The notes under the pieces are model-generated. The model ran no database searches. It saw nothing but the letters and a program-made list of their open reading frames with translations, and was not told the DNA's origin. Made by a program: the position numbers and the translations under genes. This document shows, piece after piece, positions 1 through 64,000 of a DNA stretch of 64,000 nucleotides; within the stretch, counting starts at the first letter, position 1, and each line of letters begins with the position of its first letter. Source of the DNA: Weissella confusa (lineage in GTDB: Bacteria > Bacillota > Bacilli > Lactobacillales > Lactobacillaceae); the NCBI GenBank assembly GCA_014332815.1, contig JACSZT010000021.1:1-64000 (forward strand), in the 5' to 3' direction.

Positions 1-395
1 TCGGAATCAAAGCTCATTCGACTCTTGAAATCTGGGTGAAATCAATCAAACAGGATGGTATTTATGGAATCAAAGATTCCCACAGAAACAAGACAAGTTA
101 TCCGTATTCCTTTAAAATCAAGGTAATTAATTGGCGACTGAATCACAACGCGTCGTATCCCATAACGGCTAGAAAGTTTAGGATAACAAGTCCATCTAAC
201 GAGGTGCAAATTACGCAACACGCTGCTGATTTTATTTATATTAACAACTAACGACAAAAAGCCATTGGTGAACTGAACCCCATGAGTTGGAGTAAATCTA
301 ACTCATGGGGTTTTCTTATGTTCTCGAAAGAAATTCAAATTGAAGCAGTATCGATGTATCTCAAAGGTGTTCCGCCCGTTGAAATACGGAGAAAA
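1..395 (+). mobile_element. IS3-type transposase OrfA, partial
   Basis: DI minus 1-276, running off the left edge. The start ATG is at 318; reading passes from 395 to position 1. The restored 92 residues begin MFSKEIQIEAVSMYLKGVPP and continue into a basic stretch, the helix-turn-helix layout of IS3-family OrfA or related transposase N-termini. It follows directly after a perfect 13-base inverted repeat at 276-312, preceded by TGAACTGAACCCC, which resembles IS3-type element ends. The catalytic part would lie outside the window. A contig edge inside an IS is typical of a short-read assembly break. The family assignment rests on style only, so the exact IS is unknown. Confidence 0.6.
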
Positions 396-1187
396 TCAAA
401 TTACAACTATGAACCAGACAAGTTGCGCACGTTGCGTGCAGCTAATGACGGCGAAACCGTAACGCTAAACAGTTTTACCGAAGACTTGGAGTTACTCCAA
501 TATGTTGAGACAGTTGGTGTAACCCTTGGTAGCACATGGACAATCAAGGAACGTTTGCCATTCGATGGCCCTCTTGTTTTGACGGACGGACAACGTCAAA
601 CTGCCCTTCGTTTGATTCGTTCACACCGTTTGATTGAAACGTTCGGCGCAACCAAGCTGGGGCTTTCAATTTCTGAAGCCCACTTCAACGCTGACAACTT
701 GGACCACGATGCGGACGATGAATTTGTTAACGCCCTTGAAAAGTTTTTGGATTATCCAAAATATTCACCCCACGGGTTGCTAATTCCGGACGCCGTATCA
801 AAGACGCAGTATCTGCAAACGATTTTAGAATTAAGTGGTGGTGATGACGACAGCAAGATTTCAAACAATCAAATTGCCGATCACTTGAACGTCACGCCTT
901 CTTCCGTTTCAAACATGTTGGCGAAGTTGCAAGAAGCCGGCGAAGTTGATGTCGTGCCTTATTACGGTGTTACGTTGACCGAACCAGGTATGTCTGCCTC
1001 CAAAACTTCGAACCTGGTGGTGATACCACCAGTGCGCTATCAACAAATCAAGCATATCCCGTATTTTATTTTTTGACAAATCACCTTTATGTTTTTTAAA
1101 GGACTTAACTTTTATATCCGTAACATCATGTTATAATTAATCCACTAAACAAATTTAAGCGTAAAAGGGAATTTCATTATGAGCGAA
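199..1187 (+). CDS. mntR: Mn/Fe-dependent DtxR-family repressor MntR
   Basis: DI minus 343-999, 218 residues. Start ATG at 1179 with RBS-like AAAAGGGA upstream; reading goes 1179-1187, then blocks 793-989, 595-791, 397-593, and ends with TAA at 249-251. Restored order is N-terminal winged helix (NNQIADHLNVTPSSVSNML, about residues 27-45), GRQTALRLIRSHRLIETF dimerisation/metal-binding part, then a C-terminal SH3-like domain. In the raw window these domains occur in reversed order. Members of this family repress Mn uptake genes when metal is replete and act in the cytoplasm. Two VIT-family metal transporters lie near the other end of the window. Length and order fit MntR/SirR proteins of lactic acid bacteria well; metal preference is inferred. 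Confidence 0.92.
276..312. repeat. 13-bp inverted repeat at IS end or terminator
   Basis: The arms AACCCCATGAGTT (276-288) and AACTCATGGGGTT (300-312) are perfect and lie within one block. A short T-rich stretch follows. It sits between the mntR stop (251) and the transposase start (318), so it could be the IS left end, the mntR terminator, or both. Confidence 0.6.
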
Positions 1188-1583
1188 TTGTCACAACCAA
1201 TATGATAGACACAACTGTCATAAACGCGTCCAACGAATACTTGTCGCTTACCATAGCCAGATTGCTTAACAGCTGAGTAAACGAATAATGCCGTTTGCTG
1301 CGGGATTTCGCGAGCACTGTCTAATAGTGCCCACAGCTTTTGTTCCCCGTGTAGCTTGTTTTTTTGGTGAAATTCCTCTTCGTGCCCTTGAGCAAATGAA
1401 GTCACGTCTGATGATGAAGTAATTAATAAAGAGGATTCGACAATCGTCGAATCCTCTTTTTGTGTGCTTTAGAAACTTTGATGAACAGACAAACCTTGTT
1501 CAATGCAAGCCGTCTCAAATGAATTGGCGAACTTATTGCGTTCATCCGGTGTGCTGAACTTTAACTTGAATGCGTTCTCGATT
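991..1583 (-). CDS. Unknown small protein, 104 residues
   Basis: DI plus 1187-1501. The start codon exists only after restoration: A (991) + T (1188, the uninverted base) + G (1385) gives ATG behind a GGAGG Shine-Dalgarno six bases upstream. The protein begins MHEEEFHQKNKLHGEQKLWA and ends with TAA at 1469-1471. It is soluble, with no signal peptide or membrane segment and a central KQSGYGKRQVFVGRVYDS stretch. I do not recognise a family. It is divergent from mntR and convergent with folT, sharing that gene's terminator. Confidence 0.7.
1014..1032. repeat. Hairpin CTGGTGGT-GAT-ACCACCAG
   Basis: A perfect 8-bp inverted repeat with a 3-base loop, inside one block. In DI orientation it lies 23 bases upstream of the start codon of the 104-residue unknown gene and in the intergenic region shared with mntR. 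It could be an operator or a 5'-UTR hairpin; nothing decides between them. Confidence 0.5.
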
Positions 1584-2177
1584 ATGGGCCCGTGTGATTA
1601 TTACGGTTATTCTGGTCTTGTTTATTGTCAATGCCGTTATGAATACGCTATGGATTGTGATTATGGGTGGTATGACTGATCCGCACGCAATCACGTCACT
1701 CCTTTGGGTACGTGGTGTGAAGCAAATTATATTCCTTCCAATTCAAGCAATTATCCTTTATTTCTTCTTGAACCACCCCGTGAAGGTTGGCTTTACGTTT
1801 ATCGTTGTTGGGTTGATTGCCAAGTGGTACGGCCCTTATTGGGGAATGATTGTTGCATTCTTCAACGATTTTATTTCAACGATGATTAGTGGTTATAGTT
1901 ATTTCTGGGGATTCGCCCTTTCAGCGCTAGTCGGGGCTGCTATCTACGGATTCTCATTCTATAATCGCGAGCACATCAGAGACTGATACGTTCGCGATAT
2001 CATTATCACATTCACTGTAATAGGTGAAACCCTCCAAATAAAATTAGGAGGTGTTTTCGATATGAAGACATTAAGTTACGCATTGCCACGTTTGCGCACG
2101 ACGCAGTTGGCACTACTAGGAATTTTGATGGCGTTGGAAATCGTCATTGGCCGTTTTACGTTTGGACCAGCTTCCGT
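1387..2177 (+). CDS. folT: ECF transporter S component, folate-type (FolT)
   Basis: DI minus 1548-2096, 182 residues. Start ATG 2062 preceded by a strong AGGAGGTG; reading goes 2062-2177, 1783-1979, 1585-1781, then 1387 to TAA at 1420-1422. The N-terminus carries RLRTTQLALLGILMALEIVI and RFTFGP, the helix that contacts the ECF module in S components, followed by about five more membrane helices. It would bind folate in the membrane and work with shared EcfA/A'/T subunits encoded elsewhere. The tetrahydrofolate riboswitch in its leader fixes the substrate better than the protein sequence does. Confidence 0.88.
1430..1462. terminator. Bidirectional terminator, folT / small gene
   Basis: GAGGATTCGA (1431-1440) pairs with TCGAATCCTC (1447-1456), followed by five T; A-rich on the other side. 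It lies between the convergent folT and 104-residue gene. Confidence 0.85.
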
Positions 2178-2375
2178 CTTATATTGTTCGTATATTCCGA
2201 ACGATAAAACGTTTTAACATTTTTCTTTCGTTGTTAAACATTTTACTTTGGTCAATTTAATAACTTTTTGTATCCCTTTCAGCCAAGTTGTTCTACAATA
2301 GAACTCGTAACAGAAATGCGGGGTAGATTTTGATGCGTTAAGTGCTGTGGAAACGGAATGTGGGCCACAGACGAA
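1981..2375 (+). promoter_or_regulatory. Tetrahydrofolate (THF) riboswitch upstream of folT
   Basis: DI minus about 2118-2237. The aptamer is split across a junction: 2317-2375 (GGTAGATTTTGATGCGTTAA, then GTGCTG, GGAATGTGGGCC, ACGAA) joins 1981-2040 (GACTGATACGTTCGCGATA, TCATTATCACATTC, then CCCTCC). The conserved GCGTTAAGTG and ACGAAG cores of the THF riboswitch class are present, and it ends about 20 bases before the folT start. A -10-like TACAAT is at 2294-2299. The 409 DI bases between folT and thrB hold this element and promoters; I see no gene there. Confidence 0.82.
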
Positions 2376-2376
2376 G

Positions 2377-3365
2377 CGCCATGCCTAGTGACGCGACCCC
2401 AGGTCCAAAATTGCCTAACGTTGCAGGTACCTTAATTGTTATCATGATTAATCTCTTTCCGGGTTAAATACTGTTGTAAACATTTTACCAACTTTTGAAA
2501 GGTTTTACAGCCCCTTATTGCGACTTATGTTCACAAATTGACCAACAATTCGCAAATTAGTTGCCTCTATCAACCGTTGATGATCCCAAACCTTGGCGCA
2601 ATGGAATATCTGACGTCACGCGCAACACATGTGGCGTAATATCTGGATACAGCTTCTTGGCAACCGCCACAATGTAATTCGTCTCATCATAAGGAATCGT
2701 ATCCCCTAGATTGTGTTCAACCACCCAAACATTGCTTGCTTCAATGATTTCGACCGTTAATGATAGGTCTAGTTGGTATTCCGGTGCAACCACCCCGCTA
2801 GCAAAAACGTTACCGTCGTTTAAGTAGCTGGCTGTGACACCACCAAGCAATGCAGCTGTGACATTAGCTAGTTGGCCTTCCGTACGGGCAGCCAACGTCA
2901 ACTTCGTGTAGTCATCTAGACCGAGTTCACCAAGTTGGTTAGCCAATTCAATTGCCGCCAAAAGTGCCGGCTCTGGCACGTCATTAATCACTGCCCGTTG
3001 GATATTATCGGTTTCCAACAATTGTCCAGCCAATACCAATTGTTGTGACTGCCAAGCAGCCAACAACATATTTCCGGCAGCTGCCGTTGCGGTTGCATCC
3101 GCTAAGGCAATCTCGTTGGGCTTGTCCGCCTTGTCGTCACGTTGATACTCAGGCAAGTAGATAACTGTTCCTTCTTAAAACACTGTTAACCCAGTTTCTG
3201 CAATATCAACCACTTTAAATTCACCTGGCAATTCCAAATAAGCCAGCACATCTAACAAATCTTGGGTTTGGTTTGGTGCAACCAACGTCACCACCGCTGG
3301 TCCATCACCTGCAACCACTGATCCGTAGACATCAAGGGCATGTGATGCCTGGCGAATCTTGCCCA
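2377..3365 (-). CDS. thrB: Homoserine kinase
   Basis: DI plus 2505-3359, 284 residues. Start ATG is the complement of 2443-2445; stop at 3175-3177. Phosphorylates L-homoserine in threonine synthesis. The restored N-terminus MITIKVPATLGNFGPGVASL is the GHMP-kinase signature, followed by SDIPLRQGLGSSTAALLAA (the ATP-binding Gly-Ser loop, formed only across junction 2575/2970) and a C-terminal GDGPAVVTLV motif. In the raw window the same gene appears as two ORFs with the C-terminal third fused in front of a LacI DNA-binding domain, which is a block artefact. A LacI regulator follows 15 bases downstream. No hom or thrC gene is visible here. Confidence 0.93.
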
Positions 3366-3366
3366 G

Positions 3367-4553
3367 TGTCGTCGTGCCACGCTTCAAACTACGGGCACTG
3401 GCGTTTGGTACGTAACCAACCTCGTCACGTGCAGCCAACACCTTTTGTTTCGTGGCGTCTGAGAATCGTTCTCCCTTGCCATTCAGTACTTGTGACACTG
3501 TTGCAATTGAAACCCCCGCCAAATTAGCAACGTCACGGATTGAAGCCTTCCCCATTATTCCTTAAGGTGGATTAGACAATTGACTCGCCACAACCAAGCC
3601 TTGTGCTCCCGCAGCCACCAATGTTTCAACTGTTTGATCAGCTGTGCTGGTTTCCGCTGTCATGATTTGCAATGACACATTTTCTGGCAACACCTCTTGC
3701 ATACGTTGCACGATGTCACCGAAATAAGGATTGCGCAAACTTGGCACAATTACCCCAATCAGACGGTATTGCAAATTATCTGTGTAAACTTGGTTTCCCA
3801 ACAACACCACGTGCTTGTGGCCCAATGCAATCAAGTGTTCTGCTGCCTTGCGACCACCTTGCGTATCTGATGCATAAACGGCATCCGCATCTTCCAATTC
3901 ATCGTGGTTTTCAAGCACGACCATGGCAATGCCACGGCGACGCAAGCTACGCGCAACGGATGGCACCTTGATGCCGATTGCATTCAAACCAGAGATGACC
4001 CCAATCGCCAACTCATCATTCAAGGCAAAAGCTGCCGTGGCGTGCGTGACTGAGACAGCCATCGCCGCCGCACGACCCGCGTGCTTGGTCAAATTGCGCG
4101 TCGCCACTTCACTGACCTTCACACCCGCTTCGGCCATCGTTTCTTTGAAACTAGCCGGTGCAGTCGACTCGCGCACAACCAAGTTTGCATCAAAGGCTGA
4201 AACTTGTCGTGGCGCGTCTGGTTCCGCAATACGCTTAAGCACTGAGTCCAATGCTGCCTTGGCAATATCCCACACTGGTTGTTCAATTGTCGTCAACGCT
4301 GGGCGGAAGAACTCTGCATAATCAGTATCATCATACCCGATGACTGACATTTGCTCCTCAACATATGCTGCCAAAGACTTAGGTAACCAGCCATCAGCCA
4401 TCAATGTCTCAACTTGCCCTATCAAAGCTGCTGACATTGCTGCCTTATGTTCGGTTACTCCGGTCGGATTCGCTATTAAATCGCGTGTTCGCTTAAACAA
4501 AATTGTCATGGCGCACCTCCTCAGAGTACTAGCTTACCATAATTAAGCTAATG
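3367..4553 (-). CDS. LacI-family transcription regulator
   Basis: DI plus 3375-4367, 330 residues. Start complement of 3553-3555 with an AAGGA-type RBS; stop 4543-4545. The order after restoration is classical: N-terminal HTH (SIRDVANLAGVSIATVSQVL), hinge, LIGVIVPSLRNPYFGD-type first periplasmic-binding subdomain, ALNDELAIGVISGL, then MSVIGYDDTDYAEFF and the C-terminal LVVRESTAPLA motif. In the raw window these modules run backwards, which was the first sign of the inversion. It probably senses a sugar or nucleoside; the effector cannot be read from the sequence, and the neighbouring thrB gives no catabolic clue. Confidence 0.92.
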
Positions 4554-5543
4554 GGTTGGTTTCATCTAGATATAGCCCCAAAACGTTGTACAACATCCCC
4601 AAACGGTCAGTTGCTGGCGCGCTACCACGGTGGAAACCGGCTACTAACATTTCTGTAAAGAGCTCTGATCCCACTCTGTGTGCTTCAAACCACTTGGCTT
4701 CCAATACGTCCATCATCGTCGCATCGTTTAGCTCAGGTGCCTTCGCAACGGTTGCCGTTAACAAACGACTCGTTGCATAACGAGAGCGAATACCGTTCCA
4801 AGCACGGTACTTCAAACGCATCAAGTAAGCAACACGGTTAACAAATTGCCAATAAGCTTGTAGTTCATCTTCATCATTAATTTGTAGGTAGTATAAATTA
4901 GGCGTCGCTTCACGATCGTCCCAAAGACCCAAATGTGTCATTTGCACAAAGTGATAATCAGGTGTGACCACCTTCACGTTTGACTGATCCGCTACGCCAC
5001 GATTATGTAGGCTAACATCTGGGTGTAGCACCTCGTGACCCATCTCTTCAAGCACCTTTGCCTCATACATGGCACGTGTCCAGCCTTGGGCACGTACAAA
5101 ATCAGACACCGGCTTGCCAAGATAGTAGCGCAATTGGTTGTCGAACGGCAACGCTTCATGAATTTCGCCACCTTGACCAGCATAATTAGCTGACTCCGTG
5201 TTGGCAATCATTTGCAACTCATCAAGTGAGTAAGCATTATGATCTTGCACGAAACGTACTGACCCATCTGCAACAACCACTTGATGCGCTTCAAGCGGCT
5301 GCCACAATGACACAATCTGATCAGCTGAATCGAAAATCAACTCAAGATTGATGCTTGGTGTGAAAGCCAGCCAAGTCAACGACGCCGTCCGCGTTATCTA
5401 CGACGCCGTCTTCTAAATAACAACAAAAAACCGAGAACCTGTTTAAAACAGATTCTCGGTTTTTATTTGTGATTAAAATTGATTCTTCGCGTAATTACGC
5501 AACGTTGCTTCTAGACCTGCGTTGCGGGCAGCTGGGCGAACAT
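4357..5543 (-). CDS. Unknown protein, 338 residues
   Basis: DI plus 4401-5417, 33 bases after the LacI gene, with a GAGGAGGTG Shine-Dalgarno. Start complement of 4507-4509; stop 5473-5475 just before a strong terminator. The N-terminus is MTILFKRTRDLIANPTGVTE and the C-terminus LEATLRNYAKNQF. Soluble, acidic, no signal peptide or membrane helix. It is rich in aromatic residues (NLYYLQINDEDELQAYWQF, MRLKYRAWNGIRSRYATS). I recognise no family. The context suggests it may be the target or partner of the LacI regulator. Confidence 0.75.
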
Positions 5544-6929
5544 GAATTCAAGATGCCATTTGCGCGGAAATTCAGGCTGAAATCGCGCCGGACCATCTCG
5601 AATGGATTGATGATTTCGCGATTATCATGGTGGTTGGCGAAGGGATGCAAAATCGGGTTGGCGCATTTTCGGAAATCGCAACGCCCCTTTCTGAAGCCGG
5701 CATTACGTTGCCCATGATCAACCAAGGTGCCTCACAAATTTGCCCTGCGAAAGTAACTGGGATTGCCAGCGATGATCGTTTCGCTGCGTTGTACCTTCAC
5801 CGCTACTTGCTCAACAAGGAAGTTGGTTTCACGCTACGTATCCTGCAAATCTTGGCCCGCCACGGCGTTAGTTATGAACACATGCCATCAGGTATCGATG
5901 ACATGACGATTATCTTTGATAAGACACAGCTCACCCAACTACATATCATCAAGTCACCAGCTGCGATTGAAACAATGACCTACCGTGAGATGCGTGAATT
6001 AGCCTACGCTGGTTTCGCCGTCTTCCACGATGAAGCCATCATTCCGGTTATTGAGGCAGATATACCAATTAATGTGAAGAACACGAATGAACCCGATGCA
6101 CCAGGGACGATGATTGTGCCGGTGGATCAAGTTTCTAGCGACCGCATCGCCACATTTAATCTACCTAGCGAAGGTTTGATTGTGGTACCCGGCTTTCTTG
6201 CCTATACCACTGACGGTTTGATGGCGACATTCAGTCGTGGTGGTTCTGATATCACCGGGGCCATCCTGGCGCGTGGCTTCCACGCAGATATGTACGAAAA
6301 CTTTACTGATGTGTCAGCTATCTACGCCGTTGACCTACAGTTAAGTCGCGTTCACTACCCCTCATTCGACTACTTATATGCAGCTTTCATGGGTCATGGT
6401 GAATATTTGAATGCGCAATTAGTTGCCTACGTCCTCCGCGAGCTCGGTCATCCCGCTCAATTTGTGTCGCCTCATGATCTTGGTTTGACAGTCTCTGGTT
6501 CACCAATGGCGGCCCGCGTTAACGAAGATAGTTGTGTTGTATCAGCGCCAGGCAAGCGTTTCAAAGAAGATATTAAAGTCACTGATTTATTAAAGACATA
6601 CGCGCAGCTGACAATTGTTGGCGAAGACACGACCGATATTCAAACGCAGATTTTACAACGCTACCGTGACATCGTTACTTATTTTGAATTAGAAGAAAAT
6701 GAGATTCTATCTTCATTATCTGATCAATTGGAGATTAGAATACTCCTTAGAATTATGAGTGTCAAGGGTTGACTTTTGAGAACTTTTCTTTTTAAATTAT
6801 CGTCAATTAGCCATTATTTGAAGGAGTCAATCATGAAAGTTGTAAAATTTGGCGGATCCTCCCTTGCGAACGGACCGCAACTAGAAAAGGTTTTGAATAT
6901 TATGTTGGCCGATACGGACCGCAAAGTCC
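5347..6929 (+). CDS. lysC: Aspartate kinase, lysine-operon associated
   Basis: DI minus 5474-6829, 451 residues. Start ATG 6833 behind GAAGGAG; the gene reads down the blocks from 6833-6929 to 5347, with TAA at 5414-5416. It catalyses phosphorylation of aspartate, the first step to lysine, threonine and methionine. Seen: KFGGSS at the N-terminus, VSAPGKR, TFSRGGSDITGA, YENFTD, then two ACT-domain regions (EVGFTLRILQILARHGVSYE; INQGASQISLMLGVKAS). The length fits monofunctional type III enzymes. If the 198th bases are not treated as fixed, a false TGA appears 22 codons before the end. It is divergent from the lysine operon across overlapping promoters; feedback control by lysine is likely but not shown. 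Confidence 0.92.
5425..5465. terminator. Bidirectional terminator, unknown gene / aspartokinase
   Basis: AACCGAGAA pairs with TTCTCGGTT around a TTT/AAA-extended stem, with A-run before and T-run after. It serves two convergent genes: the unknown 338-residue gene and the aspartokinase. Confidence 0.9.
6737..6798. promoter_or_regulatory. Back-to-back promoters, lysine operon and aspartokinase
   Basis: Within one block. On the minus strand TTGACA (complement of 6760-6765), 17 bases, then TATTCT (complement of 6737-6742), reading into the lysine riboswitch. On the plus strand TTGACT (6769-6774), 18 bases, then TAAATT (6793-6798), reading into the aspartokinase. The two -35 boxes are three bases apart. 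Confidence 0.75.
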
Positions 6930-6930
6930 G

Positions 6931-7325
6931 GAAAAAGCATTCAAATAGACTGTTACGATAGCTCTCCGCTGATTTCCAGCGACAGTCCAACAGCTCTTAA
7001 CTGTTGTCCCAACAAATTAGTTGCGCTAATTCATTTCGGCGACCGCCCCTTTCACTTAACGTCCTTGCCGGTGCCGGCTCGGTTAAGCTACTCTTGTTGG
7101 TCGCAACCTCTATCAATAATTAAGATAGACTGCCAAAAAGACGAAACTCGCTTGGGCACTTTCACGAACTTGTTGGACGTTATGTGTGACCGCCGCTTGC
7201 GAAATATTAAGACGTGTCGGACGTGTGACTGCTACTACCATGATGCTTTCCTCTTTTTCTTTAGTGTCCGTCGGGCAAATAAAAACGATCAACCGACGGC
7301 ACTATCGCACTGTCAGTTGATCGCT
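6931..7325 (-). promoter_or_regulatory. Lysine riboswitch (L-box) with terminator
   Basis: DI plus 6931 to about 7170. The aptamer lies almost wholly in block 6931-7128 and reads on the minus strand: GATAGAGGTTGCG, AAGAGTA, GTGAAAGGGG, GTCGCCGAAA, then GTTGGGACAACAG and GGAGAGCTATC, which closes helix P1 with GATAG. These are the conserved boxes of the lysine riboswitch. It is followed by a terminator, CGATCAACTGAC pairing with GTCGGTTGATCG (complement of 7286-7323) plus T-run, 45 bases before the alr start. It predicts premature termination of the operon when lysine is abundant. Confidence 0.87.
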
Positions 7326-8513
7326 GGTCGCCATCACTTGGTTATCAGCCAATAACTTTGCGTATTGTGGCAACGTAATGCCCAACACCAAAATCGGTGC
7401 GGTAATCCCCGCTTGACGTAATGCCAAGCCTTCATCCAAAACTGCGACGGCCAAACCATCTACGCCACCCGCTAAGGCCGCTTGACTCATGGGCACCAAC
7501 CCAAAACCATAGGCATTGGCCTTGGAGAAATGCGTCATGATACTTTGATAATCAAAAATGTCATCATGGGCCTTCAAGTAGGTAATCGCCGTTTCCAACG
7601 TGGCGCGTTCACGGAAGCCAATGCGTCCCATGCCAGTATCTACCGCCAAATTTACTTGCAAGCGTGGACCATCGGGACTCAAGTACTCAGCTGCCGTTTC
7701 CAACCAAGCGAGTGAACCAACTAGCTCACCAAGCGATGGCTCAACCCCGTAGACCACCGTACCAGCGCGAATCACATCTGTTGGCATTTCATCAGCGTGA
7801 TACATGGCGGCCCCTGAGTTGGCGAGATGCACCAACGGTGGCATTGGTAGCCCATCCGTTAGTGCATGCCAGCAATGCAATTGTTGATGGAAGTAATCTT
7901 CCTCCGTCGAATCCGCTTCGCCGTTTACAATCACTTCGAATCCTTGCATTTTACGTGGTAGACCGTCACCGTAACCAACCGGCACCGTGCCAATCCACTC
8001 ACCTTCTTCGGTGTAGTACGTGTGACCGTAACTAACCCCTTCGCCCTTGTGGCAACGCTTAACGAATACCAACTCTGTTTCAAGTGTCATCACCGGTTCT
8101 AAGTAATCATCATCACGCTGACGATAAATGCGTTCTTGTAAGCCAGTTGAAATTTCCCAAGGTGCCAATCCCACATAATCAGCGACATCCTCAAGGCGGT
8201 TTTCAACATCACCTTGGCGACCAATAATGGTTACCGTCGTGCCAATTGGTAATTCACCAGGCAATGAAATCATCATCTGATCCATAGCTAGCTTTCCAAC
8301 AATTGGTCGACGCTCACATAATCAACTTGGCGTTCTGTAAAGACGCGCTTAAAATCACGCATCTGTTGGCGCATTGCTGACACATCGTAGGCATACAAAG
8401 GTGTGCCAAATCGTTCTGCTAATTCGTTTGCTTCTACACCGCCAACCGTCAAATGGCCGGCAGCGTTTGTTTCATATGGTGTTGTCATCTTATTTCCCCT
8501 ACTAATCTGTAAT
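7129..8513 (-). CDS. alr: Alanine racemase
   Basis: DI plus 7213-8328, 371 residues. Start complement of 7239-7241 behind AGAGGAAAG; stop at 8502-8504. A PLP enzyme interconverting L- and D-alanine for peptidoglycan. The restored N-terminal motif VKANAYGFG contains the PLP lysine and is formed at junction 7129/7523. [10 protein letters not shown] and ANSGA follow in the barrel. The C-terminal domain has [10 protein letters not shown], where the catalytic tyrosine is expected, and [15 protein letters not shown]. It is the first gene behind the lysine riboswitch, so D-Ala and DAP supply would be switched together. It could be a broad-specificity racemase; alanine is the default call. Confidence 0.92.
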
Positions 8514-9701
8514 CCCAGATTGTTCTCAATCGCCATCACAAGTTCTGCTTCAGACTTGTTATTACCATTGAAAGAGACATCGCTCATCGGGAAGTTCGCT
8601 TCAAGGGCCGTGTAAATCTCACCACCTGAAACCACATCAATGTGCATCCCTTCTTGAGCAGCCACCTCATACATTGCAACCGTGGCAAAGGCCTTTGAAG
8701 CGTATGAGACAGCTTGCAATGCTGCTTGTGCCTGGCCACTGTTCACATCAAAACCAAATTTACTATCCGTTTGCCCCGTTGAAATGTAATCGTGCGTGTG
8801 CGCCTCAACACCTGGCGTAATCCGTAATAGGATGTTTTGCACACGGTCACGTTCAGCCAATAAATCATGAAGCAAATGCAATTCGAAGAAGTTGTCGACA
8901 ATAATCGTGACCGGAATTGGTTCGTCATCTTCCGTGTAGCGAATGCCAAAGCCACCACCAGTGTTGATAACCTTAGGATTGAAGCCCCATTCATGGACCA
9001 AATCAACCAGCTTTGTGGCTGCCATTTGGAAACCAGTCACATCAAAGATTTGTGATCCGATGTGTGCGTGAACTCCCAACACATTGAAGTGTGGATCAGC
9101 CAACGCTCTATCACCCATTCCACCATCAACAGCCAGGTATGAACGAATGCCTGGCACATCTTTACGTGAGCCAATTGTGTACAAGCTCACCCCTGCTGGG
9201 CCAACAATTGAACGACCTGGTTCAATCCAAACAGCCGGCATTGGCATCCCATATTCGGACGTCTTCTCAGCAATCGTATCGATAATTGCTGCCACGAAAT
9301 CAGATATTGAGTAACCATATGCACCGGTTGCCAAAACAGCGAGGACATCCCCAGCCTTCGTCTTTGGCAACGCCTGCTCCCAAACCAGCACATCCCCTGA
9401 TTCACAGTACTTACCAGCAACGCGCACGACTTCTTCAGCTGGTGCTTCTGGTTGGTTAACCAAGACCGCCTCATACTTTGCTTGGTACAATGCCGGACGA
9501 ATGTGCTTAGGTGCGTTTGCAATAAAATTAATGATTGATTGTGCGTCTAATTCTGCCATGCTAATTCCTCTTTCTTCCTATAAGTAGTGGCGATCTAGTC
9601 GCACGATATCTTGGTAGCTTTCTCGTTCAACAACCACCTTCGCTTCGCCATTTTCAACGAAGACCACAGCTGGGCGTGGATTGCGGTTGTAGTTTGATGC
9701 C
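8317..9701 (-). CDS. lysA: Diaminopimelate decarboxylase
   Basis: DI plus 8342-9628, 428 residues. Start complement of 8486-8488, 13 bases after alr, behind AGTAGGGGAAAT; stop 9578. Decarboxylates meso-DAP to L-lysine with PLP. Restored motifs in order: [23 protein letters not shown] (PLP lysine), [46 protein letters not shown], and [17 protein letters not shown] near the C-terminus. All are typical of LysA. Second gene of the lysine operon. Confidence 0.94.
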
Positions 9702-10493
9702 AGCAATGGCACACCCGAGTTACGGGCCAACAATTCCACGTGTTGGTTCGTGATTTGATCGGCATGTGCTGCCAAAAACGGTGCGATTTCGTTAAAGTCG
9801 CCGATCACCGTTCCTGTGCGTGTTTCAATGAATGCCTGGACTGTTTCTGGCCAAACAATATCCGTCAAATCGCCTGCCAACGTCACGCGCGCTGGTGTTT
9901 CGGCCCCCACGTGACTGTGAGCGCCAACAATGGCACGGCCACCTAGCACAGCTCCCATATCAATCATGGTTCCTGGTCCAATTTCAGCGCCGATGTTAAT
10001 AATGGCACCCATCATAATGACGGCGTTCGCGCCAATTTCGACTTGATCACGAATAATGGCCCCGGGTTCAATACGGGCTGGGACACCATCGTAATTTGTG
10101 ATAACACGGGCCGGCACACCAGCTACCACTGTGTTCGCAGGGACATCCTTCGTGACAATCGCACCGGCCGCAACCACTGCATTATCACCTACTTGAACCC
10201 CTTCAATTACCACCGCATTCGCGCCAATCAACACATTGTCACCGATACGCACCGGTTGTGCTGAAGCTGGTTCAACCACTCCGGCCAGTACGGCAAGTTT
10301 CGAAAGTTTCAACCACGTTTTTCAAATACGCATGCGTTTGTGTTTCGTGTAAGGCTAGTTCGGGGATTTTATGCAAATCACGTCGAATTTTGATTAAATC
10401 TAGTGTCGTCATATGCTGCCCCTGTTTCATTAATCTAAGTTACGCAACGCGTCAACTAGTGCTGTTTTGGCGCTGGTTTGTGCATCAATTTCC
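9505..10493 (-). CDS. dapH: Tetrahydrodipicolinate N-acetyltransferase
   Basis: DI plus 9647-10360, 237 residues. Start complement of 9557-9559; stop 10430-10432. Acetylates tetrahydrodipicolinate, which commits the pathway to the acetylase branch. N-terminus [20 protein letters not shown], then [18 protein letters not shown] and a left-handed beta-helix of hexapeptide repeats ([59 protein letters not shown]). The length matches DapH. Third gene of the lysine operon. Confidence 0.93.
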
Positions 10494-11681
10494 GACTGTC
10501 ATATGCATGTCATGGCCACATGCGTGCATCACACCTTCATTTGTTGAGGCAAACGGCAATCCCGTCGCTTCGGTGATTGGCAAGGCATCGATATCGGCAC
10601 GATACCCAATGGTGCGCGTCGGATTTGTGCCAGCCAAGCGCACCAACAGTGCCGTTGGCACCTCAGGAATTTCTCGAATCGTCATGAAGTCGTGACTGGC
10701 AATTTGACCAGCAGGTAAGCCGGGATGATCATGCAAGCCGTAGAATTCATCAGGTCGCCAGTCTCCCGTAAAGGCTCCCGTTTCATAAACCCGTCGTCCA
10801 CCATAATCTGACTCTTCAGCCGGTTGAAAGAAGAAAATTAAATTATCTTTTGGTTGATGCGTGGCAAAGTATGCCAAAACACCTAGACCCCCAGCGTGGA
10901 AAGTGCCCAGCGTGACGACCCCACCACGAACCGGATCAACATTACGTGACACAATCGTCTGAATTGCTGAGACAAATGCAGCCCCGGCTACAATCGCATC
11001 GGTCGCTTGATGTGGAAACGCGGCGTGCCCACCGCGTCCAGTAAACGTGACGTGGATTTCCGTCGTTCCGGCAAACAGCGTGCCCATATGCGTTGTGGTT
11101 GGATCGCTTTCAACCGGTAAATAGCCACCTTGGATTAATGACAAGTCCGTAGTCACACCATACATCGTTTCGATGCCAGCAACGATGTCGCGCACGCGTT
11201 GCTGCATCATTTCAATGTCCGTTTGGCGGAACGCACGAATCGTGCCATCCAGGTGCGCCGTTTCGGCAATTACATTGCCAATCGTATTCACGCCCGGTTG
11301 AATAGCCGCCTCGTTTGGCGACAAGCCAGCTTCATGCAAACTGTGGGTGGCATCATCAACACCAAGCCAGAACATCGTCCCCGGAATTTGGTGTAATAAA
11401 TAACCAAAATCTTCCCCCGTCATAGCTGGCGCGATATCCGTGTAATCAACGTCAGGTGCGTTGGTCATATAATCAATAAATAATACTCACCAGTTGTCCC
11501 CCCAATGACAAAACCTTGCGTCCCATCATGCAACAACCGATCTGCTAGTCGGTCTAAGGCCACATAATCAATTTGGTCATTCGCCGTAAATGGCGTAATA
11601 ATTGCGGTAATTAATTCAATATTTTCGTACATCACTCTTCCCCTAATGCGCCATGCGCCATGTTAAGTAACCCGTTATTGC
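10297..11681 (-). CDS. N-acetyl-LL-diaminopimelate deacetylase (M20)
   Basis: DI plus 10378-11523, 381 residues. Start complement of 10410-10412; stop 11643-11645. M20D metallopeptidase-like amidohydrolase removing the acetyl group to give LL-DAP. Seen: [39 protein letters not shown] (metal ligands), FQPAEE (catalytic Glu), [22 protein letters not shown], and the C-terminus [13 protein letters not shown]20D proteins also include amino-acid amidohydrolases; the position between dapH and dapA decides the call. Confidence 0.9.
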
Positions 11682-12473
11682 CCCTGACTTGGCTTATTGT
11701 AATAAGGCGTCACTGCCAACAAACCATCGACACCAGGAATGGCGCTGACTTCCTTCGCCAACGCCACTGAATGCGCCGTGTTATTGTCACCAACGTTAGC
11801 CACAACCACACCGCGATTCCCAATGTGGGCGGCGAAATGCGTGTATAACGCGATTTTTTCATCGTGCGTTAGGGTTGGTCCAACTGGTGTGTGACCAACC
11901 AAAAATGCCAAATCATCAATCGTGGTGACTTGCTTAACTGCGTTGATCATTGGGTGTTGGGCCAACGTCACGACAGATTCGTTCGTTAGTCCAACCGCTG
12001 AACGACCCGGAATGTTGTACAACATCACTGGCACACTTGCGGCGTCAGCAATCGCTGTAAAGTGTGCAATCATCCCCAAACGGAAGAACGCGTTCATACG
12101 TGGCGTTAACCAACGTTGCAAGCGTCCTGCTGTTTCGATATTACCGTCCGCAACTGCCGCAAACAAGTCCGCCATTTCGCGACTATATACGTGAGCAGCA
12201 ACTGAAATGGTTCCCGTTGCACCAACCACTTTCGCAGCCAACGTCTGTGCGTCCTCTCCGGTGTAGACCGCAAAAAAGCGACTGGATTTCCAGCCCCATC
12301 TTGCCAAAGCCACCAGCTAATAAAACTGTTGTCATGTTTAATCGTCCTTTTCATTAAATGTCGCTTGCACATCCGCCAATTCAACGTCCGTTAATGGCAA
12401 AATTGGCAAACGCGTTGTGTTTTCAATTTCACCGCGTTGCGCCAAGACCGCTTTGACTGGCGCTGGGGATGGG
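11485..12473 (-). CDS. dapA: 4-hydroxy-tetrahydrodipicolinate synthase
   Basis: DI plus 11534-12412, 292 residues. Start complement of 11630-11632, eight bases after the deacetylase, behind GGGGAAGAG; stop 12338-12340. Condenses pyruvate with aspartate semialdehyde. Restored: [35 protein letters not shown] (catalytic Tyr), [14 protein letters not shown], and [12 protein letters not shown], where the Schiff-base lysine sits. The TIM-barrel length is normal. Fifth gene of the operon. Confidence 0.93.
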
Positions 12474-13265
12474 CCTGGTACCAACAACCAAATCATAACC
12501 ATGGGACAATGCATAAGTCGCGTTATCAAAGGCTGATTCTGGTTGCGTCACATCCACCCAAACATCGGCTGGTGTATCGATCTCGTCCAGTTCAGTATAC
12601 ACGGAAATGGGACTTTCATGAAGCGTTGCTGAGAGAATTCCCACTAATTCTAAATCGGGTTGTTCAGCGATCGCCGTACCAGATGGTGCATCCAACTTAT
12701 GCGGATTGTGAATCTCGATAATTTCAGCATCCGGCATATACTTGGCTGCCTGCTCAGCAAATTGCATGAGCAAAACAGCTGACAATGAGAAGTTTGGCAC
12801 AATAATCGCATGACGATTATACTTCTGTGCCAAGTGTCCCAATTGCGTCACGTCTTCAGCGGACAACCCCCGTGTAAATGACGTTTGCTTCAAACGTAGT
12901 GTTTCACCTGGCGCACCGAAAATCACTTCTTCTTCGGCAACATAGCCTGGCAAACGAACGGCGTGCACGGGCACGTTATCAATGACTTCACCACGTGCTG
13001 CATCATGTTGGCGTTGTGCCACCGGTTCAGCTTCACGGGCAGCTGCAATTTTTGTAGCCGTCGCTTTCAGCTCCTTGTTATAACGGTTTGCAAGGGCTGG
13101 ATTTACTTCTGGCATTTCAGTCTCCTTTGGCTCTCAGGCCATTCTTTTTTCTTAAGCCTCGCTGGACTTGGGCAACAATTACAATAGGTGTTCTAGACCG
13201 ACTACCAGCCCATCGATTTGATGAACCTGACGAATAGCTAACGCAACGCCCCCCATAAATGATGT
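12277..13265 (-). CDS. dapB: 4-hydroxy-tetrahydrodipicolinate reductase
   Basis: DI plus 12415-13155, 246 residues. Start complement of 12333-12335, two bases after the dapA stop; stop 13179-13181. NAD(P)H-dependent reduction of the DapA product. N-terminal Rossmann start [56 protein letters not shown] (the substrate and catalytic region HHxxKxDAPSGTA, here [13 protein letters not shown]), C-terminus [15 protein letters not shown]. Slightly shorter than the E. coli enzyme but usual for Gram-positives. Confidence 0.93.
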
Positions 13266-14453
13266 TGAAATTGCCTCACGCAAGCTCAAGTGACCGTGTG
13301 GTGCGGCGTAGTGTGAATCATCAGCATCAATAGCAGCCTTCGTAGCAGCCTTAATGTGATCAGGTACCGCAAAATCAGGCTCACCTAGTGTCAACTTGAT
13401 GATGCCATCAATGGCTGAAAACTTTTGATCAATCACACGGATTGGTGATGGCAAAATCTTGGCTATGCCCACAACATCAAGACCGATAATGTCAGCAATC
13501 GCTTCATACATTGGGAATGTTGGCGTTGGGATAATAATCTTCTCCCCCGCGTTCAACAAGCCATTCATCGTTGCAAACAATGCTTCTGAAGCACCAACCG
13601 TCACGACAACTTCACCGTTTGGGTTGTAACGTGGCGCATCAAAACGCTCCACTAAGTAATCTTCAGCGTAAATCTCATCTGAGAAGACCAACATGTTGTG
13701 AGCCTTTAGAATTGCGGCGATTGCCTCGATTTGCTCAGCTGAGTACGTCACGCCAGTTGGGTTTGATGGGTAGTTAAACAAGATAGCCGTGGCATCTGGG
13801 TTTTCAGCCAGCGTTGCTTCCAACTTTTCTGGCGTCAACACAAAATCAGGTGCTGTGTTGGCGGCCATCATTGGACCAGGTGCCGTTGTGACCAAGAATT
13901 GGTGCATCTTACCAACGTGCGCCATCAACGTAGCTGGACCTGCTACATACCCAATACGGTATCCTGTCATAGCGTGAGACTTTGACAAACCGCTAATCAA
14001 AATCGTTTGATCTGGTAGCAATGATGCCATTGAAACGTGCTCACCATCGTAAACCAATGCCAAATCAATGACAAATTCCATATCGTTCGTGTTCAACGTT
14101 GCTGGAATCTTGGCAAAGATATAGAAGGCCCCACCTGGTTGTGCGGCCGTAAAGCCAGCTTCTGCCAACCCAGCCATGACCAAGTCACGACGTTGCTTAT
14201 ACGTATCACGCATATCAATGGCGTCTTGACGACCATTGCGCAACGCCTCTTCAGCAAAGCCGAAAATGACCGGTTGTGCTTCCAAAAATTAAATTGTTCT
14301 CATTTTATGTTAGCCCTTCAAAGCAACGTATTGCTTCAAACGGTTAACAGCTTCCGTTAGGTCTTCGGTTGAAGCAGCGTATGACAAACGCACATAGCCT
14401 TCACCACCGGCACCAAAGATTGAACCTGGTGCAATACCCAACTTCACTGTTTC
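13069..14453 (-). CDS. patA: N-acetyl-LL-DAP aminotransferase (PatA-like)
   Basis: DI plus 13219-14400, 393 residues. Start complement of 13113-13115 behind AAAGGAGACTG; stop 14310-14312. Class I PLP aminotransferase. Seen: [66 protein letters not shown] (PLP lysine in SGLSKSHA) and [14 protein letters not shown]. It would transaminate N-acetyl-2-amino-6-oxopimelate, consistent with its place between dapB and asd. A paralogue lies at 21187-22571. Confidence 0.9.
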
Positions 14454-14454
14454 G

Positions 14455-15641
14455 GTTTGGCCAGCTGAACGCGCTGATGCCAACAACTTCAATGACGCCA
14501 CCGGAATTGATGATTGCGCCAATTGTTCAATTAAACGAGACCCCACTGCGCCGGTAGCCCCCAAGATAGCAACTGTATATGATCGTTCTTCACTCATGTG
14601 TTTTCTCCTCAAATTTTAATAAAAACCCGAAAATTGGGTACATTAAAAGCAGTCAGGCACAACCAACGGTACATTGTCGTTCATGCGCCAGAATGAGGTA
14701 TTGTCGACGGCAACCGCCCCGCGCTTTACTGCTTCTGGCAACAGACGAGCTGATACGGAACCACCAGCTGATGCCAATACCAAGTCGACCCCTTCAAATG
14801 ACTCTGGTTGGGCCTCTTCAATCGTAATTGTTTCACCACGGAACTCACGAAAGTGCTGTTGCGCTTGGTCGAGCAACTCTTGCCAAGCTGATTGACCAGC
14901 CCCAGAAGCCGCTTGATACGTTGACACAATCACTTGCTTCAAACCAAATTGTTGGCGAATTGGCTCAAGGGCCACCACCATTTGAATCGTTGAGCAATTA
15001 GGGTTCGCAATAATCCCATTGTGTTCATACAACGCTTGTTCGTTAACGGTTGCCGTCACCTTGATATCCTTGGCATTCTTGTCGCCCAACATAATCTTCT
15101 TCGTTTCGTGAATCATCTTGTACTCTTCGTGCGTGTAGCCTTCATCTTCAAACACATCGATTTGTGGCAACAAGTTGAAGGCCAATGGGTAGTGCTTCTT
15201 ATCACCCTTTACTGGCAAAATTTCGGCCGTTTCTGGTTCACCATTCCGACCGACAAAGGTGTCACGCTTGCCTTCAGCATTGATTGGTTGTGGGTAAATT
15301 TGGTTGGCTGGATCATCTTCCAACACAACACCTGGTGCTTCTGACAAGGCTTGTTGAATCTTTGGTGTTGAAGCGCCGTCTGCGTCAGCGACTTCAAAGT
15401 AAACCGTCTCACCGTGACCAACTGGGACTGGCACACGAACTGCCTTATAGACTAACTACTAACATTTCGTCATTAACATCCCTTATGCGAACTTTTCAGC
15501 AGAACCTTCAGGAACGCGCACCAAGTCCAAGGCAACCAAGCGTTCGGCGATTTGCACCGCGTTCCAAGCCGCCCCCTTCAACAAGTTATCTGACACAACC
15601 CACATGTGGTAGCTACCGTCATTTTCAAGGTCTGGACGCAC
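14455..15641 (-). CDS. asd: Aspartate-semialdehyde dehydrogenase
   Basis: DI plus 14509-15603, 364 residues. Start complement of 14595-14597 behind TGAGGAGA; stop 15483-15485. Reduces aspartyl phosphate, linking aspartokinase to DapA and to homoserine. Restored: [20 protein letters not shown] (NADP Rossmann), [42 protein letters not shown] (active-site Cys), [27 protein letters not shown] and the C-terminal [17 protein letters not shown]. Last biosynthetic gene of the lysine operon; also serves threonine via thrB. Confidence 0.94.
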
Positions 15642-15642
15642 T

Positions 15643-16235
15643 GATCAATAGCAAAATTGATTGTCTTGGCAACATCCCCAATCCCACTAACTGTTGAGCT
15701 AGCGGTATCAAAGGCGTTTAGTTCGGCTTGCAACACATCTTGCCAGTTGGCCAATGGCACTTGGCGTGGTTGCTCGCGTTGAATATCTGCTAGTGATAAT
15801 GACATGTTCAGTTCCACCTAAATTTAATAATTACTATTTGTGATTTCGTTGATCCACTCAGTCATAACTGGGTAGTCATTGCCTTCGCCTTCTGCGATAC
15901 GGGCTGGCAGTAATGAACCTAGATAGTGTTGCGCCAACAATTGTGACAACACCAACCCACCAATTACATCAAGGATGTACGTGTCGTTCAATGTGCGGAA
16001 CGTCAAAACGTTGTCCGTGTTGCGCGCAATGTGAAAAGATTTCCTGTTGCCACGCCGGGCTAATTTATCATCTTGCTTTTACTATTTAGTAGCATCCTGT
16101 TTGCGAGCATTTGGTAGCTTCTTTATCATCGATGTCTCACGAAACAGATAGTCTCTAAATTCCGGAAAAACGCGCACCAAAAAAACACCCAGAATAAATC
16201 TGAGTGCTTCATGTGTTGATTATTCAACTGTTGTG
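15643..16235 (-). CDS. Unknown protein, 125 residues, after asd
   Basis: DI plus 15677-16054, 74 bases after asd in the same orientation, with GGTGGAAC upstream. Start complement of 15803-15805; stop 16220-16222, before a terminator. N-terminus [21 protein letters not shown]-terminus [13 protein letters not shown]. Soluble, with one hydrophobic stretch ([16 protein letters not shown]) that is too polar for a clear membrane helix. No family recognised. The position suggests read-through from the lysine operon. Confidence 0.65.
16179..16210 (-). terminator. Terminator after lysine operon
   Basis: On the minus strand GCACTCAGA pairs with TCTGGGTG across TTTAT, followed by seven T. It lies downstream of the 125-residue gene. 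Confidence 0.8.
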
Positions 16236-16236
16236 T

Positions 16237-17225
16237 TACAAATGATGCATTATTTACAAATGGCATCCATGATGTAACCAAGGCAATTGCCCCGAATACA
16301 ATTGCAATAATTCCTACGACCTTTTTTTCAGGCTGCTTTTCCATAACTATAAAACCCCTACCCTTAAAATGTATACCGGTTTCAACCGGTGGAAACATTG
16401 TTAAGATTACCCTCGCTGCATGAATTTTTTGTGCACTGTGCCCTGATGCCTTGGTTGCCTTTGAAGCATTATCAAACGCTTCATCCACTGTGCGAGAATA
16501 CATGCCTTGCGTTACCAACACAATCACCATACTAATCACAGCCAATCCAATACCAACTAGTGACAAAACTTTTTTGTTTTTTCGATTCATCACCCATGCA
16601 ATAAGTGCGATAATTAATCCAATTATCGCAAAATCAGTATAAGTATCATACTCATAAGTATCATCCAACTTGTTAACCACCACTTTACTTACCTTCACAG
16701 ATGCTGCTGACCAGTCTGTGTTAGCATATGTCACATGATAATCCTTGCTCGAAGAAACATCGTACTTTTTGTAACCCATTTCAACCGTCTTTTTACTATC
16801 TTTTTTTGATCCCTTTTCGGTTGAAGTTGGTAATGACTCAACCGGGATATGAACTACACCAGTTTTAGTAACCCCGTTCGCAATCTCTCCATCCCATGAT
16901 CCACCCGTGGCATCTTGTTGTTCACTGTTATTTAGAATCGCAGTACCATGTGATGGATAAATTGTAATATCTTGATTAGCCTTAATTTCAAAATGCATCG
17001 TTACAATACCGTTGATATTCTTTTTACGGAAATACTCTGGTTGTTTGATGGACATCCACCGCAAAAAAAGATGGTCTACCGAAGTAAACCATCTTTATAT
17101 AATCTCAGATTATTTCAAATCCAAAGTAAAATCATATTCGTGATGACTATTAGCGTCAGAATAATCGTCTGTGTCGTAGTACCCATCAAACTTAAAGCGA
17201 ATGCTCTGCAATGCATCATCTGAAT
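16237..17225 (-). CDS. Membrane protein with DUF4352-like domain
   Basis: DI plus 16326-17144, 272 residues. Start complement of 16342-16344; stop 17110-17112. Three hydrophobic helices (VVGIIAIVFGAIALVTSW; LAIIGLIIALIAWVM; VLSLVGIGLAVISMVIVLV), then an Ala/Lys linker (DNASKATKASGHSTTSTEKG) and an extracellular beta-rich domain (ASVKVSKVVVNKLDDTYEY, GIVTMHFEIKANQDITIY, GVVHIPVESLDSDDALQSI). This resembles DUF4352/DUF5067 surface domains of lactobacilli. Function unknown. A terminator follows. Confidence 0.75.
17063..17097 (-). terminator. Terminator after DUF membrane protein
   Basis: On the minus strand AAGATGGT pairs with ACCATCTT around TTACTTCGGTAG, followed by seven T. Confidence 0.85.
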
Positions 17226-17226
17226 T

Positions 17227-17424
17227 CCTCCGGTCGGAGTGCTTGGCCCCTTCTGAGGCACGCTAACACGTACTGACCATGACCTGCAAGGAGCGCGAAC
17301 CACAGCAAGCTGCGTTTCCCTTTACCTCCCGTGGCTCTAAGCGGGAAGCCCGCTAAGAACCCACACCTGCGGGTCAAGGTCTGCACGTGTCTATACGCGT
17401 GGCGGGGCCAAGCACAGCAGCCAT
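17227..17424. ncRNA. GC-rich structured RNA candidate, family unknown
   Basis: The 412 DI bases between the DUF gene and the 28-residue peptide contain this block. It is far richer in G+C than its surroundings and has no sensible ORF. GTGCTTGGCCCC (17239-17250) is a perfect complement of GGGGCCAAGCAC near 17405-17416. Inside it, CACGC/GCGTG, ACACGT/ACGTGT and GACC-GACC/GGTC-GGTC pairs continue one long interrupted stem with an apical part containing AGCGGG-CTT-CCCGCT. The shape recalls 6S RNA, but I could not match 6S, SRP, tmRNA or RNase P sequence signatures. Orientation is undecided. The termini may cross the block edges. Confidence 0.45.
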
Positions 17425-17819
17425 AATCGCAATGATAATTGGGGCAACCAACGTCATAACATTCAACTTTTCTACTGACACGTTCTTCATGACGTTGTCC
17501 TCCTCTTTTCTTGATGTTCTTAAGTATACGAGGTTAATTATAAAAGTCAACACTTTTCTCTAATTTAATTTTAATCAAACTAATTTTGTTGATTTGTCTG
17601 GGGATTTGTGGTGTGTGTCCGATCCTGTATGACCTACGAGTAAAAGTTTGAGCTCAAAAAATTTATATAAAAAAACGGCTAGTATTCTGCGCAAAATACT
17701 AGCCGTTACTCGTTTACAAAGTAATTAAATTTGGCTAGCCATGATAATCTTCCTTGGGAAGCAGTCATGGCTAGCGTTAGCATCTCAAAAAGCCAACCAT
17801 CACTGCGAAATAATAATAA
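17425..17819 (-). CDS. 28-residue hydrophobic peptide
   Basis: DI plus 17556-17642. Start complement of 17488-17490 behind AGAGGAGGACAACG; 22 codons to 17425, then the uninverted A at 17622 and 17819-17803, TGA at 17800-17802. The sequence is MKNVSVEKLNVMTLV followed by APIIIAIIIIISQ. A short polar head and one membrane-spanning segment, with consensus promoter and strong RBS, look like a deliberately expressed membrane peptide such as a type I toxin or small membrane regulator. Two hairpins follow. No family match is claimed. Confidence 0.6.
17523..17550 (-). promoter_or_regulatory. Promoter of the 28-residue peptide gene
   Basis: On the minus strand TTGACT (complement of 17545-17550), 16 bases, TATACT (complement of 17523-17528), about 33 bases before the start codon. 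Confidence 0.7.
17669..17708 (-). terminator. Terminator after peptide gene
   Basis: AACGGCTAGTATT pairs with AATACTAGCCGTT, followed by T-run on the minus strand. Confidence 0.85.
17734..17775. repeat. 11-bp inverted repeat after peptide gene
   Basis: GCTAGCCATGA (17734-17744) and TCATGGCTAGC (17765-17775), perfect arms with a 20-base loop, lying 25 bases downstream of the peptide stop in DI orientation. Confidence 0.7.
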
Positions 17820-17820
17820 A

Positions 17821-19601
17821 CATTACGGCGTCTTGTGATGGGATGTCCGCAACGTTTGAAGGGTCGGTCGTCTTTAGATCACCGGTAAGCGTCCAATTGA
17901 TGGCCTTGGCTTCACTTGCTGAAACAACTGGCAGCCCAGTTCCTGCGACCATAACCAATGTTGCTGACATCAAAACTGAATTCTTAACAAACTTATTCAT
18001 AACCATATCTCCTAATAGCGCTGTCTTAGGATCATTCGTACGTTGCCAACTGTAGACGAAATCTTGGGCAGTTAGCTTTGACCCATCTGACCACTTCAAG
18101 TTGTCACGCAACTTAAAGGTCCACGTCAAACCATCTTGCGATACCTCGACTGATTGGGCAGCAGCCAATTCTGGTTGACCACTCTTACCAACACGGTACA
18201 ACCCTTCACCGGTTGGCTCGACGAAGCTTTGCTTTTCAGGGAAGAAGTACATCATCGCCAACTCAGCCTTAAACTGTGGCAATGGGCGTTCCAACGTCAC
18301 TTGCAACGTGGTATCATCGAGCGCCTTAGCACCCAATTCATTCAAATCCGTGACCTTACCTGCTTGGATGGCATCAGCGTTCTTCACCCCACTGAAGAAC
18401 ATCGCACCGATGGCGTTGTATAGGTTAAAACTTGTCGTTGCATCAGCCGTTGTCGTCACGTTGACGGCTGGCGTCTTAACATTGGCTGCATCCCAGTAAT
18501 TTGGGTTCTTTTCATACGTATATGATGAACTTGAACCATCCCACTTCTTCAAGACGTACGGACCACTTGAAAGTGAATCAACAGCGGTCGTGCCAAACTT
18601 TTGACCGGTTTTTAATACATTCTTCGCTAGCTTCTCACGGTTAACCGCAAATGATAGCGCCTGACGAACCTTCACGTTTTGCAACGCCTTATTCTTTTGG
18701 TTCATCGTCATGTATGTCGTCGCAGCGGTATCAACTACCGTGTAACCAGGCTTGTTCTTTGAGTTACGGGCTTGCGTCGCATTCAACAAAGCGAAATCCG
18801 TCTTGCCTGAGGTATCGTTTGTTAACAACGTCAACTTCACTTGCTTTTGACCAACTTGCTTCAACCCTTGTTGCCACAACTTGGCCGCTTGTGCCTTGTC
18901 ATAACTGACGTACTTTGTGTGAGCACCAACGGTAAAGTCCTTGCCCGTGTTTGGATCCTTTGCCAACCCCTTGGCGGTAAAGGTCTTGGCTGGTTCAGCC
19001 GCACCCGGCCCCGTTACCAACGTTTGCAACATATCAACTGGATCAGTGTAATCCGCGTTCCACGTTGCCAATGACAAGTCGAACTTACCCGCCTTTTGGA
19101 GTGAACTGGTTTGCTTAGCTGGCACTGACTTCACCGAAACCGTCAAGCCCTTCAAGTTCGTTTCCAATTGCGATTGCAAGTATTGACCGGTTTGCTTGGC
19201 GGCATGACCCTTAACCTTTGGATTCATCAAAGCGGTCATCTTTGAGTATGTCAACGGCGCTACAGCACCTTGCTTTTGTGCATACTCTTCAGCGGCCGCC
19301 AAGTCCTTAAAGCGTGCCTTCTCATCGTTAGCATCCGTCGTCGTTGCCTTATCATAGAGCGCATCGTACTTCTTGTCTGACCAGCCAGTTAGGTTCCAAG
19401 ATGGATGGCTCATGTCCAGCCCCTGGACCACCATGCAACGTCAACAACTTGATTGGCTTGCCCGTCCCATCGGTGCGTGACCACAAATGGTAGCCATTAT
19501 CCAAACTCAAAATATGTGTCCCGTCTTTTGTCATACCGTTTTCTCCTAATTCTTTACTGCGTTCTTCCAATCGAATGTGCCACCAACTGGATTGACGAAG
19601 A
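17821..19601 (-). CDS. oppA: Oligopeptide ABC transporter binding protein
   Basis: DI plus 17838-19460, 540 residues. Start complement of 17998-18000, chosen over an in-frame ATG six bases upstream because GGAG is then eight bases away; stop 19546-19548. Family 5 extracellular solute-binding protein: signal peptide (VLMSATLVMVAGTGLPVVSA), EGLYRVGKSGQPELAAA, TWTFKLRDNLKWSDGSKLTA, SSGPYVLKKWDG, RQALSFAVNREKLAK, AKLWQQGLKQVG, C-terminus NPVGGTFDWKNAVKN. It captures peptides outside the membrane. Odd: no cysteine is visible at the signal cleavage site, so lipidation is unclear. No permease or ATPase genes adjoin; pepI follows 11 bases downstream. Confidence 0.9.
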
Positions 19602-20393
19602 ACAAGATAGAACTCACCATCTTCATAACCCAACTTTTGGCGAACTTCTTCCACTTCGTTTAAGTAGTAGTCGTAATTCAAATACTTTTCAACGTTGGCT
19701 GGATCATCAAAGTCAGGTTGATCTGAATACCAAGCCCCAAGTTGGTCATACTGTGTCACTTCAACTCCAATTGGATTCAAGAACTCTGGAAAACGTTCAC
19801 TATCCCATTCGCCACGTTCTTCAACTTCGCGCATAAAGGCGACGACATCGGCGTCGAACTCCTTTTCGCGAATCGCATTGATATTCGTGACATAATCATC
19901 AATGTTATCAATCATTGAAATGATAATTAGTCCCTTCAAAACGCCCGGATGACGGAGCGCATATTCTTGGGCAAGCAAGCCACCCCACGAGTGCCCAAAG
20001 GTTGGCGTTTCAATTTCGTGTAGTCGATCTGCCACTGACCAGTGCGCCAATTTCCCCGTAATCACAAATTCATTGTCACCTTGAAAATGGTTGTACACTG
20101 CTGTCCCCATCGTACTGATTTGGTGATGCGGTGCATTCGGGTGGCGTGTGATGTATTCACGGTCCAAGTGTGTCGCATACTTCTGATAGGTCGGGTTTCA
20201 TTATTCTGGCACAAATTCGTCCGCTTCAACGTCTTGAATAAAATGCGTCAAGTTATAAAAGAAGATTTCAGGGTCATCCACCATGTGGACGTGGCCGGCG
20301 TTTGGCGTCACACGCAAACGGGCATTTGGCATCTTGTCACGCATTTGACGCGCTACTTCCAACGGCATTGATTCGTGCCCACCAAAGGTTAAC
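19405..20393 (-). CDS. pepI: Proline iminopeptidase
   Basis: DI plus 19472-20389, 305 residues. Start complement of 19532-19534; stop 20201-20203. Alpha/beta hydrolase of family S33 releasing N-terminal proline. Restored order: LLTLHGGPGAGHE (oxyanion region), YDQLGAWYSDQPDF, GHSWGGLLAQEYALRHPG (nucleophile Ser, formed at junction 19603/19997), then VLTFGGHES and PNAGHVHMVDDPEIF with the catalytic His. In the raw window this order is reversed. Coupling to the peptide-binding protein suggests peptide uptake followed by degradation. Confidence 0.92.
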
Positions 20394-20394
20394 A

Positions 20395-21185
20395 GAAAAC
20401 CGTCGTCTGCTTTATCATGTGATGACGAATGCTGGTTTCACCAACTATCTCGAAGAATGGTGGCATTACGACTACGGCAATCAAAATTGGGCCTTCATGA
20501 GCGGCCACGACACCGCCTTTTATGGCGCGACAAAACCTGAATTCCCTTGGCTATAGTAAAACCGACATCACCTTCATTGGCGATGTCGGTTGTTGCGAAT
20601 TGTGGCCTTGCCTTCATCAAACGCAAACCGCCCTTCACCACACAACACAGGTGGTTCAGTGGACGTTTCAATCGTTGATGAACGTGGTCGCCTGTTGGAA
20701 ATGGGCAGTCCATTTGATGACATTAGCGCCCGTGCTAAGACAACTTATTACGAGTTTGAACCGGAATCTGAAGACGTCATCAAGATTCGCAAGTCTGATA
20801 TCTTCGTGCGCGAAACGATTCAACAAAAATTGAATGATGCCGCAGACATGCTGCCCTACGGCTATAAGTTGGTTATCTTTGACGCTTGGCGTGATATCGA
20901 TACGCAACAAGCATTATTTGATCGCATGCAAAGCTTCGTGCAACGTGACCATCCCGAATTCAACGCCGACCAAACGTTGGCTGCGACCAAATGACTCACA
21001 GAGGGGGCTGTGCTGATGCTTGAATTTACTGGAAATCCAATTGAACCACAACGCGATACTTGGGACTGGGGCGAAATTCGTGCCATACCGCTTGATTTGT
21101 CAGATGAAAAGCTGGTTTCAGTGAGCTATCTACCTGAAAAAATGGTAGTTAGTCCACAATATTTTATCCAGCAACTACCGGGCGC
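20395..21185 (+). CDS. D-alanyl-D-alanine dipeptidase (M15D)
   Basis: DI minus 20430-21158, 242 residues. Start ATG 21016 behind GAGGGGG (a GTG six bases earlier is possible); stop TAG 20554-20556. Zinc dipeptidase of the VanX/DdpX family: VIFDAWRDIDTQQALFDRM, NTGGSVDVSIV with the SxHxxGxAxD-type zinc region recast as SPHNTGGSVDVS, MGSPFDD, and C-terminal EEWWHYDYGNQNWAF, which holds the catalytic Glu and zinc His. In non-resistant lactobacilli these enzymes recycle cell-wall D-Ala-D-Ala. Convergent with pepI and divergent from the second aminotransferase. Confidence 0.88.
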
Positions 21186-21186
21186 T

Positions 21187-22571
21187 CCGGAATATCACGA
21201 ACAGCCTTTTGAAAATCCAACAACCCATCTGGCGCCAAATTAGTTACAATTGGGTTAAGGGGTTGGATGAAATCTTTTTTAATCATATTAATTATTCTCA
21301 CATTCTTCCCAAGTAGTAATTATTATAACAATAATCACTTACTTTTCTAGCTGTGTTTTGTGAAGAAAATATGAATGTCAAACATCACAATCATGTTGTC
21401 TTCGCCATCATAGTTCAAGTCGTACTTCTTGTTGAAGTATTCAACCGCTGCATTACGCAACTCACGCTCACCTTGTGACTCGGCATAGTGTGAATTGTCT
21501 TCACGAACTGATTCAATGATGCGTTCCTTAATTGCGTCATCAACGTTAAAACCAGGCTCTCCGAACGTCAAACGAACCAAGCCATTCGCCATCGCTTCAT
21601 CAACCTGTTCAGGCGTCAACTTGAACTTCGTTGGACGCGTGTTGATTGAAATCTTCGTCCCATGGGCTAAGTCCAATGACGCAAAGTATGGTGGGTATGC
21701 CGGTTCGGGCACGATTACACCTTCGTTGTCGTTCAACAATGTCAAGAAGACAACGTTAATCGCTTCAGACACACCGATGCTCGTTTGATCCGGAATCAAC
21801 TTTGCCAATGATACGTGTTTTTGATCGTATGTCAATTGTGAGTAGATTTCGTCTGAAATGACCCATAGGCGGTGCTTCTTGAACACTTCAGCCAAGGCAA
21901 TCAATTCATCTTCTGAATACGTCACACCCGTTGGATTTGATGGGTAGTTAAACAAGATGGCCTTGACTGGCACCTTGTAAATGTCACGCATTTCATCAGC
22001 AACTTCCGCAGCCGTTGTCACGGCAACCAACGCACCATCTTGCAAAACCTTTGGCAATGAGAACGTCAACGCACCGTGCACCTTTTGGGCGTAGTCAATG
22101 AAGCTCTTTTCACCAAGAATAAAGCCGATACGGTATCCCGTCATGGCGTGTGACTTTGACAATCCCGTAATCAAAACAGGCGTGTATTCTGAGAAAGCAT
22201 CCCCAGGAATGATGGCGACCTTGGCCTTTTCTGCCAAATCAACGGCGAAGTCAAAGCCGCTCTTGCCCATGTCTTCAGGAATCTTCGCGAAGATGTAGAA
22301 AGCCCCTTCTGGGTTAACCATCTCGAAACCAAGTTCCTCAAGTTGTGGACGCAACCAGTCACGACGACGCTTGACAAATCTTATTTATAATCATTTTTTC
22401 AAAGAATTTAAAAATGCAAAAACAACCCCAGCCAAGGCAATTCTTAGCTGGGGTTAGATTTTATTTATGAAAATTAATTATTGTCCACGGCGCTCAGCAA
22501 AGTACGCCTTCATGCGCTTCATTGCTTCAGCCAAGTCTTCATCTGATGCAGCGTATGAAATACGCACGAAT
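21187..22571 (-). CDS. PLP aminotransferase, paralogue of PatA
   Basis: DI plus 21284-22468, 394 residues. Start complement of 21284-21286; stop 22478-22480. N-terminus MIKKDFIQPLNPIVTNLAPD, then [71 protein letters not shown] (PLP lysine), FVRISYAASDEDL. Strongly similar in motif order to the operon PatA, so probably an aspartate- or aromatic-type class I enzyme. Stand-alone, with its own terminator; substrate unknown. Confidence 0.88.
22421..22455 (-). terminator. Terminator after second aminotransferase
   Basis: AACCCCAGC pairs with GCTGGGGTT, extended by AAGAATTGCCTTG, and followed by T-rich sequence on the minus strand. Confidence 0.85.
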
Positions 22572-22572
22572 A

Positions 22573-22967
22573 ATCATAACATTCCCGATGATTAGCGTTA
22601 ACGTTGGCAAAATAAAAATTGGCCAACGTCCCTTAACCATTGGTAACAAGATTGATTGTAATCCAACCAAGATAATTGATAACACCGTTGTATGCGATAA
22701 AACCTCTTTCATAAAGCCCATATAAACTCCTATCAATAAAATCCAATGCATAATCAATATATCCTTTTATAAACTCCATTATCAGCCCTCCTGTTACAGT
22801 GTAGTATAACAGTGCAACACCTAAGATACAAGAAAATCGCGAACGATTTATCAGTGGTTACCAGTTCGACGCGCTTTCGAAACAGAACCCATCAGCAACA
22901 AAAGTCCTGCCAAAACAATGACAACAACCGTCCCTATAACCTGATTTTGCTCGTCATCGTTCGACCA
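22573..22967 (-). CDS. Small membrane protein, 98 residues
   Basis: DI plus 22591-22887. Start complement of 22749-22751 behind AAAAGGA; stop 22851-22853. About four hydrophobic segments (HWILLIGVYMGFM, VLSIILVGLQSILL, IFILPTLTLIIGNVMIW, VIGTVVVIVLAGLLLLMG) and a basic tail SKARRTGNH. It is continuous only when the base at 22770 is taken uninverted. It precedes the YtrA-type regulator and exporter and may belong to that stress module. Family unknown. Confidence 0.65.
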
Positions 22968-23363
22968 AACCCAACCCGCGGCGTGTTTCAACTAAGCCGG
23001 ATTCAACAAGTCGTGTAATCGCATTTTGAACTGTTCGGCCATTGATTACCAATTCTGCCGCCAGTTCACGTACACTTGGAACCTTACTCCCCATCTCGTA
23101 TTTGCCATCGAGAATTTCACTTTCCAAATAATCCGCGACCTGAATGTATAAGGGTTCGTTATCATAGGTTCGATAACTCAAATTCTTTACTTCTAACATC
23201 CCCGTTTACCCCTTCTTGTACTGTGACACCACTTGCGTCAAAATATCCTGCAATTCAGCAATTGAGACAAAAGCCAAACTGTTTTTAACAAACGTTTCCG
23301 TCATTGCCGTAATTTTATTGCGACGAATGCGCTGAATTTTTTCTTGATCCGTCGTCACAAAGT
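22771..23363 (-). CDS. GntR-family regulator, YtrA subfamily
   Basis: DI plus 22959-23324, 121 residues. Start complement of 22777-22779 behind ACAGGAGGG; stop 23206-23208. MEFNDNEPLYIQVADYLESE, KVPSVRELAAELVINGRTVQ (recognition helix), SGLVETRRGLGNFVT, then a short C-terminal helix. YtrA repressors control ABC exporters linked to cell-wall antibiotics. An ABC ATPase starts six bases after its stop. Confidence 0.92.
22792..22811. promoter_or_regulatory. YtrA-type operator and promoter
   Basis: TGTTACAGTGTAGTATAACA is an inverted repeat (TGTTA/TAACA) lying 13 bases before the GntR start. It covers a TATACT-like -10, as expected for autoregulation by YtrA-family repressors. Confidence 0.65.
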
Positions 23364-24155
23364 GTGGAATAAATGACACTAGCGACTTCAACACATCGCC
23401 CGATTGATCATCAATCTTAATGACTGCCCCATGTTCTGGATGAATCAATCCCGCTAAGGCCCGCATAAACGTTGTCTTACCTGCCCCATTTTCGCCCAAA
23501 ACACCAACAATCTCCCCAGCCTCAACCGTCAGCGTCATCTCTTTTAAGATTTGACGTAAGCATGCTTCGCGTGACACCGTTAAGGCAAAAATCAAACGTT
23601 CCAGTTGTCCCTTTGATAACTTGCTGATTTTAGCCTGATTATCAATCTTAAGATCCTTACGCAAGGCTTCCCAACGCGCACTATCAAAATCCACATACGC
23701 ATCCTGATAAAAAGCCGCCACCGATGCGACCGTGTCTCGCTTCATCGCCCAATTTAGGTAGTCAATACCACGATCAACGATAATTTGCCCATCCTGAATG
23801 ACAAGGGTACGATCAATGACTGATTCAATCTCGTTAATTTCATGCGTCGACATCAACACAATTGATGATTCTGGTAGCCAACGTAGCAAGCTTTGCAACA
23901 CGCGACGACGCGTCATCACATCCACACCACTGAACGGTTCATCCAAAAGAATAACCTGCTTTGAAGGCGATTGCCAGCGCAACAATCATAACTGGACCAA
24001 CTGCAATCAAAAATGTTCGAAACCCTTCATAACTATCTTTCGCAATGAACTTAACGAGCTTGCTTGTCTTCATCATGATTCAATCCCCTTTCGATTCTCC
24101 GTAACCACCTGGACAAAATATTGTTCCAAGCTCATTTGCTCAGTTGACCGAATTT
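23167..24155 (-). CDS. ABC transporter ATPase, YtrB-like
   Basis: DI plus 23331-24041, 236 residues. Start complement of 23197-23199; stop 24073-24075. Walker A GENGAGKTT, ABC signature KLSKGQLERLIFALTV, Walker B QVILLDEPFSGVD, switch His in STHE. The final 27 residues follow junction 23761/24155 and are open only if the base at 23958 is kept uninverted; otherwise a false TAA appears. Overlaps the permease start by four bases, indicating translational coupling. Confidence 0.92.
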
Positions 24156-24947
24156 ACCAACAACCGAACAACCAAATTACTGATTACAAATTGCCAGTTT
24201 GTCGCAGGTAGCAAAACCAACTTCGCATTTTGCCATGACTGGACTGATTTTACATAAGCCATTATCACATAAAATACCTGTCCAAAGATGACTGGTAGGC
24301 CAATCGCTAATCATAATGAAGTAAATAGCTGAGAACCTCCCGCTTGCCAGCTGTCGCCCAAATTAACCGCCAAGCCAATGAAATTAACAAATAAAAAGAC
24401 GAGCACAATCGCACCGGTTGAGTCTGCTACACCACTAAAGTCCCAACTAAAGTGCAATGCATTGTCAGCTTCACTAGCGTTTAATCCTTTTTCGATGGCC
24501 ATCATCACCAAACGATAAACCCCAGTCACAACCGCGACATTGATTAAAATCTATCGCGTATACATTTTGAAAATCCCGTAAAAAAATCCAAGTGCTAATA
24601 GGCCATCAACCACTCGTGCTGCCCATTCGCCCAGACCCATCCAATCTACCAAATAGGTCTCACCTAGCGAAACGACAATAAACACAATCAAGAAGACAAC
24701 AAAGAAAACCGGACCCTTGGCATACTTGAAACGTGGCATAAAATGAGCAAAACCACACCACCAACAACTAGTACCCCCAAAGTACCGCCAATAATAATCT
24801 TCGTTCGCTTCTTCATTTTTCTCTCCTAAACAATAAACCCATTCGTACTACTTCTATATCCTACATGACGACTACTACTTTGATAAATAACCCGTCGTTT
24901 CTTAAACTTTTTCTTGTCACCTGTCTGGTATTTAGTACGCATCGTTG
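23959..24947 (-). pseudogene. ABC permease with in-frame TGA
   Basis: DI plus 24038-24766, 242 codons. Start complement of 24074-24076; stop 24932-24934. Hydrophobic segments include FLIAVGPVMIVALAIAF, LAIGLPVIFGQVFYVIMAY, VVILINVAVVTGVYRLVMMA-like, IVLVFLFVNFIGLAVNLG, VFFVVFLIVFIVVSLGETYL and VVDGLLALGFFYGIF. One in-frame TGA (complement of 24311-24313) interrupts codon 54 inside a block, so it is not a junction effect; the frame is open on both sides. It is either a sequencing error or a real nonsense change inactivating the exporter. Confidence 0.7.
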
Positions 24948-25937
24948 GTTCCATCGTCATCAAAGCGTCCCCAGCCTTGACTGTTTGACCGTCCTTGACC
25001 AAAATTTGACCAGGCTTCATGCTACCCAATGCGACTTCTTGAATCTGCATTGGTTGAACCACACCAGATTCCTTCAAATCCGGTTGTTCTTGCACCTGAG
25101 TTGTGGCAATCGTGTGCTTCTCATCTGACTTACCAAATTGCGTCAGGGCTTGTGCGGCCGTCAAATCATTTTGGGCATCTGACAAGGCCATCTTGGCTTG
25201 TGTCACGGCATCTTGGCTGCCACCATCTTCTGAATTCATTGCCTTTTGGGCATTATTTAGGGCTTCTTGTTGAATACCCACAGCTGCTTGAAGCTTCGTT
25301 ACCTCAGCCTGTGCTTCACTAACATCCGCCTTACCATCGGCAGATGAAACACCGTTTACAGTGACTTCAGCATCTGGCTTAACCTTGTCGTAGTCACCAT
25401 CGCTAACTGTCGTCACAACTTCCTTCTTTTGTGAGTAAACTTGTAGCTTTGGTGCATCTGGATCCGTTTGATCTAGCACAACAACACCATCAAACTTTGC
25501 AACGGCCGTTGTAGCGACCTTAGCTTGGATGTTTGCAACCTGTTGGCCGTCGACCGTCTTTACGGCGCTCTTAGGCACAACGATACCGTGTTGTGCAAGT
25601 GAAACCGTCACCGGTTGACCATAACGGAATGTGTCATCCAACGTCACCGTGAATTCGTACTTGGCTAGCTTACGGTTACTGTCCTTTGTTGGCACAGCGC
25701 TGACAGTCAAGACATGTTGGGTCGTTTCCTTGTTGTGATACCGTTTTGGTAGGTCTTATTGATATTCGATAACTTAATTAGCGTCATCAATTGTCTCCCC
25801 GTTCTTAGCTGAATCATAATCGGTTACAACGCGATCACGTTCAGATAGGTTAGCCGTAACGATGACATTGTTATCACCTGTGTGAGCATCAACAACCGTC
25901 TTCACCGCGCGACCATTTACGACACGGTAAACCATCT
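24751..25937 (-). CDS. Membrane fusion protein, MacA/HlyD type
   Basis: DI plus 24882-25904, 340 residues. Start complement of 24814-24816 behind TAGGAGAGA; stop 25774-25776. N-terminal anchor (KIIIGGTLGVLVVGGVVV), biotinyl-lipoyl-like half (GSMKPGQILVKDGQTVKAGD), Ala/Gln-rich coiled-coil hairpin (LQAAVGIQQEALNNAQKAMN, ALSDAQNDLTAAQA), beta-barrel (FRYGQPVTVSLAQHGIVVPK), C-terminus [15 protein letters not shown]. It bridges the exporter to the wall. The next ATPase starts within its last codons. Confidence 0.9.
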
Positions 25938-26729
25938 TAAAGCTGCATAGTCGCGACGGCTTAATGTTGTTGTGTCATCATCCGCAAAGAAGTAATCACC
26001 TTCAAACTCACGGTCAAGCATCCCCACGATGTTAATAAACGTAGATTTACCAGAACCTGATGGCCCCATTACCGCCACAAATTCACCGTCCGATATTTCA
26101 AGTGAAATGTCACGCAATACGTGTAACTTTGATTCCTGTCCACCAGATAATTCAGAAGGTTTCTTGTTCCCTTTGTCACCGATACCAAGACGATCAAGCG
26201 TCTCTTGGACTGCTTCCTTGATATCTGAGCGGCGACGTCCCGCGTATACCAATGGCAACGCAACATTGTCGAACACAGACATTTGTTGAATCAACTTAAA
26301 GTTTTGGAAAACCCAACCAATATTACGGTTGCGACGAATTGTTCGTTGCGCTTGTTCGGCAACATGGGCATCGTGCGTTACCATCAAAATAGTGGTTCCT
26401 TCATGATTCAACGCAATAAACAAATCCAAAATTTCTTGGGCAGTATGACTATCCAACGCACCAGTTGGTTCATCGGCCAACAAGAACTTAGGCTTCGCAA
26501 CTAATGCACGCGCAATCGCGACACGCTGTTGTCTGAGACGAACTTGGCCATTTGCTTGTTCACACCGTTACCAATCGACAAAATCGTGATAACAGATGCG
26601 ATACCAATGATAATTCCCAACATCGTCAAAATTGAACGGCGCTTGTTAGAGATGAGTGACTGCCATGACGACTTAATAATTCCCCAAAGGTCCATCTCAC
26701 ATACCTCCTACAATTTGACCGTCAGCCAA
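25741..26729 (-). CDS. ABC transporter ATPase, MacB/LolD type
   Basis: DI plus 25891-26565, 224 residues. Start complement of 25785-25787, overlapping the fusion-protein stop; stop 26697-26699. Walker [11 protein letters not shown]-loop VFQNF, signature [15 protein letters not shown] (formed at junction 26137/26531), Walker [19 protein letters not shown]. Powers the FtsX-like permease that follows at once. Confidence 0.93.
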
Positions 26730-27917
26730 CAATTCGTTAACTTCTGTTCACCGGCGTATCCGTCTAATGTTGTCGAGCCACTCTCAAGACGCTTCAATTT
26801 AACGTTCGCAATCTTGTCAGCATAAGGGCTGTTCTTGATTGTGTTCACATCGGATTGATCCAATCCATTTGAAAAGTAGTCATCTTGCGTGTAGTAAATG
26901 GTTTCCTTAATCATCCCCGACTTGTCATCAACACCAACAACTGTATAACTCAAGCCACCCAACTCAATCGCTTGATTAACCGCTGCATGGGCCGAGCCAT
27001 AATACTTCTTTGCAAAGTCATTTGCAATCGTGACATTACGCTGTGCCAGCTCATTATCTGACTTAGCTAACTTACGACCAGCAATTAACTCAACGTCGCC
27101 ACTGCCCTTTACGACCTTAGCATTTTGGTACTTACCAGAAGATGCTTGGCTACCGTTCTTTTGCAAGTAATCCGTGACCTTTTGGGCCACCTTACCTGGC
27201 TTATCCTTGGTTGCAATCGTCAATTGTACCATTGGATAAGAAGCTGTTTGGGTACCCAGGAACGTGTTGTATGGCAACCAGACTTGCGCTGGCATTTCCA
27301 TTGATGAACCTGCCCCCATCTTTAAAACGTGGCGTTCCGTAGCCCCAACGGCCAAGCGGATACCGATTTCTTGCGTACGCTCTGAAACTGAAATGTACAT
27401 CATGTTCATCACACCGATACCGGCGATGAACAATGAAATACCAGCCACCGCTGACACAAACAGGGCAATCACAGATACATACTTTTGCAATGAAGCCATG
27501 GTTGCACCTTCATCTTCGAATTCTGGCAACCAACCAAAGATAATTCCAATGGCAGTTGTGACACCGAAGACCATCAAGACATTGTTCATTGTGACGACAG
27601 CTGTAATGTTTGGATTGTCCATCACAACCGTAATCAACTTACCCAAACCAGCTCCCATTGCCAAACCGATGACACCACCTGACAAGGTCAACATGACCGC
27701 TTCAATCAAGAATTGCAACCGATTGCGAACACCATGGTGAAATTATTGATGGCACAGCTAAACGGCGAAACTGTTGCATCTGAACTCATTACGCCTACCT
27801 TAGTAATTGGTAATTCGACGCCGTAGAAAAAAGCTTCCGAAAGCAGTGAACGCTCTCGGAAGCTTTTTCAATATTTATCTCAAAATTTCAATCAAATTCT
27901 TGCGTGATGCTTGGCGC
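26533..27917 (-). CDS. FtsX-family ABC permease, MacB type
   Basis: DI plus 26567-27763, 398 residues. Start complement of 26693-26695, one base after the ATPase stop; stop 27875-27877. N-terminal helix ([20 protein letters not shown]), a large extracytoplasmic domain ([49 protein letters not shown]), then [16 protein letters not shown] and three C-terminal helices, ending [13 protein letters not shown]. With the preceding two genes it forms a MacA-MacB-type exporter, typically for peptides or cell-wall-active compounds. Confidence 0.92.
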
Positions 27918-28907
27918 AGTTGATTACATTAATCAACCCTGCCCCCGGCACTGGCATTGTCACAGCGACTGATCGTTTAGCGCTCGGTGCAATTAGGGCC
28001 AGTCAGGCACTTGGGTTGTCATTCCCGAATGAAATTGGGATTATTGGGTTCGACGGTATTTACATCCACAAGTTATCCTCACCTACCCTAACCACGATTC
28101 AGCAACCATTAGGCGTCAGCGACAATGCCGTCGGAACTGCAATGGCAACCGAGTATCTCATCAACCACGGTTTTGAACATGTCATGTATCTTGGTCTCGC
28201 AATCAACGAGCCGTTCGCACTAAATCGCGAAACAGGTTATCGACAAACGATGTTGAAATACGGGTTACCAATTGAAGCGTATGAGTTACCAAATAACGAG
28301 TGTGCTGCGACTGTTGCGCATTTATTGATTCATTTAACTGATGCCCTAAGACACCACGGCTATACATTGGAAGTCCGCCACGACCGTGAATTTGATTTAA
28401 CGAATGTGGATGCCTTTTTAGTGAGTGGTGCACGAAGGTCGGATATTGAGGCACTGCACCTGCCTGTTCCCGTGGTAATCTATGGCATGGAACCCGGTCT
28501 AATTTCAGTAGTTCATGTCTCTAAAATGACTGTTTCTCGTGTCTTAAACCATCCCGAACTAGTCTCACTAGAAATTCAGGAAGATGTGCAACAGGCAATC
28601 CTTGAGCTTGGGTATGTACAGAACCGAGCAGGCCGTGCCTTGGCGAACAAGCGGCATTACAACATCGCCTTCGTTCTACTTGATGATATTGCAGAAATTG
28701 AGCCGTATTGAAGCGCTTTATTTACAAATTCCACTATAGTTCTCTTGATTACAGAATGAAAGCGTTTTCAGAATGTTACCGGTAACATAAAATTAAATTC
28801 TGCCTGCATTTGAAAGTATGCTACACTTAATATAAGTTGGGCGTGTTAGCGCTTTCATTGATTAGGAGGTTTATTCATGGTCTCACTTAACGACGTTGCT
28901 AAGACAG
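27721..28907 (+). CDS. LacI-family regulator of maltose cluster
   Basis: DI minus 27812-28741, 309 residues. Start ATG 28877 behind TAGGAGGT; stop TAG 27824-27826. [25 protein letters not shown] (the two halves meet only after restoration), hinge [19 protein letters not shown], ligand domain with [76 protein letters not shown] and TTIQQPLG. Divergent from the maltose transporter, so probably its repressor. The effector is likely maltose or a maltodextrin (inference). Confidence 0.9.
27826..27870. terminator. Bidirectional terminator, exporter / LacI
   Basis: AAAAAAGCTTCCGA pairs with TCGGAAGCTTTTT around GCGTTCACTGCTT. It separates the convergent FtsX gene and maltose-cluster LacI gene. Confidence 0.88.
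28711..28876. promoter_or_regulatory. Maltose cluster control region: cre and palindromes
   Basis: TGAAAGCGTTTTCA at 28757-28770 matches the CcpA cre consensus. TGTTACCGGTAACA at 28774-28787 is a perfect palindrome, a likely LacI operator. AAGCGCTT (28711-28718) and TTAGCGCTTTCA (about 28846-28857) are further operator-like sites. On the minus strand TTTCAT, 17 bases, TATAGT reads toward the transporter with its -35 inside the cre. All lie in one block. Confidence 0.75.
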
Positions 28908-28908
28908 T

Positions 28909-32273
<3,365 letters not shown>

Positions 32274-34254
32274 CAGCCTTCATGTCCAATGACAACTCAA
32301 AATCATCAAATGGCGTCTTAGCCAAATCAATCAAGTCACCGTCAATGCGGATTTCAGCCTTCACAAAATTCAAAGCGTTGATAGCCTTACCGAAGTACTC
32401 TGGGTACCCATTCTTCCACCAACCAACACGGGTCTTGTCTGGGAACCAGACACCACCAATGTAGACACCTTGCCAGAACTTCTCATCGTAATTTGAATCT
32501 TCGTTCATGACATCGGCATCAATCAAAGATGTCAATTCCAATTGGTGTGTCGCCTTGTCGACTGATACAAAGGTCCAGCGCAAGTCAGCCAATTCCTTCT
32601 TGGCAACTGAGATAAAGCGATCGACGCTAATCTTCACACCCTTCACGATGAATGAACGGTGCAAAATACGTTGAACAGGCGTTTCCGTCACGATACCAGC
32701 AAAGACGTTTCCGACTTGCTTGTCATCATTGACTGACCCAACCGCTGGCAAATCAGATACGAAGCGTTGACGAGCGGCAACTGTAAATTGTGGCACCCCA
32801 AATGGGTTAGCGATTGTACGGGTCATGATAAAGGCTGATTCTTCATCAGCTTCCTTATCCAACACATAACCTTGTTGGGCTTCTTCATCCCCTTCGATTT
32901 GCACATCCGCCTTCTCCCAACGCTTAGCCCAACCAGTTGTGTGGTCGATGACCAAATCGTTGTAGGTATTTGATGCAATGTCAGCAAACAAATCATCCGT
33001 GGCAGCCTTCACAGCATCGTTTGTGTCATAGTCACGTGATGTTGTGACAATGACACGCTTTTCGAATTGTTGGTAACGGTACTTCAACAATGACTTCACG
33101 ACAGCTGGATCAGTAACCCCTAGGTAAACTGGGATGGCAAAAGCTTCCGTATCCCAGTATGTGGCACCACCATACTTCTCACCAGTGAAGCCCTTTGGTC
33201 CGATGTTCAAACGCGCATCGTTACCGTAGTAAGTGGCAAACAAGTGGAACAAGTTAAAGCGAAAACCCTCGTTTTCAAGCCATGAACGGTCACCCGTCAA
33301 GTGCGTGTAGTTGTAGATGGCGTAGGCAATTGTTGAGTTACGGTGAATTTCTTCAAACGTAATTTCCCATTCGTTGTGTGATTCGATACCATCGAAGGTC
33401 ACCATTGGGTACAATGCCCCAGCCAAGCCTTGTTGCTTTGCATTGTGGTAAGCCCCTTCGAACTCTGGTGCAACCGCGTCGATGTTTTCCAAAGCGTATG
33501 ACAAGACCCACTTAGCCATCCAGTTAGTGTAGTTGTTGTTGTTGATGTTGTTCTCGTACTCGTTTGGTCCGGTAACACCGTGAATCATGTACGCATCGTT
33601 GCGTGCTGAATAGTGCACACGGTCAGCCCAGAAGCGCGCGATACCAATCAACACTTCACTTTGGTTAATTGGCAAGTTCTTTGGATCCAAATCACGAACT
33701 GGCACCAATTCCTTGTCCAAGAATGTGTCGTGCGCAACAAAGACGTGACGTGGCACACCGTTGACGTCAGTAACGTCCGCTTCAGGCAAGTACATCTTGT
33801 CGACAACATCTTGCCAGTGCTTGCGTTCTTCAGCTGTAACGTTCAACTTCGTTTGGACGGCCATCTTCAAGTCAGCGGCGATAATTGAGTGAACAGATGG
33901 TGACAATGATGATTCGTGCACCGTGAATGGCTCATAGAATTCATAGTTGTCACGCTTTTGTTGTTCCGTAAAGGCATCTGGGAAGTAGTACATCGCGTGC
34001 AATGTATCTGATTGCTTGATGTATGGTGAACGCAAGATACGGTCCCATGACCAGTGACTGTAGCCTTGCCACTTATCAGGCAAGAATGGTTCGAAGTGCA
34101 ATTGATCATCGCGGACACGCATGCCAGCAAATCCTTGCACGATTGATAGCCAGGCCCCTGTCATTGACGTGATGTGCAAACCATCTGATGTGTCGTTGTT
34201 GTAGTTGTCCAAGTCAAGACGCGCCGTACGCTCGTAGAACTCGACACTCTTATT

Positions 34255-35243
34255 TTAGCGGTGTCCGTGATGACGCCATCCAAGTCAAAGGCAAATCCCT
34301 TAATTTCTGAAAATTTCGTCATCTTAGGCCTCCAAAGTTAGTTTTTCACCGGCCAAATCAATCGTCAATGGCTCACCAGACAACAATTCGACATGTGAAC
34401 CATTTTGGTCAACAGCGACTGACAACAAGCGACCGCGGAATAGGAAGCGGAGAATTCAACGTAGTGGTTATTCTTCCAAGATGCCAACGCCACCTTTTCA
34501 TCGTGTGTGTAGTCATCTTGCTTGTTGCCAGCCTTCAAAATCATCTCAAGACTGCCCATACGGTCAATCCCCTTCAATGACTCTTGCAATTCTGGCGTCC
34601 AAGTCACGTTTACTTGGTCCGCAAGGGCGTGCCAAGCTTGCGTGTGAAAGTCAGGATCTGGTTTGTTTGCAGTTAACGTACTTGGGTCAACAATGCCCAC
34701 AAATGAATCCGTCAATTGCAAACGGTCAAGAATAAATGGCGCGTTCTTTGAAGCTGACGCAACACTAGCCTTGTAGCCCTTGTCGTTCAATTCCTTGATG
34801 AAATCTGCCATCCCCGGCAAAATATCGTCCGGCGTCAAACCAGAAATATTTGCCGCGATGTTTGCTAACGTGACGTCGGCAGTTGACTCAAAGCGAATGT
34901 CAGCGTCGTGCAAAATTTCGGCGTTACCGATTCCCAATGACACTTCGCCAGCCCCGTTAATTGCTTGAATACCCGACGCAGCATCTTCCAAACCGATAAC
35001 TTGCTCTGGTGGCAAGCTCAACAGCTCAGCGGCGCGCACATAAATCAATTAGGACGTGCTGCCATTCTAGGCCTCCTCTAATTAAAATCCAAACAAACTT
35101 GTGTTTACTTAATTATAGTAGGCAAGCTTGTTAATGTCATCAACTAAAAAGGCGCCAGCATAACGAAACTGGCGCCTTCACGGCAAAACTTTGGTTTTGA
35201 GATATTTTTTGAGATTCGTGAGAGGTACAAATTGTTAATCGAG
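34255..35243 (-). CDS. pgmB: Beta-phosphoglucomutase
   Basis: DI plus 34384-35055, 223 residues. Start complement of 34320-34322; stop 35235-35237. HAD enzyme converting beta-glucose 1-phosphate to glucose 6-phosphate. [13 protein letters not shown] (Asp nucleophile and acid), [14 protein letters not shown], cap domain, [29 protein letters not shown], and the C-terminus LANIAANLD restored at junction 34849/35243. Completes the maltose phosphorylase route. Confidence 0.94.
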
Positions 35244-36035
35244 CAGGCACCCCAAACGAAACCTAGTAACGCACCGGCGCGAGGCCCCAAGACCATCGCC
35301 CCAATTGCGACAGTAAACGTAATAATCGTTACCGCTGCCCCAATTGCGAACGCCCCAAGTGGTAATGTGCCCAGCCAAGGAACAACTGACTGTAGCAGAA
35401 TAATTGCAATAAATAATGCCGTCAAAACGAGATGACGACTTATATTCACAAAAGCTGACAAAGCGCCTAGCCCTGCTAACCAAATGGTTTGTTGTCCCAT
35501 TGGACGATTCTTAACGAAGCGCCAGTACAAGTACCCGATAATCAATCCGACCAACATACGTGGCACAATCGCTGTGATTGGGTTACGGAAGATCAAAGCC
35601 CCAATGCTTGGTGCTGATGTCCAAGCGTGCCAAAGTGAACCGTTTTGACGATTAAAGAATGTCAAAACTGGAATTCCAATCAGTGGCACTAAGATTGCCC
35701 CAACAATGATTTCAAAAACACCGTTGAAACCAGCAATTGAAACAATCAAATAATTTGCAAGTCCTGAATCAGGAATTCCAAACGCCGTTGTGTGCATGAC
35801 CGTAAAGCCAATCCACGTGATACTCAACACGAAGAACCAGTACTAAAAAGCGGGAACTATTATCGACAAAAACACCCCTATTACATGGTCAAAATCTACT
35901 TCTGTACCTAAATTTTAACGAACTGCGTCCATTAAAGCTCTTTTGACGTATCAAATTACGAAACTATGGTTATTTTATGAAAAACGCGCAAAAAAAGACC
36001 CGATAGCAGTTGCTACCGAGTCTAAAAATTATCGT
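35047..36035 (-). CDS. ECF transporter S component
   Basis: DI plus 35225-35845, 206 residues. Start complement of 35063-35065 behind AGAGGAGG; stop 36029-36031. N-terminal helix [20 protein letters not shown] with the small-residue motif expected for the ECF-module interface, then [55 protein letters not shown] and three more helices, C-terminus FFNRQNAR. The vitamin bound cannot be told from the sequence alone. A TATAAT-like promoter lies just upstream after the pgmB terminator. Confidence 0.85.
35146..35178 (-). terminator. Terminator after pgmB
   Basis: AAGGCGCCAG pairs with CTGGCGCCTT around TTTCGTTATG, followed by T-run on the minus strand. Confidence 0.88.
35991..36022 (-). terminator. 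Terminator after ECF S component
   Basis: GACTCGGTAGCA pairs with TGCTATCGGGTC on the minus strand, followed by seven T. Confidence 0.85.
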
Positions 36036-36036
36036 T

Positions 36037-39000
36037 ATACCAATGGCAATCAACAATGACGTCGCACCAAAACGAAGCCACTGCTTATTCTTCTTATTGC
36101 CACCACCGGCATCTTCGAGATTAATTTCTCGCTCCTTTACACTTGTGTCTGTAGATTTCATGATTTTAACTCCCCTAAAATTCAAGACTGTCAAAGTATA
36201 GACTTCGACCATTGTCGATAGTTTAGCTCACAAGCTAGCTACAACTGAATCTGGGTCACTAGGATTAGTCGGAACTGGTTCCCCAGTCTCATCGTCTAAA
36301 CCGTCGCCGTCCTTATCACGTTCTTCAATATCTTGGTCGTCATCCTTGTCAGATGAGCTCACCAAAGAAGCATCAGCATCGTCAATTGTTGTCTCTTCTG
36401 ACGCTGAAATGTCGCCACCTGTATTGGCCCCCGAACTAGCCAATGAACTTTGGCTTGTGACCGGTGATTGGACAACTGATTCACTATCACTAACTTCTGC
36501 AGTGCTTGAGGTAACACTCTCTTCAGGTAGACTGCTCGTTTCAGAACTCGCACTCTCCACTACAACCGGATCAACTGGCGTTTCGGCCACCGATTCAGCG
36601 ACCGATGCTTCAGATGCCGTAGCTTCTGCGGTGTCCGACTCGCTCTCGGGTGCAACGCTCACCAAACTATCAGATGCGCTTGACTCCTCATCACTTGTCG
36701 CACTACTTGCTTCGCTTGATGGTTCAACACTCACTAAGCTGTCAGAATCCGTTTGACTTGCCTCGCTAGACGCATCAGTTGACTCAGCCGAACTTTCTGA
36801 AGCTGCAGATGTGGTCGACAAAACCACCATCTCGATAGTTGTGTTAACCGGAACAGTTATCCCATCAGGAACTGTTTCCGTTTCTTCAGTCGTACTATCA
36901 GCTGATCCCAGAACAGTTGCTGATTGTGAGCTCGATGGTGCAACCGATTGCAATGAGTCTGCGCTACTCATTGCTGATTCAGCTGAAGATGACTCAGCTT
37001 CACTTTCAGGTGCAACACTAGTCAATTCCTTCTCGTGCTCGCCTTCTTGCAAGAACGAAATTACCATGCGGTTACGAACGGCATAGGCCTTCAAAGCGTC
37101 CATATCAATGCTGTTGAAGTTGTACACTTCTGGCAAATTAATCCACAGGTACTTGTCAACATACGTGACCGTAACCGTACTACTTAGTCCATAGTCTGAT
37201 CCCGTAAAGCTTTCAGCATTCGGTCATTAGTCTCAGCCCACACACGAATATCGTCGTGATCGACTGAATCGAAGGTGGTGCTAGCTTCCGTAGAGTCTGG
37301 CCAGTAGACAATAATTGTGCCATCGTCATTTGTTACTTCAGTTTCTGGCATCAAGTTAAACGACGCTTTATTAAACATAAACAAACGTTGCTTGTTGTGC
37401 TTCAGTCAATCCGGTCGTCGAGTCAATACGACATATTGCACTTTACCTGAGGCACTAAGGAAATACTGCAGTGGGAAATAAGTTCGTAGCAAATTCGCAT
37501 CATTTTTAATAATGTTTGGCAATCCTGAACTACTAGTGTCCAGAACTTGGTCACCAGCGGGTGGTGTTTGCCCCGTATTAATACGACGCCACGCCTCAGA
37601 TGCAACTACCCAACCCAAGTAGTAGTTCGTTATATTGTAATCACCACTACCAGCTGAAAATCTATTCGTGATTGTGGTTCCGTTTAACGTTAGTACTTGA
37701 CCGTTATTAATGTAGTTTGTACGAATAATTCCTGTCGATGTAAATTCGGCAATCATCAACGTTTCACCACCCTTGATGGTAGTTCCCCATGGGTCTCTAG
37801 TCGTTCCTTCGCGCGCCACAGATCCACCGGTCAACGTATTAACCTTGCCATCACCAGTTGAACCAGCACTTGTATTCACTGGAATACGAATGTCCGTCTT
37901 GGTGTACGTCCCATCACCATTATCGATGGCATAGTAGTAGTTGGCATCGGCCAAGGTTGACTTAGTCGTTATTCCTTGCATCGTCCATGATTGCAAAGTT
38001 GTACCATTTTCGTTGGGATACATGTTCGCACCAGACTTGGTCATCTGATCGTATACGTTCGTCATAAACTTTCCACGCACCGTTTGTGTCATTCCTGTGC
38101 CTGAGCCAGTTGTTGTAGAAGACATTTGGCCTGAAGCATAAGTTAATGATGGCACAAGCTGGTACCCTGACAACACGTCAGAAGTGATGATGTATTCATC
38201 TGGGAAAGAACCAGCAGTATCCCAAATAATCGACGTTTGCCCGGTTTCATTACCATTAGCATCAACAACCGGCCAAGCGATTGTGACCGTATAACCGCCA
38301 CTACTGTTGACGTACTTGTCGACCACCGCACCGACTGGCACCTTGCTCAGATCAAAGCCATACGCACGAACCAACGCCAAATTAAATGGGTTGTTTGGAT
38401 CAAGTACTGTAGAGATATCACCAGTAATCTTGGCAAATGTATAACCCGATGTAGTTGGTTGTGACGTTGCAGCAACAATTGAAGTCGCACCGGTCGACGT
38501 ATTTGTTTGTAGATAGAATGTTAGTGGAGAAGTCGGAATCGTATAGTGCTTAACTGGGTTTGTTGCGGCCCCACCACTGGCACTCGTATCAAAACGAATT
38601 GTGTTCGAAACGGAAACGTTAAACTTTCCGATAATCGTGAAACTGTTTTGCTTATCACCATAACCGCCATTCTTAAAGCCGGTGAAACTACCACCATCGA
38701 TTGATCCGTTACGATCTTCGTCTAACCAATCTGGTGTAGAAACAACTGTATTCGCGTTTCCAAATGCATCGGTCGCAGAAAAAGTTAGCGTTCCAGTAGT
38801 CGTTTTAGCAACACCAATGACGGCACCTGTCACACCTTGCAAGGCTGAGTCTTTTTGACCAGACGTCTTATTATTATAGTTTGAAACACCATCCGTATTA
38901 GTTCGGGCAGTATCGACCAACTTATACGTGCCATCTGATTGCTTTTCGGCCGTCTTCAACCCAACTGTTGCCATTTGTGGTGCAGCAACATAGTAGAAGT

Positions 39001-42000
39001 TAACGCTAATCGCACCATTCGAAACGCTCGTACTTGCAGTCGCGTTGTATTTCGCATTTGAATTTTCATACGGCATGGCATAAGTACCATCTGTTTTTTG
39101 AACCGATTGCAGTGCGCCACCGTTATACGTATACCCAATGTAGGTATAACCTGGCACCTTGGTATTAATTTTCGCCCAATCATTAGCCGTGCTTTCTGTT
39201 CGACTGGTTGTCGTCTTACTTGTATCGATGTGGTATCCAGCTGGAATACTGCTTGCGATGTCTTGTGACAAGGCTTCACCAGTCTTACCAGTCAAATTGA
39301 TGTTTGCTGGTGCTGTCGTTCCATCGGCCATCACAAACTTAATTTGAGCTTGTTGGCTATCGATGGCATAGTACAAGACAATCGCATCCGCTGATGAGTC
39401 CCTTCCATCGTCTGCCGTCCAGCCAGTTGTTTTATCTGACGCGTTAACGTCAATATAACGTACCTTAACTGTTTGTGTGTCAGCAACCAAGGTAATCGTC
39501 ATTGTTTGCAAACTACTATCAGTCGTACTCAAATTGTTATTCGTGGCGTCATACGTACCAGAAACTGTCGTACCAGATAACGTCATGGCTGGTGAACCAC
39601 CTTCCACACTCACAGTGTTGTGCTTCAAGTAAACGTAGTAAGTTTGGTCTGTATTAGTATCGTTATCAAAGGTTCCAGAACGCGTTCCGGCATCTTGCGC
39701 CACAACAACGTATCCAGTCGTCGACATTCCCCACGGCACATTGGTATACGTCTTACCAGTGTCACCAGTTACCGTTTGCACCCAATCAGTGATTTCGGCT
39801 GGAGATTCCACATCATCAAATGTATAGCTTTCAGCATCCCACGTATCGTATAGCGCTTCACCTGTGACCGCATCGTACGTTACGGTAGCTGTAAATGTTA
39901 TCGTTCGAACATTAGCCGCCGCGGCCGTTGTGCCATCTTCATAGCGGTAACGAACCGTCGACCTCGTCGTCCACGTTGCATTTCCTTCCTTACCGTTACG
40001 ATCAGGTTGCGTTGGATCATCCGGATCATTTGGATAGGTTACATCAGTTGGCGGATTATCCGGCGTTGTGTCTGGGAAATCTGGTGTCCAAGCACCCAAT
40101 GCCTTATATTCGACAATTGCCACGATGCCAGCAGAGGTATTAGTGACAGTCCCTGATCCAGCCTGTAGCTTGTCAGCAATGTATCCTTGAATGCCGTAAA
40201 TATAGTTAACCGTTACTTTTTGATTATTTGCATGGTAAACAATGGTCGTATCAGCCGTTGGATCATCCGGTACATCTGGTGGCAAATAACCAGCCGTTGG
40301 ATCATCTGGATTAACCGGCGTCAACGGCGTACTGTTTGGTCCTTCTGGTGTATAACCAGGTACATAAGGTACCACTGGTACAGAAGGATTCTCCAAAATA
40401 ACGTTATAAACCTGATCAGTATCATCATCGGCATCGAACTTACCACTCTCAGCACCAGCGTCCTTAGATACCAGCACATAAGATTGGTCAGGATTAGTCT
40501 CATACTCCCACAATTCGTGGGTATAGTCCGCATTCGATTTGCCACTAAACGATTCGGTATGCACTTGTGTACGTGTACCATCGTCCGCACCATTTGAATT
40601 AACCTTATAAGTGACAGTTGCTGTAAACGTGTGCTCCATGAAACTATCTGGCACTAGATTACCATTAGCATCCACCATTTGATTGCCGTCTTGGTCGACA
40701 TACTTAATCGTACGCGTAATCGTCTTAGTGTAATCAGTATAGTTCGGATCATCCGTCTTACCACCTGGTACCGATTCCGTTCCAATCTCGTTCTCAGTAT
40801 TTGGTGGGAAACTTGGCGTCCAACTTCCCATTGGCTTGTACGTGACTTTGTACGTTGTATCCGTATCATTGTGGTCAATTTGGTCCGCATCAACTTGCGT
40901 TACATCGGCAACATATCCAGTAATAACTGGACTCTTAACCGCGGCAAACGTGGCCGAATCATTAGGCCATTCAATCGAAACCGGTTCCGTTGGAGCTGGT
41001 GGAATATAACCAGCTGTTGGATTTTCTGGGTCGACCGGCTTCAATGGTGTGCCATCGGGTCCTTCCGGCGTGTAACCCGGTACATACGGAATAACTGGGT
41101 CACCTGGCTCAGCGGGGTCATGTGGCGTTTCGTTATCCGTTGGATTATTTGGATCGTTTGGATATTGAATCGGATCACTTGGCATTGCACCCGCTTCGGC
41201 ACTGACAAACGTATAACCAAGGGTTGCGTAATCAGACAGCGTATTCGTATAGGCTTGATCAGTTTCACCCGAGAACGTTTGACGAAGTTCAGTTACCTCC
41301 AAATTAGTCGTATCGTCGATATAACGAACAATGACTTGTTGCGTATTACGCGTGTAATTAATTGTCGTATCGCCCGTTGGACTCTTTTTCTGTACACTAT
41401 CCGGCTCAGCTGTCGAATTATCAGCTTCATAAATATAATGAACTGTTGACGTAACTGTTGACGTATAACTGTCGTGGTTTGGATCGTCTTCGCGACCACC
41501 GTCAACAACCACCGTGCCGTGATTCAAATGAACCACAAAAATTTGAGTTGCCGTATCATCACGGTCGTAATTTCCAGCCCCCAGCTTGGTGTACGTGATA
41601 GTTTCTTCACGACTTGCATCGTTGTAATCAACCGCGCCACCAGCAACAACGCCTTCACTTGCAAAGTAACCGTCAATTACTGGCGTTTGTACATCGTCAA
41701 AGTTTTGTGACTCAGTTGGCCAAACAATTGACACCACTTCGCCCGTCACCGCGTCATAAGTCACTGATGCGGTAAACGTTGGATCAATTTGTTCCAATGG
41801 TGTGCTGCTACCATCACTGGTTGGTGTATAACCTGGGATATACGGCACTGGTACTTCAACATAATTTGGATCATCGCGCGTCCAAACCTTTGAGGCGTCG
41901 TTTGGATCATTTGGGTAGACACGCGTCTTCAATTGCTCATCTTCATGCAAATCGGGCACGTGCGGAATCCAAGAAACCGACAACGTGTTCGTGTAAGCTG

Positions 42001-45000
42001 CGTTCGTTGTTCCCGTCAAAGTTTGTTGTAGCTCAGTAACTTCGACTTCAGTTCCTGATGAAATATCAACGTAAACCACCACCAATGTTTGTGGATGAGC
42101 CACATAGTAAATTGGCGTATCTGCTGCCGGGTTATCCGGCACGTCCGGTGGATAGTATCCCTTTGTCACATCGACTTGTGGCCAAGTTGGCGTCCCCGGC
42201 ACATCTGGGTACATCGGATTACCTGGATCACCAGGATTATCCGGCGTGACCACAACTGTACCGTGATCCAAGTAGACCTTAGCAAATTGGGTCACGTTGT
42301 CTGCATCGTCATATGTTCCAGCCGTTGCGGTTGCATCTTGATTAACTAGGACATAGCCACGAGCAGCATAAGCCGTTTCAGGCCAATCATCATCACCAGC
42401 CGTTACAACCCAATCCGTCGTTGAAATTTGCTCACCAGTCACTGCATCCAATGTAATCGAACGCTCGAACGTTACGGTACGTGTAACATCAGGTGCCGCT
42501 TCGGCACCATCCGCGTACTGATAATTAATAACGCCATCAATCGTTCGCTTAACACCAGATTCATCAGTGCGATCACCAGGATTATCTGGGTCATTTGGAT
42601 ACGTAATCGGATCACTAGGTACATTCTCAGTACCTTCTGGGAACACCGGTACGTACTGTCCCATTGGGTAGTACGTCACCATATAACTACGATTGAAATC
42701 ATCCGGTGTAATTGTGACCGCCAAAATATCTTCAATGTCGGCATAATAACCCGAAATTACTGGACTTCTGTAGGTAATCGTCGTGTCACCACCCGGATTA
42801 TCCGTTGGCGTTGCTGGTGGCCAGTAACCCGCACTTGGATCATTTGGATCAACCGGCTCCAACGGCGTACCATCTGGTCCTTCCGGTGTGAAACCAGGAA
42901 CGTATGGCAAGGTTGGATTATCCGTGTCACCTGGCGTATCCGGCGTTCCTTGACCCGGCTCCAATCCAACACGGTCATAAACCACACCATCCGTTGGATA
43001 ATCATCGCTTACAAGGACATATCCGGCACGTTCGTACGTCGCAATGTCGGTTGCTGTACGGTAAGCATCAGTTTCATCAGACTTACCCGTCAAATCGACA
43101 ACCTTCAGTGTGTTACCCGTCGTATCGTCGATAAATGTTACGGTCGCCTTTTGCTCATTAGCCATTGGTCCATCTGGTTGGTCTGGATAAACTGGGTCAC
43201 CCGGTGTGTATGGGCTTTCCGGATAGGTTGGGCCACTTGGGTCACTCGGATCAACCGGGTCGCCTGGCGTAAAGATATCCGTGCCTGGTTCCTTTGGACT
43301 GCTTGGGTCAACCGTGACAGTGGCTTGCTTCAAGTGTACTGTGAATGGTTGGTCCGTATCACACGTCAACGTTTCAGTAACCGTTTCAGATGCCTTTTCA
43401 CCATTACTTGCATATGTGTACGTAATCGTACGCGTGACTGTCTGGTTCAAATCATCCTTGGTGACACCACTTGGGTACGTTGGCGTTGCTGGCCACGTTG
43501 GACCACTTGGATTATCTGGATCAACCGGTGTACCTGGGTCACCTGGTGTATCAGGTACCACAAGCTTGGTATACGTGATTGCAACCGTTGTATCATCGGC
43601 CATCGCATCAACATCCGCCTCTTCAGCGACTGTTAATTGACTAGCCACATAGCCAGAAATCAACGGCGAATCAACCTTATCAAGTGTTGAATCAGTTGTC
43701 TGCCAAGCACCATAGGTCACCGCCCCAGTCACTGCATTAACAGTCGCCGTACGACTGGGCGTACCATCTGGGCCTTCTGGTGTATAACCTGGCACATATG
43801 GCAACGTTGGGTTAGCCGGCGTACCTGGATCATTTGGATTATTCACACCAGGCTCCAACGGTTCGGTTGGATCACTTGGGTTATTTGGATAATCAATTGG
43901 ATCATCTGGCACATCCTCATCAGCAGCTGATGGTGGGAATGATGGCACCCATTGACACGTCGATGTATCACTCGACTCACCTGAAATTGTGTCGACTGCT
44001 AGCTCAAGCTTAGTATCATCATCAATAAACGTGATTCGAGCGGCTTGATCATTCGCAACGTAGTGAATAACCGTGTCATCCCCCGGCTTATCCGTCGGCG
44101 TCTCCGGTGGCCAGTAACCCGCACTTGGATTATCTGGATCAACCGGTGTCAACAGCTCACCCGGCGTAAAGATTGGATCACTTGGTGTGCGTGGGTCATC
44201 TGGTGTAATCACCAAAACCGTGCGCTTCAAATGCACCTCAAATTTTTGTTCCGTAGCATCGTCACGGTCGAACTGGAAGTCCGCTGGGAAGTCATCTGAC
44301 ACCAACGTGTATCCTTGCGCTTCATAAGCCTTGATACGATCAGCAGTTGTACCAACCGTCGTACCATCTTCGTAAACATAGTTAACCGTCAAGTTGACCG
44401 TTTGGTTCAAATCTTCGGCCGTCAACCCCGCTGGGTATGTTGGTGTCTCCGGCCAAGTTGGGCCACTTGGATTTGCCGGATCAATCGGTTCACCTGGTGT
44501 ACCTGGTTCAGCTGGATACGTTGGGCTTGATGGATCGCTTGGGTCCACCCCGCCATCCTCGGCTGCAACCGTCACCGCTGTGCTGTATGCCTTATCAGCA
44601 TAGTAGCCGTCAATGACTGGTGACTTGTAGGTATCCAACAAATCATCATCGTTAACCGCTACCCAATCTGAGTACGTCACCTCACCCGTCACCGTGTCCA
44701 ACGTTGCCGTACGCGTAAAGTGCACCGCATCCGTGTGTGGGTCGTGAATGTAACCTGGCACGTAAGGTAACGTTGGGTTCTCTGGCGTACCTGGTTCACT
44801 TGGATTCTCAGCTGGATCCGTTGGTACCGTTGGATCACTTGGATTATTTGGATAATCAATTGGATCCGTCGGTGCACTTGGCGTCGTAGCTGGGAATGAT
44901 GGCACCCATTGTCCCAACTTCTTGTACGTCACGGTCTCACTCACACACTTACCAGCCAATGGATCGACTGATAACGTCGTACCAGTTGTCGCGTCAACAT

Positions 45001-48000
45001 ACGTTACCGAACCAACTTGATCAGCTGGCACGTAGGTAATCACCGTATCCTCACCCGGATTAGCTGGGTTTGGTGGCAAGTAGCCTGAAGATGGGTTGCT
45101 TGGATCAGCCTGTGTTAACGGCTCACCATCTGGTCCTTCCGGCCTTGGGTCACTTGGATTCTTTGGATCATCCGGCGTCACAACCACCGTGACTTGCTTC
45201 AACGTTACCGTGAAATCTTGTGACTTAGCTGTATCACTATCAAACGTAAAGTTAGCTGGATATTTATCATCTACCAGTACATATCCCATCGCCTCATATT
45301 GCTTAATACGATCAGCAGTTGCATATGTGCCCGGTTCATCCTCGTAAACATACGTAATTGTGCGTGTGACCGTTTTGTTCAAATCTGCCGTTGTTACCCC
45401 AGCTGGATACGTTGGCGTTGCTGGCCACGTTGGTCCGCTTGGGTTGTTTGGATCAATTGGATCACCTGGTGTACCAGGTTCCTCAGGATACGTTGGGCTT
45501 GATGGATCACTTGGGTCCACCGGATCGCCCGGCGTAAAGATGACATCTACAAATTCAACCGAAGCCTTGTCTGCCATGTAGCCGACAATCATTGGTGAAT
45601 CAACTTGTTGCCAATCGACATCATCGCCGACTGCCGTCCACTCACCATATGTGACCGCACCTGTCACGGCGTTAACCGTGGCGGTACGTTCGAAGACGAC
45701 ATTGTCCGTCACTGTTGTCGCAGCAGTCTTACCATCTCGCAAGGTTGGATTATCCGTCGTGCCAGGGTCGGCCGGATTATCCGGACCAGGATTCGCTGGA
45801 TTCGTTGGATCATCTGGGTTGTTTGGATAGTTGATTGGGTCACTTGGGACATCTTCAGTTCCCGGTGGGAAATGTGGTACCCACTGACCAACCGCTGTAT
45901 ACGTTACAACCACTGATGTTGACTCAGTTGCACCGCTTGCCAATGTCGTGCCTGTCGTATCATCAATGAAGACAATTCGCGCGGTTTGCTCATTAGCAGT
46001 ATAGGTAATATCTTGGCTCTGCTTAGGATCATCTGGAATAACCGGCGGCCAGTATCCCTCGCTTGGATTGCTTGGGTTAACTGGCTCCAACAGCTCACCA
46101 TCAGGGCCTTGTGGCGTAAAGCCAGGCACGTATCGATCATCTGGCGTCACTGTAATTGCAGCGTGCTTCAAGTGAACCTCGAACGTTTCAACATTGCCAT
46201 CGACACGGTCAAACGCAAAGTCGGCTGGATATTCATCACTGACCAACGTGTAACCTTGAGCGTAGTAAGCAGCCAAACGGTCCGCCGTCGTATACGTCGA
46301 CTTCTCATCCGAGACGCCATCGATATCATCACGGTTAACCGTCTCGTTCAAATCAGTCGTCGTCACCCCAGTTGGGTACGTTGGTACCGCTGGCCAAGTT
46401 GGACCACTTGGATTATCCGGATCAATTGGCTCGCCAGGTTCACCTGGTTCTGCTGGATACGTTGGACTCGATGGGTCACTTGGGTCGACTGGATCACCCG
46501 GTGTGTAAATTGGCGTTGATGGGTTCTTTGCTTCCTTATCAGCGTAGTAGCCAGTCTTAACTGGTGAGTTCACTGCGTCGAACGTTGTGTCATTACCAGT
46601 TGCGACCCACGCACCGTAAGTGACTTCACCCGTTACCGCATCGACTGTCGCCGTGCGCGTGAAGCTAACTTTGTCCGTCGCGGCATCAAAGACCGTATTA
46701 CCTGCCTCATCGACATACGTAATCGTGTCTGGCACATTCGTATTTGAATCACCTGGTTCAAGTGGCGTATCGGCATGAGCTGGGTCATTTGGATACGTCG
46801 TTGGATCAGATGGCACGTTTTCCGTGCCGGCTGGGAATGATGGTACCCATTGTCCCATTGGCTTGTAGACAACTTGGATATTTTCATCCGCCGTCGTTGC
46901 CGTCAAACCAGTTGTGGCATCGACCGCGTGGTACGTAATCGTCGCCTTTTGTTCATCAGCAACATACGTCACAACCGTATCACCACCTGGATTATCGGTT
47001 GGTGTTGCCGGTGGCCAATAACCACCTTCTGGCGAACCTGGCGTTACCGGTTCAAGTGGCGTGCCATCTGGACCTTGTGGCGTAAAGCCTGGTACATATG
47101 GCATGGTTGGATTATCTGGCGTTAGCTCAAGTTGTACGATATACGCTTGATTGGTTGCCGTATCACGATCGAACGTGAAGTCCGTACCTGGATAACCATC
47201 AGCGACCAAACGGTAACCTTGTTGCTCATACATCGCAATGCGTTGTGCTGTGGTGTATGAACTTGTTTCATCAGAATGACCATCAATTGTATCAACTGAC
47301 AAATCCGTATTAGTCGTCACAGCCAAACCGGCTGGATAAGTCGGCGTGGCTGGCCAAGTTGGGCCACTTGGATTGTCTGGATCAATTGGCTCACCTGGCG
47401 TACCAGGTTGTTCAGGATACGTTGGACTTGATGGATCACTTGGGTCCACCGGATCACCCGGCGTAAAGATTGGGTCACTTGGCGTCTTTGGATCATCTGG
47501 CGTAATCGTCTGCGTAATAAGTGATGTCACCTCATCAAAGGTGGTATCACTATTGGCCGCAATCCAATCACCATACGTGATGTCGCCACTGACCGTATCA
47601 AGTGTTGCCGTACGGGTAAACGTCAACGTTTCCGTCGCCGTCGTCGCAGCGGTTTCACCGTTACGATCGTAAACATACATTACGTTACGCGTAACCGTTT
47701 GATTCAAATCATCATGCCATGACGTCGTGCCATCAGACTGTCCCGTAATGTTATCCATGACAAGCGTTTGTTGCGTGTTGTCATCAATATACGTAATTGT
47801 TGCATGCTGCTCATTCGCAATGTAACGCACTTCAATCGACGTATCAGCATCATCTGCAGTCACACCTGTTGCCTCCGCAACTGACGCACGATTTGCCGTA
47901 TAACCCGTAATCGTTAGGTCACCTGGCGTGTAAACCGGTGAACTTGGTGTCTTCGGATCATCTGGGTCAATCGTAATCGTCGCGTGCTTCAAGTGCACCT

Positions 48001-51000
48001 CGAAGGCTTGCGTCGTGTCATCGTCCGTGTCGAACACGAAGTCAGCTGGCCAACCATTAGAAACAAGGCTGTAACCTTGCGCTTGCAAAGCCGCAATCCG
48101 GTCGGCCGTTGTGCCAGCCTCACCGCCATCCTCGTAAACATACGTAATCGTGCGATCAACCGATTCGTTCAAATCGGTTCTCTCTAAGCCGTCCGGATAT
48201 GTTGGTGTTGCTGGCCAAGTTGGGCCACTTGGGTTGTCTGGATCGATCGGCTCACCTGGTGTACCAGGCTCGACTGGATACGTTGGTCCATCTGGGTCAT
48301 CCGGATCAACCCCCCCACTTTCCGTCGTCAAATCTGCCGTTTCAGCAACTTGCGTCAAATCAGCATAGTAGCCGGTAATCACCGGTGATTCAACCGCATC
48401 AAAGGTTGTATCACCGTTCGTCGCAACCCAATCACCGTATGTCACCTTTCCCGTCACCACGTCATACTCGGCAGTGCGTGTGAACTGGACGCTATCTGTC
48501 ACCGTCTTAAGGCCATCCGGTCCTTGCGGCGTAAATCCTGGCACGTATGGGATGACTGGATAATCTGGCGCACCCGGTTCAAGCGGTTGCGTTGGATCAT
48601 CCGGATCGTTTGGATACGTGATTGGATCCGCTGGCACGCTTGGCGTATTCGCTGGGAACGATGGTACCCATTGTCCCATTTGCTTATACGTGACCTTAAC
48701 GTTTTCACACGTTGACGTTGCATCAGAAACACCCGTAATTGTATCGACTGCCAAGTTCGTCTTCGTCGTGTCATCGATAAATGTAATCGTGGCCGTTTGC
48801 TCATTGGCAACGTAATTAATCGTCGTGTCTTCACCTGGATTACCCGTCGGCGTTGCCGGTGGCACATAACCCTTGCTTGGATCACTCGGATTTACTGGTT
48901 GCAGTACACCTGGGTTGTAAATCGGCTGACTCGGCGTCTTAGGATCACTTGGCGTAATCGTAATTGTCGCGTGCTTCAAGTGCACTTCATACGCTTGCGT
49001 CTGACTGTCATCACGATCAAACGTGAAGTCCGCACCTGGATAACCATCAGAAACGAGCGTGTAGCCTTGGGCCAAGTACACTTGCATGCGCTCAGCCGTG
49101 GTAACCTCTTGGCCGTCGGTATATACGTACGTGATGGTTTGCGTCACTGATTCATTCAAATCAGTTTCAGTCAAACCAGCTGGGTACGTTGGCGTCGCTG
49201 GCCAAGTTGGCCCACTTGGGTTATCCGGATCGATTGGATCACCTGGATTGCCCGGTACAGCTGGGTACGTTGGGCTTGATGGGTCACTTGGATCGACCGG
49301 ACCATCAGTCGCCTGAATCCCCGTCACTTCAGCGACTGTTTGCTTATCCGCAACATAGCCAGTAATCACTGGTGAGGTAACCGCATCGAACGTGGTATCA
49401 CTATTCGCTGCAATCCACTCACCATACGTTACCGCACCTGTGACCGGATCAAGCGTTGCCGTACGACTAAACGTTACCGTGTCCGTCTTTGGATCACTTC
49501 CATCTGGTCCTTGTGGCGTGAAGCCCGGCACATCCGGAATGACCGGATAATTTGGTGCCGTTGGATCAGCTGGTTGCGTTGGGTCAGCTGGGTCATTTGG
49601 ATACGTAATCGGATCCGTTGGTACATCAGGCGTACCAGCTGGATATGATGGTACCCATTGTCCCATTGCCGTATAAGTCACGACCAGAGGAATATCGGAC
49701 GTTGACGTCTCATCAGAGTGCCCCGTAATCGTATCCATCGCCAATTGCTTGCCGGTTGTCTTACCAATATATGCAATTGTCGCTTGCTGCTCGTTAGCAA
49801 CATACGTAATCGTCGTATCTTGCGTTGGATCAGTTGGCGTTGCTGGTGGCACATAACCCTTACTTGGGTCACTTGGATCAACCGGTTGCAATGGGACACC
49901 TGGCGTAAAGATTGGTGAACTTGGCGTCTTTGGATCATTTGGATCAACTGTAATCACAGCGTGTTCCAAAACCACTTCGTACGCCTGGTCGTAATCATCT
50001 TCACGATCGAACATAAACTCCGAACCAGGATAACCATTTGAAATTAAGACATAGCCCGCTGCCTCGTAGGCCGCAATCTTATCAGCCGTTGTGGTTGCGG
50101 TACGACTGAATGTAACTGTATCAGTCGCATCATCTGCCGCTGGTGAACCATTCGCGTATTTGTACATGATGGTTTGCGTCACTGATTCGTTCAAATCAGC
50201 GGCTTCCAAACCGCCTGGGTACGTTGGCGTTGGCGTGTCACCAGGGTTAACTGGATAAGTTGGGCTCGTTGGGTCATCCGGATTAATCGGACCCCATTGT
50301 CCCATCTTGTTGTACACAACATTAACCGTCGTGTCCGCATCCTTAGCACCAATACCCGTCACGGCAGCCACCGTCTGCTTATCCGCCACATAACCCGTAA
50401 TCATTGGTGAGTCCACTGCATCAAAGCTTGTATCTGCATTAGTAGCTACCCAATCGCCGTATGTGACTGCACCAGTAACCACATCAACATGATCAACCGG
50501 CTGCAATGGACCATCTGGACCTTGTGGCGTGAAGCCTGGCACATATGGCAACGTTGGATTCTCTGGATCACCTGGGTCGTTTGGATTAGTCTCACCCGGC
50601 GCCAATGGTTCCGTTGGGTCATCTGGATCATTTGGATACGTAATCGGATCCGTTGGTACGCTTGGCGTGTTCGCTGGATATGATGGTCCTAAGCGGTCAG
50701 CCGTTGTGTAGGTACTTGATTCATCTGAACCACCGGTAATCGTATCAACAACCAATGTGTTGCCCGTCACTGTATCAATGTAAGTAATCGTGGCTTTTTG
50801 TTCATCCGCCTTGTACTCGATTGTCGTATCAGTGGTTGGGTCACTTGGCAACGCTGGTGGCCAGTAACCTGAACTTGGGTTATCTCCGTCTGGATACTTT
50901 GGTCCATCTGGGTTATCCGGATTAATCGGCGTTCCTGGCGTCCTTGGATCATTTGGATCAATCGTTTGTGAGCCGTGCGCCAAGGTTACCGTGTACGCTT

Positions 51001-53855
51001 GCGTTACCGTCGTATCACGGTCAAACGTGAAGTCAGTTGGATAGCCATCTTCTTTCAACTCGTATCCGTTAGCCAAGTAATCAGGCGAATCAACTGCATC
51101 CATTGACGTTACCGTCGTTGGCACCCACGCACTGTACGTGTATGCTCCGGTTACCGTATCAAGGGTTGCCGTACGCGTAAAGTGAATCGTCTCCTTAACC
51201 GTCGTCGCCATTGTCTTGCCAGCTTGATCCACATACGTAATCGTCCGCGTCACCGACTCGTTCAAATCAGTCGACTTCAAACCCGTTGTAGTTGGATCAT
51301 CTGGGTTATTTGGATAATCAATTGGCGCGCTTGGCACATCCGTTACACCACTTGGGAATGATGGTACGTACTGACCAATTGGTGAGTAAACGACCCGCTC
51401 TGACATATCCGCTGACGTTGCCGTCAAATCACTCAAAGCAGCGACCGTTTGGCGATCAGCCACATAACCAGCAATGACTATGGCCGTGTACGTAATCGTC
51501 GTGTCTTCAGTTGGCGTCTCGCTTGGTGTTGGTGGCCAGTAACCTGAACTTGGGTTACTTGGATCAACTGGTTCTAATGGCTCACCATCTGGACCTTGTG
51601 GCGTAAAGCCTGGTACATATGGCATCGTTGGATTATCAGGCGTTCCCGGCGTGGCTGGATTATCCTCACCCGGTGTAACAACCGTTTCGTCCCGATCAAA
51701 GGTAAAGTGACTTGGGTAGCCATTGCTTACCAACATCATGCCAGCCAACTTATAAACCATGATGCGGTTATAAGCGGTGTACGTGCTGGTTTCAGCTGAA
51801 CCACCAGTAATCGTATCAACTGCCAAAACGCTACCTGTCTCATCATTGATGTACGTAATCGTGGCTGTTTGCTTAAGTGGCCAAGTTGGTGAATCTGGAT
51901 CGTCCGGATCAACCGGCGTTCCTGGCTCACCAAGTGGGTCTGGGAAAGTTGGTGAATCTGGGTCATTTGGATCAATCAAATCACCTGGTTGATAAATTGG
52001 CTCACCTGGCACCTTTGGATCATCTGACGTAACCGTGATTGTCGCACCCTTGAAGTGAACTTCAAAGGCCTTAACACGGGCCATACGAGCTCGCGGTTGC
52101 GCGCTCTGTTGGGCCGCAACGACATTAATGGTTACAGTACGCGTAAAGACAACCTGATCAGTGACCGTCTCAGCTGCTGTTGACCCATCCTTCTCATAGA
52201 TATAAGTGATAGTATGGTTGACTTCTTCACGCAAATCTTCCAGCGTTACCCCATCTGGCCAAACTGGTGCTCTAGGTACCCAAGAACCAAGTTGACGGTA
52301 AACAACTTGTTGGATGTCATCTTCACTGGTTTCATCCATGCCGGCCACTTCTTCGACCACCAAACGGTCAGCGATGTAGCCCGGAATAACTGGTGATGTC
52401 TTGGCATCGAACTTATCATCACCGTTCACCGCCTGCCAATCAGTGTAAACAAACGGACTTGCCGTTGCGGGCAAGTAACCCGCACTTGGATTCTGTGGGT
52501 CAACCGGTTGGAGTGGCGTACCATCTGGACCTTGTGGCTTAAAGCCAGGTACATATGGGATGACCGGATAACCTGGTGAATTTGGATCAGCCGTCTTCGT
52601 TGGGTCATCTGGATCATTTGGATACGTCACTTCGCCTGGTGTCTTCACCCCTGGCACTTGTGGCACACGAACGTAACCTTGGGCTTCGTAGTCAGCGATT
52701 TGCTCAGCAGTCGTGTATGACGACTTGCTATAACTATCACCAGACAACTCCTCAACATGGAGCACTTGCTGTGTGTTTTGATCAACGAAGCTGACGGTTG
52801 CGTGCTGACGATCAACCTTGTAAACAATGGTCGTATCAGTCGTTGGGTCACTTGGCACGGCTGGTTTCTTCAAGTGGTCCTCATCAACTCCGGCCGGCCA
52901 CTTTGGACCATCTGGGTTGTTTGGATCAATTGGCGCCCCTGGTACACCCGGATTATTTGGATCAACCGTCTTCGTGCCGTGTGCCAACGTGACCACGAAT
53001 GTTTGATTCAACGTTGCATCAGCATCGAATGTCATGCCACCGGCAGGATAACCATCATGCACACGATCAGCCACGTAACCCGGCATACCTGGCACAGCCA
53101 CATCCGGTACGCGTAACCCATCTTCGGCTGTCCAAGGGCCGTACGTCACTTCGCCAGTAACCGTATCAACGGTTGCTGTACGCGTGTACGTCACAATTTG
53201 TGTCTTCGTATCGACAATCGATCCGTCACTTGTACGGAAGATAATCGTACGCGTCGTTGACGATGCCAATGAATGTGGCGTCAATACCTCTGGTACAATC
53301 GCCGGCGTCTCAGGCGTCACTGTTTGAACAGTTTGCTCCGGTTCGACCGGTTCATTTGGTTCAACTTCAACTACCGGTTGCTCGGGCACAACCGTGTACG
53401 TCACGTACTCAGTGAAGTTTGGCGTACCAACTGGAATATCCACTCCTGGTACAAGGTCGACCTCGCGCTTACGACGCTTGAACAAACCAAGAAACAAACC
53501 AAACAACATGGCCAAGCCGGTTGCCTTAGCACCCTCTTGTTCGTCCGAACCAGTGTATGGCAAGACGCCTGAATGTTGCTCAGCAGCGCTTTGTTCGGCT
53601 GTGTAAGCCAACGAAGCAGCGCTGTCAGGTGCAGCCGTTGCTGATTGAACTGCCGTGATTGACCACGTCCAAAGAATTCCATTAAGAATAAATGTTTCAT
53701 GATACTCCCCCTGCTAACATGTTCCCGCTTGCAGTATAGCAACAAATCATGGGAAATATATGAACTTATCATACAAAAACGCCGTCACAGGGCAATTCCC
53801 GTGACGGCGTTTCCGTTATTTATCGTCGTGCTTCTTGCTTGTTTCTTCGGCTTCA
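36037..53855 (-). CDS. Giant LPXTG-anchored adhesin, about 5,860 residues
   Basis: DI plus 36109-53698. Start complement of 36159-36161 behind AGGGGAG; stop 53816-53818. Restored order: N-terminal KQWLRFGATSLLIAIG membrane/signal part; Asp-rich calcium-type motif DKDGDGLDDETGEP; about 200 residues rich in Ser, Ala and Glu; about 800 non-repetitive residues (36.8-39.3 kb); about 13-15 MucBP-like units of roughly 190 residues (39.4-52.9 kb) with ATITYIDDTTG, GYTLVSDGYP, NESVTRTITYVYEDG and YPNDPDDPT motifs and Pro-rich linkers; then LPYTG, a hydrophobic stretch and KRRKRE plus a 13-residue tail. In the raw window the sorting signal appears at the wrong end. A one-base T-run frameshift near 37371-37380 remains. 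Role: attachment to mucus or surfaces (inference). Confidence 0.88.
39400..52950 (-). repeat. MucBP-like repeat array within adhesin
   Basis: Roughly 13-15 related units of about 570-590 bases. Each runs beta-grasp MucBP-like half (NEQKATITYIDDTTGN, DTITGHSDETSTYTTADRI), VHLKHATITVTPDDPKTPS, Pro/Asp linker (PGDPVDPSDPSSPTYP, IDPDNPSGPTWPATPTYP), DLNESVTRTITYVYEDG, TFTRTATLDTVTGAVTYG, SPVITGYVADKQ, MGQWVPSFPAGT, YPNDPDDPT, PVIPYVPGFTPQGPDGTP. Exact unit borders need restoration by software. Such arrays are prone to recombination and to misassembly. Confidence 0.8.
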
Positions 53856-55241
53856 AGTTCAACGCGGACACCGCCTGCAACGGCCTCCCCTTGAAAATAA
53901 TCCATCAAATTAATGTGGTGTGCCATGACATCCGGCGCAGCTTCACGCCAAATTTCTTCATACTGCGGATTGTAGTCAAATGTGACTAGTTTGACATCTT
54001 TTTTAGGTTCTTAAAAAGACGCACACGTTCCGTGACCGCATACGATCGGCCACGCGTCCCACAATAAGACTTGCGTCACCTTGTTTTGAACGTATAGCAA
54101 CCGCATGCGTTCCGAACCATCCCGGTTATACAAAATAGCCACCCGTCGTGAAACGCTCTTGTTATCGAGACCATAATAGATTTCACCCACTAGTTCATCA
54201 TGTTGATTGAAGACCTTATCAACAATGGTTACCTGACGAGCATCATGCAACGCCAAAATTTGATGATGGGCCACGTGATGATCAGCGTGAATATACGCCA
54301 CCTTCATTTCGGCATTTTCGACACTGCCATACGCCTGCGTCATCGTTTCCTCTAACACATCGGCATACATGACACTTGGCTCTTCAGCGGTCAACTTGTC
54401 CAGGAAATATTTCACCATCGCTTCAAATGACAGCACATGCAGCATGCCATGGTCAAAGCGGGTCACGACCACAACCGACATCGCACGCCGGTCAGCCAAA
54501 TCAGTCACCGCATCCGGTACCGTCACTGAAGCCGGTGCAATATCAACCGTTTGGGCACCCCACTCCGTTCGCAAATCTATTGCTTGGGTCTGCGTTCCCG
54601 TCACAATCCAATCGAACTTCTTAGCACGCAATAAATTACGGAAGCCAGTTTCAAACGTGCTGATTGCATCAGTCGTGGCCCCGTTAAACGTAATATAACC
54701 AGTTGCATGAGCATCCGCGACCTGTTGTTGCAATTGCGTGTAATAGGCTTGATCAGAAACTGTTCCATACAGTTGCAAATTAATATCCCGATTTTGCTTA
54801 TGTGCCTTCACCACGGCCGCAATCATATCTTCAACTCGCTTAATGCTATCTGCCAACGCCATCACTATCGCATTAGCAAGGGCGTTCACATCCCCATCCG
54901 CAACCAATTTACCAGCCTTGCCGACAATTGCACGCGGACCATAATCAATGTCATATGAAATCACTGGCGTCCCGGCCGCTTCAGCTTCCAAAATCGTACG
55001 ACCAAAACCTTCTGTTCGTGACGTGAAAACGGTGACCTGTCCCATACTTGCACATGATGATAACGACGCTTGAGATCTTTTAATTTTGTGACGACATCAG
55101 TAGTCTTGTCATCAATCAACATGATTTTCATGTGTCGCCTCCAATTTTGTAATCAAATCTAACCACTTAGCCTGAACATGTTCAGCATCGTATTCGCGTG
55201 CTTGTTCACGGCCAGCTGCACTCGCCTTTTCACGCCAACGT
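53659..55241 (-). CDS. Glycosyltransferase (GT4), frameshifted
   Basis: DI plus 53814-55174, about 453 residues. Start complement of 53698-53700 behind GCAGGGGGAG; stop 55112-55114. N-terminal MKHLFLMEFFGRGQSGRSYA, a DUF1975-like beta part (VFNQHDELVGEIYYGLDNKS, RRVAILYNRDGSERMRLLYV), then a GT-B C-terminal half with FTSRTEGFGRTILEAEAAGT, PVISYDIDYGPRAIVG (UDP-sugar-binding acidic loop) and LVADGDVNALANAI. Resembles poly(glycerol-phosphate) glucosyltransferases and GtfA of serine-rich adhesin loci. A six-A run (complement of 53999-54004) is one base short for the frame, so the gene is broken as written. It lies directly behind the adhesin and probably glycosylates it or teichoic acid. Confidence 0.78.
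53775..53813 (-). terminator. Terminator after adhesin
   Basis: ACGCCGTCAC pairs with GTGACGGCGT around GGGAATTGCCCT, followed by five T on the minus strand. Confidence 0.9.
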
Positions 55242-55835
55242 GCAATTGCAACGTCGCAACTTCATTGCCCATGTCAGTCACACTGATTTCACCATACTTG
55301 TTGTATGACATCGCGTAATCTGGCTTAAACGGCAAATCGTTCAAATATGTCGCTGGTCGTAACCGAATACCCGCAATGCGATACATCAAATATTCACCTG
55401 GAAAGCCATTCCGATATGACTCATTCTCGGTCATGTTCAGGCTGTCACCTTCATAGTTGTAAAGCTTCTTCAATAACTTACCGTTCGACAATTGCATGCG
55501 AATCATAATCGTACGTTGCTTATCATCACGAATCCAACGCTTCACCACATCCGCCTTTTCACCAACCAAATCAAACTGCCAGTTAAAGCCACGTGCAATG
55601 TACTTCACCGCACGTACGGTTTGCTTTTGCCAATCCACGCATGAGGGGGCGACACCAACCACAAATAAAAAAGCGTAGGAAAAAATCTCCCACGCTAGCG
55701 TATTCTATTGACCTGTATAACGAATAATCTCAATGTTCTGATCATCAAACACGTCTTCGAAGAACGCCGTCAAGCAGCTGTTCTCATTGTCAAACAACTT
55801 GCCATCATACATAAACGTCATGCTAATCGGCTGTT
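55045..55835 (-). CDS. Unknown protein, 204 residues, after glycosyltransferase
   Basis: DI plus 55155-55769. Start complement of 55129-55131, overlapping the glycosyltransferase end, with GGAGGCGAC upstream; stop 55705-55707. MKIMLIDDKTTDVVTKLKDL, RNGFPGEYLMYRIAGIRLRP, YNKYGEISVTDMGNE, IARGFNWQFDLVGEKADVV, YDGKLFDNENSCLTAFF, DQNIEIIRYTGQ. The overlap implies a partner of the glycosyltransferase, perhaps a GtfB-like or truncated transferase relative, but I do not recognise a family with confidence. Confidence 0.65.
55666..55696 (-). terminator. Terminator after 204-residue gene
   Basis: AGCGTGGGAGA with TCCTACGCT pairing on the minus strand, followed by six T. Confidence 0.75.
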
Positions 55836-55836
55836 C

Positions 55837-56429
55837 TAATTCTGACGTTACCAGTCGATGAATCGCCAATAACTCATCCCCAACAGTTTCAGGTATCTTC
55901 CCAAACATCAGCTTAACTGTATTTCCCATAAGTCCCTCGCTTTATAGATTCCATCCCTCTCCATCTATCTTGTTATATTTTCAATTCGAAAGCAAGATGA
56001 CAATCATTAACAGACTAGAACATCTTGGCCGCTATTTTGTATTCGGCACAGCAAATCTAATTTCACTTGCATTAACTGCCTGAATAACATGCATTTTAAT
56101 TAGGTATTGTTGCACCTCAACTATTTCATCGACTGTCCAGTCCAGCGCCTCCTGAATGTCCATCACGTTTGCAACTCGCACGCCAGACGCCACATCTGAC
56201 ATAGCTTGCAAAAACCGTACCTGTTCCGTCGGCGCTATGAAATCATGTTGGCCACAAACAATCAAAACCCAAACCCAGCCGTTAAAATTTTCACCGACTT
56301 CGTTCGTGACAATAAATAGAAAAAACGACCACTAGGCACACGCAACTGCGTACACCTAGTGGTCGTTTTGTTTTCATCGACGCCAAACATCCACATAATC
56401 TTCCGGATGTTCAACGAGAGCAAAATATT
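55837..56429 (-). CDS. Unknown protein, 115 residues
   Basis: DI plus 55941-56288. Start complement of 55927-55929; stop 56374-56376. [71 protein letters not shown]. Soluble and helical with a winged-helix-like feel, but no DNA-binding motif I can name. Convergent with the LysR gene over a shared terminator. Confidence 0.6.
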
Positions 56430-57419
56430 GGCTGGCATGACTGAGCCCCACGGTTTAAGCGATAACGCCCGCCAAGATGGCTATGAATTCAATAGCGTCA
56501 CGCGTATCCAAAGTTTGGAATTGTTGCTAATGTTGATTCGCTTGGATAAGCTCATTGCCTTCTTCCCTGAAAACTCACTCTTCAGTACCAACGGCGTCGT
56601 GTTCAAACCCCTCGAAAACACCTCACAGCTATCACAGACAGTCGACATTCTGTTTTCACGTAATTACGGTCTAAATTCAATTCGTGACTTCGAACAAATC
56701 GAAACAACAACACTCGAAGAAGGTAACATGATGGTCGGTGTTGCCGAGGATGATGAGCTTAGTCAATACGATGCCGTCCCCAACGATGCCCTCGCCAACC
56801 GCGATGTCATCTTCGTATCATCCGATCTCGTGAATAACTACGAACAAGCCGTTCAGTTGGCCTACGCAATCGGTTCAACTGATAAGCAGACCTTGTCGAT
56901 TGGTTTCACCACTTATTACGAAACGCAGCTCATGTCACCGTTGTTGCATCAGTTTATGGCGGAACACCCTGAAATTGATATCACAATTTCACAAGATAAT
57001 TTCCGCGATAATAACCAAGCGTTTCGCCTTACCTACTTTGTCGACGCCGTTGATTTAGCCAGCTTTACCGCAGCGGCCCAAAAGAATTTTGTCTCACAAA
57101 CGGCCATCAGTAAACAAATGAAAAACCTGGAAGATGAAATCGGCACCCCCTTGTTCGTTCGTCAGAAGAATCGTGTCACCGTCACATCAGCCGGTCGTCA
57201 ATTCTACAACCACGCCAAGCATTTCACTTGCTGAAATAACCTTACTCATGGTTGTTACCTCTTTATTTTCGGTATAAAATAATCTAACTAGAAGTTTTGT
57301 TTGTTACAAACATCACTTATCAACACAATTAAGTATAGACGCTTGTGAACAAATGAACACAGTTAAAAAGTTTGCTACCCCAACCAAAAGTTACACTAGG
57401 AGATTACCATGAGTCTTGA
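56233..57419 (+). CDS. LysR-family regulator
   Basis: DI minus 56343-57233, 296 residues. Start ATG 57409 behind TAGGAGAT; stop TAG 56317-56319. [43 protein letters not shown] and GRQFYNHAK (assembled from 57409-57419 and 57025-57221), then substrate domain with [36 protein letters not shown] and AFFPENS. Divergent from the CoA-transferase operon, so probably its regulator; the inducer may be an organic acid (inference). Confidence 0.9.
56320..56370. terminator. Bidirectional terminator
   Basis: AAACGACCACTAGG pairs with CCTAGTGGTCGTTTT, extended by GTACGCAGTTGCGTGTG. It separates the convergent 115-residue gene and LysR gene. Confidence 0.88.
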
Positions 57420-59003
57420 GCAAACCAGGGGCTGCCAAGTGGCTCATTCCCTTTTGGTCACGGTTACCAACCGCGCTTGAGTGCATTGCCGTCAAACCTT
57501 GTGGGTGTGACTCAGTTGCATAACGCTCTTCAAGGGCGATTAAAAGTTCCTCTGCGACACCAGCAAGTCCAAATCCACTTACTGCAAGTGTGTCGTTATC
57601 TTTAATCAAGTTTACAGTCTTGGCACCTTCAAGGTCTGGATCAACGAACGTTCCCAAACCAATCTTCGTGATGACACCAGGACCCTTTGTTGCAATGTCG
57701 TGGTACATGCGCGTGATGACACCTTGTGGCAAGTTGTAAGCTTCCAACTCATTGTTGTTAATAGCTTCAGCGATGCGTGGTGAAGCCGCCGCAATACCAC
57801 CAATCCAACGCTTCAAACCTGAGTTGTGGGCTGCTTGGGCAATGGCTTGCACTTCCATGTCCAAGCCTTCCTTATCAAGCGTCAAGTTACCGTTTTCGTC
57901 GGCGTACGTACCACGAATCAATGCCACGTTGATTGGGAACGTTGGGTAACGCAACCACTCGTCACCGTCCAAAGAAATCTTCTTCACGATATCTTCAGTC
58001 GTCTTGGCGTTCAGAGGCAATGCTGGCACTGACTTCAATGGCACACGTACTTCACCAGAGAATGCTGGGTTGTACAACGTGTTTTCCGTTTGGAATTGGT
58101 TTTCTGGTTGGGCTACCACAATATAGTCAACCAAGATACCAGGTACCTTAACCTTCTTAGGGTGCAACGTATTGTTTTCCGTTACCGCTTCAACTTGGGC
58201 GATAACGATACTGGCGTGACCAAAGTCCTTCAAACCGGCAGGCACACCCCCAACTGAACCAGCCTCAGTTGTCAAAACGAAGTCGTTGCTTACACCTTCT
58301 TCAGCTGCAACCGCTGACACGTTAACTGGGATACCAACACCCAAGTTCAAGATGGCGCCTGAACGCAATTCCATTGCTGCACGACGCGCGATAACCTTCT
58401 TTGGATCCATTCCAGCAAAGACCAACTTCTTAGCCGTTTGTGAGATGTCGATGAAACCACCAGCACCAGCCACGCGGCCGTTAAACTTTGAAACGTTGAC
58501 GTTACCCGTTGCATCAGTTTGTGCCAAACCAAGCACTGACAAGTCAATTCCACCGCCATCGTAGAAGTCGAATTGGGCATCCATATCAACCGTTGCTTGT
58601 GAGTTGTACAACATCAAACCGTCAGCCGTCAATTCGAAGACAGCACGCTCAGTCACGTAAACGACTGGTTGTTGGTTGGCTGCCGCGTACTTACCTGAGA
58701 ATGTGATTTGCTCAACATTAGCCACAAACTTAGGGAAACGACCTTCTTCGTCGATGACCAACTTGCCATCTTCAACGTGCTCCTTCAAACCAGCGGCCGT
58801 GAACGATCTGCAACAGTTGCCATAATTAATAGTCCTCTTTTTCTTTCGTATTTTTTCTTATTGGTTAACTAGGGCTGACAATCCGCCCCATTCTTCAGCA
58901 AACAAACCAGCGTCCATTTGCTTCAAGTCGTCACTGATAAGTGGCTTGAAGTCCATGTGCGCCAAGATGTCCTTATCCAAGTCCATTCCTGGTGCAATTT
59001 CAG
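57223..59003 (-). CDS. Acyl-CoA:acetate/3-ketoacid CoA-transferase
   Basis: DI plus 57393-58952, 519 residues. Start complement of 57247-57249 behind AAAGAGGT; stop 58858-58860. Family I CoA-transferase with fused alpha and beta halves (YdiF/propionate CoA-transferase type): [88 protein letters not shown] (with the catalytic Glu), [21 protein letters not shown]-terminus [10 protein letters not shown]. Moves CoA between short-chain acids. Neighbours are an FMN oxidoreductase and an OFA-type carrier. Confidence 0.9.
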
Positions 59004-59993
59004 AATCAACATCAAGTTGACGGCGAATGGCTTATCAGTTCCAGCCTTAACCTTGCGGATTTCCTCGCGCAAACCTTCCTTGTCAAAACCAGCTGATGTC
59101 AAAACACCCAATCCACCGGCGTTTGAAACGGCGATAACCAATTCGTGACGTGAGATACGCGCCATTGATCCTTGAATAAGTGGGTACTTCGTTCCTAGAA
59201 TGATACCTTCAGCAACCACGGCTACGGCACCCAAATCTTCCATCTTCTTAGCCAACTTAACTGAAGGGATCACTGGGATAACCTTGATACCAGCTTCAGT
59301 CAAAGCAGGCATGTATGGCTTTGGCGTACCCGCACCAGTCATAACGAATGGCACTTCTTCTTCGATGATAACTTCAACCATCTCGGGGATGTTCTTCATG
59401 GCATCTGGCACTGGCGTTTCGTCAGCCGTCAAGAAGATCGTACCAGCTTGGATACCTTGGGCACCCAAAGCGTAAGCTGCGGCGACACCACGTCCGTCAC
59501 CGATACCACCGGCAGCGATAACTGGGATGTTAACAGCTGAAGCAACTTGTGGGACCAAAGCAATCGTTGTCGTCTCACCAACGTGACCACCTGATTCCTC
59601 AACGTCACCCTCAAAGACAGCCTTTGACAATGATCCCAATGACAACTCTTCCAAGGCGTCACGTGAAGCACCTGAGTACTCAAGCTCAAGGTACTTAGCA
59701 ATCATAGGGTTCTTGATTGAACGAACTGGGGCACCTGAACGACGACCCGTAACTGTCGTAGCCGTGTCATCGGCGTCCAAAACGGCTTGCTTGAAAGCCC
59801 AACGATTAATTGTTTTGTTTGTCATATTCCTACTCCTCGGTTCCTAACCAGGGAACCCGATATTTAATTAGTAAGTAATCTTCAAGTTGTTAACCACTTC
59901 TTCAGCTTCGTTGAACAATCCTTCAATGATGTCCTTTACTGAACGCTTGCTGTTAACCATACCTGAAATTTCACCGGCCATAACTGAACCGTT
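58807..59993 (-). CDS. FMN oxidoreductase, nitronate monooxygenase/FabK family
   Basis: DI plus 58987-59922, 311 residues. Start complement of 58821-58823 behind AAAGAGGAC; stop 59868-59870. TIM barrel: [123 protein letters not shown]. Could be a nitronate monooxygenase or an enoyl-ACP reductase II-like enzyme; the absence of fab neighbours favours the former. Confidence 0.87.
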
Positions 59994-61181
59994 AGACCAC
60001 TTAGCCAATCCTTTATCTGTTAAGAAACCACCTAGGATCATTGGGATGGGTCCAATTGCTGAGTTGATTGCGAAAGCCGTCATAATGGCTTCCATTGACC
60101 AACCTTTTTCAGCACTTAGCGGACCAGCCAACACACTGAAGGCATAAATAGCACCTGTACATAGCAAAACCACTGCAGAGGCAATTAGCACAATACCGGC
60201 TGTGATAATACCAGAAGCCAAGCCCTTCTTATCAGGGAAAAGCTTGATACTGTTACTCAACGCACCTGAGTATGCAAACCCTTGTCCAAGACCTGCTAAT
60301 ACACCGTATGACAAGTAAAGCATCGTTGTGCTCGTGGCAAAGCCAGTCAAGAAGAAGCCGACTGCAAAAAGGATACCACCCAAGACGATGACCATCTTTG
60401 GTGCACCGGCTTGTTCAGCTGGTGACCAGCCGGCTGGTGCGTAATCCTTTGGCGCAGTTTTAATGAAAAAACCAGCCAAGATGATGATCACAACATACGC
60501 CAAGCCCAAGTAACGGAAAGCGTTCATGACATTTGAAGACTCGATAATCGCATTCGCAATCGGTGCGGCAATAATCGCTGCACCACCGAACACACGACCA
60601 AGCGTGTTGCTCAATGAGTACAAGCTGACATAACCTGCGGCCGTTGCAGCCGTCAAACCGAACATGCGTTGACCGATTGTTGAGGCGTTTGACGCAATCA
60701 TCAAACCGGCAAAGGCACCTGTGAACAACATGAAGAAAATCAAGTAAAACGCTGACGTGGCCAACATTTGCGTCCAATTCTTGTTGATGGGACCGAAGTT
60801 TTCCATCACCATTGGTGGGAAGACTCCCATCACACCACCGAACGTCAAACCTAGGGCAATGATACCGATGGCGAAACCAATTTGTGAATTCATGCCAAGG
60901 ATCAACGCAAAGGCGGCGATGACCACAATCATAATGATGTAAAGGGTCTTATTACGCCCAATCTTGTCAGAAATTGTGCCCCACATGATTTAGTTTGCAC
61001 GCTTCTTAAGCTGTACGTACGTGAAGTTCAACACGATACCAACTAGCGCAATCACAATGGCAACGTAGAATGCCTTTGAGAAATCACCTGATTGACCAGC
61101 CATACCAACGGCAACCTTTGGTGCGAAGAAGGCGGCAACTGAGTAACCGACGAATGTAATACCGTAGTTGACACCTTGGTT
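59797..61181 (-). CDS. MFS transporter, OFA-type organic acid carrier
   Basis: DI plus 59965-61176, 403 residues. Start complement of 59823-59825 behind CGAGGAGTAGG; stop 60990-60992. [11 protein letters not shown], then about twelve helices: LLCTGAIYAFSVLAGPLSAE, GWSMEAIMTAFAINSAIGPI, LSYGVLAGLGQGFAYSGALS, NTLGRVFWGTISDKIGRNKT (the loop motif, formed at junction 60589/60983), MENFGPINQGVNYGITFVGY. Resembles the oxalate/formate antiporter family, consistent with exchange of the acids handled by the CoA-transferase. Confidence 0.88.
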
Positions 61182-61182
61182 T

Positions 61183-62171
61183 ATTACAGCGGCACGAATC
61201 AAATTATTGCGCTGCGCTAGTGTTTGCGTATCATGTTCCTTGCTCATATCTCCAACCCCTTCTACTTTTTACCTTTTATTAGTTTACACCGAAACAAAAG
61301 ATTTTTATTCATGACTATAAGTAAGTGCGTCGCGCACGAAAAAAGGACCCTCGTAACCAACGAGGATCCTTATCGAATTGGCCACCTCTTGCACCTTTTC
61401 GGCCTTCACTTGCGCATCATTTTGTGAGTGAACTGATGTATATTCTCCCATCGCCATTGAAACTGTCCCGGCCAACGCACCAGCGAAACCAGCAATAAAA
61501 ATTGCAAATGAATTTGTCGTCGCACCAGCCACACCAATAACGATTCCTGAAACCGACAGGATCCCATCGTTGGCTCCCATCATTGATGCCATGGCGGCCC
61601 CAATCGCTGAAACTTCGTGATGCAAGCTGAAACCATAACGTTCACGTACTGTTGTTCCTAGTGCATCGTTGGCCATCATTTCCTTGGTTGCTTGCGTTGC
61701 CAGTTCATCAGAAATACCTTGCGCCGCATACTTGTTTTTCACAAACTCAAATTCAGTATCGTATTGCGTTTGCAATGTCACGACCATTGTGAAAATACCT
61801 GCCACAATGTTTCGAATCGTCGCCCGCTTTTCGTTGGCCCCGGACAAATGAGCGGCTGAATACCCGGTAATCGCCAACGCAATTAGCACAGCAATCCCCG
61901 TCGCAATAACACGCTCCTTCACTGGAAACAAGGTAATGGCCAACATTGGCAACAAGGATCCCAATGGAAAAGCGCGATAAAGATTGTAAATTGATTGCTC
62001 GTCGCTGCCCCAACCGAGAACAACACGCCAACAACCGTCAAAATACCGTCGTTCGAACCAAGCACACCGGCACGAATCGCATTCAAGCGTTCTTCCATCG
62101 TTTGATGGGTCTTAACTTTATTATTCATGACGCCATCCCTCCTAGTGTCCAATCAACGTTCCGATATAGTA
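61183..62171 (-). CDS. VIT/CCC1-family metal transporter, copy 1
   Basis: DI plus 61315-62004, 229 residues. Start complement of 61245-61247; stop TAG 62142-62144. MSKEHDTQTLAQRNNLIRAA, VMGANDGILSVSGIVIGVAG (first helix with the VIT signature NDGIL), TVSMAMGEYTSVHSQNDAQ, an acidic soluble loop, SAIGAAMASM, SLLPMLAITLF and three C-terminal helices ending YYIGTLIGH. Members export Fe or Mn from the cytosol or store it. In the raw window the first 17 residues are falsely fused to the MFS C-terminus. Confidence 0.9.
61338..61371 (-). terminator. Terminator after OFA-type MFS gene
   Basis: AAGGATCCTCGT pairs with ACGAGGGTCCTT around TGGTT, followed by six T on the minus strand. Confidence 0.88.
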
Positions 62172-62765
62172 CTTTTACCAGCGGTTTCCGTCGTCACCCC
62201 TCGCGAAACGTAAAACGCGCGAATATCTTCCGCTACCCCAGCTGGATTCACGCGCAATCGTTGTGTTTCGCGATCGACAACAACCTTTTCAGCATCCGCT
62301 TGTGATGACACTGACGCATATTCACCAGAAGCCATCGACAACGCACAGGCCAACAAATCAGCCAAACCATTCGCACCAATCGTGGCTAAGAATTTCCAGC
62401 GAGGTGCCGCCAAAATCATTGCCAACAACGGGAACGCCCCACCGACAGCCGCACAAATCAAAGATGAAACGGCCGCTGACCATGGACTCACATAGTGTCC
62501 CAATTGGACATCGTACTTCGTTGCCAAAATCGTTTCCAACGGCGCCTTAGCCATCAGCTCATCCGCACCCAATTAACAAAAAAGACCGAGCCTAAACTCA
62601 GTCTTACTTAATGTTTATTTTACCTAACTTTAGAAGAACATGCCAATGCCATAGTGGATGGCAATCGTCAAAAGTCCGATAATCACGTTACGCTTAATCG
62701 CTTTGATTGGGAATCCCTTACCAATTACGGCACTTAGATACCCAGTCAACGCCACGGCAACCACC
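61975..62765 (-). CDS. VIT/CCC1-family metal transporter, copy 2
   Basis: DI plus 62018-62704, 228 residues, 13 bases after copy 1. Start complement of 62126-62128 behind TAGGAGGGA; stop 62630-62632. MNNKVKTHQTMEERLNAIRA, GVLGSNDGILTVVGVLFSVG, ALSMASGEYASVSSQADAEK, APWSAAVSSLICAAVGGAFP-like region and C-terminal helices GFPIKAIKRNVIIGLLTIAI, HYGIGMFF. A tandem paralogue, perhaps forming a heterodimer with copy 1. Confidence 0.9.
62577..62607 (-). terminator. Terminator after VIT pair
   Basis: AAGACTGAG pairs with CTCGGTCTT around TTTAGG, followed by six T on the minus strand. Confidence 0.82.
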
Positions 62766-62766
62766 C

Positions 62767-63755
62767 AACGTCGCCGCCAGTGCATTCGGTGCGACTTCAT
62801 AGGCATCATATTGCGCATCAATGCCCGCTTGTTTAAACGCAGCATTATGCATTGCTGGTGATTTTGAATGACGGGCCGGGTAGCCCAAAAGTCCATATCG
62901 TGTCGTTGCCATATCAAGTGCGCTCCTCACTCCTGTTGTTACCTTCCAGCTTACCAAATTAAACGCTGGCTCGCGTAACGTCCGCCAAAAACCAGCTCCG
63001 TCGGTTGAATCTCCAATCGTTTTGCCATCGCGAATCACGACGGTGTTAACCGCTGAAAGCCGACGAGCTAATGGCGTCAAGTCATCCAAGTACAGCATAA
63101 TCGCTTCCTTAAACGGCATCGTCACATTGAAACCCGCCACGCCAGATGCAACCAAACTTTTTATCAAATCGGCATATGGCAAATACACCCCAATTTCTTC
63201 CAAATCATGCAATTCAACGCCCGCCAAATCATTGACCATCGCCGCTTTTTCTGGGAAACGTTCACTTTGACGATTGAACACGTGCAACGTCACCGACTTC
63301 GGCGCCGTCGCCATAATCGCGCGGGCTGCCCCACCAGTACCAATCAAAATGACTTGGTCTCTCAACGCCCCTTGACCAATCAACATGGCAAGGCCGTCAT
63401 CTGCTTGACGTCCAGCTGCACGGGCCGCTGCCACGAATGGCGTCGGCTCTTTCTTATAGATGATATCAACTACCTGGACATCTGGTTGCGTTTCATAGAA
63501 TTGTTCAGTTGAAAGAATCGACACGTCCGATTGCATCCCCACATTCGTTGCGTTCACTAACCGTCGCAAAGCCCACGCGTTCCTCGTGTGCATACACATT
63601 TTGCAAGCCGGCTGCTGTCGCTGCTGCGAGAGCCTGTTGCGCGGCTTGCACATTCTTCATGACTAAAATCATGGTTACTCTTCTCCTTCTTCAGCTGACA
63701 TAATCGCCTGCTTCATGACGTTGATATCAGGTAATTGACCGGTCCATTGTTCAAA
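62767..63755 (-). CDS. aroE: Shikimate dehydrogenase
   Basis: DI plus 62818-63639, 273 residues. Start complement of 62910-62912 behind AGGAGTGAGGAG; stop 63675-63677. MATTRYGLLGYPARHSKSPA (shikimate-binding SxS), FNVTMPFKEAI (catalytic Lys), STDGAGFWRTL, DQVILIGTGGAARAI (NADP loop), INATNVGMQSD-type motif, QADDGLAMLIGQGAL, EQWTG near the end. Reversed blocks in the raw window put this N-terminus last. Overlapping translation with the DAHP synthase gene next to it indicates an aromatic amino acid operon. Confidence 0.93.
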
Positions 63756-64000
63756 ACATAACGTGTTCAGCTGACTCGATCGAATCCGGCCCTGCCATCA
63801 AGACAAAGTTGTCTCCACCAATCACTGAGTGGGCGGTCTTAATCACCGTATCAGCTGGGTGGAAAAGTCGTGAACTCTTCAATGCCGCCGGGTGCTTTTC
63901 AATCACTTCAGCAACATCAGCTTCATTCACAAATGGGACTTCTGCCAACGTTTGGTATTGCCCAACAATTTCGACATCCCGCGTGTCCATAATTTCCGTA
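63559..64000 (-). CDS. DAHP synthase, partial at window edge
   Basis: DI plus 63642 onward. Start complement of 63670-63672, four bases after the aroE stop, behind AGAAGGAGAAG. MILVMKNVQAAQQALAAATA, an N-terminal ferredoxin-like regulatory domain, then VIGGDNFVLMAGPDSIESAE. The final 46 bases encode TEIMDTRDVEIVGQY, which in type Ib DAHP synthases lies about 50 residues further on. That gap equals the 151 bases of this last block that lie beyond the window. First enzyme of the shikimate pathway. Confidence 0.88.

Follow-up and report, generated by a model that had tools for sequence, protein, structure and literature searches.

Bases 1–64,000 of the 130,551-base contig C14 (G000:C14:1-64000; hereafter the window, 64,000 bases in total) are stored in a scrambled order, and this scrambling reflects faulty file processing rather than a feature of the genome. 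The stored record is corrupted in part of one Weissella assembly. In each consecutive stretch of 198 bases, counted from base 1 of C14, 197 bases were reverse-complemented in place and the 198th was unaltered. We consider it all but certain that this arose in a computer during assembly finishing, through a faulty reverse-complement step. The assembly (G000) comprises 2,294,552 bases in 24 contigs and has an identity of ~92% to W. confusa. Its size is normal; however, its stated completeness is 66.51%, compared with 95–100% in the other 27 Weissella genomes. The sequence we examined is the stored copy of this genome; C14 was covered end to end and the other contigs were sampled. Relatives used for comparison were G003, taken to be W. 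confusa VTT E-062653 on grounds that include an identical DAHP synthase, W. confusa DSM 20196 and a near-complete relative in three contigs (G024). Alignments were complemented by a reference-free score, based on long reading frames located behind a ribosome-binding motif.

Slices of the window were aligned to G003 over 54451–63953 (48 alignments) and to G024 over 13267–34451 and 49303–69893 (91 and 94 alignments, respectively, the latter range running past the window). Over its final 2 kb, the window matched contig C57 of G003 in 11 pieces, nine of them 195–200 bases long, all on one strand and in reversed order. Within the first 103,000 bases of C14, 82 of the 520 slices were placed gap-free on a 20-kb reference stretch, and the step between neighbouring placed slices was exactly 198 in 70/70 pairs. 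A period scan of the whole of C14 at phase 0 scored 198 best among 541 periods (60 to 600). Together, these two results exclude a chance origin of the pattern. The coordinates of the slices are presented in Table 1.

Table 1 Slices and untouched bases in the window, with the basis of each assignment.
Feature	Start	End	Strand	Basis
Whole slices of 198 bases (n = 323)	1	63954	.	Period/phase scans and alignments
Inverted slice: start of DAHP synthase (~40 codons) and end of the preceding gene, aroE	63559	63755	-	63558–63757 = G003:C57 40545–40744
Untouched 198th base	63756	63756	+	By rule (65/70 versus 13/70)
Inverted slice: DAHP synthase residues 39–104	63757	63953	-	G003:C57 40348–40544
Untouched 198th base	63954	63954	+	By rule
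First 46 bases of slice 63955–64151 (residues 105–171), cut by the window edge	63955	64000	-	Alignment to G003:C57

The final base of each slice behaved differently from the rest. Agreement with the reference was 0.87–0.98 at the 15 listed phases between 0 and 196, versus 0.21 at phase 197. Across the 70 testable slices, the 198th base was identical 65 times to the reference base at its unflipped position, 13 times to the base expected had it been inverted with its slice and once to the complement in place. A plain 198-base inversion was ruled out, as the 198th base matched in place and not with its slice. This behaviour was maintained with other references and in other contigs. The 198th base was left in place in unit 2 of contig C18 (33/35 and 70/79), in unit 1 of C18 (55/59), in repeats of the C14 comparison (62/66, 69/72 and 66/73) and in C15 (77/84); three of these repeat references, when tried on the opposite strand, gave zero slice placements. 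Steps other than 198 occurred in two of the repeat comparisons (2/81 steps of 199 in one, 1/74 of 196 in another), a size that small insertions or deletions would give. The short slices at the ends of pieces were inverted whole. This included the 69-base final slice of C14, seen through three G003 repeat copies at 84–88% identity whose matches at the contig end overran the slice border by 6 bases, and the 82-base final slice of C18 unit 1 (C18 60391–60472), in which 82/82 bases were inverted. As expected of a faulty chunk-wise reverse complement, the unit was constant from the start of the piece (phase 0 in C14 and C18, and again from C18 60473) and, for the slices that could be aligned, units were inverted with their order kept.

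At the right edge of the window, the slices divide the gene for DAHP synthase. In G003 this frame occupies C57 39670–40659 on the minus strand, and, of the 27 other Weissella genomes searched, 20 carried the protein unbroken and seven gave no match. Only in G000 did it occur in six pieces, all on the minus strand and in ascending order: residues 1–40 at 63553–63672, 39–104 at 63757–63954, 105–171 at 63952–64152, 171–237 at 64150–64350, 237–303 at 64348–64548 and 303–329 at 64666–64746. The original prediction, made from the window alone, held that its last 46 bases encode a DAHP synthase segment belonging about 50 codons downstream of the preceding block's end, as if a longer sequence had contained the block 63955–64151 and this entire block had been inverted. 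The G003 alignment bore this out, with the segment starting ~51 codons (152 bases) downstream. C14 63956–64151 corresponded to G003:C57 40151–40346, on the same strand as the preceding slice, and the part inside the window (63956–64000) to 40151–40195. The block was inverted as a whole, with the refinement that 197 inverted bases are followed by one untouched base.

The scrambling had also been expected to continue past the window at the same 198-base phase, an expectation to be abandoned if colinear sequence directly followed position 64000. Slices at 63956–64151, 64153–64347, 64351–64547 and onwards to 74447, the end of the reference stretch, kept to this phase. Over C14 103001–130551, the best phase by the reference-free score was 158, the value expected if the phase ran unbroken; scrambled sequence, rather than colinear sequence, thus extends through the contig end. 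The inference that the window starts at the contig start was correct, as it begins at base 1 of C14. Likewise, since the scrambling sits in the stored genome, it was already there when the window was cut. The earlier interpretation is therefore supported. To it we add that only part of the assembly is affected, that each slice retains one untouched base and that, in the two contigs open to this test, the scrambled pieces are the ones needing a flip.

Undoing the operation restored colinearity. For C14 50001–80000, the number of alignments to DSM 20196 dropped from 99 to 3 and the longest grew from 217 to 18,427 bases (91.7%), whilst for VTT E-062653 the number dropped from 104 to 2 and the longest grew from 213 to 18,769 bases (91.9%). 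Alignments to a second DSM 20196 record decreased from 112 to 15; for three more remote Weissella loci, the counts went from 20 to 2, 9 to 5 and 15 to 10. Across the whole of C14, the reference-free score was 4260 as stored and 19530 once restored, versus 13524 for the next period (135) and a median of 1511; leaving 0 or 2 untouched bases per slice gave 16870 and 16943, respectively. The restored stretch 62755–69415 contained seven frames of 294, 329, 355, 392, 431, 167 and 240 codons, matching G003 in sizes and order. The first two, aroE and DAHP synthase, were named by Pfam matches of the G003 proteins, and the latter now lay in one piece at 63642–64631. The inverse operation thus recovered genes as well as colinearity.

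We further investigated the occurrence of the scrambling across the assembly. By the reference-free score, C11, C12, C14, C18 and C24 were scrambled from the contig start and C20 from approximately base 141, and C19 10001–20000 also looked scrambled. By alignment, scrambling was found in C12 2965–6731, C15 10891–32000 and C24 2168–19403. C15 was mixed by the reference-free score, but the alignment identified it as scrambled at phase 0 over 12001–32000. Other stretches were normal: C23 1–20000 gave one 10.7-kb match plus shorter ones, the end of C24 gave 12.8-kb and 20-kb matches and C13 111479–120000 gave a single unbroken 8.5-kb match. The starts of C13, C16, C17, C21, C22 and C23 scored highest as stored, and the sampled stretches of C13, C16, C17, C21 and C22 looked normal. 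Scrambling of the whole genome was ruled out by these normal stretches and as-stored maxima. C2–C7 consisted of N throughout, and C1, C8, C9 and C10 were below the size usable for the reference-free score.

This score was noisy in windows of 10–20 kb. Despite a normal look, the restored score exceeded the stored score in C13 20001–30000, C17 1–10000, C16 10001–20000 (slightly) and C13 100001–120000, which we took as noise. The best phase deviated from that expected in C14 20001–60000, C15 10001–20000, C24 10001–20000, C18 100001–130000 and C18 130001–150000. Over C18 110001–130000, the stored score (2890) was greater than the restored score (1538); this region was dominated by stored frames of 2294 and 2905 amino acids and by a restored frame of 5242 codons. 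In C20, bases 1–139, ahead of the scrambled phase, were colinear with a multi-copy contig-end sequence of G003 and may perhaps be a short unit of their own.

Two contigs, C18 and C24, were informative about the strand and order of the affected pieces. C18 consists of two scrambled units directly joined at 60472/60473, with the phase restarting at 60473 and no N in its first 150,000 bases. Against G024, unit 1 ran from 350,106 (C18 2970) to 407,005 (C18 60472) and unit 2 from ~92,500 to 350,098 (C18 312,327), both locally on the minus strand with ascending slices. In G024, the point where unit 1 begins is thus 8 bases from the point where unit 2 ends, whereas the stored contig separates the two by 309 kb; they come together only when each unit is flipped as a whole and the stored unit order is retained. 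In C24, the scrambled start (C24 1983–2092 = reference 1,388,022–1,388,131) and the beginning of the normal stretch (C24 230,664 = reference 1,382,943) were 5 kb apart in the relative, with the same local strand. The switch from scrambled to normal sequence occurred between ~220 and 230.7 kb; a comparison of reference 1590–1630 kb with C24 200001–240000 gave zero matches at ≥85% identity. In both contigs, and in these two only, we could observe that just the pieces needing a flip were affected and that flipping them whole gives a colinear contig. The strand and order of these units therefore place the fault in a reverse-complement step.

Two further features of C18 were observed near its unit borders. 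Matches to tRNA and 5S rRNA genes were located at C18 60692–61173, just past the join of the two scrambled units. At the start of unit 1, C18 1–2969 had no G024 match beside the adjoining bases, and 139 of its bases matched contig C2 of G024; these first ~3 kb may be a mobile element that coincides with a contig break.

The faulty reverse-complement step most probably operated as follows. An assembled piece would have been needed on the other strand before joining or storage, and the routine would have taken its sequence in buffers of 198 characters, reverse-complementing the first 197 of each and leaving the 198th as if it were a line end. The buffers would then have been written in their original order, where a correct flip would also reverse the order of the buffers. 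A short last buffer would be inverted whole, as expected with a real line end there. Pieces with no need of a flip would have been left untouched, and the units would have been joined afterwards in the right flipped order. The reading in 198-character buffers, and the program responsible, are what we infer; the untouched 198th base, and its absence from the two short last slices, would be consistent with a routine that treated the final character of its buffer as a line end.

Reverse-complementing a sequence line by line without reversing the line order is a programming error. The scrambling described here resembles it, as units are reverse-complemented, their original order is kept and the phase is counted from the sequence start. 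It differs in that the unit is 198, not a usual line width, and in that the last base is untouched. These two differences suggest a fixed read buffer applied to unwrapped sequence. Such an artefact was not named in the titles and abstract openings listed by a literature search, material too partial to prove its absence from print.

If the scrambling had been made whilst preparing the sequence for analysis, the deposited assembly would be free of it. This is very improbable, even though the sequence examined is a stored copy and a 50-mer spanning a junction gave zero matches in the collection of genome contigs searched, a collection from which the genome itself may be missing. A preparation fault would hardly account for scrambling that restarts at the internal join of C18, stops inside C24 and follows the strand and order required for joining, nor for the normal sequence of the sampled stretches of other contigs. 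Moreover, a completeness of 66.51% is low for the genome size, as expected of a quality score computed on the scrambled file, and suggests that the archive copy carries the scrambling.

Ordinary read misassembly, through chimeric joins or collapse of repeats, is an order of likelihood lower again. The assembly is a draft and one of its joins adjoins the tRNA and 5S rRNA genes, both of which would suit misassembly, but the period refutes it: this process gives no constant 198-base period with an untouched base, and undoing the period recovered 18 kb of colinearity. Least credible of all, to the point of being negligible, is a real DNA rearrangement in which recombination or repair inverted hundreds of adjoining segments in the cell: all that favours it is the stored order itself. 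Against it stand an exact period (70/70 steps), a phase counted from the contig start, a single untouched base in every slice, slice ends without inverted repeats and the cutting up of genes such as that for DAHP synthase; the strict period together with the phase restart at the unit border excludes recombination.

Invertible DNA segments are known from phase variation and shufflons. Like these, the slices are inverted segments in a bacterial genome; unlike these, their ends lack inverted repeats, their period is strict, they have hundreds of neighbours and they cut through metabolic genes. Flanking inverted repeats were sought in all 323 slices of the window and were not found. Identity at the slice ends was 0.251. 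The 197 other phases gave 0.250 (sd 0.007), and exact 6-base matches between slice ends numbered zero in the 323 slices.

The file-processing artefact affects how genes in this record are read. Frames can stay open across slices because 198 equals 3 × 66. Gene calling may consequently yield long, plausible proteins whose 66-residue blocks are misordered, and the shuffled pieces still give matches in family searches. A stored 311-amino-acid frame (62718–63653) gave two separate stretches of match to the N-terminal domain of shikimate dehydrogenase, and the VIT family was matched by another pair of stored frames, in two stretches for one and three for the other, whereas the two intact G003 proteins tested had one family stretch each. 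A VIT-family paralogue in C18, colinear with the window, was considered as a second copy with the same scrambling and rejected, as the two phases differ; by our working from the alignments, slices overlapping over most of their length produce the common diagonal. The window also contained a stored open frame of 5401 amino acids (37406–53611). On restoring, a frame of 5478 codons occupied 37262–53698 on the opposite strand, perhaps encoding one giant protein. Long frames in the window, the 5401-amino-acid frame included, should not be taken as stored. Very long frames were also observed in restored unit 2 of C18 (5242 codons at 109322–125050 and 3583 codons at 127290–138041).

The scrambling reveals no new biology and its significance lies in data quality. 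Records of this kind mislead scans that look for unusual gene organisation, shuffled domains or rearranged sequence. The signature is easily tested, consisting of low completeness at normal genome size together with breaks at every 198 bases when the sequence is aligned to relatives. It is possible, though rather unlikely, that the fault resides in a widely used tool for assembly joining or file conversion and has silently corrupted other deposited genomes. If so, there should be further normal-sized genomes of low completeness with proteins shuffled in 66-residue blocks.

Elements shorter than a slice can survive as stored. A lysine riboswitch (RF00168, 115.7 bits) was found on the minus strand at 6951–7120 and is intact in the stored sequence because it lies wholly inside one slice (6931–7128). 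Restoring the slice would place it on the plus strand, just ahead of a frame on that strand that starts at 7162.
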